Shown here in pieces: positions 1 to 64,000 of a DNA stretch of 64,000 nucleotides; the first letter of the stretch is position 1, and the number at the start of each line of letters is the position of its first letter. A program made the translations under genes and the position numbers. The stretch covers positions 558,001 to 622,000 of the forward strand of contig NZ_LQZA01000001.1 in assembly GCF_001581925.1 (NCBI RefSeq). Reading direction: 5' to 3'. The notes beneath the pieces were generated by a model. The model was not told the DNA's origin. It made no database searches and worked only from the letters and a program-made list of their open reading frames with translations. The DNA comes from Ferrovum sp. PN-J185 (GTDB lineage Bacteria > Pseudomonadota > Gammaproteobacteria > Burkholderiales > Ferrovaceae).

Positions 1-709
1 TGGCAAAGCGAATGACCACCATACTTTCATCAGCTGAGGGGATGTCATTGGCAATGAATGGGTTTGAGGTATCAACGGTGGGAACACGTTGGAAATTGAC
101 GTGAGTTCTAGAGAACTGTGGGCAAATATGACTGACATAATCAGGCATGCGGCGCAAAATCGTATCCGTAACAGCCTCTTGTGAATAGCCACGTAACTTT
201 TGATCACGATGCAACTTTTGAATCCACTCAAGGTTGATAATAGGAACCACTCCCACTAATAAATCAACATTAGCAGCCACATTGATTTCAGCATCCGCAT
301 AGGCACCATGTAGACCTTCGTAGAACATTAAATCAGAACCTTGTTCCACATCCATCCAAGGTGTAAAGGTCCCTGGCTCTTGTTTGAAGGGTTCAGCTTC
401 TCCTGCGTCATGAAGGTATTTTCTGATTTTACCTGTGCCCGTTTCGCCGTAAGACTTAAATAGTGTTGCCAGTTCTTTTAATAGGTTAGCTTCAGGGCCA
501 AAGTGGCTAAAGTTCATATTGCCTTTTTCTTCTTGCGCTTTCATTTCAGCGCGCATGGCTTTGCGATCGTAGCGATGAAAGGAATCTCCCTCAACAATTT
601 GTGCGTGAATTTTTTCACGTCTAAAAATATGTTTAAAACTGTTCATGACAGTGGTAGTACCAGCACCCGAAGAGCCGGTTACAGCAATAATAGGATGTTT
701 ACGTGACAT
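1..709 (-). CDS. prk: Phosphoribulokinase, 3' end cut by window edge
   Basis: Phosphorylates ribulose 5-phosphate to ribulose 1,5-bisphosphate, the RuBisCO substrate, in the cytoplasm. The frame opens at ATG 709-707 and stays open to base 1, so about 236 residues are visible and the C-terminus lies outside the window. A P-loop of the proteobacterial octameric PRK type (TGSSGAGTTT, residues 11-20) follows the strand PIIAV, and RRMPDYVSHICPQFSRTHVN matches the class I family further on. It is the last visible gene of the minus-strand run cbbL-cbbS-cbbQ-cbbO-fbp-prk, 38 bp after fbp, so it is probably co-transcribed with them. Confidence 0.93.
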   Translation of the reverse strand, partial: MSRKHPIIAVTGSSGAGTTTVMNSFKHIFRREKIHAQIVEGDSFHRYDRKAMRAEMKAQEEKGNMNFSHFGPEANLLKELATLFKSYGETGTGKIRKYLHDAGEAEPFKQEPGTFTPWMDVEQGSDLMFYEGLHGAYADAEINVAANVDLLVGVVPIINLEWIQKLHRDQKLRGYSQEAVTDTILRRMPDYVSHICPQFSRTHVNFQRVPTVDTSNPFIANDIPSADESMVVIRFA

Positions 710-747
710 GGTGACCTCGCTTGATGTTATGTTATGTGGTTATTATT

Positions 748-1815
748 TTATGGACGATATAAACCGCGCTCATTAAAGAGTGGCGATTCATAAGGTTGAT
801 CTGACCCTGCATCATATTGGGCGTGATAATGTACAACCCGGTCCACTTCGTTTCGCGAACCTAAAATGACGGGTACACGTTGGTGAATGAGATCCGGTTG
901 AATATCTAAAATTCGCTCACGTCCAGTTGATGCGCGTCCTCCCGCTTGTTCCACAATGAAGCCCATGGGGTTAGCCTCATACATTAAGCGTAAACGACCA
1001 GGTTTACTGACGTCCTTGGTATCTCGTGGGTACATAAAAATACCGCCACGCATCATAATGCGATGCACTTCAGCCACCATTGAGGCAATCCAGCGCATAT
1101 TAAAGTCTCTTTCTCGAGGACCCGTTTTGCCTGCTTTACATTCACCAATGTAGCGCGTGACAGGAGGCTCCCAAAAACGCTCATTAGAGGTATTTATAGC
1201 AAACTCATTGGTATCAGCAGGAATTTGCATATTAGGATGGGTTAAGATGAAATTCCCCACTTCACGATCAAGCGTAAAACCATGGGTACCATTACCCACC
1301 GTAATTACCATGAGTGTGGCTGGACCGTAGACAGAATAGCCTGCCGCCACTTGTTTTACACCTGGTTGTAAATAATCTTGTAAAACAGGCTCACCTGTTT
1401 CAGGGGCACGTAGAATAGAAAAAATTGATCCCACAGAGACATTGCTATCAATATTGGATGAGCCATCAAGTGGATCAAAAATAGCTAAGAAAGGTCCTCT
1501 GGTATGAGGAGGTTGAATCGGGAAGGGGTCATCCATCTCTTCAGAAGCAACTCCTGCCACTAAACCACCTAACTGAAAGGTATTAACAAAGGCGGTGTTA
1601 GATAAAACATCTAAAGGTTTTTGTGTTTCGCCCTGTACGTTGATGGTATCAAGGGTGCCCGTGGCGCCTCCTAAAGCCCCTTTGGCACTTAAAGCAGAAA
1701 TGGCTTTAACTGCTGCCGCCACGTCAACGAGTAAGGCTGCAAGAGCTGCACCGTCTTGTGTGCCACTAATATTCTCAATGAGAAACTTCGATAAGGTTGT
1801 TCTTCCCAAATGCAT
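748..1815 (-). CDS. fbp: Fructose-1,6-bisphosphatase, class I
   Basis: Hydrolyses fructose 1,6-bisphosphate to fructose 6-phosphate, here most likely for Calvin-cycle regeneration as well as gluconeogenesis. The product is 355 residues, typical of class I. The metal-binding signature [10 protein letters not shown] sits at residues 114-123, with an upstream SEEMDDP acidic motif, and [11 protein letters not shown]-like family sequence appears near the C-terminus ([21 protein letters not shown]). The start [12 protein letters not shown] fits the family. It lies between cbbO (93 bp upstream) and prk (38 bp downstream), which supports a role in CO2 fixation. Confidence 0.95.
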
Positions 1816-1908
1816 AATGTTGCCTCCCCAATGTAAAAATACTGCGCTTAATTATGGTTACTTATTGTTATTGTTTTTTTATGTTTATAGTCTGTTTATT
1901 GTAATACG

Positions 1909-4236
1909 TCAGCGTGTGAGTGACGCATACAGTAGAGGTAATTTTTCAGGTAAGCGTTCTACCCGATCAACCACCATATAGTTTTTTATACCAAAAATCC
2001 GGGACACATACTGATCTGCCCGTGGATCAAGACTCATGCAGAAAGTCTGAACCCCTTGACGTCCTAAACTTTCTACTGCTTTTTTAGTGTCTTGACGCAG
2101 ATATTGCGGATCACGTACATCGATATCTGCGGGTTCACCATCGGTAATCAATAACACCAATTTTTTTTGTGCACGCTGCTTGGCCATATGCTGACCTGCA
2201 TGACGTAGAGCCGCTCCCATGCGTGTGGATAATTGTCCTGTCATGCCAGAGAGTTTGGCTTTTGCTTGATCGCTATAGTCTTGGTCAAAATCTTTAAAGC
2301 GAAAGTAACTGACCTCATGGCGTCCGTCTGAACAAAAGCCATGAATGGCAAAAGGGTCACCCACCTTGTGTATGGCATCAGCTAACAGTGCAGCAGCCTC
2401 TCTGGTTAAATCAAGAATAGTTTTGTCACTACCCACCACTTTGTCATTGGTGGATTGGGAGAGATCAAGTAATACCAAAACGGCAATATCACGCACTTTT
2501 CTGATCGAGCGCATCATGATGCGCGGATCAGGTTGTTTATTCATTCGCAGTTCAATGGCGCTATCAATGGCCCGATTTAAATCGATTTCATCGCCATCTT
2601 CGAGTTTACGCAAACGCGTCACCCCTTGAGGCTGAAGGGCATCAAGAAGGAATTTCATGCGTGAAATAAGACGTTTATGTTCTAGGGTAATAGCGTTAAT
2701 TTTTTCTGGATCGTCACTGTTGCTGTGTTTTTCAAATACTGTACTCCACGAGGGACGATCGAGTTGAATGTGGTAATCCCATTCACTGTAGTAATAGGGA
2801 TCAGAGATAGGAGGAGTCCCTTCACTCTCATTGTAAGATACCCCCATGTCTTCATAGGGATAGAGTTCGGTGGGCAAAACCCAAATCTCCTCAGCATCTT
2901 CCCCCGCATTTTCTACATCCACTTCATTAGCCATTTCCATGACATTAACGTGTTTTCTGATTTGCTTGGTGGATTCATATCCCGCTTCAAGAGCGCGCTC
3001 AAAATCAAACCCCTCAAATTCCCAGAAATAGCGATTGTCATCTCTATAGGGGATAGTTATTACATCTTGACGTGGATTAAATTCAAGTCGTTTTTCTAAG
3101 AAGCGATGAGCCAACGTGACACCGATATCCCAAGAGAGCTGGTTATCGTGAAGGCGTTGTTGTTGTGTTGTAAATAATACTTTTCCTTCATTGACCCATG
3201 GATCAGGGTCAATATAGGTGTCGTCAATTAATGCTCGTGCTAGACGAGCAAAGTAATCTGCGGCACGATGATTTTGTTCTGGAGTAATGGTATGAAAACC
3301 ACCCCATAGTTTTTTAAGGCCAGGAAAGCGCTGACAACTCAATGCTTCAACACGGGCGTCCTCAATCAGTCCAATGATGGCCATTTGTAAGGGATTCAAG
3401 GCTTCAGCAGATAAGGGAGTTGTCGTCTCCACCATGTGTGCTGCGCAATGGGCGGCGGTGGCTCGATAGAGTTCAATGGCTGAAATGCCAGCAAAATCAT
3501 CTAGGGCATCAGGCAGATGAAATAAATAGTCTTCAATGAAGGGTTGGCTCCCTTGTCGATTATCAAGGTCACCTGCGGTGGGGCGCATAAAAAAGTCACG
3601 TCCCCAGAGCGCTCGTAAGTACATATTAATACGTCGTTGAATATCAACGAGTAAGACACCTTTTCGTTCTTGCTGTAATACAGCTAAAGACTCACGACTG
3701 GTGAGCGAAAAGTACTGTAGTTGTTCTTCAAATTGGGTTTTATACGCACTGGCTCCCCATTGAGCCCAGCGTCGCAATCCTCCCAATGTGAGTTGTTCAA
3801 ACAGTCTCTCTAGATTCTCTAGCATGGGTCGAATACCCCGTGGAGCGCTGGCTGAGAGTTGTTGGAGAAACTGTAAATACTGCACAAAAAGTTCTTTATC
3901 GTTTAAGCGTCTTGCTGCAATGGGGCTAGTACTTAAGACGCGTTCCACAACCGTTGCAGAGGTTTTAGATGACAAAGAAAGGGCGCAGTTAATGAGATCA
4001 TCAAGTATCTCATCACCAATATCTTTACTAATTAACGGGCAACATGTCACCCAAGCCAATATGACTTCTTCTCCACGTCTTAAGTGGGTGAGAGAGAGTG
4101 CCCCTTGAAGGTAATGATGTAATCCCAAAGGCGAGAGAGAACGACAGGCTTCATGCCAGTGCTCGTGTACTAACTCCTGCACGCGCTCTGGCAATTCACT
4201 AATCAGTTCTTGGTATTCACCTAATTGAGAGGTCAT
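1909..4236 (-). CDS. cbbO: CbbO, RuBisCO activase adaptor with VWA domain
   Basis: CbbO is the adaptor of the CbbQO-type RuBisCO activase: it docks on inhibited RuBisCO and couples it to the CbbQ AAA+ ring. The 775-residue product has a long helical N-terminal part and a C-terminal von Willebrand A domain from about residue 570. The MIDAS motif is visible as LLDLSQSTND (DxSxS), followed by LLITDGEPADID. An acidic stretch (NAGEDAEEIW) lies in the middle. It starts 9 bp after the cbbQ stop, and the pair follows cbbLS, the arrangement called form IAq. The assignment rests on the VWA domain plus context. Confidence 0.92.
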   Translation of the reverse strand: MTSQLGEYQELISELPERVQELVHEHWHEACRSLSPLGLHHYLQGALSLTHLRRGEEVILAWVTCCPLISKDIGDEILDDLINCALSLSSKTSATVVERVLSTSPIAARRLNDKELFVQYLQFLQQLSASAPRGIRPMLENLERLFEQLTLGGLRRWAQWGASAYKTQFEEQLQYFSLTSRESLAVLQQERKGVLLVDIQRRINMYLRALWGRDFFMRPTAGDLDNRQGSQPFIEDYLFHLPDALDDFAGISAIELYRATAAHCAAHMVETTTPLSAEALNPLQMAIIGLIEDARVEALSCQRFPGLKKLWGGFHTITPEQNHRAADYFARLARALIDDTYIDPDPWVNEGKVLFTTQQQRLHDNQLSWDIGVTLAHRFLEKRLEFNPRQDVITIPYRDDNRYFWEFEGFDFERALEAGYESTKQIRKHVNVMEMANEVDVENAGEDAEEIWVLPTELYPYEDMGVSYNESEGTPPISDPYYYSEWDYHIQLDRPSWSTVFEKHSNSDDPEKINAITLEHKRLISRMKFLLDALQPQGVTRLRKLEDGDEIDLNRAIDSAIELRMNKQPDPRIMMRSIRKVRDIAVLVLLDLSQSTNDKVVGSDKTILDLTREAAALLADAIHKVGDPFAIHGFCSDGRHEVSYFRFKDFDQDYSDQAKAKLSGMTGQLSTRMGAALRHAGQHMAKQRAQKKLVLLITDGEPADIDVRDPQYLRQDTKKAVESLGRQGVQTFCMSLDPRADQYVSRIFGIKNYMVVDRVERLPEKLPLLYASLTR

Positions 4237-4245
4237 TGTCAGTGA

Positions 4246-5049
4246 CTAGAAAAAAGTCGTGACGGCGGCGTCTAATGCGTCACGCATATCAGGATCATCT
4301 GTAATAGGACGAACTAGAGCCACACGACAGGCATTGTGTGCCGATACTCCTTTAGCAATTAAATTACCTGCATAAACCAACATGCGCGTTGAGATTCCCT
4401 CATCAAGACCGTGACCTTTGAGGTTTCTTGCTCGTTCAGCAATGGCCACTAACTTATCGGCAATTTCAGTGGTCACGCCCGTTTCATGGGCCACAATATC
4501 GCGCTCAATATCATGTTCAGGATAGTTAAAATCAAGCGCGCCAAAACGTTGTTTGGTGGATTGTTTTAAATCCTTCATTAAGCTTTGATAACCAGGATTG
4601 TAGGATATAACCAACTGAAAATCAGGATGGGCTTTTAATAGCTCCCCTTTCTTTTCCAGTGGTAATACACGACGGTTATCGGTTAAGGGGTGAATCACCA
4701 CGGTGGTGTCTTGGCGTGCTTCTACCACTTCATCCAAATAGCAAATTGCGCCCAGACGAGCAGCCGTTGCCAGAGGACCGTCCTGCCAGCGCGTGCCATC
4801 ACGATCCAGCAGAAAACGTCCCACCAAATCAGAGGCTGTCATATCCTCATTACAGGCTACCGTAATTAATGGTCGATTAAGACGGTAGGCCATATATTCA
4901 ACAAAACGGGTTTTACCGCATCCTGTGGGTCCCTTTAGCATCATTGGCATACGCACAGAGTAAGCGGCTTCAAAGAGAGATACCTCATCCGCAACAGAAC
5001 GGTAGTAGGGTTCTGTTGGGATGCGGTATTGATCGAGTAGATCAGACAT
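4246..5049 (-). CDS. cbbQ: CbbQ, AAA+ ATPase of RuBisCO activase
   Basis: MoxR-family AAA+ ATPase that, with CbbO, removes inhibitory sugar phosphates from RuBisCO. The 267-residue product shows Walker A GPTGCGKT at residues 40-47 and Walker [11 protein letters not shown] around residue 105. The sensor region [15 protein letters not shown] is highly characteristic of CbbQ/NorQ proteins. The immediate neighbours cbbS (11 bp upstream) and cbbO (9 bp downstream) favour CbbQ over the paralogous NorQ. Confidence 0.95.
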
Positions 5050-5060
5050 AGGCCTACACC

Positions 5061-5417
5061 TTAGACTGTTTTACCACGATAGACGACCATGGCCGCCCCT
5101 TGAGATTGCTTGTCATTGTCATAACCCACCAAGCGTACGTGATTGTTGGGGTTGGCTTTATGACAAGATTCTGCTTCAGCCAAAATGGCATCCACATCAG
5201 TCTCACCGAACATGGGTAGCTTCCACATATACCAGTAGGTATCCATCAAATGTTCGGGTTCAGTGTGTTCAATGGCTGGGTTCCAGCCTTTTTTTACAAT
5301 GTACTCAACCTGTTGACGGATTTGTTCTTGAGTGAGTGCTGGTAAATAGGAAAAAGTCTCAAATTTACGGCTAGCAGGGTCACTTAAACGGCTTTTATAA
5401 TCGAGCATTTCAGACAT
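5061..5417 (-). CDS. cbbS: RuBisCO small subunit, form I
   Basis: Small subunit of L8S8 RuBisCO. I place the start at ATG 5417-5415 ([11 protein letters not shown], 118 residues) because a GAGGAG ribosome binding site lies 8 bases upstream. An in-frame earlier start at 5435 would include that site. The family sequence is clear: [20 protein letters not shown], then [11 protein letters not shown] and [13 protein letters not shown]. It follows cbbL by 24 bp. Confidence 0.96.
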
Positions 5418-5441
5418 AATTTTTTCTCCTCGCAATCTGGT

Positions 5442-6863
5442 TTATTTGTGTGCCACGTCGAGTTTGTCGACGGTGTCAAATTCAAACTTGATTTCTTTCC
5501 AGGTTTCCATGGCAACACGTAGTTCTGGAGAGTGTTTAGCCGCATCAGTTAATACGGTTTTACCTTCTTTTTCTACGGCGACACCACGGTTACGCGCTTC
5601 TACGCAAGCTTCTAGCGCCACACGGTTAGCGGCAGCACCGGCAGCGTTCCCCCATGGGTGACCCAATGTGCCGCCACCAAATTGAAGAACTGAATCATCA
5701 CCGAAAATGTTAACCAGTGCCGGCATATGCCATACGTGAATCCCACCTGAGGCAACGGGCAAGACGCCTGGCATAGAACCCCAGTCTTGGTCAAAGAAAA
5801 TACCGCGTGAACGATCTTCTTTAATGAAACTTTCGCGCATTAAATCAATCCAGCCTAATGTGGCAGCACGGTCTCCTTCGAGTTTTCCAACCACAGTGCC
5901 TGAGTGCAAGTGATCGCCACCAGATAAACGTAGGATCTTGGTTAATACTCTAAAGTGAATACCATGGTGCGGGTTACGATCTAATACAGCGTGCATTGCA
6001 CGGTGAATGTGAAGTAACACACCATTGTCACGACACCAGTTGGCAAGCCCCGTGTTGGCACAAAAACCACCTGTGATGTAGTCATGCATAATAATAGGTG
6101 CACCGATTTCTTTAGCGTATTCAGCGCGTTTATACATTTCTTCTGGAGTAGGAGCGGTAACGTTTAAGTAGTGACCTTTACGTTCACCTGTTTCGCGCTC
6201 TGCCTTATGAATGGCTTCCATAACGAAGTCAAAACGTTGGCGCCAGCGCATAAAGGGTTGGCTATTAACGTTTTCATCGTCTTTGGTGAAATCCAAACCG
6301 CCGCGTAAACATTCATACACAGCACGACCATAGTTTTTAGCAGACAAGCCAAGTTTAGGCTTAATGGTACAACCTAACAGAGGGCGACCATATTTGTTCA
6401 TGATGTCGCGTTCTACTTGGATACCATGGGGAGGGCCACCGCAAGTGGTGACGTAGGCTATGGGGAAACGTACGTCTTCTAAACGCAACGCACGAATGGC
6501 TTTAAAACCAAATACGTTACCTACCAATGAGGTAAAGACGTTAACCACAGAACCTTCTTCGAACAAATCAAATGGATAAGCGATGAAGGCATAAAAGCAG
6601 GTGTCATCGCCGGGTACGTCTTCAATTTGATAAGCACGACCTTTGTAGTGATCTAAATCAGTTAGTAAATCGGTCCAAACGGTGGTCCAGGTACCCGTTG
6701 AGGATTCAGCAGCAACAGCCGCTGCGGCTTCCTCACGATCAACTCCTGGTTGGGGGGTGATCTTAAAACAAGCAAGAATATCCGTATCTTTTACAGAGTA
6801 ATTGGGTTCCCAATAAGTACTGCGGTATTCTTTTACACCGGCATTATACTTTTTTACTGCCAT
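5442..6863 (-). CDS. cbbL: RuBisCO large subunit, form IA
   Basis: Catalytic subunit that carboxylates ribulose 1,5-bisphosphate. From ATG 6863-6861 ([18 protein letters not shown], 473 residues) it has a form I length and an AGGAGAGAAG ribosome binding site; an upstream start at 6878 is less likely. Active-site sequence is intact: [11 protein letters not shown] near residue 165-173, and the carbamylated lysine in [11 protein letters not shown] at about residue 194. The MAVKKYxAGVKEYR N-terminus and the cbbLSQO order point to form IA of the IAq type. It is first in the operon. Confidence 0.97.
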
Positions 6864-7133
6864 GGCTTCTCTCCTCAATGGTGAATCAAAATAAAGAATG
6901 GGCCCACGTGTGTTTTTATGGTTTGTGGGTGAAACGTGTTATAGGAATAACAATAACGAGAAATTACTATAAGAGATAGTCAGACTTTTTGATGAATTTG
7001 ATCAGTTTTATTTATTATTGGTTATTGATTGTGTCTGGCGGGGGTTGGATGGCTAAACTATTGAGTTCTAACAGACACTCACAATGAAAGACAATTAAAT
7101 GTATTTATAAACAATGTATTGTATTTCGTCAAC
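6864..7133. promoter_or_regulatory. Intergenic region, probable cbb operon promoter
   Basis: This 270-bp AT-rich stretch separates cbbL from smpB, both on the minus strand. It must hold the cbb promoter and any CbbR operator. I see no convincing -35/-10 pair, and there is no divergent cbbR gene here, where one is often found in proteobacteria. Confidence 0.35.
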
Positions 7134-7577
7134 TCAACCCTGTTTGAGAATTCGTTGACGCTCACGTTGCCAGTCTTTTTGTTTTTCAGCTTCACGTTTG
7201 TCGTATTGTTTTTTACCCTTAGCAAGACCAATTTCCACTTTAATTCTCCCTTTTGCATAATGCATATTTAGAGGAACTAAGGTGTAACCAGCGCGCTCTA
7301 CCTGACCAATTAGTTTGGCTATTTCATTACCATGTAACAGGAGTTTTCTGGTTCTGGTGGGATCTGGTTTAACATGGGTAGAGGCAGTTTGTAAGGGGCT
7401 AATGTGTGAGCCTAACAGCCATAGTTCACCATTAAGAACCGTGATGTAGGCTTCTTTAATTTGTGCACGACCAGCTCGAATAGCCTTCACTTCCCAGCCC
7501 TCCAGGACAATGCCAGCTTCGAAGCGATCTTCAATAAAATAGTCATGAAATGCTTTACGGTTGTCGATAATACTCAT
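7134..7577 (-). CDS. smpB: SsrA-binding protein SmpB
   Basis: Binds tmRNA and delivers it to stalled ribosomes for trans-translation. The 147-residue product contains the family signatures [39 protein letters not shown] and [23 protein letters not shown], with the usual basic tail ([12 protein letters not shown]). Transcription diverges from ratA across 53 bp, an arrangement common in beta- and gammaproteobacteria. Confidence 0.97.
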
Positions 7578-7630
7578 TTACAGGTATCTTAATAGGTTGA
7601 ATTGATTATTCTAACTCAAATGGAAGTGGT

Positions 7631-8080
7631 ATGACACGAGTTGAAAAAAGTGTGTTAGTGATGTATCCCGCTTTGTCTATGTGGCAATTGGTGGAGGATA
7701 TCCCACGCTATTCTGAATTTTTACCCTGGTGTAGTGAAGCAGTCATTCATGAGCGTGAAGCAGAACACACCAAAGCCACGATTTTTATTAATTTTCATGG
7801 TCTTAAGCAGCAATTCACCACCAGTAATACCTCAGTGGCTGGTGAGCGGGTATTAATGGAATTGGTGGAAGGCCCGTTTCAGCATTTACGAGGTGAATTT
7901 GTTTTTAAAGCCCTAAGAGAAGATGCATGCAAAATTGAATTCGTCTTGGAGTGGACGTTTTCGAGTAAATTGCTAGAGAAGGTAGTGGGCCCAGTATTTC
8001 AACACATAGCCAATACCATGGTAGATGCCTTTGTCTCACGCGCTGATGATTTGCATAGTAGGGGAATACGTGGATATTAA
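7631..8080 (+). CDS. ratA: RatA / Coq10-like START-domain protein
   Basis: Small START/polyketide-cyclase family protein, 149 residues. Family features visible are the N-terminal VEKSVLVMYPALSMWQLVEDI..YSEFLPWC and the C-terminal FEWTF/LEWTFSSKLLEKVVGPVF followed by MVDAFVSRADDL. Family members are called RatA (reported to interfere with 50S association in E. coli) or ubiquinone-binding Coq10-like proteins; sequence alone does not choose between these roles. It overlaps the next gene by 11 bp and is divergent from smpB. Confidence 0.9.
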   Translation: MTRVEKSVLVMYPALSMWQLVEDIPRYSEFLPWCSEAVIHEREAEHTKATIFINFHGLKQQFTTSNTSVAGERVLMELVEGPFQHLRGEFVFKALREDACKIEFVLEWTFSSKLLEKVVGPVFQHIANTMVDAFVSRADDLHSRGIRGY

Positions 8081-8330
8081 GGTGGTCTATGCCCTACGTG
8101 ATCAACAATGGCTAACGTCATTAAGCGTACCAGAATTAACGACGTTAGAAGATGCTATTCAATTGAGTCATATCTTGGACCATGTCCCTCAACATGAAAA
8201 AGCACAGTTGGTTTTTGGTATTAACGGAAAGGTAAGGCCACATCACACAAAACTCAATCAAGGGGACCGTGTTGAGATCTATAGACCACGTTTGGTCAAC
8301 CCTAAAGAGCAACGACGCCAACGTGCCTAA
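8070..8330 (+). CDS. ratB: RnfH/RatB family ubiquitin-fold protein
   Basis: UPF0125 (RnfH/RatB) family, 86 residues from GTG 8070-8072 (sequence DIKVVYALRDQQW). That start overlaps the ratA stop and gives the normal family N-terminus; an upstream ATG at 8025 would add 15 unrelated residues. HTKLNQGDRVEIYRPRLVNPKEQRRQRA is the characteristic beta-grasp C-terminus. The molecular role of this family is not settled. It is translationally coupled to ratA. Confidence 0.88.
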   Translation: MDIKVVYALRDQQWLTSLSVPELTTLEDAIQLSHILDHVPQHEKAQLVFGINGKVRPHHTKLNQGDRVEIYRPRLVNPKEQRRQRA

Positions 8331-8390
8331 CGTGTTTAAATACTTGAATTTTCCTTTAAATTCCTTCATGTACCCTAAATTTCTCTTTAA

Positions 8391-9899
<1,509 letters not shown>

Positions 9900-9905
9900 T
9901 TGTGT

Positions 9906-11471
9906 ATGTCTCGACAAAAAATTCTGATTATTGATTTTGGTGCACAGTATGTGCAGTTGATTGCAAGACGAGTTCGTGAAGCTGGGGTGTATTGTGAATT
10001 GCACCCCTATGATGTCAGTGAAGCATTCATTCGTGAATTTAACCCACAGGGAATTATTCTCTCTGGCGGACCGGCATCGGTGACTGAGAGTACTCCACCT
10101 TCCGCACCTCAAGTAGTGTTTGAGTTAGGTGTCCCAGTTTTAGGTATTTGTTATGGCATGCAAACCATGGCACAACAATTGGGGGGGCGCGTTGAGAATG
10201 CAGTCCATCGTGAATTTGGCTATGCAGAGGTTCGTGCCAGAGGTCACTCAGCATTACTAAAAGATATTCAAGATCGCACTAATGACCAAGGCCATGGTTT
10301 ACTTGAAGTGTGGATGAGTCACGGCGATAAAGTCACTGAATTACCATCAGGCTTTAAAGTAATCTGTGATAATGCGGCCACTCCAATTGCGGGTATGGCA
10401 GATGAAACAAGAGGCTTTTATGGCGTTCAGTTTCATCCTGAAGTAACCCACACCAGAAAAGGCAGAGCAATCATTGAGCGTTTTGTGCATCAAATTTGTG
10501 GCTGCGATAGCTCTTGGACCATGCCTGATTATGTGAGCGAAGCGGTCAATCATATTCGCCAAACTGTGGGTCAAGATGAAGTATTGCTGGGACTCTCAGG
10601 TGGTGTGGATTCCTCAGTTGCAGCGGCATTAATTCATCAAGCCATTGGCCAACAACTCACTTGTGTTTTTGTTGATCATGGGTTGTTGCGTTACCAAGAA
10701 GCTGAGCAGGTAATGGCTACTTTTGCTCAACATTTGGGTGTCAAAGTTATTCACGTGAATGCTAAGGAGCGTTTCTTTAAAGAGCTTCAAGGCGTTACAG
10801 ATCCGGAGCAAAAACGTAAAATTATTGGCCGTATTTTTGTTGAAGTATTCCAAGAAGAGTCGGACAAGTTAAAACAAGTTAAATGGTTAGCTCAAGGTAC
10901 CATTTATCCTGATGTGATTGAATCAGCGGGAGCGAAGAGCGGTAAAGCACATGCCATTAAATCACACCACAATGTGGGTGGTTTACCAGAAACACTACAT
11001 TTACAGTTACTTGAACCTCTTCGTGAGCTGTTTAAGGACGAAGTTCGCGCGCTGGGTGTTGCCTTAGGCCTGCCACAGGAAATGGTTTACAGACATCCTT
11101 TCCCAGGTCCTGGTTTAGGGGTGAGAATTCTGGGGGAGATTAAAGCGGAATTTGTTGATCTGTTACAACGTGCGGATGCTGTTTTTATTGATGAATTAAG
11201 ACAAGCGGGTTGGTATGACGAAGTATCACAAGCCTTTGCTGTATTTTTACCTGTTAAATCTGTGGGTGTGATGGGCGACGGCAGAACATATGAATATGTG
11301 GTTGCTTTACGCGCAGTGGTTACCAGTGATTTTATGACTGCTCATTGGGCTGAATTACCTTATGATTTATTAGGTAGAGTATCTAACAGAATTATCAATG
11401 AAGTTAGGGGAATAAACCGAGTGGTTTACGATATTTCCGGTAAACCTCCTGCGACTATTGAGTGGGAGTAG
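9906..11471 (+). CDS. guaA: GMP synthase (glutamine-hydrolysing), stop supplied by island
   Basis: Converts XMP to GMP using glutamine and ATP. The 521-residue product from ATG 9906 carries the glutaminase triad region ([12 protein letters not shown] cysteine, QFHPEVTH histidine/glutamate), the PP-loop [10 protein letters not shown] and the C-terminal dimerisation domain ending PPATIEWE. The gene is full length, but its last five codons are the left copy of a 16-bp repeat. The TAG stop belongs to the inserted island, while the original TGA lies at 25937-25939 after the right copy. Its natural terminator has also been moved away. Confidence 0.97.
11454..11469 (+). repeat. attL core of the guaA island
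   Basis: Sequence ACTATTGAGTGGGAGT, identical to 25922-25937. It encodes Thr-Ile-Glu-Trp-Glu plus the T of the stop codon. Flanking bases differ on both sides, so the identity is exactly 16 bp. Confidence 0.9.
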
Positions 11472-11508
11472 TTTTTATATTGTAAGTTGTTGATTTATAA
11501 CGATTTAG

Positions 11509-11590
11509 AAGTTACACAGAAGTGACACACACCAAAATAAGTTCTTGATTTTATTAAGCACCGAGCTTAAAGTTGCACGTAAAGCTGCAC
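11509..11590 (+). repeat. Arm-type integrase repeats, left end
   Basis: Four directly repeated 9-mers of consensus AAG-pyrimidine-K-R-CAC: AAGTTACAC at 11509, AAGTGACAC at 11520, AAGTTGCAC at 11570 and AAGCTGCAC at 11582. They lie between attL and the integrase gene, as arm-binding sites of tyrosine integrases do. The function is inferred. Confidence 0.6.
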
Positions 11591-11632
11591 AAAATTGCAG
11601 CTACTCAAAATCGTAGCAACCCGCAGCCCTAA

Positions 11633-12919
11633 ATGACGCTTAAGAAAAAAACATTTGAAGAAGGTGAAGAGGCAATATTTGATGACGCTGTAATTTACAA
11701 GCGTGGAGAGTATTGGCAATTCCGAATGTGGCTTACCAAAGAGCACAAATACGCCCGATTTAGTTTAAAAACCCGAAATAAGAGTACGGCAATCGATAAG
11801 GCTAAGCTGCACTATCACGAGCTTAAAGCTGGCGAACTTGCCGGGAAAAAGTATTTTTCACTCACAACTAAAATTGGCGTAGAAAAGTATCTTGAAAGTC
11901 GTGAGAAAGAAATAGGGCAGCCTAATGGCATTGTTAAAGGCCGTTATGGAACTATCAAGACGCACCTTGAGCATTGGCTTAATTTTATTGGTCGCGATGT
12001 AAAGCTGAAAGAACTTGAGCGGACGGACGGTGAGGATTACCTAATTAATCGCACAAAAGGTAAAAAGAAATTACAGGTAAGTACAACTACGATTGCAAAC
12101 GAGCAGTCCACAGTCAATGCAATGATGAAGTGGCTATACAAACGTGGTGAAACGTATATTGACAGTTTTGACTTTAAGAAACTTCCACGCATAGATACGG
12201 GTGATGAAGCTAACCGTAGAAACACATTTACAGATTACGAATTTGATGAAATAACAATTGCTTTGAGGGCCTACATAGCCGAAGCTGAGAAAGACCTAGA
12301 AAATAAAGAGAATCTAACTAAAGCTATTACTGGCTATTACCTAGGTGTTTCTTTGATGTCAGGTATGCGTCGTGGAGAGCAGATGCAGCTTACATGGGCT
12401 GATGTTAAGGATATGGAGCATAAAAGGGCTAGAACCAAAGAATTTGATCTTGTAAAAATAACTGTTCGGGGCGTTACAAGTAAAACAGGAAAGACCAGAA
12501 GATTTGCGGTTAAAGATTCAGAAAGGTATTTGGAAAGACTTTTCAAGCTCGTACATAAACTGCATTTTAAAAAAGCAAATGACACTGAAGCGAAAGCAAT
12601 GTTGTCTGACTATCTAGTTTTTAGTAATAACGGTACCAGTCAAATTTCACCTCGAGCAATTGGATATCATTTCGATAAAATCTTAGAAATTGCGAAAATC
12701 AACAGGCAAGACCGTGATTTAGTGCCTTATAGCTGTAGGCATTATTTTATTACCAAACGTATGAATAGTAATGTGCCAATTACTGCAATTGCTGAGATGT
12801 GCGGAACTTCTATTGCCCAAATAGAACGCACTTACTATCACACTACAGATGAAAAAATGGTCAGTAATGCATTGGCAGACTACACTGTTAAAGATGGTAT
12901 GTATGTGCAAAAGCAATAA
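11633..12919 (+). CDS. int: Tyrosine-type site-specific integrase
   Basis: Probable integrase that moves the island in and out of guaA. It has 428 residues: an N-terminal AP2/arm-binding-like region (YWQFRMWLTKEHKYARFSLKTRN), a SAM-like core-binding domain, then the catalytic domain. The first catalytic Arg is in MSGMRRGEQMQLTW, the second in YSCRHYFITKR, and the nucleophilic Tyr in IERTYYH. The first His of the HxxR box is Tyr, and the LGH box reads CGT, substitutions that some integrases carry. ATG 11633 follows attL by 164 bp, and the gene points into the island. Confidence 0.9.
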   Translation: MTLKKKTFEEGEEAIFDDAVIYKRGEYWQFRMWLTKEHKYARFSLKTRNKSTAIDKAKLHYHELKAGELAGKKYFSLTTKIGVEKYLESREKEIGQPNGIVKGRYGTIKTHLEHWLNFIGRDVKLKELERTDGEDYLINRTKGKKKLQVSTTTIANEQSTVNAMMKWLYKRGETYIDSFDFKKLPRIDTGDEANRRNTFTDYEFDEITIALRAYIAEAEKDLENKENLTKAITGYYLGVSLMSGMRRGEQMQLTWADVKDMEHKRARTKEFDLVKITVRGVTSKTGKTRRFAVKDSERYLERLFKLVHKLHFKKANDTEAKAMLSDYLVFSNNGTSQISPRAIGYHFDKILEIAKINRQDRDLVPYSCRHYFITKRMNSNVPITAIAEMCGTSIAQIERTYYHTTDEKMVSNALADYTVKDGMYVQKQ

Positions 12920-12923
12920 GCTT

Positions 12924-13493
12924 TCAAACTAATTCAACAGCGTTACGCAGCACACCCGGACGTAAATCAATATAACGTTGTGTTGTCGCCATATTTGCAT
13001 GTCCTGCAAGTGCCATCATTACGCGAACACTCACGCCTTTTTCAGCTAGGTTAGTAAGAAAGCCTCTGCGACCACTGTGGCTGCTACAGCCGTCCATTCC
13101 AGCCTGCTTATAAATGCCGTTAACAACTTGGGTAAGTGAATTGGCTGTAAACGCTGCACTGCGTTGTGTGGCAAAAAGGGCTTGCTTTGGATCACGAACG
13201 CGAACTGTGCTGATATAGCTTGCAATCTCAGCTTGCATACGTTCGTTAAGCAATACGCTACGACTACGGTTGCCCTTTGTTTGAGCAGCTGTAAGGTTAA
13301 TTTCATCACGCACAGTGCCATCGCTTGCAAGCACATCGCAAACACGCACAGCAGCAACTTCACCAATACGCATTCCTGCCAAGTGCGTAAGCAGCAGGAT
13401 CACCCGATTGCGTTTTGCGTTTTTTGTTTTGTTCACAAAATCCAGCAAACGTTGCAGTTCGCGTTCGTTAAGTGTTTTAGCTTGCTTGGTCAT
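12924..13493 (-). CDS. Short tyrosine recombinase, catalytic domain only
   Basis: A 189-residue product from ATG 13493 (MTKQAKTLNERELQRLLDF), chosen because GGAAAAG lies just upstream; an upstream in-frame start at 13550 is possible. All catalytic boxes are present: Arg in LAGMRIGEVAAV, HSGRRGFLTNLAEKG (HxxR), LAGHANMATTQRYID (LGH-like and Tyr). The N-terminal SAM-like core-binding domain is almost absent. It converges on the larger integrase with only 4 bp between stop codons. It could be a second recombinase, a resolvase or a remnant that still looks intact; which is unknown. Confidence 0.82.
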   Translation of the reverse strand: MTKQAKTLNERELQRLLDFVNKTKNAKRNRVILLLTHLAGMRIGEVAAVRVCDVLASDGTVRDEINLTAAQTKGNRSRSVLLNERMQAEIASYISTVRVRDPKQALFATQRSAAFTANSLTQVVNGIYKQAGMDGCSSHSGRRGFLTNLAEKGVSVRVMMALAGHANMATTQRYIDLRPGVLRNAVELV

Positions 13494-13604
13494 TTGTCTT
13501 TTCCGCTTTGATATTGAAACAGTGCTATTAGTATGTTTTCGTATGTTCAAAATTCCTACCCCTTTTTTGCCTTTTTTTGCCTCAATAAAATCAACGACTT
13601 AGCT

Positions 13605-13769
13605 GCACTGAGCATGTTTTGTGTAATTTATGCTCAGTGCTATTTAGCTGCGTTTCGTGGCACAAATGCCACGGCTAGACGAAGATTTGCGTACAAGCCC
13701 TACACAGCGTTTTAAGCAAAAGTGCTGGTGCATGTAGCTCTGCGTGGCAATACGCCGCTTGTAGGGCTT
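13605..13769. other. Cluster of three hairpins in a 450-bp non-coding stretch
   Basis: The gap 13494-13991 has no convincing gene. It holds three perfect inverted repeats: GCACTGAGCAT (13605-13615) with ATGCTCAGTGC (13630-13640); CGTGGC (13656-13661) with GCCACG (13668-13673); and AAGCCCTACA (13695-13704) with TGTAGGGCTT (13760-13769). None is followed by a T-run, so they are not simple terminators. They could be recombinase sites, a structured RNA or a transfer-type origin. Confidence 0.5.
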
Positions 13770-13952
13770 TAAAAGCATTGCAGCTCACCGAAAAAGGCTG
13801 TGCAAGTCAAAAAATTCAGCTGCGTAAAAAGTTGCTGGGCAGTACTTACGCTTTCAAGATGATGATTTTTAACCCCTGACCACCATGGGCAGCAGCTATG
13901 ACAGCTTGCAGCTCAGTTTGATAAAAAAGACTTTCCATAAACATGCCACTTG

Positions 13953-13980
13953 GGTTACATTGGATACACATTGTGTAACC
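13953..13980. promoter_or_regulatory. Palindromic operator before the RHH gene
   Basis: GGTTACA (13953-13959) and TGTAACC (13974-13980) form a perfect 7-bp inverted repeat ending 11 bp before the RHH start codon. It encloses a GATACA/ACATTGTG segment that could be the -10 region. Position and symmetry suggest autoregulation by the RHH protein. Confidence 0.5.
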
Positions 13981-13991
13981 GAGAGAATGAC

Positions 13992-14177
13992 ATGAAAGAT
14001 GCTGGAATGCGTATTCGTCTAGAGCCTGAGCTACGGGATGCGTTCATGTCTGCATGTCATCAGAAGGATGTTCCAGCAGCACAAGTGCTTCGGGAGTTTA
14101 TGAAGGACTTTGTCAAGCATGTGGACACAGCACAAAGCTCTAAGAAACAGCAAAAAAAGTCGAAGGCACAGGGCTAA
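13992..14177 (+). CDS. Ribbon-helix-helix regulator (Arc/CopG-like)
   Basis: A 61-residue protein from ATG 13992 with one ribbon-helix-helix domain: the strand MRIRLEPELRDAFMSAC, a turn, then the helix AAQVLREFMKDFVKHV, and a lysine-rich tail. Such proteins bind DNA as dimers and usually repress their own operon. A palindrome lies 11 bp upstream and the helicase gene starts 3 bp downstream, so it probably controls the whole helicase-DUF4391-mod-res run. An in-frame upstream start (13950) would place the palindrome inside the coding region and is less likely. Confidence 0.75.
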   Translation: MKDAGMRIRLEPELRDAFMSACHQKDVPAAQVLREFMKDFVKHVDTAQSSKKQQKKSKAQG

Positions 14178-14180
14178 GCC

Positions 14181-17100
14181 ATGGAGCTACTAGACAACAT
14201 CAATCACCTGTTAGGTGACGACCTTAAAGGCACGCTCAAGCCTGCATCCCGTCTCAAGGTAGCAGCTTCGTGCTTCTCCATGTATGCATACGAAGCTTTG
14301 AAGACTGAGCTTGAAAAGATCGACTCACTCCAATTCATCTTTACAGCCCCAACGTTTACAGCCGATGAAGTTACTGACAAGGTAACCAAGGAGCGTCGAG
14401 AGTTTCACATACCTAAGCTTGATCGTGAGAAGAGTCTTTACGGTACAGAATTTGAGATACAGCTTCGCAACAAACTGACTCAGAGAGCAATAGCCAAGGA
14501 ATGTGCTAACTGGTTACGTCGTAAAGCTACGTTTAAGTCAAACAAGTCTAGAGCACCCATGCAGCAGTTTGCATGTGTGCAGTCAGAGGGCTTAGACACT
14601 GCCTACATGCCACTGCATGGTTTTACAGCCGTTGACCTTGGCTATCAGCAAGGCAATGCCGTTTCGAACCTAGTAAACAAGATGGACGACAAGTCCTTTA
14701 CAAGTACCTACTTGACGTTGTTTGAACAGATATGGAATGACACGGACAAGCTTGAAGATGTGACAACGCAGATTTGCGACCACATTGCGTCTGTGTATCA
14801 AGAAAACTCGCCTGAACGCATCTACTTTTTGATGCTCTACAACATATTCAACGAGTTTCTCGAAGACCTTGATGAAGATGTGCTGCCTAATGATCGAACA
14901 GGCTACCAAGAGACGCAGATATGGAAGAAGCTGTTCAACTTTCAAAAAGATGCTGCAACAGGGATCATTAACAAGCTAGAGACATACAACGGATGCATTC
15001 TTGCGGACAGCGTTGGACTTGGCAAAACGTTCACGGCTCTGGCGGTCGTTAAGTACTACGAGCTTCGGAACAAGTCTGTTCTTGTCTTGTGTCCTAAGAA
15101 GTTGGCTGATAACTGGCTGAACTACAACCGCAACCTTAAGACAAACATCTTTTCTCAAGACCGCTTTAACTACGATGTTCTTGCTCACACTGATTTGAGT
15201 AGAACTTCGGGCGAGTCTTTTGGTACGCCGTTGAATCGAATTAATTGGGGCAACTACGATCTTGTGGTGATCGACGAGTCACACAACTTCCGTAACAACG
15301 ACGCATACAAGGACAAAGAGACACGCTATCAAAAGCTGATGAATCAAGTTATTCGCCAAGGCGTAAAGACTAAGGTGTTGATGTTGTCAGCCACACCCGT
15401 GAATAACCGTTTCACTGATTTACGTAATCAGCTCGCATTAGCGTATGAAGGTGACTCAGAAAATCTAACCAAACGCTTGCGGACAGGTAAGTCAGTGGAA
15501 GATATTTTCCGCAATGCTCAGCTTGCATTCAATCGTTGGGCAAAGCTTCCACCTGAAGAGCGTACAGCACGAGCAATTCTTGATTCGCTGGACTTTGATT
15601 TTTTTGAACTGCTAGATAGTGTGACCATTGCACGTTCTAGAAAGCACATACAGACGTTCTACGATACGACTGACATTGGCAAGTTCCCTGAGCGTCGTAA
15701 GCCACTTTCATTTAATTGCAAACTCACACACAGAACAGATGTGATGAGCTTCAATGAGATTTTTGAACAGCTTAGCCTCTTGAAGTTGTCTGTATACGCA
15801 CCTGTTAGCTACATCCTGCCGAGTCGCCTTAAAAAGTACGAGGACATGTATGACACGCAGGTTGAGGGCAATCGAGGAAAGTTAAGACAGCTAGACCGTG
15901 AGAAGAGTCTGCAAGCGTTGATGACCGTTAACTTGCTCAAGCGATTGGAAAGTTCTGTAGAGTCGTTCAGGTTAACTCTTCAAAGCCTTAAGAACAATCA
16001 CAGCAGTACTTTGCAAAAGATTGCTGCATTCGATCAAGGCAGTACAGCTACTTCAGTAAGTGATTGGACGGACAAGGTTGAAACGCTTGAGGCTGACGAA
16101 GATGATGTTCCTCTTCTAAGTGATGATGAAATTGGCAGCAAGGTAAAGATTAATCTTGCCGACATGGACTTGCCGTCGTGGAAACACGATCTTGAAGTTG
16201 ACATGCAGATCATTGATGCTCTGTTAACTTCAATGAAAAAAATAACGCCTGCCGATGACGCTAAGTTGCAGCACCTTAAAGACCTGATCTTTAAGAAAAT
16301 CGACAACCCAATAAATGCTGGCAACAAAAAAGTATTGATCTTCACGGCTTTTGCTGACACAGCCAACTACCTTTATGAGCAGCTTGCTCCTATGCTTCTA
16401 AGCGAAAAGGGCTTGAACAGTGCTCGTGTGACTGGTAAGGATGCACCAAAGTCCACGTTGAAAAGGAGCTATGACTTTCAAGAGTTGCTTACCTTGTTCT
16501 CCCCAAGATCCAAAGAGAAAATGTGTGTCCTGCCGAACGAGTCAGCCGACATTGACATACTTGTAGGTACTGACTGCATATCTGAAGGTCAAAACCTTCA
16601 GGACTGCGATTTCTTGGTGAACTATGACATTCACTGGAATCCCGTTCGCATCATCCAACGCTTTGGTCGAGTTGATCGAATCGGATCGCAAAATGACAGC
16701 ATCCAGCTTGCTAACTACTGGCCTGACATATCTCTTGATGAGTACATTAATCTGAAGGAGCGTGTCGAAAGTCGGATGATGATTGCTGACGTGACAGCTA
16801 CGGGCGATGACAACGTACTAAGTTCGCAAGCTAATGATGTTGCTTATCGAAAAGAACAGCTGAGAAAACTGCAAGAAGAGGTGATTGAGCTTGAGGATTT
16901 AAAAACAGGCGTGTCGATCACCGATTTGGGGTTGAACGACTTCCGCATGGACTTGTTGAACTACGTAAAGACAAACGGTGACTTAGCAGGCTTACCAAAT
17001 GGTATGCATGCCGTCATTGCCGCTAAACCAGAGCAAGGGCTACCTGCTGGAGCAATCTTTACACTCCGTAATCGTAACGAAAGCGTCAACATCAATCAGC

Positions 17101-17453
17101 ATAATCGTCTGCACCCGTACTACCTTGTGTACGTAGGCAAGGACGGCAATGTTGTGGCTAACCATACGGAAGTAAAGCCACTGCTTGATTTGGTAAGAAG
17201 TAGCTGCAAAGGTCAGGTTGAGCCAGTACTAGATGCTTGCAGGCGATTTAATGATGAAACAGCCGATGGTCGCAAGATGCAAGGGCACTCTGAACTTCTA
17301 AGTAAAGCGATCAAGTCGATGATTGACGTGAAGGAAGAGAAGGACTTAGATAGCTTGTTTTCAAGTGGCAAGACAACAGCGTTAGTCAACACGATTGCGG
17401 GACTTGATGAGTTTGAGCTTATTTCCTTCATTGTTGTGCAGGAAGTTAAATGA
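14181..17453 (+). CDS. SNF2/HepA-like helicase of a defence-type cluster
   Basis: A 1090-residue SF2 helicase. Residues 1-250 form an N-terminal domain whose start (SRLKVAASCFSMYAYEAL..LQFIFTAP) resembles a PLD-like fold, without a visible HKD motif. The ATPase follows: Walker A DSVGLGKT at 276-283, DESH at 365-368, MLSATPVNN. The C-terminal helicase lobe has KVLIFTAFADTANYL, LVGTDCISEGQNLQ and RIIQRFGRVDRIGSQ (motif VI). It overlaps the DUF4391 gene by 4 bp (ATGA). The role is presumably DNA translocation in restriction of foreign DNA; that is inference from neighbours. Confidence 0.85.
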   Translation: MELLDNINHLLGDDLKGTLKPASRLKVAASCFSMYAYEALKTELEKIDSLQFIFTAPTFTADEVTDKVTKERREFHIPKLDREKSLYGTEFEIQLRNKLTQRAIAKECANWLRRKATFKSNKSRAPMQQFACVQSEGLDTAYMPLHGFTAVDLGYQQGNAVSNLVNKMDDKSFTSTYLTLFEQIWNDTDKLEDVTTQICDHIASVYQENSPERIYFLMLYNIFNEFLEDLDEDVLPNDRTGYQETQIWKKLFNFQKDAATGIINKLETYNGCILADSVGLGKTFTALAVVKYYELRNKSVLVLCPKKLADNWLNYNRNLKTNIFSQDRFNYDVLAHTDLSRTSGESFGTPLNRINWGNYDLVVIDESHNFRNNDAYKDKETRYQKLMNQVIRQGVKTKVLMLSATPVNNRFTDLRNQLALAYEGDSENLTKRLRTGKSVEDIFRNAQLAFNRWAKLPPEERTARAILDSLDFDFFELLDSVTIARSRKHIQTFYDTTDIGKFPERRKPLSFNCKLTHRTDVMSFNEIFEQLSLLKLSVYAPVSYILPSRLKKYEDMYDTQVEGNRGKLRQLDREKSLQALMTVNLLKRLESSVESFRLTLQSLKNNHSSTLQKIAAFDQGSTATSVSDWTDKVETLEADEDDVPLLSDDEIGSKVKINLADMDLPSWKHDLEVDMQIIDALLTSMKKITPADDAKLQHLKDLIFKKIDNPINAGNKKVLIFTAFADTANYLYEQLAPMLLSEKGLNSARVTGKDAPKSTLKRSYDFQELLTLFSPRSKEKMCVLPNESADIDILVGTDCISEGQNLQDCDFLVNYDIHWNPVRIIQRFGRVDRIGSQNDSIQLANYWPDISLDEYINLKERVESRMMIADVTATGDDNVLSSQANDVAYRKEQLRKLQEEVIELEDLKTGVSITDLGLNDFRMDLLNYVKTNGDLAGLPNGMHAVIAAKPEQGLPAGAIFTLRNRNESVNINQHNRLHPYYLVYVGKDGNVVANHTEVKPLLDLVRSSCKGQVEPVLDACRRFNDETADGRKMQGHSELLSKAIKSMIDVKEEKDLDSLFSSGKTTALVNTIAGLDEFELISFIVVQEVK

Positions 17454-18115
17454 CAAGCACGTTATTTAACTTTCCTAAGCAAGCGTATTTTGGGCGAGTT
17501 ATCCCAAAAACCAAGTTTTATGAACATGGATCACTGACAAGAAAGCTAAAAGATCTGTTTGTAAAACAGGTTGAGCAGATAGTTTGGCTCTACAAGCTAG
17601 CACCTGAAACAATAAATCTACCGTCTACTGAAGGTGTGCCCGAGCTACAAGTTTTCAAGGTTGTACTCAAAGGAGTCGATCTTGGCGATGATGTACTTCG
17701 ATGTATAGATCAGGCCGTGATGTTTCCGGTTCTATTTGAAGTTGAAAGCGGTGACAAGGTTAGATTAGTCGCTGCCTATAAGCGGAAGAGTAATTCAGCT
17801 GATGGCAAATGGGTGCTTACTGATTACTACTCAACTGAATGGTTGGCAGTTGATAGTCAAAGGGTTGATTTGCAATATTCACTTAGTCTCGCTTCAATTT
17901 ACGAACAGGTCTTGCAGGCATTAAGTCCCATCGAACCAAGACGAGGTGAGGGCGTAGATGCATTATTTGAAAGAAATGAAGAATTTAAAAAGAATACTAA
18001 TGAATTGATGAAAATTGAATCAAAGTTAAAACAAGAGAAGCAATTCAATAAAAGAGTGGAGCTTAATGCTTCACTTCGTGAAATAAAGAATTTAATTGAG
18101 CAATTAACTGCTTAA
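17450..18115 (+). CDS. DUF4391 family protein
   Basis: A 221-residue protein I recognise as DUF4391: the opening FPKQAYFGRVIPKTKFYEHG and the segment VEQIVWLYKLAPETINLPST are family hallmarks, followed by VLRCIDQAVMFPVLFEVE. The last 60 residues (ERNEEFKKNTNELMKIESKLKQEKQFNKR) are charged and heptad-like, probably a coiled coil. The biochemical function is unknown to me. It is coupled to the helicase by a 4-bp overlap and followed 21 bp later by mod, so it belongs to the same complex or pathway. Base composition becomes AT-rich in its last third. Confidence 0.78.
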   Translation: MTSTLFNFPKQAYFGRVIPKTKFYEHGSLTRKLKDLFVKQVEQIVWLYKLAPETINLPSTEGVPELQVFKVVLKGVDLGDDVLRCIDQAVMFPVLFEVESGDKVRLVAAYKRKSNSADGKWVLTDYYSTEWLAVDSQRVDLQYSLSLASIYEQVLQALSPIEPRRGEGVDALFERNEEFKKNTNELMKIESKLKQEKQFNKRVELNASLREIKNLIEQLTA

Positions 18116-18136
18116 TTTGAAACAGGAAGATATGAG

Positions 18137-20050
18137 ATGGAAAAAATGAAAATGCATTCAGCAAATATTACAGATCTAAATATTGAATCAATATTTAGAT
18201 TGTTTCCTAGTTGCGTCGTCGAAGCATTTGATAAAAACGGTAATTTATCAAAAAAAATAGACTTTGATTTATTGAAGCAAGAGTTATCTGCGGCAGTAGT
18301 TGATGGAATTACTGAGAGGTATCAGATTAACTGGCCAGGCAAGAGGGCGGCTCTTCTAACTGCTAATTCGCCAATCGCTAAAACTCTAAGGCCTTCGCGA
18401 GAGGAGAGCATTGGTTTTGATTCTACAAAAAATATTTTTATTGAAGGTGACAATCTTGATGTACTAAAAATGCTTCAAGAGACATATTTAGGGAAGGTGA
18501 AAATGATTTACATTGATCCTCCTTATAACACTGGCAATGATTTTGTGTACAAGGATAACTTTACGGAAGATCTGGAATTATATTTTGAACGATCAAATCA
18601 AGTGGATGCTGATGGCGGGAGATTGGTAAGTAATACCGAATCTAATGGCCGATTTCATTCTGATTGGCTTAATATGATTTATCCACGCTTAAAGTTGGCA
18701 CGTAATTTATTGAGGGATGATGGTGTTATTTGCATATCTATTGATGATAATGAGCAAGCAAACTTAAAAAAATTGTGTGATGAAATATTCGGCGAATCTA
18801 ATTTGGTTGGTGTTGTTGCTAAAAAATCCAAATTAACTAGCAATAGCGGAGAATTTTTCTCTCCTTCCCATGAATACATACTTGTATATGCTAAATCTAA
18901 GGAAGATTTAAATGGCTTTAGTGATCAAGAGTCTCAGGAAGACGAAGACTACATCAAACTATTTAAGCACGAAGACTCTTACAGCAAATACAATATAGTT
19001 GGACTTTATCAACCGTCTTTGACTTTAGAGCGAAGTAGGAATGCACGTTATTTCATTACATGTCCAGATGGATCGAAATGCATTCCACCTGAAAATAAAC
19101 GCTGGAGAGTAATTGAACCTTCATTTCATGAAATGGTTAGCAAAGATCTTGTTGTATTCAAAGAGACTAAAACTTCACCATTAATTGATGAAGATGGAAA
19201 GCAGTCAAAGTGGAATATCTATACAAAAATTTATCTAAAGGATAGGCTGGTTAGTGGTATGCGGCCTGTAACATTTTTAGATAGATACCCAAATTCAGAG
19301 GCGTCAAAAGATTTAATCAAACTTGATATTCCTTTTGACTTTTCAAAGCCAAAAAATCTAATCATTTGGCTGCAGAAAATATGTGGTGTAGATAATGATG
19401 ACATAGTCTTGGATTTTTTTGCTGGTTCGGGGACTACCGCACATGCTGTAATGCAATTAAATGCAGAGACAAATGGCAGTCGTCGCTTTATTTTGATTCA
19501 GATTCCTGAGCCATGCACCGAGAAAAGCGATGCTGCGAAAGCGGGATATAAATTTATAACTGACATTTCTAGGGAACGTATCCGTCGGGCGGGTAAGGCA
19601 ATTTTAGAAAGTGCACCTCTTATTGAATGGAGTAAAGATATCGGATTTCGCGTTCTAAAACTTGATGCATCTAATTTTTCAGAAATATATTACAACCCTG
19701 ATGCTGTTTCACAGGATTTGTTGAGTGAGCAAGAAGACAACGTTCGTAGTGATAGAACTGCTGAGGACTTGCTTTTTCAAGTGCTGCTCGATTGGGGTGT
19801 AGATCTTTCTTTACCAATTTCCAGCGAGATGATTCAAGGTAAGTCAGTATTTTTTGTGGATCAGAATGCACTTGTAGCTTGTTTTGACAAGCAGGGTGGT
19901 GTTGATGAAGACTTTGTTAAAGAGCTTGCAAAGCGTCAACCCTTGCGAGTTGTTTTCCGTGATGCTGGCTTTAAGTCCGATAGCGTGAAGATTAACGTCG
20001 AGCAAATCTTCAAGCTGCTTTCACCAAGCACAGAAGTTAAGTGCATCTAA
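18137..20050 (+). CDS. mod: Type III DNA adenine methyltransferase (Mod)
   Basis: A 637-residue beta-class N6-adenine methyltransferase. Catalytic motif IV is DPPYNTG at residues 127-133, and the AdoMet motif I is VLDFFAGSGTT near residue 430. The stretch between them, roughly residues 230-410, should hold the target recognition domain. Mod sets the recognition sequence and protects host DNA. The 5' two thirds are clearly more AT-rich (17 G/C in bases 18241-18300) than the 3' end (30 G/C in 19921-19980), which suggests recombination. It is followed after 9 bp by res. Confidence 0.93.
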   Translation: MEKMKMHSANITDLNIESIFRLFPSCVVEAFDKNGNLSKKIDFDLLKQELSAAVVDGITERYQINWPGKRAALLTANSPIAKTLRPSREESIGFDSTKNIFIEGDNLDVLKMLQETYLGKVKMIYIDPPYNTGNDFVYKDNFTEDLELYFERSNQVDADGGRLVSNTESNGRFHSDWLNMIYPRLKLARNLLRDDGVICISIDDNEQANLKKLCDEIFGESNLVGVVAKKSKLTSNSGEFFSPSHEYILVYAKSKEDLNGFSDQESQEDEDYIKLFKHEDSYSKYNIVGLYQPSLTLERSRNARYFITCPDGSKCIPPENKRWRVIEPSFHEMVSKDLVVFKETKTSPLIDEDGKQSKWNIYTKIYLKDRLVSGMRPVTFLDRYPNSEASKDLIKLDIPFDFSKPKNLIIWLQKICGVDNDDIVLDFFAGSGTTAHAVMQLNAETNGSRRFILIQIPEPCTEKSDAAKAGYKFITDISRERIRRAGKAILESAPLIEWSKDIGFRVLKLDASNFSEIYYNPDAVSQDLLSEQEDNVRSDRTAEDLLFQVLLDWGVDLSLPISSEMIQGKSVFFVDQNALVACFDKQGGVDEDFVKELAKRQPLRVVFRDAGFKSDSVKINVEQIFKLLSPSTEVKCI

Positions 20051-20059
20051 GGCCTGACG

Positions 20060-23000
20060 ATGAAGCTTAAATTCAAAGTACAGGGCTATCAGACGCAGGC
20101 AGTGCAATCTGTTGTAGATTGCTTTGCAGGGCAATCTAATGGAAGCGGTGTTCAGTATCGTGTCGATCCGGGGCAAGCTCCTGCTGGTACAGAGCAGGCA
20201 AGGCTCTTTGAGATGGGCTTTAAGAATGCTGAACTGTCTATTCCCCAAAGCAAAGTCTTAGAAAACATTACGCAGGTTCAGCGTAGTCAGAACCTTGCAA
20301 TTTCTCCAAATCTTGCGACTACCAAGGTCTGTCCCATCAATTTGGACATTGAAATGGAGACGGGTACTGGCAAGACCTATTGCTACATCAAGACAATTTT
20401 TGAGCTGAACAAGCTCTACGGATGGAGCAAGTTCATCATCGTCGTGCCGAGCATTGCGATTCGGGAGGGTGTGTACAAGTCTCTTCAAATTACAGCAGAC
20501 CATTTCCTAGAAAGCTACGGCAAGAAGGCACGTTTCTTTATCTACAACTCTAAGCAGCTTCACAACCTTGAGAGCTATTCGTCTGATGCAGGGATTAACG
20601 TAATGGTCATCAACGTTCAAGCCTTCAATGCAACAGGCAAGGATGCTCGTAGGATTTACGAAGAGCTAGATGAATTTCAGTCACGCAGACCGATTGATGT
20701 GATCAAAGGCAATAGGCCGATCATGATATTGGATGAGCCGCAGAAGATGGAGGGTGCTAAGACTCTAGATTCTTTGAAAGAATTTAATCCCTTGATGCTG
20801 CTTCGCTACTCTGCGACACACAAAACAACGCATAACAAGATTCATCGTCTTGATGCACTGGATGCGTACAACCAAAAACTAGTTAAGAAAATTGCGGTAC
20901 GTGGCATTTCAGTAAAAGGTTTGTCGGGAACAAACAGCTATCTTTACCTTGAAAGCATTCAGGTAAGTGCAAGCAAGCCGCCCGAAGCTCGCATTGAATT
21001 TGAAGTAAAGCAGAACAACGGCATTAAGCGTGTCGTTCGAAAGCTGACTAAGGGGCAAAACCTTTTCGATGAATCAAATGAGTTAGACCAATACCGTGAC
21101 GGCTATGTAATTTCAGACATTAACGCGAACACTGACACTGTGAGCTTTACGAACGGCGTTGAGCTACTGGCAGGCGAAGCTGTAGGTGATGTGAGTGAGT
21201 CATCTTTACGTCGTATTCAGATCCGTGAAGCAATCAAAGCTCACTTCGAGAAAGAGCAGGTGCTCTTCCATCAAGGCATTAAGGTTTTGAGCTTGTTCTT
21301 TATCGACGAGGTTGTGAAGTACCGTGACTACAGCCAAGACGATGAGAAGGGCGACTACGCCCGCATTTTTGAAGAAGAGTACAACCTTGCGTTGAACGAG
21401 GTTCTAACGCTTGAGGACACTGCATACAACGCATACCTTAAGGGCATTCATACAGATCAAACACACAGCGGCTACTTTTCGATTGATAAAAAGACTAAGC
21501 GGCTTGTTGATCCTGAGACAAGCAAGAAATCGACTGAGGCAGACGACGTTGATGCGTATGACTTGATTCTTAAGGACAAAGAGCGTCTTCTGTCGTTTGC
21601 TGAGCCTGTGCGTTTTATCTTCTCTCATTCTGCTTTGCGTGAAGGTTGGGACAATCCCAACGTCTTTGTAATCTGCACCTTGAAGCACAGCGACAACACA
21701 ATTTCACGTCGTCAAGAAGTTGGTCGAGGGCTGCGTTTGTCTGTAAACCAGCATGGTGATCGCATGGACAATCCTGCAACCGTTCACCAAGTGAACGTGC
21801 TGACAGTGGTTGCTAGCGAGAGCTACAAAGACTTTGTAACTGCTTTACAGCGTGACATTAGCGATTCTCTGTCTGAGCGGCCTCGCGTTGCTAGTGAGTC
21901 ATATTTCGCAGGCAAGGTGCTTAAGCTTGAAAGTGGTGACGTTGAGGTAACACCTCAGATCGCCAAGCAAATCTACAAGTACCTTCTGAAAAATGACTAC
22001 ACAGACGATGCAGATCGTGTTGCTGAGAAGTACCACGAAGACAAGCGTAATGGCACTGTTGCAGCTTTGCCTGATGAACTAAAGCCGTATGCCGAGCAAG
22101 TTTTTGCATTGATCGACAGCGTATTCAATGAGGCTCAAATTCCTTTACCTGAAAACGACAGGGGAGCTAAAACGAACCCTTTAAATTCAAACTTTGAGAA
22201 GAAGGAATTTAAAGAGCTTTGGAACAGGATCAATCGTAAAGCTGCTTACAGCGTTCACTTTGACAGTGCCGAGCTTGTTTCCAAGAGTGTTGCTACTCTT
22301 GATACTGAGCTTCGAGTTGCACCATTGCAGTACACCGTACATCGTGGCGAACAGGAAGCTGTGGCTACCTATGAAGATGTGAAACGTGGGGATGCATTTA
22401 AGCTGACTGAGACTGAAACGGCTACAGAGCGTGTGTCAGTGCATTCGTCGGTCAAGTATGACTTGGTTGGGAAAATTGCAGAAGCGACACAGCTTACGCG
22501 ATCTACCATTGCCAATATTCTTAAGGGCGTTTCTGTGGCTGTCTTTGCACAGTTCAAGACGAATCCCGAACACTTTATTGCTGAAGCTAGTCGTCTGATA
22601 AATGAACAAAAGGCAACATGCATCATTGAGCATCTGACCTACGATCCGATTGCTGAAACGCATGACATTGATATTTTCACTAGCTCTCAGAGCAAGCAGG
22701 ACTTTTCAAAAGCAGGGGCACAGCTCAAGCGACATATTTATGACTACGTTGTTACAGATTCTGACGTTGAGCGTCGCTTTGTGACCGAACTGGATACAAG
22801 TGATGAAGTTGTTGTCTATGCCAAGCTGCCTAGGGGATTTTTCATTCCTACACCTGTAGGCTCGTACAACCCCGATTGGGCTATTTCGTTCAAGCAAGGC
22901 AGCGTCAAGCACATTTACTTTGTCGCCGAGACTAAAGGCTCAATGTCGACCATGCAGCTAAGCGAGATTGAAAAATCTAAGATCAACTGTGCCCGTAAGT

Positions 23001-23092
23001 TTTTTGAGGAAATAAACAAGACGGTTGACGCTTCCAAGGTCAAATATGACGTGGTTGATAGCTACGGCAAGCTGATGGAGATTGTTGGCTAA
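20060..23092 (+). CDS. res: Type III restriction enzyme, Res subunit
   Basis: A 1010-residue SF2 translocase-nuclease that pairs with Mod. Walker A lies in [16 protein letters not shown] (GTGKT about 102-106), Walker B-like DEPQKMEG near residue 225, then [12 protein letters not shown]. The C-lobe signature [20 protein letters not shown] precedes [14 protein letters not shown]-(D/E)xK nuclease site is visible at the C-terminus: YNPDWAI near residue 937 and VAETKG near 956. It has full family length with no frameshift. Its 3' end overlaps the convergent unknown gene by 4 bp. Confidence 0.94.
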
Positions 23093-23805
23093 TCATCATC
23101 TTGCTCGTTCATTACTTCGAGAAGCTTGGCTAATTTTGTGCTGGATGAAACGTCTTTTTCGGGCGTTTCATACAGCAACTCATTCAACGCTGCTTCTACG
23201 GATTGAAGCTTTACATCTTGCTTGCTTTGAAATGAAAGCACGGACGATTTAGTTGACTGACCGAAGTGACTCCGTGACACGATGACACGAGGCACGCTAT
23301 CAAAATCAAGTCCTAGGTCGCTTTTATGACCAAAACTAATTGGACGATCAAACCAAGCTTTTAGGCTAGGGTCAATCTGAATTATTTCTTCAAGATGCTC
23401 TAAAACACGCTCAAAGTGGCCATCCGTTTGGTTGACTAGCTTTTTTGCTGTGCTGTGTTTGCCGTGCCTGCTAAATGCATCTGCTTTGTTGTACGAGAAG
23501 ATAGCAACACGAAGCAATTTTTCATATTTTTTGATTGGCTCGGGCTTTTCCTTCGATTCTTGACGTAAAGACCTTTGAGCGTCCCAGTTGTAGAGCATGT
23601 CTTGATATTGAGTGGCTGTCAGCCAAGTTTTCAACTGCCTGTTTTGAACATTTTTTCCCGACTTTAGGGAAGCGATCATTGTTTTGAGCTTTTCGGCTGT
23701 TTTGCTTTCAGCAAGTGACAGCTTACGAAGCTTTCGTTGATTGTTGGCTTTAGCTATGGCTTTTCTAATATCGTTGAGCGTCTTTGGCTTGTTTTTGGCG
23801 TTCAT
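23089..23805 (-). CDS. Unknown protein convergent with res
   Basis: A 238-residue product I do not recognise. The first 70 residues are very basic and helix-prone ([24 protein letters not shown]), and the middle has [24 protein letters not shown]. The C-terminus is acidic ([11 protein letters not shown]). There is no signal peptide or membrane segment. It converges on res with a 4-bp overlap and has its own palindrome-rich upstream region (23833-23877), so it is separately regulated. It could be an accessory or regulatory component of the adjacent restriction cluster, or unrelated cargo. Confidence 0.72.
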
Positions 23806-23832
23806 TGCGATCTTTCATTAGGCGTAAAAAAA

Positions 23833-23877
23833 TCGTGCATTTTTTAAATTATGCACGAACTTTATACGCTTAAGCGT
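23833..23877. promoter_or_regulatory. Two palindromes upstream of the unknown gene
   Basis: TCGTGCAT (23833-23840) pairs with ATGCACGA (23851-23858), and ACGCTTAAGCGT (23866-23877) is a perfect 12-bp palindrome. Both sit 28-72 bp upstream of the minus-strand gene start, where operators would be. No T-run follows on the minus strand. Confidence 0.45.
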
Positions 23878-24586
23878 GTCATCGTTCACTTGTTCGTTGT
23901 GTCATCGTGTCACGGTACTTTAATGATCGCACTTCGTGCAATCAACGTTCTGTATTTCTCACACTCACATTCGTTCGCATCGAAATACATTCCGTCTTTT
24001 TTCTTCTTTCACTAGGAAGCACAAGCCAAGCCCTGCTAAAGGGCTTGACTCATGTTCAAACCTTTCACCGAGGTCTTTCGAACAACTGATAACACACAAC
24101 CTTGATTACAAGGAAGGCAGGTATTGCTATCTCCTATTACGTGCCGTCTTACACAGCCAATCTGCGGTCTATATCAGGAACCGTTGCAGACGGCTTGTGG
24201 GTTTATTTCATTGGCGTTCCCACTCACTTTCAGCCTAAATTTATAAGCCTATATTCATGCATTGCTGCATTACCAACCATTCCAACATCGCAAACGAGAC
24301 TGCTACAGAGGAGCGTCGTTTAAGGCAGCCAGCCATCAGCTGGGTAGTGCGATGAGGCGAACAGCAAGAAGTTCGTTTGCTTACCGTCACACATCAGAAC
24401 GGATTACGCAGCACTATGACAATCGGCGTGCCAACCTTAGCCTTGCTTGTATTTTTATTTAGTCTCGCTGATATGAATACGCTTTATTTCTGAATCTGAT
24501 CTATTCAAAGCCTATCTTTTCGGTTGTCCATGCTGGCGATCAGAAAATAAAGTTGTGTTGCCCTGTAAATAACGAAAGGAAAAACA
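23878..24586. other. 700-bp stretch without a recognised gene
   Basis: Between the unknown minus-strand gene and the DUF6641 gene I see only short overlapping frames with no family resemblance and poor start contexts. One clear hairpin is present: CAAGCCCT (24027-24034) with AGGGCTTG (24040-24047). A second, weaker one pairs GCCGTCT with AGACGGC around 24143-24201. The last 30 bp before 24587 carry an AACGAAAGGA ribosome binding site. The region could encode a small RNA, but there is no direct evidence. Confidence 0.4.
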
Positions 24587-25024
24587 ATGGCAACGCTTGC
24601 ATCACTCAAACTCGTAGCAGCTAAAAAACCTACAAATCAACCGCCTGTTGTACATCGTCGCAACAAACTCAGCAGCAAGCTGTTCGAGCAAATCCAGCTC
24701 GCTACAGCACAAAGCGAAGGCGGTACATACGCTCCGACACGCACTAAGACTGTCACGAACGCCGACGGTGAACGTGTTGTTGTGACTCAGCTAAAACGCA
24801 TCAAGCCTTGGTGGTTTGTTGGTGAAAACGGCAAGGTCTGCATTGCCATTCGATACGGAGCAAAAGTCATCGAATTGAGTAAAGGCAAAACGGCTATCGA
24901 AGTGACTAGTCCGGCAGGCTTAATCGAAGCACTTGAAACGGTCAACGCTGCTGTTCTAGCAGGAGAGCTAGACGCTCAGATTGAAGCTGTGTCGGGACAA
25001 ATCCGTAACTTGTTTGTTAAGTGA
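24587..25024 (+). CDS. DUF6641 family protein
   Basis: A 145-residue protein. The opening TLASLKLVAAKKPTNQPPVVHRR and the middle segment KRIKPWWFVGENGKVCIAIR match, from memory, the DUF6641 family found on islands and plasmids of betaproteobacteria. No catalytic motif is visible. It is preceded by a good AAAGGA site. It heads a three-gene group with a 51-residue protein and a DUF6876 protein. The function is unknown. Confidence 0.7.
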   Translation: MATLASLKLVAAKKPTNQPPVVHRRNKLSSKLFEQIQLATAQSEGGTYAPTRTKTVTNADGERVVVTQLKRIKPWWFVGENGKVCIAIRYGAKVIELSKGKTAIEVTSPAGLIEALETVNAAVLAGELDAQIEAVSGQIRNLFVK

Positions 25025-25095
25025 ATTGCTGTACGAGCTGGCAATCTCAAAACTGTCAGCTCGTCATATCCATAAATAAACAAGGAGGACTTGCT

Positions 25096-25251
25096 ATGCG
25101 AGCTATGGAATTTACGAACACTGCACAACAGAATGTGACAGCTATGAAGCAACAAGCTAAGGCGGCACAAAAACGTGCAAAAGAAGCGGCTTTGCGACTC
25201 AAGCTTAGAAACGATCAACAGCGTCTAGCTCAAGTGATGGCACAACCATGA
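25096..25251 (+). CDS. Small helical protein between DUF6641 and DUF6876
   Basis: A 51-residue Ala/Lys/Gln-rich protein from ATG 25096, with an AAGGAGG site 6-12 bases upstream that decides the start. The sequence (AMKQQAKAAQKRAKEAALRLKL) predicts one long amphipathic, basic helix. Its stop overlaps the DUF6876 start by 4 bp (ATGA), so the two are translationally coupled. No family is recognised. Confidence 0.65.
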   Translation: MRAMEFTNTAQQNVTAMKQQAKAAQKRAKEAALRLKLRNDQQRLAQVMAQP

Positions 25252-25619
25252 CAAATAAAGCATCGCTTGAAATTGAATCGGCACTGCGTCAGTTCACTGG
25301 TACGGAGCACTATTACAGAACGAACGGCAATCTTGTCGTCACAGACGGCGTGAAGTTCCTTGCCGATGAAGCTAAATGCTATTGGCTGCTTGATCTTTAT
25401 GCTTCGCACTTAATTGGCGTTCACGGCGAGCAGGAAAGCTTCACCGTACTGAAGCTGACTCGTGTGGGTGCAGGTGCAAAAGTCGTTATCGAAGATGGCA
25501 ACGGCAATCAGTTGGCACAGCAGCATATTGAGTACACAGACTTTCCGCTTGCAAGCGTTACGCTTTACGGCGTTTGGGATGGAAGCATGTGGATTGTGAT
25601 GCTGACTAGCGAATACTAG
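25248..25619 (+). CDS. DUF6876 family protein
   Basis: A 123-residue protein whose pattern ALRQFTGTEHYYR, TDGVKFLADEAKCYWLLD and DGNGNQLAQQHIEYTDFPLASVTLY, ending LTSEY, matches my memory of DUF6876, common on plasmids and integrative elements. The function is unknown. It is the last gene before the right end of the island; the following 300 bp (25620-25921) are non-coding and hold arm-type repeats and attR. Confidence 0.7.
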   Translation: MTNKASLEIESALRQFTGTEHYYRTNGNLVVTDGVKFLADEAKCYWLLDLYASHLIGVHGEQESFTVLKLTRVGAGAKVVIEDGNGNQLAQQHIEYTDFPLASVTLYGVWDGSMWIVMLTSEY

Positions 25620-25846
25620 AGACTGCCGAAACTCCACCAAACGAATCAAAATCGCATGGTTTTGGTTGGTTGTGGATGATCGCATGTCATCCTTGCACAC
25701 GTTGATGAGAGATAGCTTAAATGGTTAGAGTAGGGCTATAGTGCGTCACTAAGTTTTGTGCTCCTGCACACCGTGTAACCCCTCAAAGTGTAAAATGTTG
25801 ATTCTGTAAGCGTTTTTATTTTTTCTAAGGACGCATTAACCAAGGT

Positions 25847-25868
25847 AACTTGCACAAAAGTTACACAG
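25847..25868 (+). repeat. Arm-type integrase repeats, right end
   Basis: AACTTGCAC (25847-25855) and AAGTTACAC (25858-25866) repeat the left-end 9-mers with the same 11-bp period. The 11-mer AAGTTACACAG is identical to 11509-11519 and lies at nearly the same distance from its core repeat as on the left (about 54 bp). Confidence 0.6.
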
Positions 25869-25921
25869 CACTATTAACGGAGTCGTAAGTGATTGAAAAT
25901 AAACATGAAATTACTTACGTT

Positions 25922-25937
25922 ACTATTGAGTGGGAGT
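25922..25937 (+). repeat. attR core of the guaA island
   Basis: Second copy of ACTATTGAGTGGGAGT. Read in the guaA frame it encodes TIEWE followed by TGA at 25937-25939, which is probably the pre-insertion end of guaA. Confidence 0.9.
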
Positions 25938-25978
25938 GAAGTCGTTTTTTAACGTATTGATGTTGTTGAATATATCTA

Positions 25979-26019
25979 ATGCCATTGATGATTGCGCTTG
26001 CGTCATCAATGGCATTTTT
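25979..26019 (+). terminator. Displaced guaA terminator
   Basis: Perfect 13-bp inverted repeat ATGCCATTGATGA (25979-25991) / TCATCAATGGCAT (26003-26015), followed by TTTT. It lies 40 bp after the ancestral guaA stop, so it was separated from guaA by the island. Confidence 0.85.
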
Positions 26020-26176
26020 CATGGTGGTAGCAAAGCAATCGGCAGTATGCGGGGGGATACCACTAATCGGACTGGACGGCCCTCATGGTATCGCGAGGTA
26101 CGGTGGCAATCCTTGAAAGACAGGATGGCTGCTTGACAAGATACGGGAATCCAGTATAAAATTATACATGTGAACA

Positions 26177-26464
26177 GTGATCGAAACCCCGACATTTCAG
26201 AAGCAGGCCGAGAAGCTGTGGTCAGAGGACGAGCGGCTGGTCTTCATCGACTGGATTGCAGCGAACCCGCTGGCCGGGGATGTGATCCCAGGTGCGGATG
26301 GCGCACGCAAGGTTCGCTGGAGCCGTGCAGGATCTGGCAAGTCAAGCGGTGCGCGGGTGATCTACTTTAATCTGACTGAGCAGGAAGTGGTGTTGCTGGT
26401 AGCGGTGTATGCCAAAGCTGAACGCGCCAACATGCTTCCCGCCGAAATCAAAAAGGTGGTGTGA
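26177..26464 (+). CDS. RelE/HigB-like toxin
   Basis: A 95-residue type II toxin of the RelE/HigB2-like family, probably a ribosome-dependent mRNA nuclease. GTG 26177 is the start that gives VIETPTFQKQAEKLWSEDER. The fold pattern is visible in FIDWIAANPLAGDVIPGADG, RKVRWSRAGSGKSSGARVIYF and LVAVYAKAERANM. It is followed 1 bp later by its antitoxin. The region is noticeably GC-rich compared with the flanking chromosome, suggesting acquisition. A truncated relative lies at 27802. Confidence 0.85.
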   Translation: MIETPTFQKQAEKLWSEDERLVFIDWIAANPLAGDVIPGADGARKVRWSRAGSGKSSGARVIYFNLTEQEVVLLVAVYAKAERANMLPAEIKKVV

Positions 26465-26465
26465 A

Positions 26466-26789
26466 ATGGGTATCAAGAAAATCGACGTAGAGAAGGTGGC
26501 GACGGCTATCGAGGCCGATGCCGGTGAGGCATTTCTTGATTTGCGGCAAGCACTTGCAGAGGCGAAGGCAGGACTTGGGCGTGTCACAACTCCGGAGCAG
26601 ATCATCGTGCGTCAAGCGCGGGAGAAGACCGGGTTGACGCAATCCGCGTTCGCCGAGCGCATTGAGACCCCCGTGGCAACGTTGCGTGACTGGGAGCAAG
26701 GTCGGTTCTCCCCTCCGGGAGGGGTGCTGTGCCTGCTTCGGCTGATCATCAAGCATCCCGAGTTGTCTCAAGAGTTGAGCACCGCATGA
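26466..26789 (+). CDS. HTH (XRE) antitoxin
   Basis: A 107-residue antitoxin from ATG 26466 (GIKKIDVEKVATAIEADAG), chosen because it directly follows the toxin stop. A C-terminal XRE helix-turn-helix is visible: AREKTGLTQSAFAERIETPVATLRDWEQG. It should neutralise the upstream toxin and repress the pair. It has the same GC-rich composition as the toxin. The toxin-first order is typical of higBA-type modules. Confidence 0.85.
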   Translation: MGIKKIDVEKVATAIEADAGEAFLDLRQALAEAKAGLGRVTTPEQIIVRQAREKTGLTQSAFAERIETPVATLRDWEQGRFSPPGGVLCLLRLIIKHPELSQELSTA

Positions 26790-26865
26790 AATTTTCTGAA
26801 CGTGATACTTTTCATGGCATCGAATGCGGACCAAAACTATCTATGTTGATGTATTCAAAATCAAA

Positions 26866-27153
26866 TTAAGTGTGAATGCTGATCTTTAAGCCCAAAGCAT
26901 TAATAACTTTAGTGATAGTTTCAAAACGAGGTTGTGAGCCTGGACTTAATGCTTTGTAGAGACTTTCACGGCCTAAGCCAGAGTCTTTAGCAACTACAGC
27001 CATACCTTTAGCTTTAGCAATATGGCCTAGTGAGCGAATAAGCTCATCATTGTCACCATCTTCCAATACTTGGGACAAATATTCTGCAATGGCCTCTTCG
27101 CTATCTAGATGGCGAGTGATATCAAATGCTTTTAGTTTTTGTGTTTTTTTGAT
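26866..27153 (-). CDS. Addiction-module antidote (HigA-like) without ATG
   Basis: Reading the frame upstream of a TTG at 27078 gives the normal family N-terminus (KKTQKLKAFDITRHLDSEEA), so the gene originally began near 27153. The codon at that position is ATC, preceded by ATT; no ATG, GTG or TTG is present there, although GGAG lies just upstream. The rest (LIRSLGHIAKAKGMAVVAKD, GLGRESLYKALSPG) is an intact helix-turn-helix antidote of about 95 residues. Initiation from ATT/ATC would be weak; from TTG 27078 the product loses 25 residues. It is adjacent to a broken toxin gene. Confidence 0.65.
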   Translation of the reverse strand: MKKTQKLKAFDITRHLDSEEAIAEYLSQVLEDGDNDELIRSLGHIAKAKGMAVVAKDSGLGRESLYKALSPGSQPRFETITKVINALGLKISIHT

Positions 27154-27155
27154 AA

Positions 27156-27449
27156 TTAAAACTCCTTAGCCAATTCAATAGCCTTTTTAATATCTGATTG
27201 CTGTGTACTTTTGGTTCCACCTGCCAACAAGATCACCATGACCCGCTCTCTCATTATGTAGTACACCCGATAACCAGCACCCACATCAATACGCATCTCT
27301 GACACACCATCACCTACAGACTTCACATCACCCAAATTGCCATTTTCTGCGCGCTCAATACGCCTAGCGATTGCTACTTTGGCGCGGATATCTTAAACGG
27401 CATCGTGCCATGCTTCAAATGACTCGGTTTGTTGGATGATGTAAGGCAT
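27156..27449 (-). pseudogene. Gp49-like RelE/HigB toxin with in-frame stop
   Basis: From ATG 27449 the frame reads MPYIIQQTESFEAWHDAV, then TAA at 27395-27393 (codon 19). It continues without further stops as DIRAKVAIARRIERAENGNL, SVGDGVSEMRIDVGAGYRVYY and LLAGGTKSTQQSDIKKA, to TAA at 27158-27156. The post-stop sequence is a well-preserved phage Gp49-like addiction toxin, so a single base change appears to have killed it recently. Its stop overlaps the antitoxin start region, the normal toxin-antitoxin layout. Confidence 0.85.
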
Positions 27450-27581
27450 ATGATCATTGTATCCATTTAGATACAAATGTCAATTGACCCCAAATAGCCT
27501 TTAGAGAACAAGTAATCTGTCCGGGGTTGTAGCAAATGATCTATCCTGTTTTAATTTTATCTCTCAAGGAAGGGATAAGCA

Positions 27582-27925
27582 GGTATCTTTCAGGGTAGTT
27601 GTTACGTGTATTTATAGGCGATCTAATTAGTCAATGCGACGCAGGCTTCGACCTAACCCTGCGCCTATCATTGACGTACTTACCCGGGATTAGTTTCCTA
27701 GCCAATTGATTTTGCGGCTGTTAACTCATCAGTTTTGTCTACTCGTTGCGGTAGGATTTGATAAACTACGGGAAACACGTTTAATCATGATTCATAGCAC
27801 CGTAATCGAGTCTCCAACATTCCAGAAGCATACCGTGAAGTTGTGGTCAGATTACGATCGACTGGCCTTCATCGATTGGATCGATGCGAATCCGCTGGTC
27901 GGGGCGGTATCTTTCAGGATAGTTG
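27582..27925 (+). repeat. 20-bp near-identical direct repeats flanking a toxin fragment
   Basis: GGTATCTTTCAGGGTAGTTG at 27582-27601 recurs at 27906-27925 with one mismatch (G to A at position 14). The 304 bp between them hold a hairpin and the truncated toxin copy. The second repeat begins exactly where the toxin similarity ends, so the repeat marks a junction. Confidence 0.7.
27630..27675. other. Interrupted hairpin
   Basis: GTCAATG (27630-27636) pairs with CATTGAC (27669-27675), and inside it CGCAGG pairs with CCTGCG. The arms are asymmetric, with 3- and 5-base unpaired segments. It resembles the folded ends of some mobile elements, but no element is recognised. Confidence 0.4.
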
Positions 27926-27957
27926 AATATAATTACTTTTCATATACTAAGTCATGA
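27802..27957 (+). pseudogene. Truncated RelE/HigB-like toxin copy
   Basis: The segment VIESPTFQKHTVKLWSDYDR, then LAFIDWIDANPLVG, is clearly related to the intact toxin at 26177 (VIETPTFQKQAEKLWSEDER). Similarity stops after about 35 residues at the second 20-bp repeat, and the frame then runs into unrelated sequence ending at 27957. There is no antitoxin next to it. Confidence 0.75.
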
Positions 27958-28092
27958 GAAGCGATATTGATAATTTCTAGTAATCAACTCATCAAAACCA
28001 ATTAGTGTCGTTGTATTCGATTTCCCATAGAAGATAGTTTTCGTGATATCTTTTACTATTTAATAGTTCATATTCATTAAGCGGATAGTGTT

Positions 28093-29952
28093 ATGCCTAA
28101 ATATCGTTCTCATACCTCCACGCATGGCCGTAATATGGCTGGAGCACGTTCCTTGTGGCGTGCAACAGGCATGAAAGATGGTGATTTTAATAAACCTATT
28201 ATTGCTGTAGCTAATTCTTTTACTCAGTTCGTACCTGGTCATGTGCATTTAAAAGACTTAGGGCAGTTAGTAGCTCGCGAGATTGAGAAAGCAGGTGGGG
28301 TAGCTAAAGAGTTTAATACAATTGCAGTGGATGACGGTATTGCTATGGGACACGATGGCATGCTCTATAGCCTCCCAAGTCGTGAGTTAATCGCCGATAG
28401 CGTTGAATATATGGTTAATGCTCACTGTGCTGATGCATTAGTTTGTATTTCTAATTGCGATAAAATTACACCAGGCATGTTGATGGCAGCTATGCGCCTT
28501 AACATCCCTGTTATTTTTGTATCGGGTGGTCCAATGGAAGCAGGGCGCGTACGTCTTGCCAATCCAACGACTAATACCGTTGAAATCAAAAAACTTGATT
28601 TAATTGATGCCATGGTAATGGCAGCTGATAGTAAAGTCTCTGACACAGATCTTGCCGAAGTGGAACGCTCTGCCTGTCCAACTTGTGGATCATGTTCTGG
28701 TATGTTCACTGCCAACTCCATGAACTGCCTCACAGAAGCATTGGGTTTATCTTTTCCTGGTAACGGGACAGTGGTTGCGACCCACGCTGATCGTGAACAA
28801 CTTTTCAAAAGAGCGGGGCAACATATTGTAGAACTTGCTAAACGTTACTATGAACGAGAAGATAGTACAGTTCTTCCACGATCAATTGGATTTAAGGCTT
28901 TTGAAAATGCCATTGCGCTAGATATTGCTATGGGTGGTTCTACTAATACCATATTACATTTGCTGGCCATTGCTCAAGAAGCGCAAATTCCATTCACCAT
29001 GGCAGATATTGATCGTATGTCTAGAGTGGTCCCACAACTCTGTAAAGTGGCACCCAATACCAATAAATACCATATTGAAGATGTCCATCGGGCAGGTGGC
29101 ATTATGGCTATATTGGCTGAACTCAACCGTGCCGGAAAATTACATACTGATGTACCAACGATCCATGCAACAACCATGGGGGAAGCATTAAAAGAGTGGG
29201 ACATTATGGGGCATGTATCTGAGACGGTACAAACTTTTTATAAAGCAGGCCCTGCAGGCATCCCAAGTCAAGTTGCTTTTAGTCAAAATACTCGCTGGCC
29301 GACTCTTGATACCGATCGTGCTCAAGGATGTATCCGTTCTGTCGAGCATGCTTTCAGTAGTGAGGGGGGATTAGCAGTCTTACGTGGCAATATTGCTCTT
29401 GACGGATGTGTGGTGAAAACCGCTGGTGTTGATGACAGTTTGCTCGTATTCGAAGGCCCCGCACATGTGGTGGAGTCGCAGGAGGAGGCGGTTGAGAATA
29501 TTTTAAATGATAAAGTGAAAGCGGGTGATGTTGTGGTGGTTCGTTATGAAGGACCTAAGGGTGGGCCTGGCATGCAAGAGATGCTTTATCCAACAAGTTA
29601 TATAAAATCAAAAGGATTAGGTAAAGCCTGCGCATTACTTACCGACGGACGTTTTTCCGGTGGCACATCAGGATTATCTATTGGGCATTGTTCTCCTGAG
29701 GCTGCCGCAGGGGGTGCGATTGGTTTGGTTAGAAACGGCGATCGAATTCGTATCGATATCCCTCAGCGTAGTATTAATGTACTAGTGAGTGATGATGAAT
29801 TAAACCAACGCCGTATTGAACAAAATCAGTTGGGATGGAAGCCAGTGAAGCCAAGACCCCGTAAAGTGTCTACTGCTCTCAAAGTGTATGCCAAATTTGC
29901 GACCTCAGCTGATAAGGGTGCGGTACGTGATACCTCAGACTTTGAAGATTAG
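28093..29952 (+). CDS. ilvD: Dihydroxy-acid dehydratase
   Basis: Fe-S enzyme of valine, leucine, isoleucine and pantothenate synthesis that dehydrates 2,3-dihydroxy acids. It has 619 residues, the length of the long (4Fe-4S) IlvD/Edd form. Cluster-binding cysteines appear in [12 protein letters not shown] and [39 protein letters not shown] marks the C-terminal domain. It stands alone, after the 2-kb accessory zone and before a convergent methyltransferase. The 135 bp upstream are AT-rich and should contain its promoter. Confidence 0.97.
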
Positions 29953-29985
29953 TGTCTCAGAGATAGTGAAAAAGGTTGAGATTAA

Positions 29986-30040
29986 GATCCAGAATGTGGT
30001 GTAAAAAGAAAAGCTTTTTTAAGCTATCCCATTCTGGATC
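29986..30040. terminator. Inverted repeat between convergent genes
   Basis: GATCCAGAATG (29986-29996) pairs perfectly with CATTCTGGATC (30030-30040). The 33-base loop carries AAAGCTTTTTT. It sits between the ilvD and methyltransferase stops, so it may be a bidirectional terminator, although a T-run after the stem is missing. Confidence 0.5.
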
Positions 30041-30074
30041 AACAACTAATAGATTGTTTGTGACTTATGGGTTA

Positions 30075-30818
30075 CTAAACTAATTTTCCAACACGTAGAT
30101 TAATGGGCCAACTGACTGATAATTTGGCTTCTTGTTCTGGCCAGTAGTGTTGAAGAGAAGTAAAAAAGTCATTAAGTAGATGGTCTTTGTTTTCTGCAAG
30201 TATTCTTTTTGTAGCAGACCACGTACTAATATAGCCAACCAACTCCATCAGATTCCATTCAAGCTCAATATGTAAAATAGGCGTGGTAACCTCTGTAAAA
30301 GGGAAGGGAAGTGTTTTGTATCCTTCATCTACTAAACGTCTCTCGGGTGGCCAAAAGGTGGCGATATCTTCATAGTAGAACTGTTGGAATAGTTCATTTA
30401 TGTCCGCAGAGTCAATTCGTAATACCCCATAACTAATTAAAGCCAACACACCACTGGGTTTCAGTACTCTTTTTACTTCAGAGTAGAACAGATCTAGATT
30501 AAACCAATGAGCAGCCTGTGCAGCAGTCAGTAAATCAGCGCAGTGATGTTTGAGAGGTAATTGTTCTGCTGAAGCGGTCTGATATTGAATGCTGGGGTGT
30601 TTAATAGCATGCTGTAACTGATCAAAGCTGGGATCCATTCCTAATACTGATTGAAAATGAGATGACAGTAATTGAGTTAATTGACCGCTCCCACACCCCA
30701 CATCAATAGCGCATTCATGATGAGGCGTTAAGGTTGACAAATAATGGCTAAGCGCTACTGGATAGTGAGGTCGATAATGAGCGTAGTTTTTACCGCCCTC
30801 AGTAAACCAATTTAGCAT
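30075..30818 (-). CDS. Class I SAM-dependent methyltransferase
   Basis: A 247-residue methyltransferase. AdoMet motif I is CAIDVGCGSGQLTQLL near residues 36-51, followed by an acidic post-motif (VLGMDPSFDQL) and LKPSGVLALISYG. The opening GGKNYAHYRPHYP and the AAQAAHWFNLD segment resemble the trans-aconitate/Crg1-type small-molecule methyltransferases; the substrate cannot be read from sequence. It is convergent with ilvD. The zinc-ribbon gene lies 23 bp upstream on the same strand. Confidence 0.82.
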   Translation of the reverse strand: MLNWFTEGGKNYAHYRPHYPVALSHYLSTLTPHHECAIDVGCGSGQLTQLLSSHFQSVLGMDPSFDQLQHAIKHPSIQYQTASAEQLPLKHHCADLLTAAQAAHWFNLDLFYSEVKRVLKPSGVLALISYGVLRIDSADINELFQQFYYEDIATFWPPERRLVDEGYKTLPFPFTEVTTPILHIELEWNLMELVGYISTWSATKRILAENKDHLLNDFFTSLQHYWPEQEAKLSVSWPINLRVGKLV

Positions 30819-30841
30819 TCATCTTCCTTAAAATAGAGTCA

Positions 30842-31036
30842 TCAACGAGTTAATGGGCGATTTGGGTGTTTATGTAACCTATCGCGAAATCCGCTATTAG
30901 AGGATTTTCTTTCTTCAGCTTTGATTATAAACACTCGATGACAATCATTACATTGGTATTTATCTTTGCCAATATGGTTGAGGTTAGTGGATCGGCAACC
31001 ATGAAATAAGCAGCGCAACATATTACACCTCATCAA
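30842..31036 (-). CDS. Small zinc-ribbon-like protein
   Basis: Up to 64 residues, with likely starts at the first or third Met (MMRCNMLRC). CLFHGC followed by KYQCNDCHRVFII gives four Cys plus a His spaced like a zinc ribbon, then a basic tail (RDRLHKHPNRPLTR). No function is recognised. It lies upstream of, and on the same strand as, the methyltransferase. Confidence 0.55.
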   Translation of the reverse strand: MMRCNMLRCLFHGCRSTNLNHIGKDKYQCNDCHRVFIIKAEERKSSNSGFRDRLHKHPNRPLTR

Positions 31037-31750
31037 AAATAATCTAATTTAGATTATCTGATGGACTAATTAGTATAGCTATACGTACATTAGCGTGTTA
31101 AAAACCCACCGCTTGGCCGTCGCGTCTGGGGTCACTCGCTGCCACATAACCATCATCTGGATTGTTACTTAAGCGCCAAATAAATTGTCCTGCTCCAAAA
31201 TCCATATATGGATCGAAAAGGGGTTGTTGATGATGTCCCTTGTTAATTAATGATTGAATGGTGCTGGGTGTCATAGACGACTCAAAATCAAGAGAAAAAT
31301 CTCGATTTACCTTCCAGCGTGGTGCATCACATGCAGTTTGTGGTTGCTGTTTATAATTTAGCATCCTTACTAAAGTCTGCACATGCCCTTGAGGTTGCAT
31401 ATCCCCACCCATTACTCCAAAACTCATGACAGGTTCAGTGTCTCCTTGTTCGTTTTGACGGGTAACAAAGCCAGGAATAATGGTGTGAAAAGGTCTTTTA
31501 CCTGGAACAACCACATTGGGCGAGTGCTTGTTTAGTGAAAAGCCATAGCCACGATTTTGTAAGCTAATGCCATATTTATCTACCACCACCCCTGAACCAA
31601 ATCCCATATAGTTACTTTGTATGAAAGATACCATCATGCCTTGTTCATCGTATTCTCCGCGAGAAACCACGGCGTTCAGGCCGAGGAGGTAGAGCGGGCG
31701 TCCCGGTGGAACGCTTGAAATCCGCTGTGATGTGTGTATAATCGGCAGGT

Positions 31751-31891
31751 ATGAAACGATCTAACATATTCCTGCCATTGCAATTTCTTGACCGTCTTCG
31801 TGCGCTTGCAGACAAGACCGGGATTACTATGTCGGAGCATATCCGGCGGGCCGTCGAGGAGTATCTGAAACGCAAGGAACGCGAAAAGTGA
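31751..31891 (+). CDS. RHH protein coupled to tnpB
   Basis: A 46-residue protein, KRSNIFLPLQFLDRLRAL followed by TGITMSEHIRRAVEEYLKRK: one ribbon-helix-helix domain of the CopG type. Its stop overlaps the tnpB GTG start by 4 bases (GTGA), so translation is coupled. It probably represses the element or is an accessory DNA-binding subunit; this is inferred from position. Confidence 0.78.
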   Translation: MKRSNIFLPLQFLDRLRALADKTGITMSEHIRRAVEEYLKRKEREK

Positions 31892-32952
31892 TCCTCGTTT
31901 ACCGTTACCGCGTAAAGTCTCTCAATGGTTTGCTGAACAAGCAGTCGCGGGCTGTGAACATGGTTTGGAATTACTGCAACGACATTCAGAAGCAGGCGCT
32001 CAAGTGGAACAAACGCTGGCCGACCGGGTTTGATCTGAACAAACTGACCACTGGGAGCAGTAAGGAGCTTGGCCTGCACGCCGGTACTATCAACGCTGTT
32101 TGCGAGCAGTATGCCAAGTCCAGAAAACAGCATAATCGTCCGTACCTTCGCTGGCGCAGCAACAAGCGATCTCTCGGATGGGTGCCGCTGAAAGGGCGTG
32201 ATCTGAAACGTGAGGGCAACGCTTTCCGGTTTTCCAGCAACACCTTTCGCGTCTTCAATTCCCGCGCTATCCCTGAAGGCAAAATCAAGGACGGAACAAA
32301 CTTCAGTCAGGACAGACTGGGCAACTGGTATCTGAACATCGTGATCGACATTCCTGAGACCGAGGCAAGACCAATCCAATCCGGTGTTGGCATTGATCTT
32401 GGCCTGAAAGACTTTGCCACGCTTTCCACGGGCGAGAAGATCGCCAGCGAAAGGCAATACCGAAAACTCGAAAGCCGTCTTGGAATCGCGCAACGAGCCA
32501 GAAAAAAGCGAACCGCTGCACGAATCCACGCCAAGATCGCCAACCGACGCAAGGACTTCAACCACAAACTCTCGACCCGCATCGTGCGTGAGTTTGATTA
32601 CATCGCGGTAGGGAATGTCAACGCCGCCGGACTTGCCAAAACCAGCATGGCCAAGTCCGTTCTCGATGCAAGCTGGTCGTTCTTTCGCAACACGCTCGCG
32701 TACAAAGCCGTTAGGCACGGGGCATGGTTTGAGGAAGTCAATGAAAGGTTCACCACCCAGGTTTGTTCGTGCTGCGGGAGCGTATCCCAAAGCAGTCCGA
32801 AAGGTAGGGCAGACCTTGGAATGAGAAGCTGGACTTGTCTTGATTGCGGTGTTGAACATGATCGTGATGTGAATGCTGCGTTAAATATCCTGTATAAGTC
32901 TGGTTTCGGTTCGGGACATCGAACCCCTGCTGAGGGAATCTCCGCTCTTTAG
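31888..32952 (+). CDS. tnpB: TnpB, RNA-guided endonuclease of IS605 family
   Basis: A 354-residue TnpB (OrfB). The RuvC-I Asp lies in VGIDLGLKDFATLSTGEK near residue 170. The usual RuvC-II Glu position reads DYIAVGNVNAAGLAKTSMAK, with Gly where Glu is expected. The zinc finger is CSCCG with WTCLDCG, and RuvC-III is HDRDVNAALNIL. A Glu occurs in EEVNERFTTQVC just before the zinc finger. TnpB proteins cut DNA using an RNA transcribed from the element's right end. GTG start at 31888, coupled to the RHH gene. Confidence 0.92.
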   Translation: MILVYRYRVKSLNGLLNKQSRAVNMVWNYCNDIQKQALKWNKRWPTGFDLNKLTTGSSKELGLHAGTINAVCEQYAKSRKQHNRPYLRWRSNKRSLGWVPLKGRDLKREGNAFRFSSNTFRVFNSRAIPEGKIKDGTNFSQDRLGNWYLNIVIDIPETEARPIQSGVGIDLGLKDFATLSTGEKIASERQYRKLESRLGIAQRARKKRTAARIHAKIANRRKDFNHKLSTRIVREFDYIAVGNVNAAGLAKTSMAKSVLDASWSFFRNTLAYKAVRHGAWFEEVNERFTTQVCSCCGSVSQSSPKGRADLGMRSWTCLDCGVEHDRDVNAALNILYKSGFGSGHRTPAEGISAL

Positions 32953-32970
32953 GTCGGAGAGGATGTCAAC
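32939..32970 (+). ncRNA. Putative 3' end of TnpB guide RNA scaffold / right end
   Basis: The TCTCCG/CGGAGA hairpin overlaps the tnpB 3' end and finishes 10 bp before the element boundary. By analogy with omega RNAs, the guide would begin at 32970-32971 and read TGCCACTGTGAGATAG from the interrupted ggt. No transcript evidence is available. Confidence 0.45.
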
Positions 32971-34037
32971 TGCCACTGTGAGATAGATTGTGCCCCCTAA
33001 AGCAGGAACACTTCCCTTGAGAGTAGAGGCTTTATCAAGAGAGATTAATTTTGCACGCTCTTTAAGATAATTCTCATCTAATAACTGTTCAACACTGACC
33101 GTCATGCTAGAGGGATCAGCCACATGCTGATAAACGTCAAAAAATGCGAGTTTCATGGCTTCAATCTGAAGATGAAGGCTTTCTACTGAATCCACTGCAT
33201 AGTCTTTTATTGGGCAATGTTTCAATATACCTAGAGCCATGAGAGCTGCAATGCCTTGCCCATTGGGAGGGATTTCATGAACTTCATAGCCCTCATAGGA
33301 GGTATGAATGGGTTCTACCCAGAGTGCAGAATAGTTGCTTAAATCATCAAGAGTCATGGCACCACCATGCTCTCTAGCAAAACGAGCGATATGCTGAGCG
33401 ATTTCTCCTTGATAAAAGCAATCAGCACCTTCTTTTGCTATTAAATCCAGTGTCTTAGCAATACTGGGAATAGTAAAGCGTTCTCCCGTTTGAGGGGCTC
33501 GACCAAAAGGCATGAAATGCTCTTTAAATCCAGGTTGGTTATGAAGTTCTGGGACAGCGAGTTGCCATTTTTTAGCCACTACTGGAGTGACCATAAAGCC
33601 ACGTTTGGCAATATCAATGGCGCTTGAGAACAGATCTTGCCAAGGAAGTCGTCCAAAACGCTCATGTAATAATGACCACCCCTTTACCATTCCTGGGATA
33701 GTCACAGTATCAAAGCCACGTTTGGGGCGCGTGCCTGGTGTATATTTTTGGTTGAAGTAATTAAGATCCCAAGCCTGTGGGGCGCTACCTGATGCATTGA
33801 GTCCTTGTAATGATTGGCCATCCCATACGAGAGCAAAACAATCGCTGCCAAGCCCATTTGAGACGGGTTCCACGATGGTCATCACGGCGGCGGCAGCAAT
33901 GGTTGCATCCACAGCATTGCCTCCTTGTTGCAAAATACGTAAACCCGCTTGAGCAGCGAGAGGATGTGAGGTAGAGACAATATTTCTAGCGAAAATCGGT
34001 GCTCTGGTACTTAAATAGGGATTGGTCCAATTAAATG

Positions 34038-35318
34038 TCATGATTCATCTTTATTAGATAAGTAAAGGTTAAGTTTAGGTAGGCTAATAGTGCTGATCAG
34101 AAAACTGATAAAAAGTATGACGGTCACATAAATATAAAAATAACTTTGTAAATTGATATTTTTAAGATACAAAGCAATAAACTCAGCGGTTCCACCGAAA
34201 ACGGAATTAGCTACAGCGTAGGATAATCCAACACCGAGAGCTCGCAATTCAATAGGAAATAATTGAGCCTTTACAACTCCTGCAATTGAAGTATAGAAGC
34301 TGATGATGACCATGGCGCAGGTGATGAGTATGAATGCACTCAATGGGTCTGATACATGCACCAATAACGTCATAATGGGGTAGGTCAGTAAAGCCCCTAA
34401 ACCGCTAAATAGCATCATACTTTTACGTGTACCAATACGGTCAGATAGTGCGCCAAATACAGGCTGAATTAACATATAGACAAACAACGTTGCAGTCATG
34501 ACATGGCTTGCTGTTTTAATGGGTAAGTGAGAGGTATTGACTAGAAACTTATGCATGTAGGTGGTGAAGGTATAAAAACTCAGTGATCCGCCTGCAGTGA
34601 AACCAAAAACCACCATAAAGGCTTTTTTATGATAACGAAATAGTGCGTGAATGCTCCCTGCATGGGGATGAGTACGAGATTCATGAGTAAGCGTTTCTGT
34701 CATCGACTTACGTAGTTTTAAAGAAGCAATAGCAGTGAGTGCGCCAATAATAAATGGGATACGCCATGCCCACGTTTTTAATTGGACGTCAGTAAAAATC
34801 ATTTCGAGAATGACGATGGTGAGTACGGCTAAGAGTTGTCCACCAATAAGCGTCACGTACTGAAAAGATGAGAGAAAACCACGTTGATGACTTAGTGCAA
34901 CTTCGCTCATATAAGTGGCAGTTGCACCATATTCACCACCTACTGAAAACCCCTGAATTAGGCGTGCCATTAATAACAAGATAGGAGCAAAATACCCGAC
35001 TGATGAATAGGTTGGCACAATGGCAACCATGAGGGAGCCTGCACACATCATTGTGACTGAAACGATGAGTGCTCGTCGACGCCCGTGGCGGTCAGCGAGT
35101 CGGCCAAAAAACCAACTACCAATAGGGCGCATAAAAAAGCCAACTGCATAGATTCCAGCAACGTTTAATAACTGTACGGTGGGGTTTGATTTAGGAAAGA
35201 AGTCGCTAGCAAAATAGACGGCGGTAAAGGCGAAAATGTAAAAATCAAACCATTCAACTAAATTACCTGATGAGGCGACAATAATTGATTTAATTGCTTG
35301 TTTTTTTATATTGTCCAT
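34038..35318 (-). CDS. MHS-family metabolite:H+ symporter (MFS)
   Basis: A 426-residue, 12-helix major facilitator transporter of the metabolite:H+ symporter (ProP-like) type, in the inner membrane. The family N-terminus is ASSGNLVEWFDFYIFAFTAVY, and the loop 2-3 motif is GRLADRHGRRRALIVS. GFSVGGEYGATATYMSE is the helix 4-5 signature. The substrate is unknown; organic acids, amino acids or osmolytes are typical. Its stop overlaps the ggt start by 4 bp, so the original pair may have handled a glutamyl peptide or related solute. Confidence 0.88.
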   Translation of the reverse strand: MDNIKKQAIKSIIVASSGNLVEWFDFYIFAFTAVYFASDFFPKSNPTVQLLNVAGIYAVGFFMRPIGSWFFGRLADRHGRRRALIVSVTMMCAGSLMVAIVPTYSSVGYFAPILLLMARLIQGFSVGGEYGATATYMSEVALSHQRGFLSSFQYVTLIGGQLLAVLTIVILEMIFTDVQLKTWAWRIPFIIGALTAIASLKLRKSMTETLTHESRTHPHAGSIHALFRYHKKAFMVVFGFTAGGSLSFYTFTTYMHKFLVNTSHLPIKTASHVMTATLFVYMLIQPVFGALSDRIGTRKSMMLFSGLGALLTYPIMTLLVHVSDPLSAFILITCAMVIISFYTSIAGVVKAQLFPIELRALGVGLSYAVANSVFGGTAEFIALYLKNINLQSYFYIYVTVILFISFLISTISLPKLNLYLSNKDES

Positions 35319-35440
35319 ATCGCTATATTATCCTTTTTCTGATGAGATCAATTATATTCACTTTTCACAGTGAATAAATATTGGGTTACACTGAAAATAT
35401 GATGCAATAAAAAAATAAAAAACAGTGAGGAGGTTTCATC

Positions 35441-37093
35441 ATGTATAACCAAGGGTTGGATCAAAACCAGGCCAACTTTACCCCAATATCACCTTTGTCA
35501 TTTATCGAACGCGCAGCCCAAGTCTACCCCCATCATACGGCAATAGTTTATGGTGCATTAAGACGTGATTGGAGTGACACCTATCAGCGTTGCCGGCGTT
35601 TAGCAAGTGCACTGATCCAGTATGGTATTAAGCCAGGTGATACTGTTGCTGCTATGTTACCTAATACTCCTGCCATGGTTGAAGCGCATTTTGGCGTACC
35701 CATGTCTGGCGCTGTATTAAATACAATTAATACACGACTTGAACCGGACACCATTGCCTTTATTTTGCAACACGGTGAAGCACGGATGATTTTATTGGAT
35801 CACGAATATGCCAAGGTAATGAAGCAGGCTCTTGATATTGCTGAAGAGAAATATGGTTTTTCTACGGATAATTTAATCATTGTTGATGTGGCTGATGATA
35901 ATTTTACTGGGGATAAAACAGGATTAGGACAAATTGATTATGAGTCCTTGTTAAAGTTAGGTGATCCTCAATTTAACTGGTCATTACCCAACAATGAATG
36001 GGATGCTATTTGTTTAAACTATACTTCAGGGACAACGGGTAACCCTAAGGGAGTGGTATACCATCATCGCGGCGCTGCGTTGAATGCCCTGTCAAATATT
36101 CTTGAATGGGACATGCCAAAACATCCTGTGTACTTATGGACGCTTCCTTTATTTCATTGTAACGGTTGGTGCTTTGCCTGGACTGTGGCAGCGCGCGCTG
36201 GGGTTAATATCTGTCTCAGGCGTATTGATGCCAAAGACATTCTCAATCTAATGAAAACAGAAGGGGTAACACATTATTGTGCTGCACCTATAGTTCACAG
36301 CATGCTGATTAATGCTGATACTCATTTAAAAGTTGGACTGCCCACTAATATTAAGGCTATGGTGGCAGGAGCAGCACCTCCTGCTGCGATGATTGAGGGG
36401 ATGGAGACCATGGGGATTGATTTAACCCATGTCTATGGTTTAACAGAAACCTATGGTCCTGCAGCGGTATGTGTAAAACACACTAATTGGCAGAATTTAC
36501 CAATTGGCGAGAGAGCGGTATTAAATGCCAGACAAGGTGTGCGTTACCATTTACAAGAAGCAGTAACAGTCCTTGATCCTTTGACACTGACAGCTGTCCC
36601 CCATGACGGTGAAACCATTGGCGAAATTATGTTTCGCGGCAACATCACCATGAAGGGATACCTTAAAAATGCCAAAGCCACAGAAGAATCTTTTAGTGGT
36701 GGTTGGTTTCATACAGGTGACTTGGCAGTGGTTAATCCTGATGGCTATATTAAAATCAAAGATCGCAGTAAAGATATCATTATTTCAGGGGGCGAAAATA
36801 TTTCTTCAATTGAGATTGAAGATGTACTCTACAGGCATCCGGCTGTGCTAGCGGTTGCTGTGGTTGCTAAACCGGATCCGAAATGGGGAGAAGTTCCTTG
36901 TGCGTTTGTTGAGATTAAAACGGGAGTAGATGTGTCTGAAGCGCAGTTAATAGACCATTGCCGACAAACGTTAGCTGGTTTTAAAGTACCTAAAGAAATA
37001 ATTTTTGATGTTATACCGAAAACCTCCACGGGAAAAATTCAGAAGTTTGAATTACGGAAAAAAATAGGTTCAAGGCAAGCTATTGATGTTTAA
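35441..37093 (+). CDS. Acyl-CoA synthetase (AMP-forming)
   Basis: A 550-residue member of the ANL superfamily that activates a carboxylic acid to its CoA thioester. The AMP-binding signature is YTSGTTGNPKGVVYHHRG, followed by WTLPLFHCNGWCFAWTV, VYGLTETYGP and the hinge RSKDIIISGGENISS. The catalytic Lys is in PKTSTGKIQKFELRKK at the C-terminus. The HCNGW-type sequence is common in medium/long-chain and AlkK-like ligases; the substrate is not certain. It is monocistronic, with an AGTGAGGAGG ribosome binding site. Confidence 0.9.
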   Translation: MYNQGLDQNQANFTPISPLSFIERAAQVYPHHTAIVYGALRRDWSDTYQRCRRLASALIQYGIKPGDTVAAMLPNTPAMVEAHFGVPMSGAVLNTINTRLEPDTIAFILQHGEARMILLDHEYAKVMKQALDIAEEKYGFSTDNLIIVDVADDNFTGDKTGLGQIDYESLLKLGDPQFNWSLPNNEWDAICLNYTSGTTGNPKGVVYHHRGAALNALSNILEWDMPKHPVYLWTLPLFHCNGWCFAWTVAARAGVNICLRRIDAKDILNLMKTEGVTHYCAAPIVHSMLINADTHLKVGLPTNIKAMVAGAAPPAAMIEGMETMGIDLTHVYGLTETYGPAAVCVKHTNWQNLPIGERAVLNARQGVRYHLQEAVTVLDPLTLTAVPHDGETIGEIMFRGNITMKGYLKNAKATEESFSGGWFHTGDLAVVNPDGYIKIKDRSKDIIISGGENISSIEIEDVLYRHPAVLAVAVVAKPDPKWGEVPCAFVEIKTGVDVSEAQLIDHCRQTLAGFKVPKEIIFDVIPKTSTGKIQKFELRKKIGSRQAIDV

Positions 37094-37180
37094 CATAACA
37101 CAATTATTTTTTAGTATTTGGGACAAAATGATTAAATCTCACATGGTAAAATGACCAATTAAAATAATTACGTTATAAAA

Positions 37181-37651
37181 ATGACCCTGCCAGGCAAGTC
37201 ACTTGATGAATTTTATATGCAGCATGCCCTCCATCAGGCTGAGTTGGGAGGGCAGCACGGTGAAGTGCCGGTAGGTGCGATAGTTGTGTATAACAATGAA
37301 ATTATCGCTCAAGGGTTTAATCAACCCATCAACCAACATGACCCTAGCGCTCATGCCGAGATTCAGGTATTACGTATGGCTGGGCAACAGTTAAACAACT
37401 ATCGCTTACTTGATTGCACGTTATATGTCACATTAGAGCCTTGTGTTATGTGTGCCGGTGCTATTATGCATGCACGCATTCCCCGTTTGGTATATGCCGC
37501 TGCAGACCCTAAAACAGGAGCCTGCGGGAGTGTCATCAATGTGTTTTCAGAGACTAAATTGAATCACCATACTGAGGTACAAGGTGGGGTATTAGCGAGC
37601 CAATCAAGTCAGTTATTAAAATCTTTTTTTAGTGAAAGACGTATTAAGTAG
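37181..37651 (+). CDS. tadA: tRNA adenosine(34) deaminase
   Basis: Deaminates A34 of tRNA-Arg(ACG) to inosine. The 156-residue product carries the zinc-dependent deaminase motifs HAEIQVLRMAG (HAE) and LEPCVMCAGAIMHARI (PCxxC). The tail with TGACGSVINVFSETKLNHH is TadA-specific. It is followed after 8 bp by dnaE. Confidence 0.95.
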   Translation: MTLPGKSLDEFYMQHALHQAELGGQHGEVPVGAIVVYNNEIIAQGFNQPINQHDPSAHAEIQVLRMAGQQLNNYRLLDCTLYVTLEPCVMCAGAIMHARIPRLVYAAADPKTGACGSVINVFSETKLNHHTEVQGGVLASQSSQLLKSFFSERRIK

Positions 37652-37659
37652 GTTAAGTT

Positions 37660-40600
37660 ATGTCTGAGTCAATAATCCATCCATTCGTTCATTTGCGTGT
37701 CCATACAGAGTATTCCATTACTGATGGCATCGTCAGGATTAGTGATTTACTTAAAGCTGCCGTGGATAATCAAATGGTAGCCATGGCTATAACTGATAAC
37801 AATAATTTATTTGGCTTAATTAAATTTTATAGCGCTGCGCGCGCCAAAGGGATTAAACCCATTGTCGGTTGTGAGGTAACGATTGAGTCTGATGAGGAAG
37901 GGGGAGGCTCTTTCAAAGTTGTACTATTAGTTAAAAATAATCAAGGTTACTTTGCCTTATGTGACTTATTAAGTCGCGCTTATTTAACTGGTCAACATCA
38001 CGGTATTGCGCATATTCAACGCTCATGGCTTGAACAGGCTTGTGACGGATTAATCGTTTTATCAGGCGGAGAGCGCGGTGATATTGGGCAGGCGTTATTA
38101 CAAAATAATAAAAATCTAGCAAAACAGCGTGCGCTACGTTGGCAAACAGTTTTTGGTAATAACTTTTATTTAGAAATTCATCGAGTCGGTAGAGCCCAAG
38201 AGAAACTATGGGTTGAACACACTATCGATTTAGCAGTAGACCTTGATATAGCACTGGTTGCTACTCATCCGATTCAATTTCTCTCAGCTGATGACTATAT
38301 GGCCCATGAGGCTCGAGTGTGTATTGCAGGGGGTTATCAGTTGGCTGACCCTAAACGCCCTAACGAATTTACTCGTGAACAATATTTTAAGAATCAGCGA
38401 GAGATGAATCAACTATTTGCTGATGTCCCTCAGGCCTTAGTCAATAGCGTAGAAATTGCTAAACGATGTAATTTGGAGCTAACCTTAGGTAAACCTAAGC
38501 TTCCTGACTTTCCCACTCCACCTGGAATGACGTTAGATGATTATCTGACTTCACTCTCTAAAGAGGGATTAGGGCAGCGTTTAGAAAAACTTTATCCCGA
38601 CCTAGAGCTGCGAGAAAAAGAATATTCCACGTATCAAGCTAGGCTTGAGTTTGAACTCAATACCATTATTCAAATGGGCTTTTCTGGCTATTTTTTAATT
38701 GTGGCTGATTTTATTAATTGGGCCAAAAATAACGGTGTACCTGTGGGTCCAGGACGGGGTTCTGGTGCGGGATCCTTAGTGGCTTACTGTTTAGGCATTA
38801 CAGATTTAGATCCACTGCGTTACGATCTGCTATTTGAGCGTTTTCTTAATCCAGAGCGTGTGTCTATGCCAGACTTTGACGTGGATTTTTGTCAAGATGG
38901 GCGTGATCGTGTTATTGAATATGTGCGAGAAAAATACGGACCGCAGTGTGTATCGCAAATTGCCACTTTTGGTACCATGGCAGCTAAAGCTGTAATTCGT
39001 GATGTGGGTAGAGTGTTGGAATTACCCTATAGTTTTGTTGATCAATTAGCAAAACTTATCCCCTTTGAAATTGGTATCACTCTAGAAAAAGCCAAGGCTC
39101 AGGAACCTCAATTGCTTCAACGTGCCGCAGAGGAAGAGGAAGTGGCGGAAGTACTTCATTTAGGAGAAATTCTTGAGGGAGTGACACGTAATGTGGGTAT
39201 GCATGCCGGTGGGGTGTTAATAGCGCCAGGGAAGTTGACTGACTTTACACCACTTTATGCTGCTGAAGGCTCACAGGCTGTTGTTAGTCAATTTGACAAA
39301 GACGATGTTGAAAAAGTCGGCTTGGTGAAGTTTGACTTTTTAGGACTACGCACACTTACTATTTTAGATTGGGCAGAGCGTTTCATCCATCTCATCGCGG
39401 AAAATGAGGAAGAAAAAAGTTTTAAAATCGACCACATTCCATTAGATGACCCTATCACTTATAAACTGTTTGGATCAGGAAATACGACTGCGGTTTTTCA
39501 GCAGGAATCGCGGACAGCAAAAGATCTTGAAAAAAGACTTCAACCAGATCAATTTGAAGACATCATCGCCTTGATGGCACTTAACCGTCCTGGTCCTCTT
39601 CAGTCAGGGATGGTGGATGACTTTATTAATCGTAAACACGGTAAAGCGCGAGTTGATTACTTCCATCAATTACTTGAGCCAATTCTTACTCCCACATATG
39701 GGGTAATTGTCTATCAAGAGCAGGTGATGCAAATCGCCCAGATTCTTGCAGGCTATACTCTGGGTGCTGCGGATTTACTGCGCCGGGCTATGGGTAAAAA
39801 ATTACCTGAAGAAATGGCAAAGCAACGAAGTCAATTTATTGAAGGGGCCAGTGTCCGTGGTATTCCAGTAAAACTGGCGACTCAGCTTTTTGATTTAATG
39901 GAAAAATTTGCTGAATATGGCTTTAACAAGTCTCACTCAGCTGCTTACGCATTAATTTCCTATCAAACAGCATGGTTAAAAGCACACCATACAGCAGCGT
40001 TTATGGCAGCCACTCTGTCGGGTGATTTAGATGACACAGACAAAGTCGCCACTTTTGTTGAGGATGCGCGAGAGAATCATCTTGAAATTCTTCCTCCTGA
40101 TGTGAATTACTCTGTGTATCGATTTGTTCCTATTAATAAAAAACAAATTCGTTACGGATTGGGCTCTATTAAAGGAACAGGTGAATCCGCTGCCATTGAG
40201 ATTGAGCGAGCACGAGTTGAAGGTGGACCGTTTACAAGCTTACTCGATTTTTGTTTAAGAACCGATAAAAGAATTGTTAACCGTCGCGTGGTGGAAGCGC
40301 TCGTTAAATCAGGCGCCTTTGATTTTACAGGGGAGCAACGCTCAACATTATTTAAAGCCATTGAACCGGCTTTTGAATTAGCAGAGCAGGCCGCCAATAA
40401 TAGTCATCAAGGTGCTCTGTTTGGTGCTGTAGATGAGAGTGTGATTGTTGACACACTGGCGATGGAACCTGCCCCTCCTTGGCCGGTTAATGAGCAATTG
40501 GCTCATGAAAAGGCTGTGTTAGGTTTTTATTTTAGTGGCCATCCTTTTACACCCTATCGTCAAGAATTGTCTCAGTTAGTCGATCGTTCGTTAGCGGACT

Positions 40601-41100
40601 TGGTGCCCCATAATGAATTAGTCAAGGTTGCAGGTATTGTAGTGAGTACACGTATTCAGCAAACACGACGTGGACGAATGGGTATTGTGGTGTTGGATGA
40701 CGCGACAGCAAAAGTGGAAGTGACTTTTTTTAATGAAGTGTTTGAAGAGGCGAGAGCTCTATTAAAAGAGGATCAAATCTTAGTCATTCACGGTAAACCC
40801 TCCCTTGATAATTATACTCAAGGAGTGAGACTGACTGCAGAAGCGGTATTTACGTTAAGTGAAGCACGTCAAATGCATGCCAAAGAGTTAATTGTCGAAT
40901 TACAGCATAAACAGGATTTTGACATCATTAAAATACTTAACAATCCGACCCATTCTGGTGCTACTCCAGTGGTAGTTCGCTATAACAACAGTAAGGCAAG
41001 CGCTGAAATCCACTTGCCTCCTGTGACCCTAACGGATGACTTATTAAGTCACTTTGTACGTCCCTTGAGTGAAGGGCGGGTCCATATTCGTTATCGATAA
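37660..41100 (+). CDS. dnaE: DNA polymerase III alpha subunit
   Basis: Replicative polymerase catalytic subunit, 1146 residues. An N-terminal PHP domain is visible (FVHLRVHTEYSITDGIVRI), followed by the palm with GPGRGSGAGSLVAYCLGITD and the catalytic aspartates in PDFDVDFCQDGRDRVIEYV. Then come the beta-binding/helix-hairpin-helix part and an OB-fold (VKVAGIVVSTRIQQTRRGRM). Length and motif order are normal for DnaE1 of proteobacteria. It is convergent with metG, with a 3-bp gap. Confidence 0.97.
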   Translation: MSESIIHPFVHLRVHTEYSITDGIVRISDLLKAAVDNQMVAMAITDNNNLFGLIKFYSAARAKGIKPIVGCEVTIESDEEGGGSFKVVLLVKNNQGYFALCDLLSRAYLTGQHHGIAHIQRSWLEQACDGLIVLSGGERGDIGQALLQNNKNLAKQRALRWQTVFGNNFYLEIHRVGRAQEKLWVEHTIDLAVDLDIALVATHPIQFLSADDYMAHEARVCIAGGYQLADPKRPNEFTREQYFKNQREMNQLFADVPQALVNSVEIAKRCNLELTLGKPKLPDFPTPPGMTLDDYLTSLSKEGLGQRLEKLYPDLELREKEYSTYQARLEFELNTIIQMGFSGYFLIVADFINWAKNNGVPVGPGRGSGAGSLVAYCLGITDLDPLRYDLLFERFLNPERVSMPDFDVDFCQDGRDRVIEYVREKYGPQCVSQIATFGTMAAKAVIRDVGRVLELPYSFVDQLAKLIPFEIGITLEKAKAQEPQLLQRAAEEEEVAEVLHLGEILEGVTRNVGMHAGGVLIAPGKLTDFTPLYAAEGSQAVVSQFDKDDVEKVGLVKFDFLGLRTLTILDWAERFIHLIAENEEEKSFKIDHIPLDDPITYKLFGSGNTTAVFQQESRTAKDLEKRLQPDQFEDIIALMALNRPGPLQSGMVDDFINRKHGKARVDYFHQLLEPILTPTYGVIVYQEQVMQIAQILAGYTLGAADLLRRAMGKKLPEEMAKQRSQFIEGASVRGIPVKLATQLFDLMEKFAEYGFNKSHSAAYALISYQTAWLKAHHTAAFMAATLSGDLDDTDKVATFVEDARENHLEILPPDVNYSVYRFVPINKKQIRYGLGSIKGTGESAAIEIERARVEGGPFTSLLDFCLRTDKRIVNRRVVEALVKSGAFDFTGEQRSTLFKAIEPAFELAEQAANNSHQGALFGAVDESVIVDTLAMEPAPPWPVNEQLAHEKAVLGFYFSGHPFTPYRQELSQLVDRSLADLVPHNELVKVAGIVVSTRIQQTRRGRMGIVVLDDATAKVEVTFFNEVFEEARALLKEDQILVIHGKPSLDNYTQGVRLTAEAVFTLSEARQMHAKELIVELQHKQDFDIIKILNNPTHSGATPVVVRYNNSKASAEIHLPPVTLTDDLLSHFVRPLSEGRVHIRYR

Positions 41101-41103
41101 TGG

Positions 41104-43122
41104 CTACTTGATTTTCATGCCAGGTTTCGCGCCACTGTCTGGACTCAACAGATAAATAGAGTTGCCATCACCTGCTGCAAGGACCATTCCTTGAGATTCA
41201 CCAAAACGCATTTTTCGTGGCGCCAAATTAGCAACCATCACCGTTAATCGACCAATTAATTGGTCAATTTGGTATTGGCTTTTTATTCCGGCAAACACTG
41301 TACGTTGTTCAAAACCTAAATCAAGAGTAAGTTTCAGTAATTTATCAGCCTCAGGGATCTCCACAGCGTCAAGAATTTTAGCTACCCTTAAATCAATTTT
41401 ACTAAAGTCATCAATACCAATGGTTTCAGATAAAGCGGCATACTGTGCTTGTTGGTTTTTCTTTTCTGTTAAATTATTTTTACTCTCATCAACCAAAGCT
41501 TCAATTTGTTTAGTATCAATGCGCGCTATCAAATGATGATATGGAAGAATTTCATGAGCTGTGAGTGCATATTTCTTATCAAGATGTTTCCAACTCAAAG
41601 GTGAGAGTTTTAAAAAGACTTCAATCTGTTGAATCAATTTGGGTAATACAGGCTTTAAATAGATGCTTAAACAGCGAAACATCTCTATACACGAACTGGA
41701 TACTTGATGAAGTGTGGCGAGTCGAGACTCGTCCTTTGCCAGATCCCAGGGTTTTTGTTGATCAACATATTGGTTAGCAAGATCTGCTAAAGCCATAATC
41801 TCCCTGATTGCCTTAGCAAACTCTCGTTCTTCGTATAATTCTTTAATGTGAGTAGCTTCAGCATATAGTCGTTCAATAATGGGTAATGCCGTTTCATCAA
41901 ATTGCAGAGCTAATTTACCGTCAAAACGTTTAGTAATAAAACCAGAGGTACGGCTCGCGATATTGATAAACTTTCCAACCAAGTCACTGTTTACCCGATT
42001 CATAAAGTCATCAAGGTTTAAATCGATATCATCCATAGAGCTATTCATTTTTGCAGCAAAATAATAGCGTAGATACTCGGCATTAAGATGTTTTAAATAA
42101 CTCTGTGCTGTAATGAATGAACCACGGCTTTTCGACATTTTTTGGCCATTAACTGTTAAAAAGCCATGAACAAACAATTTTGTTGGAGTACGTAAATTAG
42201 CCGCATGCAGCATAGCTGGCCAAAAGAGTGAGTGAAAGTAGAGAATGTCTTTGCCAATGAAATGATAAAGCTCTGTGTCAGTATCTTTTTTCCAATACTG
42301 TTCAAAATCCAACCCCTTAGTGTCAGCCAGTTTTTTAAATGTACCAATGTATCCAATTGGTGCATCTAACCACACATAAAAGTATTTACCAGGGGCATCG
42401 GGTATTTCAAAACCGAAGTAAGGCTTATCACGTGATATGTCCCAATCGGTTAAGCCACTTTTAAACCATTCATTAAGTTTATTGGCGGCTTCCTCAGGAA
42501 TGGTGCCAGAGTGTGTCCACTCGCGCAGAAAGTTCTCACATTCTTTTAGTTTGAAGAAATAGTGTTCAGAGGTCTTTTTAATTGGCGTGGCACCAGAAAT
42601 GGCTGATACTGGATTAATTAATTCAGTTGGCGTATAGGAGGCACCACATACTTCACAGTTATCTCCATATTGATCTTTTGCATGACAGCGTGGGCACTCA
42701 CCTTTAATAAAGCGGTCTGGCAAAAACATGGATTTTTCTGGATCAAACAGTTGTTCTATAGATCGCACTGCAATTAATCCTGCATTTTTTAAGCGTGTAT
42801 AGATATCTTTCGCATAATGCTCTGTTTCAGGAGTGTGCGTGCTGTAGTAGAGATCGTGATCAATGAAAAAGCCAGCAAAATCTTTCATGTGTTCTTGGCG
42901 AGCTTTTTCAATCATTTGTTCAGGAGTAATACCTTGTTGGCTTGCGGCAAGCATGACTGGGGTACCATGTGTGTCATCTGCGCAAATATAATGCACAGTC
43001 TGTCCATTCATGCGTTGATGTCTTACCCAGATGTCTGTTTGGATATGTTCTACCATATGACCTAAATGAATACTGCCATTGGCATAGGGTAGGGCGCTGG
43101 TAACAATAATGGTTCTAGGCAT
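41104..43122 (-). CDS. metG: Methionyl-tRNA synthetase
   Basis: Charges tRNA-Met. The 672-residue product has the HIGH-like motif [16 protein letters not shown] near residues 11-24 and the KMSKS loop [14 protein letters not shown] zinc knuckle, [20 protein letters not shown], is present. The C-terminal tRNA-binding OB domain ([20 protein letters not shown]) shows it is the long dimeric form. It is divergent from apbC across 113 bp. Confidence 0.97.
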
Positions 43123-43188
43123 AAAAATATCGATTTCTGCGTTAATTAAAACCTATAGTTTAACAAGGTCCTGAATATTTGCCATATT

Positions 43189-43205
43189 AGGACTATAATA
43201 GTCCT
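43189..43205 (+). promoter_or_regulatory. 17-bp palindrome matching an IscR type-1-like core, before apbC
   Basis: AGGACTATAATAGTCCT is perfectly symmetric around base 43197 and contains TATAAT, a consensus -10. The inner GACT-N5-AGTC fits the core of the E. coli IscR type 1 site as I remember it. It lies 31 bp before the apbC start. The outer bases do not match that motif well. Confidence 0.5.
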
Positions 43206-43235
43206 CTTTTAAACGTGATTATTAGGTAATGTTCC

Positions 43236-44321
43236 ATGGATAAACAGCGTATTGAGACACTCTTAAATGGTTTAACAGACCCCTTTACTTTAAAAACATT
43301 TGGCCAAGAAAAAGCCATTAAATTGATTGAGTTAACTGATCAAGCTGTCAAAATTACTTTAGAAGTTGGCTATCCTGCTAAACACTTAACAGAGCAGTTA
43401 ACCCAATTAGTAGCAACTGCGCTAAAAACCCTTCCAGAGTTGCCACAAGCGCATATTAATGTGACCTGGAAAATCGCTGCTCATACTGTTCAAGGGGCGT
43501 TAAAGCCATTGGAAGGTATTAAAAATATTATTGCTATTGCCTCAGGTAAGGGTGGGGTAGGTAAGTCCACCACGGCCGTTAATATTGCTTTAGCTCTGCA
43601 AGATGAAGGAGCGCGCGTGGCTATACTTGATGCTGATATTTATGGCCCATCGCAGCCAATGATGCTGGGTATTGATGACAAACCCTCAAGTAGTGAAGAT
43701 GGACGTCGTATGCGCCCGTTAGAGAATTATGGCTTACAAACAATGTCTGTGGGCTATTTAATCGACTCAGATCAGCCCATGGTGTGGCGTGGTCCGATGG
43801 TGACTCAGGCATTAGAGCAACTCATTCGTGATACAGCTTGGGATAATGTTGATTATCTTATTGTTGATATGCCTCCTGGTACGGGTGATGTGCAATTGAC
43901 TCTAGCGCAAAAAGTACCCGTCACAGGAGCGGTAATTGTTACTACTCCCCAAGATATTGCTCTATTAGATGCCAGAAAGGGGTATCGTATGTTTGAAAAA
44001 GTAGGGGTACCTATTTTTGGTGTGGTAGAAAACATGAGCACACACCGTTGTAGTCAATGTGGTCATGAAGAACATATCTTTGGAGCCGGTGGTGCTGATA
44101 AAATGGTAAAGGATTTTGGTACTGAGTTATTAGGTTCATTGCCGCTTGATATTCGTATCCGTCAGCAAACTGATGCAGGTAAACCTTCAGTAGTGGCTGA
44201 CCCACTGGGAGATATTGCTCAAAATTATCGTGCGATAGCAAGAAAAATTGCAGTTAAAATTGCCCAAAAAGCCGAAGATCGCAGTGCTAAATTTCCTAAA
44301 ATTGTGATTCAAAAAACCTAA
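43236..44321 (+). CDS. apbC: Iron-sulfur cluster carrier ATPase (Mrp/ApbC)
   Basis: P-loop NTPase that carries [4Fe-4S] clusters to apoproteins. It has 361 residues: an N-terminal MIP18/DUF59-like domain (about 1-85), a deviant Walker A in IAIASGKGGVGKSTTAVNIA (about 101-112), then DADIYGPSQPMMLG and VDMPPGTGDVQLTL. The cluster-binding CxxC is in MSTHRCSQCGHEE. The position opposite metG is widely conserved in beta- and gammaproteobacteria. The palindrome in its promoter suggests Fe-S-responsive control. Confidence 0.95.
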   Translation: MDKQRIETLLNGLTDPFTLKTFGQEKAIKLIELTDQAVKITLEVGYPAKHLTEQLTQLVATALKTLPELPQAHINVTWKIAAHTVQGALKPLEGIKNIIAIASGKGGVGKSTTAVNIALALQDEGARVAILDADIYGPSQPMMLGIDDKPSSSEDGRRMRPLENYGLQTMSVGYLIDSDQPMVWRGPMVTQALEQLIRDTAWDNVDYLIVDMPPGTGDVQLTLAQKVPVTGAVIVTTPQDIALLDARKGYRMFEKVGVPIFGVVENMSTHRCSQCGHEEHIFGAGGADKMVKDFGTELLGSLPLDIRIRQQTDAGKPSVVADPLGDIAQNYRAIARKIAVKIAQKAEDRSAKFPKIVIQKT

Positions 44322-44336
44322 AGAGAGTACTGAGTG

Positions 44337-44903
44337 ATGAGTATTAAATCAGATCGTTGGATCAAACGCATGGCTGAAGATCATGGCATGATTGAACCAT
44401 ATGAACCGAATCAAGTAAAAGAAGTAAATGGCCAGAGAATTGTTTCTTATGGCACATCAAGCTATGGCTATGATATTCGTTGTTCAGATGAATTTAAACT
44501 GTTTACAAATATCAACTCAACTATAGTAGATCCTAAGAACTTTGATGCTAACTCATTCGTCGACGTCAAAGCGCCTGTGTGTATTATTCCGCCAAACTCT
44601 TTTGCTTTAGCAAGAACAGTTGAATATTTTAGAATCCCCAGAAATGTCTTAACTGTCTGTTTAGGAAAGTCGACCTATGCGCGGTGCGGCATTATTGTTA
44701 ATGTTACGCCCTTTGAGCCTGAATGGGAGGGATATGTCACTCTAGAATTTTCAAATACCACTCCACTGCCAGCAAAAATATATGCAAACGAAGGGGTGGC
44801 TCAGGTTCTCTTTTTTGAATCCGATGAAGTATGTGAAGTATCTTATAAAGATCGCGGTGGAAAATACCAAGGTCAACGTGGTGTTACTTTGCCTAAGATT
44901 TGA
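44337..44903 (+). CDS. dcd: dCTP deaminase
   Basis: Deaminates dCTP to dUTP for thymidylate synthesis. It has 188 residues from ATG 44337 (a GTG codon directly upstream is also in frame). Family motifs are [40 protein letters not shown] (catalytic region) and [21 protein letters not shown]. It follows apbC by 15 bp, in the common apbC-dcd order. Confidence 0.96.
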
Positions 44904-44928
44904 GTTTTGTCTTTAATGTCATATCTCT

Positions 44929-44972
44929 ATAGGATTGTTGTCGTGACTTACACTGATAACAATCCTATTTTT
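44929..44972 (+). terminator. Terminator after dcd
   Basis: Perfect 11-bp inverted repeat ATAGGATTGTT (44929-44939) / AACAATCCTAT (44957-44967), followed by TTTTG. It ends the apbC-dcd unit before flhD. Confidence 0.8.
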
Positions 44973-45095
44973 GTATTCTCTTGTCGCTCTTAGACTTCTT
45001 TTCTTTAGTTTTCTTTTTTATATCGACAATTTGTTGTTTTTTCTTAATCAGTAATTGTTAGAGTCATTGAACACTATAACAATGAGGAGAGAGAC

Positions 45096-45404
45096 ATGGA
45101 TGGTCATGAACGTTCAATGGTAGAACTCAATACAGAGATGCTAAGTCTTGCTCGTGAAATGCTACGCCAGAATTATGAACGGGCTTTATATGAATTAGGA
45201 ATTCATCGAGATGTTGCCAGTACTATTCTAAAGTTGTCAGTGAAAGAGATTCGTCAATTAACCTCAACTCCCGTATTGCTAGTGGGTTTACGTTGGAAAA
45301 ACCCCAAAGTTTGGCAGGAATTAAGTCTCTATGCATCAGGTGAGTCCATTGCATTGGCACAAGCCATGTTAATCGGTGAAAAGGAGATGCGTCATGGCTT
45401 CTAA
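45096..45404 (+). CDS. flhD: Flagellar master regulator subunit FlhD
   Basis: With FlhC forms the FlhD4C2 activator of class II flagellar promoters. The 102-residue product contains MVELNTEMLSLAREMLRQN and ASTILKLSVKEIRQLTSTPV, which match FlhD. It is preceded by a GAGGAGAGAGA site. A 7-bp inverted repeat (ATTGTTA 45054-45060, TAACAAT 45077-45083) lies just upstream. It overlaps flhC by 11 bp. No other flagellar genes are in the window. Confidence 0.93.
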   Translation: MDGHERSMVELNTEMLSLAREMLRQNYERALYELGIHRDVASTILKLSVKEIRQLTSTPVLLVGLRWKNPKVWQELSLYASGESIALAQAMLIGEKEMRHGF

Positions 45405-46002
45405 TCGAGAATTAAACATAGAATTGGGCCGTTATCAAACAGCGCAGCAATTATTTTCTGTGGGTGCTCGTGTTCCGATAGTCAGAGAGCTCACTCAACT
45501 TTCTCCCTGGTTATTGCGTAAGTTTTATGTAGATACAACAGGTGAAAAACCATCACGAGGTCCTATTCCTTCCTCAGTAGAGTGGTATTTAACAGGAATT
45601 AACCACTTACAATCTTCTTTATTTTTACAGTATTACCAAAGTGTACAAGTCGATGAGGGTGAAGTGAATGCAAGCTACTTACTGTTGGCTTACCAAATGT
45701 GGCGTTCCAGCTGGGCTTTAACTCAATTAAAAAGTACATTGAGTTTCGATAGAGCATGGTGGTTAATTAAATTAATTCGATCTGATTTAATAAAAGGGCA
45801 AGCATGCCGAGTGTGTCGCGGTATTTATATTGTCGGACTCAAACGACTTGGGACCTATCGTTGTCCCAGGTGTTTTAAAAGTACTTTAAACTATGGGCCG
45901 AGAAAAAAGCAGTTTGATTACTTGCCGCCACGAGAAAAATCATCTAACTCGGTATCTTCTATGGCGTACATCTCATCCAGTGAATCGTCATCTGTATCGT
46001 AA
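45394..46002 (+). CDS. flhC: Flagellar master regulator subunit FlhC
   Basis: Zinc-containing partner of FlhD. ATG 45394 with AAGGAG upstream is the start; 202 residues. The zinc-binding cysteines are in ACRVCRGIYIV and GTYRCPRCFKS, and RGPIPSSVEWYLTG is a FlhC hallmark. The last ~20 residues are Ser-rich (SSMAYISSSESSSVS) and lie where a small antisense frame also reads, so the true C-terminus deserves caution only if a frameshift exists. Confidence 0.93.
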   Translation: MASNRELNIELGRYQTAQQLFSVGARVPIVRELTQLSPWLLRKFYVDTTGEKPSRGPIPSSVEWYLTGINHLQSSLFLQYYQSVQVDEGEVNASYLLLAYQMWRSSWALTQLKSTLSFDRAWWLIKLIRSDLIKGQACRVCRGIYIVGLKRLGTYRCPRCFKSTLNYGPRKKQFDYLPPREKSSNSVSSMAYISSSESSSVS

Positions 46003-46097
46003 CGTTCCTCACTAGGAGCAATGTCCGGATTGAGGGTAATTGTTTGACTCTCTGCTCCACTGAGCAACATATTATTAGTTTGTATCTCTTTTTTCAT
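45918..46097 (-). CDS. Possible small acidic protein antisense to flhC end
   Basis: A 59-residue frame from ATG 46097 (longer from 46127) giving MKKEIQTNNMLLSGAESQTI, then a strongly acidic middle and the end LDDFSRGGK. It overlaps the flhC 3' end by 85 bp, and no clear ribosome binding site is visible. It does fill the otherwise empty 180-bp gap between flhC and the transporter, so it may be real. No family is recognised. Confidence 0.3.
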   Translation of the reverse strand: MKKEIQTNNMLLSGAESQTITLNPDIAPSEERYDTDDDSLDEMYAIEDTELDDFSRGGK

Positions 46098-46188
46098 AAT
46101 TTTTATTTTTTCAAACTTTTGTGACAAATTAATGACATTAACAAAACAAAAAAATGTTAATATTTTTTATTTTCTACAGTATCCGACT

Positions 46189-47076
46189 ATGACACAACGT
46201 TCTTGGTTCCCTATTTTGGCTCTGGTTTTGCTATCAAGTATTTGGGGCTATACATGGGTTTTAGCAAAACAAGCATTGAGTCTTGCCCCTCCTTTTGCTT
46301 TTGCTGCACAACGTTGTATTGGTGGGGCTCTCGCTTTATTTGTTTTACTCAAATTAACCAATAGACCGCTAAAATGTGCAGAACCCAAGGCCACAATGTG
46401 GATTGGTTTGGTACAAGTGGCGGGTTTTATGGCACTACAAACTTGGGCTTTAGTTGAGGGAGGACCTGGAAAAACATCAGTGCTGATTTTTACCATGCCA
46501 ATTTGGACATTGTTGTTGGCCCGCGTGTTTTTAGGTGAAGTGGTTAAAGGAGTGCAGTGGGTTGCAGCCATACTGACTCTAGTGGGTCTGATTTTTATTA
46601 TTGAACCTTGGAATATGCATGCCTCTGCACTAAGTAAATTATTAGGCATTCTTGCAGCGGTGTGCTGGTCTGTGGGAACGATACAGGTCAAACTTTTAAG
46701 ACAAAAAAGTCAAGTGGATTTAATTAATTTGACCACCTGGCAGATGGTTGTAGGGGCGGTTCCATTAACTCTTTTAGCAGTACTTGTGCCTGAAGGATCA
46801 ACGCAGTGGTCGGCACATTATATTTATTTGTTGGTGTTTATGTCAGTTACTAGTACTGGACTGTGTTGGTGGTTATGGATTTATATTTTAGATCGTGTAC
46901 CGGCATGGGAGGCAAGTCTTTCAGTGCTAGGTACCCCAGTGATTGCTATTCTTTCATCACGTTTCATTTTGAATGAGGCATTCAAAGTAGTGGAAATTAC
47001 AGGCATACTCATGATTGGCATTGGATTATCTTTATTGTCTTTTATTGGTTGGTTAACTTCTCGCAGACAAGCATGA
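46189..47076 (+). CDS. EamA/DMT-family permease
   Basis: A 295-residue, 10-helix drug/metabolite transporter of the inner membrane made of two EamA repeats. ATG 46189 (TQRSWFPILALVLLSSIWGY) is preferred over an in-frame ATG at 46132, because it gives a transmembrane first helix. SLAPPFAFAAQRCIGGALAL and the second repeat LLGILAAVCWSVGTIQVKLL show the duplication. The substrate is unknown. It is convergent with ppk2, with 9 bp between them. Confidence 0.87.
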   Translation: MTQRSWFPILALVLLSSIWGYTWVLAKQALSLAPPFAFAAQRCIGGALALFVLLKLTNRPLKCAEPKATMWIGLVQVAGFMALQTWALVEGGPGKTSVLIFTMPIWTLLLARVFLGEVVKGVQWVAAILTLVGLIFIIEPWNMHASALSKLLGILAAVCWSVGTIQVKLLRQKSQVDLINLTTWQMVVGAVPLTLLAVLVPEGSTQWSAHYIYLLVFMSVTSTGLCWWLWIYILDRVPAWEASLSVLGTPVIAILSSRFILNEAFKVVEITGILMIGIGLSLLSFIGWLTSRRQA

Positions 47077-47085
47077 TACTGCGTA

Positions 47086-47841
47086 TTAGTTGTTGAGTAT
47101 TAGTGGTTGTCCAATTGTCCACTCTTTAACAACATTCGGATCTGTTAAAAGGAGTGCATGCGCTTTACCTGGGTAATCTAACGTCCTTAAGATATGGCGA
47201 ATCAGATTAAGTCGTGCGCTTTTTTTGTCATCAGAGTCAATAACAGTCCAAGGAGCCATTTCATGATGAGTGCGTGAGAGCATGATGTCGCGTGCTTTAC
47301 TGTATTCTTTCCACTTACTAATGGCAATATCATCAATAGGACTCACTTTCCATTGTTTTAATGGATTAGTGTGCCTTTCCTTCATTCTTCTCTCTTGCTC
47401 TTCTTTGGAAATATTTAAATAGTATTTTAAGATTTTTATTCCAGAGCGAACTAACATGGTTTCAAATTCGGGGGCGGTTTTAAGAAACTCTTCATACTGT
47501 TGATCGGTACAAAAGCCCATTACAGGTTCTACTCCCGCACGGTTATACCAACTACGATTAAAGATGACAAATTCTGCCGGTCCCGGTAAATGCGACACAT
47601 AACGCTGGAAATACCATTGTTTTTCTTCGCGATCTGAAGGTTTAGGTAGGGCTACCACCCGCGTATCGCGAGGACTTAAGTGCTCAATAATACGCTTAAT
47701 GGCGCCGTCTTTACCTGCTGCATCGCGACCTTCTAGGATAACCAATATTTTTTCATTGCTTTTTATAAGATGGCGTTGAAACTTAACCAGCTCTATTTGT
47801 AATTCTTTCAATTTTTCTTCGTAATGATGATTATCATTCAT
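47086..47841 (-). CDS. ppk2: Polyphosphate kinase 2
   Basis: Transfers phosphate between polyphosphate and nucleotides. The single-domain PPK2 of 251 residues has Walker A VILEGRDAAGKDGAIKRI near residues 34-51, the lid/Walker B region FNRSWYNRAGVEPVMGFC, and KYYLNISKEEQERRMKER, all standard. The class (ADP- or AMP-preferring) cannot be settled by eye. It is divergent from the YceI-like lipoprotein gene across 67 bp. Confidence 0.95.
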   Translation of the reverse strand: MNDNHHYEEKLKELQIELVKFQRHLIKSNEKILVILEGRDAAGKDGAIKRIIEHLSPRDTRVVALPKPSDREEKQWYFQRYVSHLPGPAEFVIFNRSWYNRAGVEPVMGFCTDQQYEEFLKTAPEFETMLVRSGIKILKYYLNISKEEQERRMKERHTNPLKQWKVSPIDDIAISKWKEYSKARDIMLSRTHHEMAPWTVIDSDDKKSARLNLIRHILRTLDYPGKAHALLLTDPNVVKEWTIGQPLILNN

Positions 47842-47908
47842 AATAGGATTAATGAGCTTATGATTAGAAAGATAAAATCATAATACGCTAATTTAGAGGT
47901 TAGGAATT

Positions 47909-48625
47909 ATGCGCTTTTTACTATTTGTTGTTGTGTTTGTTTTGTCGGGATGCGGCTCTGTTAACAATAATACTGATACGTCGCACTCATCAGGTTATCA
48001 AGGTCAGGGAAAACAAGAGTTTTCCGCTCAGCCTTATAAACGGTGGCAGCAATCTTGGGACCATGTATTGTGGGTTGATGCCACTCATTCAACAATCATC
48101 ATTAGTGTATTTAAGGCGGGAACTCTAGCAAGAATAGGGCATGACCACGTGGTTGTGGTTCATGATTTAAAAGGGGCGATAGACGAAAGCAAAGGAATTG
48201 GCGATTTTAGCTTTTTGCTTACTAATATGGCTGTAGATGAACCTTACTACAGACAGCTTATGCATTTACCCCCAGGTATTTCAAAGAGCGCAAGAGAAGG
48301 GACGCGCAATAATATGCTTAATAAGGTACTGTTCGCTGATCAGTATCCTGTTGTAACACTTCACGCACAGATACTTAAAGACAATCCTGGTTATGTGGGC
48401 TTAACGATTAATTTGCATGGCGTAACGCAAAAGAAAATAATTGCCTACCAGAAAATCAAGCAAAATGGTCATATTCACATAACAGGAGAGGCAGTATTGA
48501 CGCAAACTCAGTTTGGAATCAAACCATTCTCAGTACTCTCAGGCGCGCTTCAAGTAAAAAATCAAATAAATATTCAATTTAATATTGAAATATTGGAACA
48601 AAAAATCAATAATACTATCTATTAG
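47909..48625 (+). CDS. YceI-like lipoprotein
   Basis: A 238-residue exported protein. The N-terminus MRFLLFVVVFVLSGCGS is a lipoprotein signal with the lipobox Cys at residue 15, so it should be anchored in a membrane facing the periplasm. The rest is YceI-like (WVDATHSTIIISVFKAGTLA, RIGHDHVVVVHDLKG, THLHGV-type NLHGVTQKK), a lipocalin-like barrel that binds isoprenoids or other lipids. It precedes a periplasmic protein and the cyo operon, and could bind quinone-like molecules, but that is inference. Confidence 0.8.
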   Translation: MRFLLFVVVFVLSGCGSVNNNTDTSHSSGYQGQGKQEFSAQPYKRWQQSWDHVLWVDATHSTIIISVFKAGTLARIGHDHVVVVHDLKGAIDESKGIGDFSFLLTNMAVDEPYYRQLMHLPPGISKSAREGTRNNMLNKVLFADQYPVVTLHAQILKDNPGYVGLTINLHGVTQKKIIAYQKIKQNGHIHITGEAVLTQTQFGIKPFSVLSGALQVKNQINIQFNIEILEQKINNTIY

Positions 48626-48654
48626 ACATGGTTTAGTCTTTCGGAGTGAAAATT

Positions 48655-49149
48655 ATGAACAGAATTGTGAAAACTTCAGTTTCTGCTCTTTTAGGTTTGT
48701 GTTTTTATTCAGCTGTAAATGCAGCGTCCGCTAGTCAGCAAGTTTTTAATCAGGATCCTAATCAAGTTGCTCTGCAGCAATCCATCAACAATCTCAAGCA
48801 AGACCTTCATCTAAGACCTTATCAAAATGCCATGTGGGACATGTGGTCACAAAGTATGATTGAACTTAGTCAAGTTCCGCAAGTCAATCAAGACAACAAG
48901 TTAAAGGTTGATAACTCCCATTTAATTCAAACACAGATTGATGTGTTGGATGATTTTGAAAGAAGAGCGCATTATGCTCTCGCCAGGACCCAGTTGTTTT
49001 TAGGTGACTTAGATGCTGCGCAGCAACATAAAGTAGTGGCGTTTTGGAAAAACTCGATGCCTGCTTATCAACTATTACCTCATTCCTCACCTTTTAATTT
49101 AGAGGATGTGGTAGGTGTAACAGGATGCGATATGCACTGCGTTAGATAA
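48655..49149 (+). CDS. Periplasmic helical protein, unknown
   Basis: A 164-residue product from ATG 48655, with CGGAG 8 bases upstream. The signal peptide is MNRIVKTSVSALLGLCFYSA, ending VNA-AS. The mature part is mostly helical (QQSINNLKQDLHLRPYQNAM, DFERRAHYALARTQLFLGDL), resembling Spy/CpxP-like proteins only loosely. The end CDMHCVR has two Cys that could bind metal or form a disulfide. It is followed by a strong terminator, so it ends the unit begun by the YceI-like gene. Confidence 0.6.
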   Translation: MNRIVKTSVSALLGLCFYSAVNAASASQQVFNQDPNQVALQQSINNLKQDLHLRPYQNAMWDMWSQSMIELSQVPQVNQDNKLKVDNSHLIQTQIDVLDDFERRAHYALARTQLFLGDLDAAQQHKVVAFWKNSMPAYQLLPHSSPFNLEDVVGVTGCDMHCVR

Positions 49150-49203
49150 ATTACAGCATTCACTTATAACAACAACAATAAGTGGTTAGGTAGTACTTTC
49201 AAG

Positions 49204-49228
49204 GGGGTAGTTTAACTACCCCTTTTTT
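49204..49228 (+). terminator. Terminator before cyoA
   Basis: GGGGTAG (49204-49210) pairs with CTACCCC (49216-49222) around TTTAA, followed by TTTTTT. A classic intrinsic terminator. Confidence 0.9.
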
Positions 49229-49366
49229 ATTGGATTTGATAGGCGAAATAATGGATGTATAAGTTTTTCTTAAGAAAAAAAGAATATTCATTCACAAATT
49301 GTTACCCATTATTTTGCGCTGCGGGATTAGAATAAGTTTAATTTTGCCTAAAGGATGTGTAAGAAA

Positions 49367-50302
49367 ATGAGAAAATTGATTCCTTGGATGATGGGGTTAG
49401 TCATTAACCTGCTTTACACCTCTGCCTTTGCAGATCAAGGTGGTTTTTGGGGGAGTAACTGGGCTGTTTTAGATCCAAAGGGACCTGTTGCTGCGGCTGA
49501 AAAACATTTAATTCTCACGGCCTTTGGCTTAATGCTGATTGTTGTCATTCCTGTTATTGTCATGACAATTGCCTTTGCTTGGCACTATAGAGCTGACAAT
49601 AAGGCGGCAAAATATGACCCTAAGTGGGACAATTCTCACACTATTGAGTGGATTGTTTGGAGTGTACCTGCGGTCATTATTCTGGTTTTAGGCACGATTG
49701 TTTGGCAAACAAGCCATGAATTAAGTCCTGAAAAACCTATTGCTAGTACCAATAAAACCCTAGAAGTTGAAGTGGTATCCATGGACTGGAAGTGGCTATT
49801 TATTTATCCAGAACAGGGTGTGGCTTCGGTGAATGATTTGGTTATTCCTGCTAACACACCGGTTCACTTCAAAATCACCTCAGATTCAGTGATGAATTCT
49901 TTCTTCATTCCCCAGCTAGGCGGTCAGATTTACGCTATGGCTGGTATGCAGACCAATTTAAACTTGTTTGCTAATGAAACAGGGGTATATCGAGGAATGG
50001 ATGCGATGTTTAATGGTGAGGGCTTCTCCGGTATGAGTTTCCCCGTCACAGTCGCCACCAACGATCAGTTTAACAACTGGATTAACCAAGTTCATGCTGA
50101 GAAAACCGATTTAAACGTGACTCAGTTGCGCTCACTAGAAGTGCCTAGCGATCACGTTAAACCCATTCATTTTGCAACTGTAACGCCTTATCTTTTTGAG
50201 AGTGTCATTATGAAATACATGGGTAATGACGCTTCTACATTAAAAGCTATGGCAAGTTATTGCTCACCAAACCGCTTGGTGAATTTGGCACAAGGTCACT
50301 AA
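49367..50302 (+). CDS. cyoA: Cytochrome bo3 quinol oxidase subunit II
   Basis: Subunit II of a heme-copper quinol oxidase, 311 residues from ATG 49367; an in-frame ATG at 49355 is closer to the AAAGGA motif, so the start is uncertain. It has a cleavable signal ([10 protein letters not shown]), two membrane helices (about 40-65 and 85-110), then a cupredoxin domain. CuA ligands are missing in [20 protein letters not shown], so electrons come from quinol rather than cytochrome c. Unlike E. coli CyoA, I see no lipobox cysteine. It heads cyoABCDE. Confidence 0.93.
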
Positions 50303-50315
50303 AGGAAATAAAACT

Positions 50316-52340
50316 ATGACAACATCTGCTTTATTTGGACGCTTAACTCTTGATGCTATACCCTATCAAAACCCTATTATTATGGGTACTGTAGGAACAG
50401 TAACAGTTCTTGGAGTGTTACTGGTGGCGTGGCTGACATATCAACGTCGCTGGGCTTACCTATGGAATGAATGGTTTACTAGCGTAGACCACAAACGTAT
50501 TGGTGTTATGTACATTATTTTTTCAGTGATTATGATGCTTCGCGGTTTTGCTGACGCGATCATGATGAGAACTCACCAGGCTCTTGCCCAAGGTATGGGG
50601 CAGGGCTATTTGCCACCCGAACACTATGACCAAATCTTTAGTGCACACGGCACTATTATGATTATCTTTGTTGCCATGCCATTTTTTATCGGCTTGATGA
50701 ATTTCGTGGTACCCCTACAGATTGGTGCGCGCGACGTAGCCTATCCGTTTCTAAATTCAGTGAGTTTCTGGCTGACTGTAGCAAGCGGGTTATTAGTTAT
50801 GGTTTCTTTGGCTGTCGGTGATTTTTCCCAAGCTGGCTGGTCAGGTTATCCTCCTTACTCTGAATTAAAATTCAGTCCCTCCACTGGGGTTGATTATTGG
50901 ATGTGGAGCCTTCAGTTGGGCGGTATTGGTACGTTGGTTACTGGGATTAATTTCTTCGTCACTATTCTAAGAATGCGTGCGCCTGGAATGTCCTTAATGA
51001 AAATGCCCATTTTTACTTGGACTATTTTCGTGACCACAGTATTAATTATGTTCTCTTTCCCCGTACTGACAGTCACACTGGCACTGTTAGCAATGGATCG
51101 TTATTTTGATATGCATTTCTTTACCAATGATTTTGGTGGTAATCAAATGATGTTCGCTAATCTTTTCTGGATTTGGGGCCATCCTGAAGTGTATATCGTT
51201 GTATTACCTGCTTTTGGTATTTTTTCAGAGGTGGTGTCTACTTTCTCCAAGAAAAGACTATTTGGCTATGCGTCAATGGTTTACGCCACTATTGCCATTG
51301 CAATTCTTTCTTTCGTAGTGTGGCTACACCACTTCTTTACCATGGGTTCTGGAGCTAACGTAAATGCGTTTTTTGGTATCGCGACGATGATCATTGCAGT
51401 GCCAACAGGAGTAAAAGTATTTAACTGGTTATTTACTATGTATCGTGGACGTATTGAGTTCACTACAGCCATGATGTGGAGTATTGGATTCATTATTACT
51501 TTTGCTGTTGGCGGGATGACCGGTGTTTTACTGGCAGTTCCTGGTGCGGACTTTATGTTACACAACAGTGAGTTTTTAGTTGCCCACTTCCATAACATGT
51601 TAATACCAGGTGCATTATTTGGTTATTTTGCAGGTTATAATTTCTGGTTTCCCAAAATGTTCGGTTTCCGTTTGGATGAGAAATGGGGTAAACGTTCTTT
51701 CTGGTCATGGTTAGTTGGTTTTTACTTGGCTTTCATGCCCTTGTACGCCTTAGGTTTCATGGGTATGCCACGCCGTATGTCTCATTACGATAACCCATAC
51801 TGGCAGCCTTACTTGATTGTGGCTTTATTAGGAACATTCCTCATTGCCTTTGGTATTTTCAGTCAAATCATGCAGCTGGCAGTTAGTATTCGTCAGAGAC
51901 ACGCTTTACGTGATAGAACTGGGGATATTTGGGGCAGTCATTCATTAGAATGGTCTATTCCATCACCACCTGCCTTTTACAACTTTGCTAAAACGCCAGT
52001 TGTTGAAGATTTGTATGCTTTCACCTACATGAAAGAAAATGGAATTAATCCACGTGCAACCGCTCCTTTTGCACCTATCCATATGCCACGTAATTCTTCA
52101 ATTGGAGTCTTTCTTGGCTTATTTACCTTTACTTTAGGTTTTGGTCTGGTCTGGCATATGTGGTGGCTTGTGGTTGGTTCATTGTTCGCTATTTTGTCCT
52201 TACTAGTAATGCGTTCAAGTGATGACAATGTGGATTATGAACTTTCTCCACAGCAAGTTGCTGTCTATGAAGCTGAGGCATATCAATCAGCAAATCAAGC
52301 CACAGAGCAGCATTCAGCTGATCTAGCAACTCAAGGATAA
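50316..52340 (+). CDS. cyoB: Cytochrome bo3 quinol oxidase subunit I
   Basis: Catalytic subunit I, 674 residues and about 15 membrane helices, containing heme b and the heme o3-CuB centre. The heme b ligand is in [15 protein letters not shown]. The CuB/Tyr motif is [18 protein letters not shown], the second CuB pair is [12 protein letters not shown], and the o3/b ligands are in [16 protein letters not shown]. The N-terminal extra helix and [14 protein letters not shown]-type sequence ([17 protein letters not shown]) are typical of CyoB. Confidence 0.97.
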
Positions 52341-52344
52341 TGTT

Positions 52345-52953
52345 ATGTCAGATACTACTTTAGAAAACCATCACGGCCATGCAGAGCATGGCCATAGTCC
52401 TCTAGATAACCAATTATTTGGTTTCTGGTTATATCTTATGACGGACTGTATTTTGTTTGCCTCTTTGTTTGCTACCTTCGTTGTGTTGAGAAACAACAAT
52501 GCAGGTGGCCCAACTGGGCATGAAATCTTTGAACTACGTTACGTTTTCCTAGAAACAATGTTGCTTTTGTTCTCCAGCTTTTTTAATGGCTTTGCCATGA
52601 TTAATTTGTCACAGAACAAAGTTCGGCAAACTGTTCAATGGCTAATCCCAACGGCTATTTTTGGTTTGGGGTTTGTCTTAATGGAAATCAATGAATTTAG
52701 CCGCTTGGTTATTGAGGGTAACGGGCCAGATCGCAGTGGTTTTCTATCAGGCTTTTTTGGTTTGGTTGGTACCCACGGTTTACACGTATCAGTAGGACTG
52801 ATCTGGATGACAGTAATGATTGTTCAGTTGCTCCAGAAAGGGATTACCCCCGGTGTTCGCTCAAGACTTTTACGTTTAAGCCTCTTTTGGCACTTTCTTG
52901 ATGTGGTTTGGATCGGTGTATTTACCGTGGTTTATTTAATGGGAGTAATGTGA
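52345..52953 (+). CDS. cyoC: Cytochrome bo3 quinol oxidase subunit III
   Basis: A 202-residue subunit III with five predicted membrane helices. Family sequence includes FGFWLYLMTDCILFASLFAT, ETMLLLFSSFFNGF and GTHGLHVSVGLIWM, ending FLDVVWIGVFTVVYLMGVM. The N-terminus is His-rich (ENHHGHAEHGHSP). It starts 4 bp after cyoB and ends one base before cyoD. Confidence 0.95.
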   Translation: MSDTTLENHHGHAEHGHSPLDNQLFGFWLYLMTDCILFASLFATFVVLRNNNAGGPTGHEIFELRYVFLETMLLLFSSFFNGFAMINLSQNKVRQTVQWLIPTAIFGLGFVLMEINEFSRLVIEGNGPDRSGFLSGFFGLVGTHGLHVSVGLIWMTVMIVQLLQKGITPGVRSRLLRLSLFWHFLDVVWIGVFTVVYLMGVM

Positions 52954-52954
52954 A

Positions 52955-53287
52955 ATGTCTCATAGCGATACACATCACGAAGTTCATCACTTATCCGCTA
53001 AGTCCTATGTGGTTGGATTTAGCTTATCAATGCTGTTAACTTTCGCTGCCTTTGGTGCAGTGATGTCTGGTGCACTTAAAGGTGTAGCGGAGATTGTTAC
53101 TGTCGTCATTTGTGCAGTGTTACAAATATATGTACAGTTACGCTACTTCCTTCATTTAGATGGCAGCTCAGAACAACGTTGGAATGTGATGTCTTTTATC
53201 TACACCCTAGTTATTATTGCCTTACTGGTAGTTGGATCCTTATGGATTATGTACAACATGCATAATCTTATGATGCCCGGCGCTTAA
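52955..53287 (+). CDS. cyoD: Cytochrome bo3 quinol oxidase subunit IV
   Basis: A 110-residue membrane protein with three helices. The sequence YVVGFSLSMLLTFAAFGAV and LQIYVQLRYFLHLDGSSEQR matches CyoD, which helps CuB assembly. It lies between cyoC and cyoE in the operon. Confidence 0.93.
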   Translation: MSHSDTHHEVHHLSAKSYVVGFSLSMLLTFAAFGAVMSGALKGVAEIVTVVICAVLQIYVQLRYFLHLDGSSEQRWNVMSFIYTLVIIALLVVGSLWIMYNMHNLMMPGA

Positions 53288-53296
53288 GGAAACACG

Positions 53297-54259
53297 GTGT
53301 TACTAAAAGACCTATTAACCCTCACCAAACCTGGGATTATTTTAGGTAATCTTGTCTCAGCTACAGGGGCTTTTTTTCTAGGAACAGGGGGGACAATGCA
53401 CCCCCTGTTGTTTTGTTTGACCCTATTAGGATTGTCCTTGTTAATTGCAGGTGGTTGCGTTTACAACAACTGTATAGATCGTGATATTGACTCACTAATG
53501 GAGCGAACTAAAAATCGTCCTTTGGTACAAGGTAGGGTATCACTTTTTACAGCGTTGATTTTTGCTACTGTATTAAGTTCTTTAGGACTTTATATTTTAT
53601 ATAGTCTTGCAGGTCTGATTGGTTTTGCTCTTGCATTGTTTGGTTTATTAGCCTACGTTGTGTTATACAGCTTATGGCTAAAAAGAACTCAATGGGGTAC
53701 TTGGGGTGGTAGTATTTCAGGTGCCATGCCACCACTTATAGCCTATGCATGTGCAACGCGTTCGCTAGACATTACCGCTTTAGTTTTATTTCTAATGTAT
53801 TGCTTATGGCAAATTCCACACGCACAAGCTTTAGGTATTCTGCATTTAAAGGATTATCAAAAAGCTAAGATTCCAGTGGTGTCTGAAGGCGAGTGGGGGA
53901 TAAATCGAATTAAATACATGACTCCCTGGTACGTTGCTTTGTTTTGCTTATTGAGTATTTCATTATTCTTCACTCATCGTGTTGGCGTTATTTACTTAGT
54001 TAGTGTTCTTTTTATGTCTGTCTTGTGGGTTAGGGCTAGTGTTGTTAAGCGTGAATTACTTCCTCACCGTAGTTGGGCTAAAAAGTCATTTATTTATTCA
54101 CTCTACATGGTGATGCTACTGAGCTTCATGATGTCTTTAGATGTTAAAGAAATAAATACCGCCCAGTTTGATCAACAAGCTAGTATTAATACTGTGTCTC
54201 TGCCTGGGCATGAATTATGGCTTGCTTGGCTTAATTTGAATCCTTCCTCTGAAAAGTAA
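53297..54259 (+). CDS. cyoE: Protoheme IX farnesyltransferase (heme O synthase)
   Basis: UbiA-family membrane prenyltransferase making heme O for the bo3 oxidase. It starts at GTG 53297; 320 residues. The first Asp-rich motif is NNCIDRDIDSLMERTKNRPL, and the second region is HFWQI-like (YCLWQIPHAQALGILHLKDY). It has eight to nine membrane helices and a slightly longer, polar C-terminus (about 25 residues) than E. coli CyoE. It is last in the operon; the following 236 bp before the hup promoter are very AT-rich and hold no gene. Confidence 0.95.
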   Translation: MLLKDLLTLTKPGIILGNLVSATGAFFLGTGGTMHPLLFCLTLLGLSLLIAGGCVYNNCIDRDIDSLMERTKNRPLVQGRVSLFTALIFATVLSSLGLYILYSLAGLIGFALALFGLLAYVVLYSLWLKRTQWGTWGGSISGAMPPLIAYACATRSLDITALVLFLMYCLWQIPHAQALGILHLKDYQKAKIPVVSEGEWGINRIKYMTPWYVALFCLLSISLFFTHRVGVIYLVSVLFMSVLWVRASVVKRELLPHRSWAKKSFIYSLYMVMLLSFMMSLDVKEINTAQFDQQASINTVSLPGHELWLAWLNLNPSSEK

Positions 54260-54495
54260 AGTTTTTTTGTTCACCCTGTTTTCTCAATTAGTACAATTAT
54301 TTTTTCTTTTCTATCGAATTGCTTCATATAAGTAGCTCTTATTTTGTTTTTATATTTTTCTAAAATCTATTATTAAATTGCTAGATAAATAAGTACTTTC
54401 AAAGGAAAAATCAATTATTTGTTGTATGTGTACTATATGTTTTTTTTAAAATTACGTATTTATGCGCAATTTAAGCTACTTTTTTTAAAAATCAA

Positions 54496-54526
54496 TTGAC
54501 AATATTTCAATACCCTTTTATAAAGT
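54496..54526 (+). promoter_or_regulatory. Sigma-70 promoter of the HU gene
   Basis: TTGACA at 54496-54501, a 17-bp spacer, then TATAAA at 54519-54524. This is a near-consensus promoter about 90 bp upstream of the HU start codon, within an AT-rich 357-bp gap. Confidence 0.75.
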
Positions 54527-54616
54527 AGGGGTACGCTCAATACGTATATAAAAAATGATTTAAATAGTATTAATTTTTATTAATCTCTAAAATTTTAAAC
54601 AAGAAGGGGAAATCAG

Positions 54617-54889
54617 GTGAATAAGACAGAATTAATCGATCACATTGCAGATGCTGCTGATATTTCTAAAGCTGCTGCTGGACGCGCGTTAGATGGCGCT
54701 ATTGCTGCTATTAGAACTTCATTGAAAAAAGGTGGACAGGTTACTTTAGTTGGTTTTGGAACCTTTTATGTAGGAAAACGTGCTGCTCGTACAGGTCGTA
54801 ATCCACGTACTGGTGCAGCAATTAAAATCAAAGCTGCAAAAGTTCCTAAGTTTAGGGCTGGTAAAGCGCTCAAAGATGCGTTAAACTAG
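54617..54889 (+). CDS. hupB: DNA-binding protein HU
   Basis: A 90-residue HU subunit that bends and compacts DNA. It has a GTG start with an AGAAGGGGA site upstream. The sequence (V/M)[18 protein letters not shown] and the DNA-binding arm [20 protein letters not shown] are diagnostic, followed by [16 protein letters not shown]. It is followed by two tRNA genes and ppiD, a common betaproteobacterial order. Confidence 0.96.
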
Positions 54890-54900
54890 TAGACTTTGCT

Positions 54901-54976
54901 GGGTGCTTAGCTCAGTTGGTAGAGCGTCGCCCTTACAAGGCGAATGTCGGGGGTTCGAGTCCCTCAGCACCCACCA
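54901..54976 (+). tRNA. tRNA-Val (TAC)
   Basis: Acceptor stem GGGTGCT/AGCACCC, D arm GCTC-AGTTGGTA-GAGC and anticodon stem TCGCC/GGCGA with loop CTTACAA (anticodon TAC). The T arm is GGGGG-TTCGAGT-CCCTC, with CCA encoded. Confidence 0.97.
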
Positions 54977-54987
54977 GCAAATTTTAA

Positions 54988-55064
54988 GGAGTGGTAGTTC
55001 AGTTGGTTAGAATACCGGCCTGTCACGCCGGGGGTCGCGGGTTCGAGTCCCGTCCACTCCGCCA
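54988..55064 (+). tRNA. tRNA-Asp (GTC)
   Basis: Acceptor GGAGTGG/CCACTCC, anticodon stem CCGGC/GCCGG with loop CTGTCAC (anticodon GTC), T arm GCGGG-TTCGAGT-CCCGT, discriminator G and encoded CCA. It lies 11 bp after tRNA-Val, probably one transcript. Confidence 0.97.
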
Positions 55065-55074
55065 AAATTTAAAA

Positions 55075-55098
55075 GGTTCGCATATGCGGACCTTTTTT
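55075..55098 (+). terminator. Terminator after the tRNA pair
   Basis: GGTTCGCA (55075-55082) pairs with TGCGGACC (55085-55092) with one G-T pair, followed by TTTTTT. Confidence 0.85.
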
Positions 55099-55495
55099 CT
55101 TTTTACAGTTATCTAACGTAGTGATTCCTCTTGGTAAAAAAGCATTAGGGTGTTCCCATGGTTTGTAGTACTAATACTTGTAATAGCCTCTTAGGAATTA
55201 TCATACGAAGTCCATTGGTATCAAGGTAGAAAAATACTATCTACCAATAATCTGAAAACGTTATTCACGGTATATGGCAGATCAACTGGCTACGACAGTG
55301 ATCATTCTGTGAGAAATTCGTTTTAATACAGAAAAAAGTCAGTCTAGTAATTGAGTGTCAATTGATAGTTATTAGTTAATTGATAACTATCATACAGTCA
55401 GCGCTACTCATTGAAGGTACATTGCTAGTACTCATATCTAACGTTATACTAACTCGGTTAAAATGCTGACCAAATACTATTAGATTGGATAAATC
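55099..55495. other. 400-bp gap before ppiD with one palindrome
   Basis: No gene is seen. A perfect 10-bp inverted repeat TGATAGTTAT (55363-55372) / ATAACTATCA (55383-55392) with a 10-base spacer lies about 100 bp before ppiD and may be an operator. The ppiD promoter should be here, but no consensus pair stands out. Confidence 0.4.
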
Positions 55496-57409
55496 ATGTT
55501 GTTAGAAAAATTTAGAGACTTGTCTCAAACTTGGGTTGCTAAAGTGTTACTTGCCCTTATTATGGTCCCTTTTGCTTTGTTTGGAATTAATTATTACTTT
55601 AACCAAGGAAGCTCTGGTGCAGATGTTGTGGCAAAAGTAGCTGGTCAATCCATCACGCTCACAGAATTTAATCAAACGCTAAAAAATCAAATTGAACAAT
55701 TAGGACAAAATGCTACCGATGCGGATAGTCAACAACTGAGATTCTCAGTGTTACAAGCATTAGCAGTCAGACATGTGATGCAAGGTTATGCTAAAGACAT
55801 TCATCTTGAGGCACCTAATCAGATGCTTGCCAATGAAATTGCACAAATTCCTTATTTCCAGGATAACGGTCGGTTTTCTCAAAAAAAATATGAATCATTA
55901 CTTGCACAGAGAGGCATGACCCCTGTCACATTTGAGAATGCTCTTCGTGGCGATCTTGCTGTTGGTTTGGTCAAAGATACCTTTAGTGCAACTCAATGGG
56001 TGCCACAAACCTCAGTTGCAGCTTTTATACGTCTGACAGGACAACAACGCATTTTTTCTACAACAGAATTAACAGTTAATCAGTTGGACAAAGTTCCGCA
56101 AGTCTCCGATGAGCAAGTAAAAAAATACTATGACTCACATAAAGAACAGTTTCAAGTTCCAGAGCAAGTGAAAGTTGATTATGTGGTGTTATCACTGGCT
56201 GATGCGGAACATGACATTCCTGTCTCTAATCAAGACATTGAGCGCGCTTATCATGACCCAGCAAATCAACAACGATGGCAAACTAAAGAGAGTAGAAGAG
56301 TGAGTCATATTCTTTTTGCTGTTCCCCAAGGAGCCAGTGCCACTGAAAAAGAAAAGCAACTCGATAAAGCCAAAAAAATGGTGGCTTTTTTAAGAGCGCA
56401 TCCTAAAGAGTTTGGTAAAATTGCTAAGGAGCAGTCACAGGACCCTATCTCCGCAAAGCAAGGTGGCGATCTTGGCTTTTTTAGTCAGGGCACAATGGTG
56501 GCACAGTTTGATAAAGCTGCATTTAGCCTAAAACTGAATACCATCTCTGATCCTGTTGAAACACCTTATGGTTTTCATATTCTTGAAGTGACTGCTATCA
56601 AACCACAGAAGATTGAATCGTTGGCCGAAGCGACCCCTGTACTGACAGAAGAGCTAAAAAAAGAACACGCGCAAAAACAATTTAGTGAAATGGCAGATCA
56701 ATTTAGTAATTTGGTCTATGAACAATCCACTACTCTTAAACCGGTGGTTGATAAGTTTAAATTAAAAGTTATGTCATCTGACTGGCTAAGCCCTTTTGGT
56801 GCTAAAGATGCTCCACAGTATCTCAATAATCCCAAATTACTTAAAGCAATCTTTAATTCAGAAAGTGTTAAAGATGCCCGTAATACCCAAGCTATTGAGG
56901 TGGCTCCTAACGTGTTGGTTGCAGCAAGAGTCACTGCCCATCAAAACGCTCATGATCGTTCTTTAGATGAGCTTAAAAGCACTATAAAAGCCATGTTAGA
57001 ACGAGATGAAACGCAGAAGTCTTTAGCTCAATTGGGGCAAAGCTACGTAGAGCAGTTAAACAAAGGGCAAACAGTGAATATAAAATGGTCATCTGCTTCA
57101 ACTTTAACCAGAGCTGAGGCAGTAAACAATCTCCCCAGTAATGTTGTTAAGTTGATCTACTCAGCCCCTGTGAATCACTTTCCTTATTATTTTGGTGCAG
57201 CCACAGACAAGGGATATACAATTGTTCAATTAAATGGTGTGAAGTATGAAGAGACGCCAACAAAACAGCAAATTGAACAAACTACTGCTGCGTTAGACAA
57301 AAATTATTCAGAAGGTATTGTAGAATCCTTTATTGATGGGGTGGAAAGCAAGAAACCACTGCGTATTATCAACAAAACCATTTTAAATACGCAGCGTAAT
57401 CCGTCTTAG
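55496..57409 (+). CDS. ppiD: Periplasmic folding chaperone PpiD (SurA-N/parvulin)
   Basis: Inner-membrane-anchored chaperone acting on proteins leaving the Sec channel; 637 residues. The single N-terminal helix is WVAKVLLALIMVPFALFGIN (about 13-32), then a SurA-N-like domain (SITLTEFNQTLKNQIEQLGQ). A parvulin domain is at about 250-375: RRVSHILFAVP, KQGGDLGFFSQGTMV, VETPYGFHILEV. The C-terminal part is helical. It is convergent with fabI, with 10 bp between stops. Confidence 0.94.
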   Translation: MLLEKFRDLSQTWVAKVLLALIMVPFALFGINYYFNQGSSGADVVAKVAGQSITLTEFNQTLKNQIEQLGQNATDADSQQLRFSVLQALAVRHVMQGYAKDIHLEAPNQMLANEIAQIPYFQDNGRFSQKKYESLLAQRGMTPVTFENALRGDLAVGLVKDTFSATQWVPQTSVAAFIRLTGQQRIFSTTELTVNQLDKVPQVSDEQVKKYYDSHKEQFQVPEQVKVDYVVLSLADAEHDIPVSNQDIERAYHDPANQQRWQTKESRRVSHILFAVPQGASATEKEKQLDKAKKMVAFLRAHPKEFGKIAKEQSQDPISAKQGGDLGFFSQGTMVAQFDKAAFSLKLNTISDPVETPYGFHILEVTAIKPQKIESLAEATPVLTEELKKEHAQKQFSEMADQFSNLVYEQSTTLKPVVDKFKLKVMSSDWLSPFGAKDAPQYLNNPKLLKAIFNSESVKDARNTQAIEVAPNVLVAARVTAHQNAHDRSLDELKSTIKAMLERDETQKSLAQLGQSYVEQLNKGQTVNIKWSSASTLTRAEAVNNLPSNVVKLIYSAPVNHFPYYFGAATDKGYTIVQLNGVKYEETPTKQQIEQTTAALDKNYSEGIVESFIDGVESKKPLRIINKTILNTQRNPS

Positions 57410-57419
57410 ATAAGGTTCT

Positions 57420-58205
57420 TTATTCAGCCATACCAGGTATGGTTGAGAAGAATCCCCCATCAACGTGAACAACTTCTCCTGTAATCCCTAAGGCGAGATC
57501 GCTGCATAAAAAGGCAGCGGTATTGCCTACATCCTCAATGGTAACGTTACGTTTCAATGGTGCATTGGCTTCCACATAGTTGAGGATTTTATTAAAGTCG
57601 CCAATACCCGCAGCAGCTAAGGTCTTGATTGGTCCGGCAGAAATGGCATTAACGCGTATTCCATGTGCACCAAGACTGTGTGCCATGTAGCGTACATTGG
57701 CTTCTAAACTTGCTTTAGCGAGCCCCATCACATTGTAATTCACAATGGATTTTTCAGCGCCGAGATAGGAGAGGGTGACCAGCGCACCTTGACGATTTTT
57801 CATGAGAGGAAGTCCTGCTTTTGCTAAAGCCGTAAAACTGTAGGAGCTAATATCATGAGCAATACGGAAACTTTCTCGATTGACGCATTCTAAGTAATCA
57901 CCAGATAATGATTCACGAGGGGCAAAGGCGATGGAGTGGACAATCACATCTAAACCATCCCAATGCGTACTGAGTGTGCTGAACATGTTTTCAATATCTT
58001 GATCTTGTGACACATCACAGGGTAGAACGATGGAAATATTTAACTCTTTAGCGAGTTTTTCAACACGCTCACGTACAGCATCACCTTGATAGGTAAGGGC
58101 TATTTCAGCGCCTTCACGTTGCATGGATTTAGCAATACCCCAAGCAATTGAGCGATTACTTAATAGACCAGTAATTAAAACTTTTTTATTTTGTAGAAAT
58201 CCCAT
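57420..58205 (-). CDS. fabI: Enoyl-[acyl-carrier-protein] reductase (NADH)
   Basis: Last reduction of each fatty acid elongation round. The 261-residue SDR-type FabI has cofactor site [35 protein letters not shown], and the active-site region with Tyr and Lys [20 protein letters not shown] (Y-x6-K), then [20 protein letters not shown]. It is divergent from the peptide transporter operon across about 25 bp. Confidence 0.97.
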
Positions 58206-58230
58206 GAAACCTCCTTATACAATAGAGGTT

Positions 58231-60015
58231 ATGATAAACCATTTAAGACAATTAGTTATCAATAGCAGTATCTTATTCATTTCATTATTTGCTATTAGTT
58301 ATGCTGAAGCTGCACCACTAAAAGTGTTGCATCTCTCCTTATCTGCTGCTGAAACGGGCTTTGATCCTGTGATGACTTCAGATTTAAATACCGCAGCCAT
58401 AGAAGAACAGATCTTTGAGCCACTGCTAACCTATGATTACTTGGCTCGTCCTGTCAAACTTGTTCCCCGCCTAGCCCAAGGTATGCCCGTGATCACTGAC
58501 CATGGTAAAACCTGGTTGTTTACTCTTAAAAAAGGGGTGTATTTTTCTCCAGACCCAGTGTTTAAAGGAAAACCACGAGAAGTGAGAGCGCAAGATGTGG
58601 TTTACACTATTATGCGTTTTATGGATCCTAAAAATCGTTCTCCCTATAAGTTTTTAGTGGATCATAAAATTGTTGGTTTAGACCAGTTAGGAGAGAGTGC
58701 AAAAAAAACAGGCCATTTTAATTATGATGCCACTGTGCCGGGACTTGAGTTGGTGGGTCCTTATCAATTAAAAATTCATCTAACAGGAACAGATTATAAT
58801 TTTGGACATGCTATGGCACAGCCTATGTTCGGTATTGTAGCGCGCGAAGTAATTGAACATTACGCTGGTGATACGGCCTCTCATCCTGTCGGAACAGGTC
58901 CTTATATGATTGGTAAATGGATTCGTTCAGCAAGCATTTCGCTGGTAAAAAATCCTAACTATAGAGATGAAGTTTGGCATTTCACTTCAACTGATCCTGC
59001 TGATCAAGACATTATTCACACTATGACAGGGAAAAAAATTCCGCAAATTGATGAAGTTGATCTTCAGATTGTGGAAGAGTCCCAGTCAGCTTACCTTAGT
59101 TTCTTGAAAGGTGAACTGGATGTTTTTGGTGTACCAGGGCAGTTTGCACCTATTGTATTGACTGGCAATCATTTAAAACCAAAACTTGCTAAGCGAGGTA
59201 TACGCTTAACTCGTTTAGTGGATCCTGCAATTACCTATTATTTTATTAATATAGAAGATCCAATCTTAGGTGGTATGTCACTACAACGCATTGCCCTAAG
59301 ACGAGCCATATTAATGTCAATTAATGATGAGGAAATGATCAGTGTGATTTATAAAGGACAGGCATTTAGAGAAGCTTTTCCTATTCCTGAAGGCGTAAAC
59401 GGGCACGATCAACATTATCAGAGTCTCATTCAATACAATCCGAAAGAGGCCAACGATTTGCTTGATAAAATGGGCTTTATGAGAGGATCTGACGGCTATC
59501 GTAGGCAACCCGATGGAGGCCCTTTGTATGTTAAATACACCACAAGTTTAACTTCACAAGACCGTGATTTAGAAGAGATTATGAAAAAATCATTGGATCG
59601 TATTGGCATTCATTTTGCTAGTGAAAAACTGAAGTTTCCTGAAATTATTAGAGCAGAAAGACAATGTAGAGTGGCTATGCGTTTATCATCATGGATTGCG
59701 GATTATCCTGATGGAGACAATTTTATGCAGCTTTGGTATGGGCCACATACGCATGAAAATAACGCGTCCTGTTATCAAAATTCACAATGGGATAGGTTAT
59801 ATGAGAAAACAGAAATGCTACCAGATTCACCAGAGCGCGATGCCATCTATAAACAATTAGCAAGATTATTAGAAATTGATGGCGTAACCAAAGTGAGTAC
59901 CAGTCATATTAGAAATGTACTCGTTCAACCGTGGGTAATAGGATACAAAGCCCATCCTATTTTACCTTCAACATGGTCTTATTTAGACATTAATACAGAA
60001 CAGGAAGTACATTAA
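58231..60015 (+). CDS. Peptide ABC transporter substrate-binding protein
   Basis: Periplasmic family 5 (OppA/YejA-like) solute-binding protein, 594 residues from ATG 58231. This start gives a proper signal peptide (NHLRQLVINSSILFISLFAI, ending YAEA-AP); earlier in-frame starts overlap fabI. SBP5 features visible are LSAAETGFDPVMTSDLNTAA, SHPVGTGPYMIGKWIR and YFINIEDPILGG. It is adjacent to two permeases and a fused ATPase (stop and start are contiguous), so it should deliver oligopeptides or microcin C-like compounds. Confidence 0.9.
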   Translation: MINHLRQLVINSSILFISLFAISYAEAAPLKVLHLSLSAAETGFDPVMTSDLNTAAIEEQIFEPLLTYDYLARPVKLVPRLAQGMPVITDHGKTWLFTLKKGVYFSPDPVFKGKPREVRAQDVVYTIMRFMDPKNRSPYKFLVDHKIVGLDQLGESAKKTGHFNYDATVPGLELVGPYQLKIHLTGTDYNFGHAMAQPMFGIVAREVIEHYAGDTASHPVGTGPYMIGKWIRSASISLVKNPNYRDEVWHFTSTDPADQDIIHTMTGKKIPQIDEVDLQIVEESQSAYLSFLKGELDVFGVPGQFAPIVLTGNHLKPKLAKRGIRLTRLVDPAITYYFINIEDPILGGMSLQRIALRRAILMSINDEEMISVIYKGQAFREAFPIPEGVNGHDQHYQSLIQYNPKEANDLLDKMGFMRGSDGYRRQPDGGPLYVKYTTSLTSQDRDLEEIMKKSLDRIGIHFASEKLKFPEIIRAERQCRVAMRLSSWIADYPDGDNFMQLWYGPHTHENNASCYQNSQWDRLYEKTEMLPDSPERDAIYKQLARLLEIDGVTKVSTSHIRNVLVQPWVIGYKAHPILPSTWSYLDINTEQEVH

Positions 60016-60954
60016 ATGTGGGCTTTTTTCATACGCCGATTAGTACAAATGATCCCTACTCTGCTAGGGGTAATTCTCATGGTGTTTTTTTTATTTAATT
60101 GGGTAGGGGGAGATCCTGCGTATATATTGGCCGGTAAAATGGCCAGTCCAGAGGATATTGCCAATATTCGTCATCAATTGGGTATTGATCAACCTTGGTA
60201 CGTACAGTTATGGATTTTTATTCAACAGATTGTGTCAGGAAACTTTGGCGATAGTTGGGCTACGCATGAAAGTGTGTCTCATATTTTTGCAACTCGTCTT
60301 GGTCCCTCAATGGTGTTACTCATCCCTATGATGGTTATTGAAACATTAACTGCAGTGTGTTTTGCTTTATTGGTATCAGTGTTTCGACGCTCATTGTTAG
60401 ATCAATCTCTAATGGTACTTAGCACCGTAATGATGTCGATAAGTTTATTGGTCTATATTATCGTAGGGCAGTATGTATTTGCCTCATGGTTGGGATGGTT
60501 TCCTGTTAAGGGATGGGGTGATTCACTATGGCGTAATTTAACTTATTATGCACCACTACCGATTTTCTTGGGACTCATGGTAAGTATCGCTCCCTCATTA
60601 CGTCTTTATCGTACCTTTATATTAGACGAAATCAATCAAGATTATGTCAGAACAGCGCGCGCTAAAGGGTTAACAGAGAGTACTGTTTTATTCAAACATG
60701 TATTGAAAAATGCTGCTATCCCTATCCTCACAAATTTACTAATGAGTCTTCCTGGTTTATTAACGGGAGCATTTTTGTTGGAACGCTTTTTTGCTATTCC
60801 AGGGATTGGGCGCGAAATTATTTTAGCCGTGGAGCGCAGTGATTTTCCGATTATTAAGGCTGCCACGGTCTACGTGGCGATTGCCACTATGTTTGCTAAT
60901 TTAGCAGCTGACTTGCTTTACCGTTATTTAGATCCACGAGTAAGTTTAAAATGA
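60016..60954 (+). CDS. yejB: Peptide ABC transporter permease (YejB/DppB type)
   Basis: A 312-residue inner-membrane permease with six helices. The opening FFIRRLVQMIPTLLGVILMV and the long periplasmic loop ending in GDSWATHESVSHIF are DppB-like. The EAA loop is YVRTARAKGLTESTVLFKHV. It overlaps the second permease by 4 bp (ATGA). The yej name is by operon resemblance. Confidence 0.88.
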   Translation: MWAFFIRRLVQMIPTLLGVILMVFFLFNWVGGDPAYILAGKMASPEDIANIRHQLGIDQPWYVQLWIFIQQIVSGNFGDSWATHESVSHIFATRLGPSMVLLIPMMVIETLTAVCFALLVSVFRRSLLDQSLMVLSTVMMSISLLVYIIVGQYVFASWLGWFPVKGWGDSLWRNLTYYAPLPIFLGLMVSIAPSLRLYRTFILDEINQDYVRTARAKGLTESTVLFKHVLKNAAIPILTNLLMSLPGLLTGAFLLERFFAIPGIGREIILAVERSDFPIIKAATVYVAIATMFANLAADLLYRYLDPRVSLK

Positions 60955-61994
60955 TTCACACAGAAACCACTTCATCCTTTTCACCAAATTTATGGAATTT
61001 AGCCAGAGCCCGTTTGGTGAGAGATAAGATAAGTATGCTTTCTTTAGTGATGGTGCTTTTTTTTATTGTTCTGAGTGTGGGTTCTTTTATGGGTGTGATC
61101 GCTCAAAACTGGGATCAAGAAGTAGCGATTAATTATGCCCCCCCTTCTTTTGTGCACAGCAGTGATGAGCCTATTGAGCCTATTTCACAACCGATGATTA
61201 TCCGTCAGCAAATTAATTTATACGGCTTACATGACCCCTTGTCTGTCATATTAGATCAAATTGAATTAACCCATCCAGAAGACATAACGCCTCCTCGAGA
61301 TAAAAAGAAATTAACTCATTTATTATTAGGTGCGGATAAGTGGGGTAGGAGTATCGTTTTAAAAACCATCAAGGGAAGTGAAACATCTATTATGGTAGGG
61401 TTAATCGCAGCCATAGTTGCTACTTGTATTGGTACAGTTTTAGGCGCGCTCGCTGGTTACTTTGGTGGTTGGATTGATGATTTACTTAACTGGTTTTATA
61501 ACGTATTTACAGCTATTCCTTATTTATTATTGATATTTGCTATTGCTGCTGTGCTCAATCAAAAGGGAGTAACGACGATTATCTTAATATTAGGACTCAC
61601 AGGTTGGACAGGTGTTTTTCGTTTAATACGTGCTGAATATCTAAAACACCGTCAGCGTGAATATGTCTTAGCAGCGAAAGCGATGGGTGCGTCTCACTAT
61701 AGACGAATGTTTATTCATATTCTTCCTAACACTCTTCACGTGATTTTGGTTCAGTTATCCATTAATGTCGTTGGCTTTATTAAATCGGAAGTGATTTTAA
61801 GTTTCTTGGGGTTTGGTGTGCCTGTGGATGTAGTTTCTTGGGGAAGTATGCTCAATGAAGCTCAAAATGAATTGGTACTTGGTATTTGGTGGCAATTGCT
61901 GGGCGCTGGGGCGGCGATGGCGATTTTAGTGACGGCATTTAGTGTATTAACAGATACTTTACGTGACGCGCTTGATCCCAAGGTGGTTGCATAA
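60951..61994 (+). CDS. yejE: Peptide ABC transporter permease (YejE/DppC type)
   Basis: A 347-residue second permease. N-terminal helix at about 25-45, a long periplasmic insertion (residues 60-130) as in YejE, then GADKWGRSIVLKTIKGSETS and the EAA loop YVLAAKAMGASHYRRMFIHI. It ends ALDPKVVA. It is followed 1 bp later by the ATPase. Confidence 0.88.
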   Translation: MIHTETTSSFSPNLWNLARARLVRDKISMLSLVMVLFFIVLSVGSFMGVIAQNWDQEVAINYAPPSFVHSSDEPIEPISQPMIIRQQINLYGLHDPLSVILDQIELTHPEDITPPRDKKKLTHLLLGADKWGRSIVLKTIKGSETSIMVGLIAAIVATCIGTVLGALAGYFGGWIDDLLNWFYNVFTAIPYLLLIFAIAAVLNQKGVTTIILILGLTGWTGVFRLIRAEYLKHRQREYVLAAKAMGASHYRRMFIHILPNTLHVILVQLSINVVGFIKSEVILSFLGFGVPVDVVSWGSMLNEAQNELVLGIWWQLLGAGAAMAILVTAFSVLTDTLRDALDPKVVA

Positions 61995-61995
61995 T

Positions 61996-63663
61996 ATGAA
62001 TAAACCACTTTTATCTGTTCAACATCTGTCTGTTTTTTTTAGGCAAGGCGATACATCAAAACAAGTATTAAATGATATTTCATTTGATATTCAAAAAGGC
62101 CAAACACTAGCCTTAGTTGGTGAATCCGGTAGTGGTAAATCGGTTACGGCATTAGCCATTATGGGTTTGTTACCGCCAGACTTGGCAGTAATTGAACAAC
62201 ACAGTGTTATCAATTGGTACGATCACAATCTACTTCATTTGAATCGCCAACAGCATCGTCGTTTACGTGGTAAAGAGATAGGTATGATATTTCAAGATCC
62301 CATGTCATCGTTGAACCCTGTGATGACGGTGGGTGAACAGTTGGTGGAAGGAATTACGCTACACTTGAGTATGGGCTATAGAGAGGCACGCGCTCGTGCT
62401 CTTGAGTTGTTGTCTGAGGTGGGTATTCCAGAACCCAATAGACGTTTTGATGCTTATCCCCATGAACTCTCTGGTGGTCAACAACAGCGGATCATGATTG
62501 CCATAGCAATATGTGGTGAGCCACAGTTGTTAATTGCAGATGAGCCAACAACCGCTTTGGATGTCACTATACAAAGACAAATATTGGAATTAATAAAGCG
62601 TCTAACGCGCGAGCGACATATGGCTGTGTTATTTATTACGCACGACCTTGCTCTAGTAGGTGAATTTGCTGATCAGGTGGTTGTTATGCGCCATGGTAGT
62701 GTACGTGAACTAGGAAGTACTCATTCTATTTTTAAAGAAGCTCATGATCCTTATACCAGAGCGTTACTTCTCTGCCGTCCCTCTTTAGAGCATCGGCCGT
62801 TACATTTACCGGTAGTTGAGGAATTACTCAACCATCCTGAGCAGATGATGGAACATCCTCAAGACAGGGAGCGTGGCATCAATGCCTTGGATCAGGTGTT
62901 AATGAATGTGAAAAAAGTGTCAAAACGTTTTCCACTTAGCCAGGGATTGTTTTCTCGTACCTATTTTGATGCAGTAAAGGAGGTGTCTTGTACTATTTAT
63001 CGAGGAAAAACTTTAGGTATTGTTGGTGAGTCAGGTTCAGGTAAAACGACTTTAGGTTTAATGTTGGCGGGTATTATTCCCATGACACAGGGACATATTG
63101 ATTACCACCAAGATCTTCAATCTGTGATTGGTACAGCACAACTCATTCAGATTATCTTTCAAAATCCTTATGCATCCTTAAACCCTCGTTTCACCATATT
63201 TCAGATTTTAGAAGAACCATTAATACTGCATTTTCCCAATATGAATAGGCAACAGAGAAGAGCAGAGGTTGAGTGTTTAGTAGGATTAGTGGGGCTCAGT
63301 CCAGCAATGCTTGCGCGTTACCCTCATGAGTTTTCAGGAGGGCAGCGTCAGCGTATTGCCATTGCCCGTTGTCTTGCATTGAAACCACATATTCTAGTTT
63401 GTGATGAATCTGTCTCTGCCCTAGATGTATCAGTACAAGCTCAGGTATTAAATCTTCTTCAAGATTTACAAGATCAGTTACAAATTAGTTTGATTTTCAT
63501 TTCTCATGACTTATCAGTGGTACGTTATATGTCAGATGAAATCATGGTAATGCATCAAGGACAAGTTGTTGAAATAGGACAGAGTGATCAGCTTATTCAA
63601 TCGCCCCAAATGCCCTATACCCAAAATCTGATTTCAGCAATTCCTAAGGGTTACTTGCTTTAG
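61996..63663 (+). CDS. yejF: Fused two-domain peptide ABC ATPase (YejF-like)
   Basis: 555 residues from ATG 61996 (NKPLLSVQHLSVFFRQGDTS); a longer frame from 61963 overlaps the permease. Two complete ABC domains: the first has Walker A GESGSGKSV, signature LSGGQQQRI and Walker B LLIADEPTTALDV; the second has GESGSGKTT, FSGGQRQRIAI and LVCDESVSALDV. The tandem layout matches YejF/GsiA-type importers and energises both permeases. Its stop overlaps the convergent LysM gene by 20 bp. Confidence 0.93.
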   Translation: MNKPLLSVQHLSVFFRQGDTSKQVLNDISFDIQKGQTLALVGESGSGKSVTALAIMGLLPPDLAVIEQHSVINWYDHNLLHLNRQQHRRLRGKEIGMIFQDPMSSLNPVMTVGEQLVEGITLHLSMGYREARARALELLSEVGIPEPNRRFDAYPHELSGGQQQRIMIAIAICGEPQLLIADEPTTALDVTIQRQILELIKRLTRERHMAVLFITHDLALVGEFADQVVVMRHGSVRELGSTHSIFKEAHDPYTRALLLCRPSLEHRPLHLPVVEELLNHPEQMMEHPQDRERGINALDQVLMNVKKVSKRFPLSQGLFSRTYFDAVKEVSCTIYRGKTLGIVGESGSGKTTLGLMLAGIIPMTQGHIDYHQDLQSVIGTAQLIQIIFQNPYASLNPRFTIFQILEEPLILHFPNMNRQQRRAEVECLVGLVGLSPAMLARYPHEFSGGQRQRIAIARCLALKPHILVCDESVSALDVSVQAQVLNLLQDLQDQLQISLIFISHDLSVVRYMSDEIMVMHQGQVVEIGQSDQLIQSPQMPYTQNLISAIPKGYLL

Positions 63664-64000
63664 TGTTTTGTCGGTGATGATGATGTTTGTGCGTGTGACT
63701 GTGATTGTGAGAAGCTTTGCTTGGTAGGGAATGACGAGAAGAGGATTGGGCGTAGTGTTTGGTTGTGGTACTTGTTGAGCCTGTACTCAATTCAACGATT
63801 AACCAATACCCTGGCTTAAGCTTGCTGTTAACTTTAAGGTGATTCCATTGAGCGAGTTGTGCTGCAGTTGTATTGTATTTTTGAGCAAGACTTTCAAGAC
63901 TGTCATGTTTTTGAATTTTGACCTTTACAGGTTTTTTATTCATGGAAGGGGAGGGTATCGCCCCTTCAGGCTTGCCGTTGTCCTCTGAACTCTGATCATC
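63644..64000 (-). CDS. LysM-domain protein, C-terminal part (possibly MltD)
   Basis: The frame is open to the window edge, so only the last ~118 residues are seen; a Met at 63943 is internal. A LysM domain is clear: VKIQKHDSLESLAQKYNTTA, then LAQWNHLKVNSKLKPGYWLI. It is followed by a Ser/Thr-rich linker and a His-rich tail (HNHSHTHKHHHHR). In related genomes a membrane-bound lytic transglycosylase D with C-terminal LysM repeats often occurs near fabI and the peptide transporter; that identity is inference. Confidence 0.7.
   Translation of the reverse strand, partial: DDQSSEDNGKPEGAIPSPSMNKKPVKVKIQKHDSLESLAQKYNTTAAQLAQWNHLKVNSKLKPGYWLIVELSTGSTSTTTKHYAQSSSRHSLPSKASHNHSHTHKHHHHRQNTKASNP

Follow-up and report, generated by a model that had tools for sequence, protein, structure and literature searches.

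Type III restriction enzymes are Mod2Res1 assemblies that depend on ATP and cut DNA some 25 bp away from one site of an inversely oriented pair, and they have been described as sliding switches that need two sites in this orientation. In Ferrovum sp. PN-J185 the mod and res genes of a type III system directly follow genes for an SNF2-type helicase and a DUF4391 protein, which raises the question of whether these two proteins belong to the restriction system or are neighbours of it. The window, that is the whole stretch of DNA analysed here, comprises 64,000 nucleotides and its features are given in Table 1.

Conservation of the four-gene set

The ORF positions reproduced all the coordinates and junctions of a sequence-only reading of this DNA, with a 3-bp gap between the RHH and helicase genes, a 4-bp overlap between the helicase and DUF4391 genes, and gaps of 21 bp between DUF4391 and mod and 9 bp between mod and res. 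The res gene and the minus-strand ORF overlap tail-to-tail by 4 bp, and the ATG start of the RHH gene (13992) is internal to a longer TTG ORF from 13950. That reading had counted the RHH gene and the unknown minus-strand gene as members of the cluster. The survey below retained the SNF2 helicase, DUF4391, Mod and Res, which form one conserved unit and the core of the system, while the other two genes are local extras.

Table 1 Features of the locus (positions in the window)
Feature	Position	Strand	Remarks
Probable integrative island in the 3' end of guaA	11454..25937		Exact 16-bp direct repeat
Tyrosine recombinase just inside the island	11633..12919	+	PF00589 46 bits
Second, short tyrosine recombinase (XerD-like)	12924..13550	-	PF00589 97.6 bits; TIGR02225 86 bits, below cut-off
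Small RHH-like protein, probable local regulator, outside the conserved core	13992..14177	+	Weak RHH match
SNF2-type SF2 helicase, 1090 aa	14181..17453	+	Predicted pseudo-PLD N-terminus, RecA-like motor, C-terminal extension
Helicase part modelled as a PLD fold without the HxK catalytic motif	14181..14918	+	AF2, Foldseek, VIA, alignment
Approximate exchange block, window versus Polynucleobacter sinensis	17440..19690		DUF4391 and most of Mod diverged
DUF4391 protein, 221 aa	17450..18115	+	PF14335 191.5 bits
Mod, type III methyltransferase	18137..20050	+	DPPY at 127, FAGSG at 428
Res, type III restriction subunit	20060..23092	+	Helicase motor and PD-(D/E)xK endonuclease
Unknown gene converging on res, local cargo	23089..23805	-	ORF; tblastn

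Among the surveyed loci, which included the best 80 of 343 relatives, the helicase preceded DUF4391 in all 108 genes with at least 3.4 kb upstream, and all four genes were present in 75 of the 76 DUF4391 loci with both flanks. Conservation of the order helicase-DUF4391-mod-res, for which a neighbourhood survey had been proposed, was thus borne out. Where at least 9 kb was available downstream, again with the best 80 of 343 included, Mod was present for 80 of 81 DUF4391 genes and Res for 79 of 81. The sequence-only reading was right in placing DUF4391 beside mod genes elsewhere. Redundant rows were kept and, since the best 80 of 343 relatives were taken, close relatives are over-represented in these counts; profile matches scoring under 80 bits were left out beforehand, as were the loci that gave no DUF4391 profile match (L169, L178 and L152). 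The exceptions were L140, which has only a fragment of Mod and lacks Res within 10 kb, and L160, which starts at a contig end and has neither Mod nor Res within 9.7 kb. In L148 mod-res stands before helicase-DUF4391, about 0.4-0.5 kb separates the helicase and DUF4391 in L092, L102, L104, L137 and L157, and some genes are split between frames, including the helicase in L070 and L079.

The four-gene loci counted above include some from Chlorobiota, Planctomycetota, Bacteroidota, Synergistota and Acidobacteria (phyla taken from record titles), and annotated plasmids from Actinomycetota, Bacillota and an archaeon have the identical order. Chance falls far short of explaining an order that recurs in distant phyla. 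The set is carried by plasmids, by a phage-like element and by a probable integrative island.

Across 398 genomes, all 20 helicases scoring at least 387 bits were located in genomes with DUF4391, while 15 of the 37 genomes with a Res of at least 600 bits had no DUF4391; eight of these 15 have at least 4 kb ahead of mod, with no such helicase in that stretch. The dependence is therefore one-sided, with the helicase tied to DUF4391 and Mod-Res able to go without the pair. Independent occurrence, which the sequence-only reading had named as evidence against a single machine, was accordingly found for Mod-Res and not for the pair in the downstream counts above. A separate clade of stand-alone Res was considered and rejected, as these proteins are spread over the tree, which shows 9 label changes, a figure that is not a count of losses since seven of the 14 "alone" labels (L190, L207, L241, L242, L243, L245 and L246) come from contigs ending before the place of the helicase.

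The repeat copies bounding the probable island lie at 11454-11469 and 25922-25937. The RHH matches were weak (PF19839 at 17.7 bits against a cut-off of 23.4; PHROG 19878 at 35.8 bits), and by tblastn of the surveyed loci the gene occurs only in the window locus, L061 and L125; other copies of the system have WYL or HTH regulators. The minus-strand gene was found by the same search only in the window locus, L061 (80% identical) and, remotely, L096 (33%), and it had no Pfam, PADLOC or PHROG match and one NCBIfam match under the cut-off (20.6 versus 32 bits).

Motifs and folds of the four proteins

The search against the PADLOC defence collection, another check that had been proposed, returned HKD+Snf2 for the helicase (C3a139, PDLC01075; full-length match at 403 bits over residues 2-1087), MTase_III for Mod (741 bits) and REase_III for Res (1117 bits). 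In Pfam the helicase matched SNF2-rel (46.6 bits) and Helicase_C (54.2 bits). Its motor motifs are GLGKT at 279, DESH at 365, SATP at 403 and QRFGRVDR at 826, with GLGKT and DESH invariant in all 108 aligned helicases.

The sequence-only reading had described the N-terminus of the helicase as PLD-like, which held for the fold and failed for the catalytic motif. The N-terminal AF2 model (mean pLDDT 73.4) matched SauUSI (7clg) with a Foldseek E-value of 4.4e-05, and SauUSI was also the best VIA match (Z 13.3, rmsd 3.3, 145 aligned). In the alignment none of the 109 DUF4391-linked helicases keeps either the catalytic His or the catalytic Lys in the motif columns, the His column being a gap in 106 of the 109 rows, and HxK was absent from the motif region in nine more helicases of the system. 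In related helicases outside the system the motif is still present, as HGK, HAK or HSK. One fragment (L234) starts behind the PLD domain and lies outside this judgement. The domain therefore looks like a dead nuclease that has lost its catalytic His and Lys, on the basis of an alignment and a model of moderate confidence.

Res matched RE_endonuc (116 bits) and has TGTGKT at 101, DEPQ at 225, PD at 938 and ETK at 957, with the P, D, E and K of PD...ExK invariant in 84 of 84 rows. Together with the loss of the catalytic residues from the PLD domain, this suggests that the nuclease role has been transferred to Res. Mod matched N6_N4_Mtase (117.7 bits) and keeps the D, P, P and Y of DPPY in 102 of 102 relatives, in the beta-class order with DPPY ahead of FxGxG; the last Gly of the second motif (FAGSG) is the commonest residue in only 39 of the 102. 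Judged by these alignments, Mod and Res possess their catalytic motifs, and both were homologous to the subunits of EcoP15I (4zcf), with E-values of 6.4e-67 for Mod and 1.3e-81 for Res.

The AF2 model of the DUF4391 protein (pLDDT 94.2) has an alpha/beta domain and a C-terminal helical hairpin, and four residues, K20, W46, E65 and K111, of which all but W46 are charged, are invariant across the 82 aligned rows. For this fold, a Foldseek search of PDB and BFVD returned nothing at an E-value of 0.001 or better; as the VIA list was filled by the coiled coil and the alpha/beta part was barely probed, it is not called a new fold. The DUF4391 profile had four weak matches among PDB sequences, at E-values of 0.18 or worse and mainly in the helical end. 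These structure and profile comparisons, the structural one dominated by the coiled coil, revealed no known nuclease fold or motif. No described role was found for DUF4391 in the literature searched, with subscription papers mostly outside it, the mention there being a table line.

Exchange of Mod and comparison with described systems

The identity between the window and P. sinensis was 98.6% for the helicase and 98.4% for Res, falling to 58.8% for DUF4391 and 56.9% for Mod, and the flanks of the exchange block mostly exceeded 85% DNA identity. This suggested DUF4391 as a specificity partner of Mod, a candidate that was rejected on the wider sample. In 47 pairs of helicases at least 93% identical, drawn from 78 loci with all four genes full-length, the median identity was 90% for DUF4391, 51% for Mod and 87% for Res, and Mod was below 70% in 45 of the pairs. 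In partial rank correlations, for pairs that are not independent, DUF4391 identity gave 0.24 against the helicase, 0.14 against Res, 0.08 against the Mod core and -0.09 against the whole of Mod. The medians and the correlation of 0.08 indicate that the double swap of DUF4391 and Mod was one exchange event rather than a rule, and since DUF4391 identity tracks that of Mod no more closely than that of the other two proteins, a Mod-specific adaptor is not favoured. Mod has a variable middle part, and these identities indicate that it is swapped on a constant chassis of the other genes. The motor is probably not tied to one sequence, since Mod recognition domains differ widely between loci whose helicases and DUF4391 proteins are closely alike.

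The window shares with EcoP15I the homologous Mod and Res, their catalytic motifs and a variable middle of Mod, and is set apart by the two additional upstream genes, for DUF4391 and the pseudo-PLD SNF2 helicase. Some type III systems were already known to have an extra ATPase gene 5' of mod (Murray 2021, PMC8259958). According to the parts of that report available to us, Eco86II of E. coli NCTC86 is a type III m4C system with an upstream helicase-like ATPase that has no nuclease motif, a likeness to the window; its methylation did not need the extra helicase gene, and the partly purified enzyme cut DNA while mass spectrometry gave no peptides of the extra helicase. In the Eco86II group the helicase lies directly 5' of mod, whereas in the window DUF4391 stands between them. 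New here are the pseudo-PLD helicase without catalytic residues, the variation of Mod on a constant chassis and two slots for defence genes in the operon.

In E. coli D8 mod lies 20 bp behind an SNF2 helicase with no DUF4391 between, and two NCTC86 records matched this helicase-mod-res locus with 97.7% identity over 76% of the query. Relatives of the D8-type helicase in L248 and L253 were DrmD-like by PADLOC and reached 85-97 bits against the window-type helicase profile, over the motor alone. The NCTC86 locus resembles L278 and L253 in its DNA and, given the PADLOC result for L253, is probably of a DrmD-like type without DUF4391. The window helicase scored 121 bits or less against the PADLOC DrmD models versus 403 bits for PDLC01075, and it was under the curated cut-off of DISARM DrmD (NF038317, 150 versus 610 bits).

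SauUSI, a type IV ATP-dependent endonuclease, likewise combines in a single chain a PLD fold at the N-terminus and an SF2 motor behind it; it keeps H(X)K(X)4E and has an SRA recognition domain, whereas the window helicase has no such motif and accompanies Mod and Res. The HKD motif implied by the name of the PADLOC profile C3a139 is likewise absent from the window helicase, although the profile was matched over its full length, and against the NCBIfam phospholipD_antiphage model (NF042964) the helicase scored 118 bits with a cut-off of 1100. We take Gao_RL to be the same as the DUF499-centred, BREX-related Type-2 BR with its HKD-helicase and DUF3780. As described in the available portions of two reports (PMC12839542, PMC10925250), these share with the window a methyltransferase, a PLD-type SNF2 helicase and a small DUF protein. 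The window has the type III Mod-Res instead, and its operon proteins had no DUF499 or DUF3780 match.

Possible function and origin

We give about even chances to a type III restriction system with an auxiliary DNA motor and an adaptor. DUF4391, with its alpha/beta domain and coiled-coil hairpin, would tether the helicase to Mod or Mod-Res, and the dead PLD domain could serve in pairing or DNA gripping, as in the SauUSI PLD dimer. The motor would supply ATP-driven translocation, whereas for Res alone ATP may be mainly a switch followed by sliding, and it may help one Mod-Res complex to locate or run into another, to get past roadblocks, or to act where sites are few or badly oriented. Cutting would be done by Res. 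The Eco86II result would, if the same applies here, place the motor outside the cutting enzyme. The DrmD-like lineage before mod-res in E. coli, a second helicase lineage, argues that type III Mod-Res gains from an SNF2 partner. In favour of this reading stand the linkage of the four genes in the survey, the loss of the PLD catalytic residues, the swapping of Mod on a constant chassis and the PLD match to SauUSI, an ATP-dependent translocating restriction enzyme; against it, Mod-Res from this family is also found unaccompanied by the pair, in the 15 genomes mentioned above.

The motor and adaptor reading, if true, would suggest that the two-inverted-site limit of type III enzymes has been worked around at least twice, by the pseudo-PLD helicase with DUF4391 and by the DrmD-like helicase. 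DUF4391, a Pfam family without a function, acquires a set position within a single system, and surveys that list these loci as plain "type III" or "HKD nuclease" would have to be corrected. The retention across phyla of an apparently dead nuclease domain and the swapping of Mod on a constant chassis are directly testable.

An unlikely alternative is that the helicase and DUF4391 are a separate second line, a sensor or effector that comes into play after restriction has failed or in response to phage DNA that is damaged or stalled, and that takes no part in restriction itself. The two operon slots collect known effectors (SIR2-HerA, Schlafen-like, Fic and OLD-like), which suggests that layered defence is common here, and this reading is in keeping with the cutting by Eco86II without its extra helicase and with Hachiman, in the available part of its description an SF2 helicase that senses DNA and releases an effector. 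A free-standing layer would however be expected alone more often than the downstream counts of Mod and Res allow in a survey that included the best 80 of 343 relatives, the nuclease motif of the helicase appears dead, and DUF4391 matched no nuclease in the comparisons made.

We consider it quite improbable that the pair is regulatory, restraining Res on new host sites or replication forks or helping Mod to finish methylation, which would let the system spread on plasmids and islands while sparing the new hosts. The mobile settings of the set would suit such a role, as would the need of some type III systems for more than Mod in methylation, as far as the sources available describe it; yet the extra helicase of the Eco86II group was dispensable for methylation in the accessible part of its report, and Mod-Res persists without the pair. 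That DUF4391 is itself an enzyme, perhaps a nuclease supplying the effector that a helicase-driven machine would otherwise lack, is very doubtful: the four invariant residues and the confident model would be consistent with it, and against this stands the outcome of the nuclease comparisons, which barely covered the alpha/beta part. Two unrelated defence-island neighbours with a tight spacing by chance, conceivable since defence genes cluster and Mod-Res can stand alone, are scarcely credible and as a general account refuted by the 75 of 76 both-flank loci, distant phyla included.

It is possible, though rather unlikely, that DUF4391 is a general helicase-to-methyltransferase adaptor and that the four-gene set is a hybrid class, derived from a two-gene machine of a nuclease-active PLD-SNF2 helicase and an adaptor-methyltransferase chain that took over a type III Mod-Res; the helicase nuclease would then have decayed while the motor was kept for a restriction that translocates instead of sliding. 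The nearest helicase with an intact motif is that of L256. The ORF behind it matched the DUF4391 profile in its N-terminal part (16 bits, E-value 0.0015), which is followed by an Eco57I-type methyltransferase. In a scan of 3,730 ORFs no other one outside the DUF4391 family exceeded 11 bits, and this ORF was counted five times since it is shared by five loci; a profile-profile comparison yielded a probability of only 10%. Motif-intact helicases also stand in front of related proteins on Planktothrix and Parabacteroides plasmids, and neither of these two proteins matched the DUF4391 profile. For the N-terminus of the L256 methyltransferase, no relatives were found in viral contigs, 172 genomes gave its own copy only, 200 genomes gave its own copy and one partial match outside the DUF4391-like part, and two plasmids carried relatives.

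The four-gene set and its conservation

The six open reading frames of the cluster lay where the sequence-only reading had placed them, with the same spacing of 3-bp gap, 4-bp overlap, 21-bp gap and 9-bp gap. Pfam, PADLOC and NCBIfam upheld the identities of the SNF2-type helicase, DUF4391 protein, type III Mod and type III Res, while the proposed RHH gene had a weak family match and the minus-strand gene was, as that reading had it, without a known family. Catalytic motifs were all present on inspection of the helicase motor, Mod and Res and were invariant across aligned relatives, barring positions of Mod motif I (Ala at its second position in 74/102 relatives; last Gly the commonest residue there, yet in only 39/102; Ser in 101/102) and the Thr of Res ETK (83/84). 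The EcoP15I subunits are solved relatives of the window Mod and Res, and two more solved methyltransferases were related to Mod.

Positions of features in the window and in two surveyed loci
Sequence	Feature	Position	Strand	Remark
Window	RuBisCO large subunit gene	5442-6878	minus	Pfam catalytic domain, 468 bits
Window	guaA	9900-11471		probable island in its 3' end
Window	exact 16-bp direct repeat	11454-11469 and 25922-25937		guaA 3' end and downstream, 14.5 kb apart
Window	helicase, DUF4391, Mod, Res	14181-23092	plus	four-gene set
Window	DUF6641, DUF6876, HTH/MqsA-antitoxin-like gene	24587-26789		island remainder and just beyond
L278	DrmD-like SNF2 helicase, type III mod, res	7983-17382		helicase ahead of mod and res
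L256	methyltransferase region	11160-15234		behind motif-intact helicase

Profiles were built from the four window proteins and 121 DUF4391 hits were examined, with loci taken from 80 genome contigs (the best 80 of 343 relatives), two even genome samples and six annotated plasmids. A same-strand helicase lay upstream of DUF4391 in all 108 genes with at least 3.4 kb upstream, and downstream Mod was found for 80 and Res for 79 of the 81 genes with at least 9 kb on that side; one locus that begins at a contig end (L160) had neither within 9.7 kb. All four genes occurred in 75 of the 76 loci with both flanks, L140 being the sole exception, and this conserved neighbourhood supported the four as one conserved gene unit. 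The set is real and widespread, and is a variant of type III restriction earlier described only in part.

Bacterial members belonged to Pseudomonadota, Chlorobiota, Planctomycetota, Bacteroidota, Spirochaetota, Synergistota, Acidobacteria, Actinomycetota and Bacillota, and the archaeal member to Methanomethylovorans. Of the 398 genomes in one sample, 23 had DUF4391, each above the family cut-off; the other sample gave 15 of 369 genomes, 13 of them above it. Ten of 5,426 E. coli genomes had a helicase gene at least 95% identical to that of an E. coli plasmid in the survey (L033). The phage-like element Erysipelothrix phage phi1605 also bore the set, its DUF4391 gene being annotated as a methyl-accepting chemotaxis protein yet matching the DUF4391 profile at 100 bits.

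Dependence between the helicase-DUF4391 pair and Mod-Res

The helicase family split into two score groups in the 398-genome sample. The 20 genomes scoring at least 387 bits all had DUF4391, and genomes without DUF4391 gave one score of 348 bits and the next of 185 or less. In the other three of the 23 DUF4391 genomes (G441, G444, G665) little of the contig was left upstream of the gene. Res (PDLC03647) at 600 bits or more gave 38 matches in 37 genomes, 22 with and 15 without DUF4391. By locus, 19 of the 38 were beside a DUF4391 gene and 11 of the other 19 were on contigs stopping short of the helicase position. Neither this type of helicase nor DUF4391 was found at the remaining eight Res loci, each with at least 4 kb fetched in front of mod (L239, L240 with a Mod fragment only, L244, L247, L248, L251, L252 and L253), although in L248 and L253 a DrmD-like SNF2 helicase preceded mod. 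Independent occurrence was therefore seen for Mod-Res, whereas the pair was nearly always followed by Mod (80/81) and Res (79/81). The confinement of high-scoring helicases to DUF4391 genomes, together with Mod-Res loci lacking the pair, indicates that the pair depends on Mod-Res and not vice versa.

Features of the pair and its possible role

The N-terminal 246 residues of the helicase were modelled on their own (pLDDT 73) and the prediction resembled PLD-fold proteins, SauUSI being the top match (Foldseek E 4.4e-05; VIA Z 13.3, rmsd 3.3, 145 residues). Below it ranked enzymes such as NgoAVII and BfiI, along with FAM83 proteins, which are PLD folds without catalytic activity. The PLD-like N-terminus of the sequence-only reading thus held for the predicted fold but not for the catalytic HxK motif. 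In an alignment of 109 DUF4391-linked helicases and five relatives outside the system, the two HxK positions were without His or Lys in all 109 (His column: 106 gaps, 1 Asn, 1 Pro, 1 Ala; Lys column: 72 Gln, 13 Pro, 9 Ser, 6 Asn, 4 Gly, 3 Ala, 1 Glu, 1 gap), unlike in the five relatives, which retained HGK or HAK in sequence. An HxK triplet occurred at other columns, within residues 81-190, in 5/109, and none started between residues 26 and 222 in nine further members, encoded by a phage or on plasmids of Bacillota, Pseudomonadota and Thermodesulfobacteriota. Two helicases, of Planktothrix and Parabacteroides plasmids, retained HAK and HSK and sit in front of methyltransferase-like proteins. 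The PLD domain is probably a structural remnant, and DNA cutting would be the work of Res.

The DUF4391 model (pLDDT 94) had strands and helices to residue 158 followed by two long predicted helices (169-195 and 199-220), and K20, W46, E65 and K111 were invariant in all 82 aligned rows. No fold match was found for this model, the coiled coil having taken up the list of structural matches, and in the literature searched DUF4391 occurred in a single paper, as one entry of a table.

The pair, with its linkage, intact ATPase motifs and degenerate PLD motif beside intact Mod and Res motifs, is taken to supply a type III enzyme with an auxiliary motor and an adaptor. The helicase and DUF4391 would form a complex with that enzyme, and the motor would translocate on DNA and might help site search or the passing of roadblocks. 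SauUSI is described as dimerizing through its PLD domains and translocating on DNA (PMC7913695). Among six m4C type III systems described by Murray and colleagues (PMC8259958), two carry an additional helicase-like ATPase directly 5' of mod, a gene that is close by in more than 500 genomes; methylation proceeds without it, and mass spectrometry did not detect it in a partly purified preparation of Eco86II, of E. coli NCTC86, that cut DNA. Of the points against a motor required for cutting in vitro, this Eco86II result is the strongest.

Two NCTC86 records aligned with the E. coli D8 locus at 97.7% identity, covering 76% of the query. Unlike the window, D8 has an SNF2 helicase, 20 bp, mod and then res, with no DUF4391. 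Since the D8-type helicase is DrmD-like, from its DNA similarity to L253 and a PADLOC scan of L253, the NCTC86 ATPase appears to belong to a different helicase lineage from that of the window. Relatives of the L253 helicase DNA were present in 251/5,426 E. coli genomes, some annotated beside a MADS gene.

At L256, the nearest locus with a motif-intact helicase outside the DUF4391-linked set, the ORF behind the helicase matched DUF4391 at 16 bits (E 0.0015), and of the 3,730 ORFs scanned no other one outside the family exceeded 11 bits. It precedes an Eco57I-type methyltransferase in another frame. Comparison by hhalign reached a probability of 10% (P 0.003), and no DUF4391 profile match was seen for the counterparts in Planktothrix and Parabacteroides. 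For a bolder reading this DUF4391-like ORF is a lead, not a result. The methyltransferase region reads in two overlapping frames, the change of frame lying either in the gene itself or in its assembly.

Mod exchange, inserted genes and the probable island

Seventy-eight loci with all four genes full-length gave 47 pairs with helicase identity of at least 93%, and in 45 of these Mod identity was below 70%. Median identities across the 47 were 90% for DUF4391, 51% for Mod and 87% for Res. The variable part of Mod in the 45 pairs was approximately residues 141-500, its ends being 77-95% identical, and a variable middle over near-constant helicase, DUF4391 and Res points to one chassis with many recognition domains. 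EcoPI and EcoP15I follow the same pattern (PMC8259958). The window and Polynucleobacter sinensis, the best-matching named genome among the matches listed, are a special case in which DUF4391 diverged along with Mod (RHH 96.7%, helicase 98.6%, DUF4391 58.8%, Mod 56.9%, Res 98.4%), the divergent DNA running from the DUF4391 start to about 19690, short of the mod end. Tandem mod pairs before a single res, seen at L242, L084 and L136, are perhaps alternative specificities.

Insertions, defined as intergenic gaps above 350 bp, lay between DUF4391 and mod in 52/117 loci and between mod and res in 37/99. Twenty of 25 listed representative inserted proteins were scanned with Pfam, and matches included AAA_15 with OLD-like TOPRIM, UvrD-like, DUF2130, Schlafen AlbA_2, YhcG, BRO-N, RhuM, SIR2_2, HerA (DUF87), zeta-like, ORF6N, Fic, PLD-like, GmrSD, AAA_13 and AbiH/DUF4917. 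Two of the 20, both from L140, had no Pfam match, and for a third L140 protein the sole match, to a coiled coil, fell short of its cut-off.

Two tyrosine recombinase genes adjoin the guaA end inside the 16-bp repeats, which had no third copy on the plus strand within the window and are probably the attachment sites of an integrative island carrying the cluster. The RuBisCO gene shares the window with this island.
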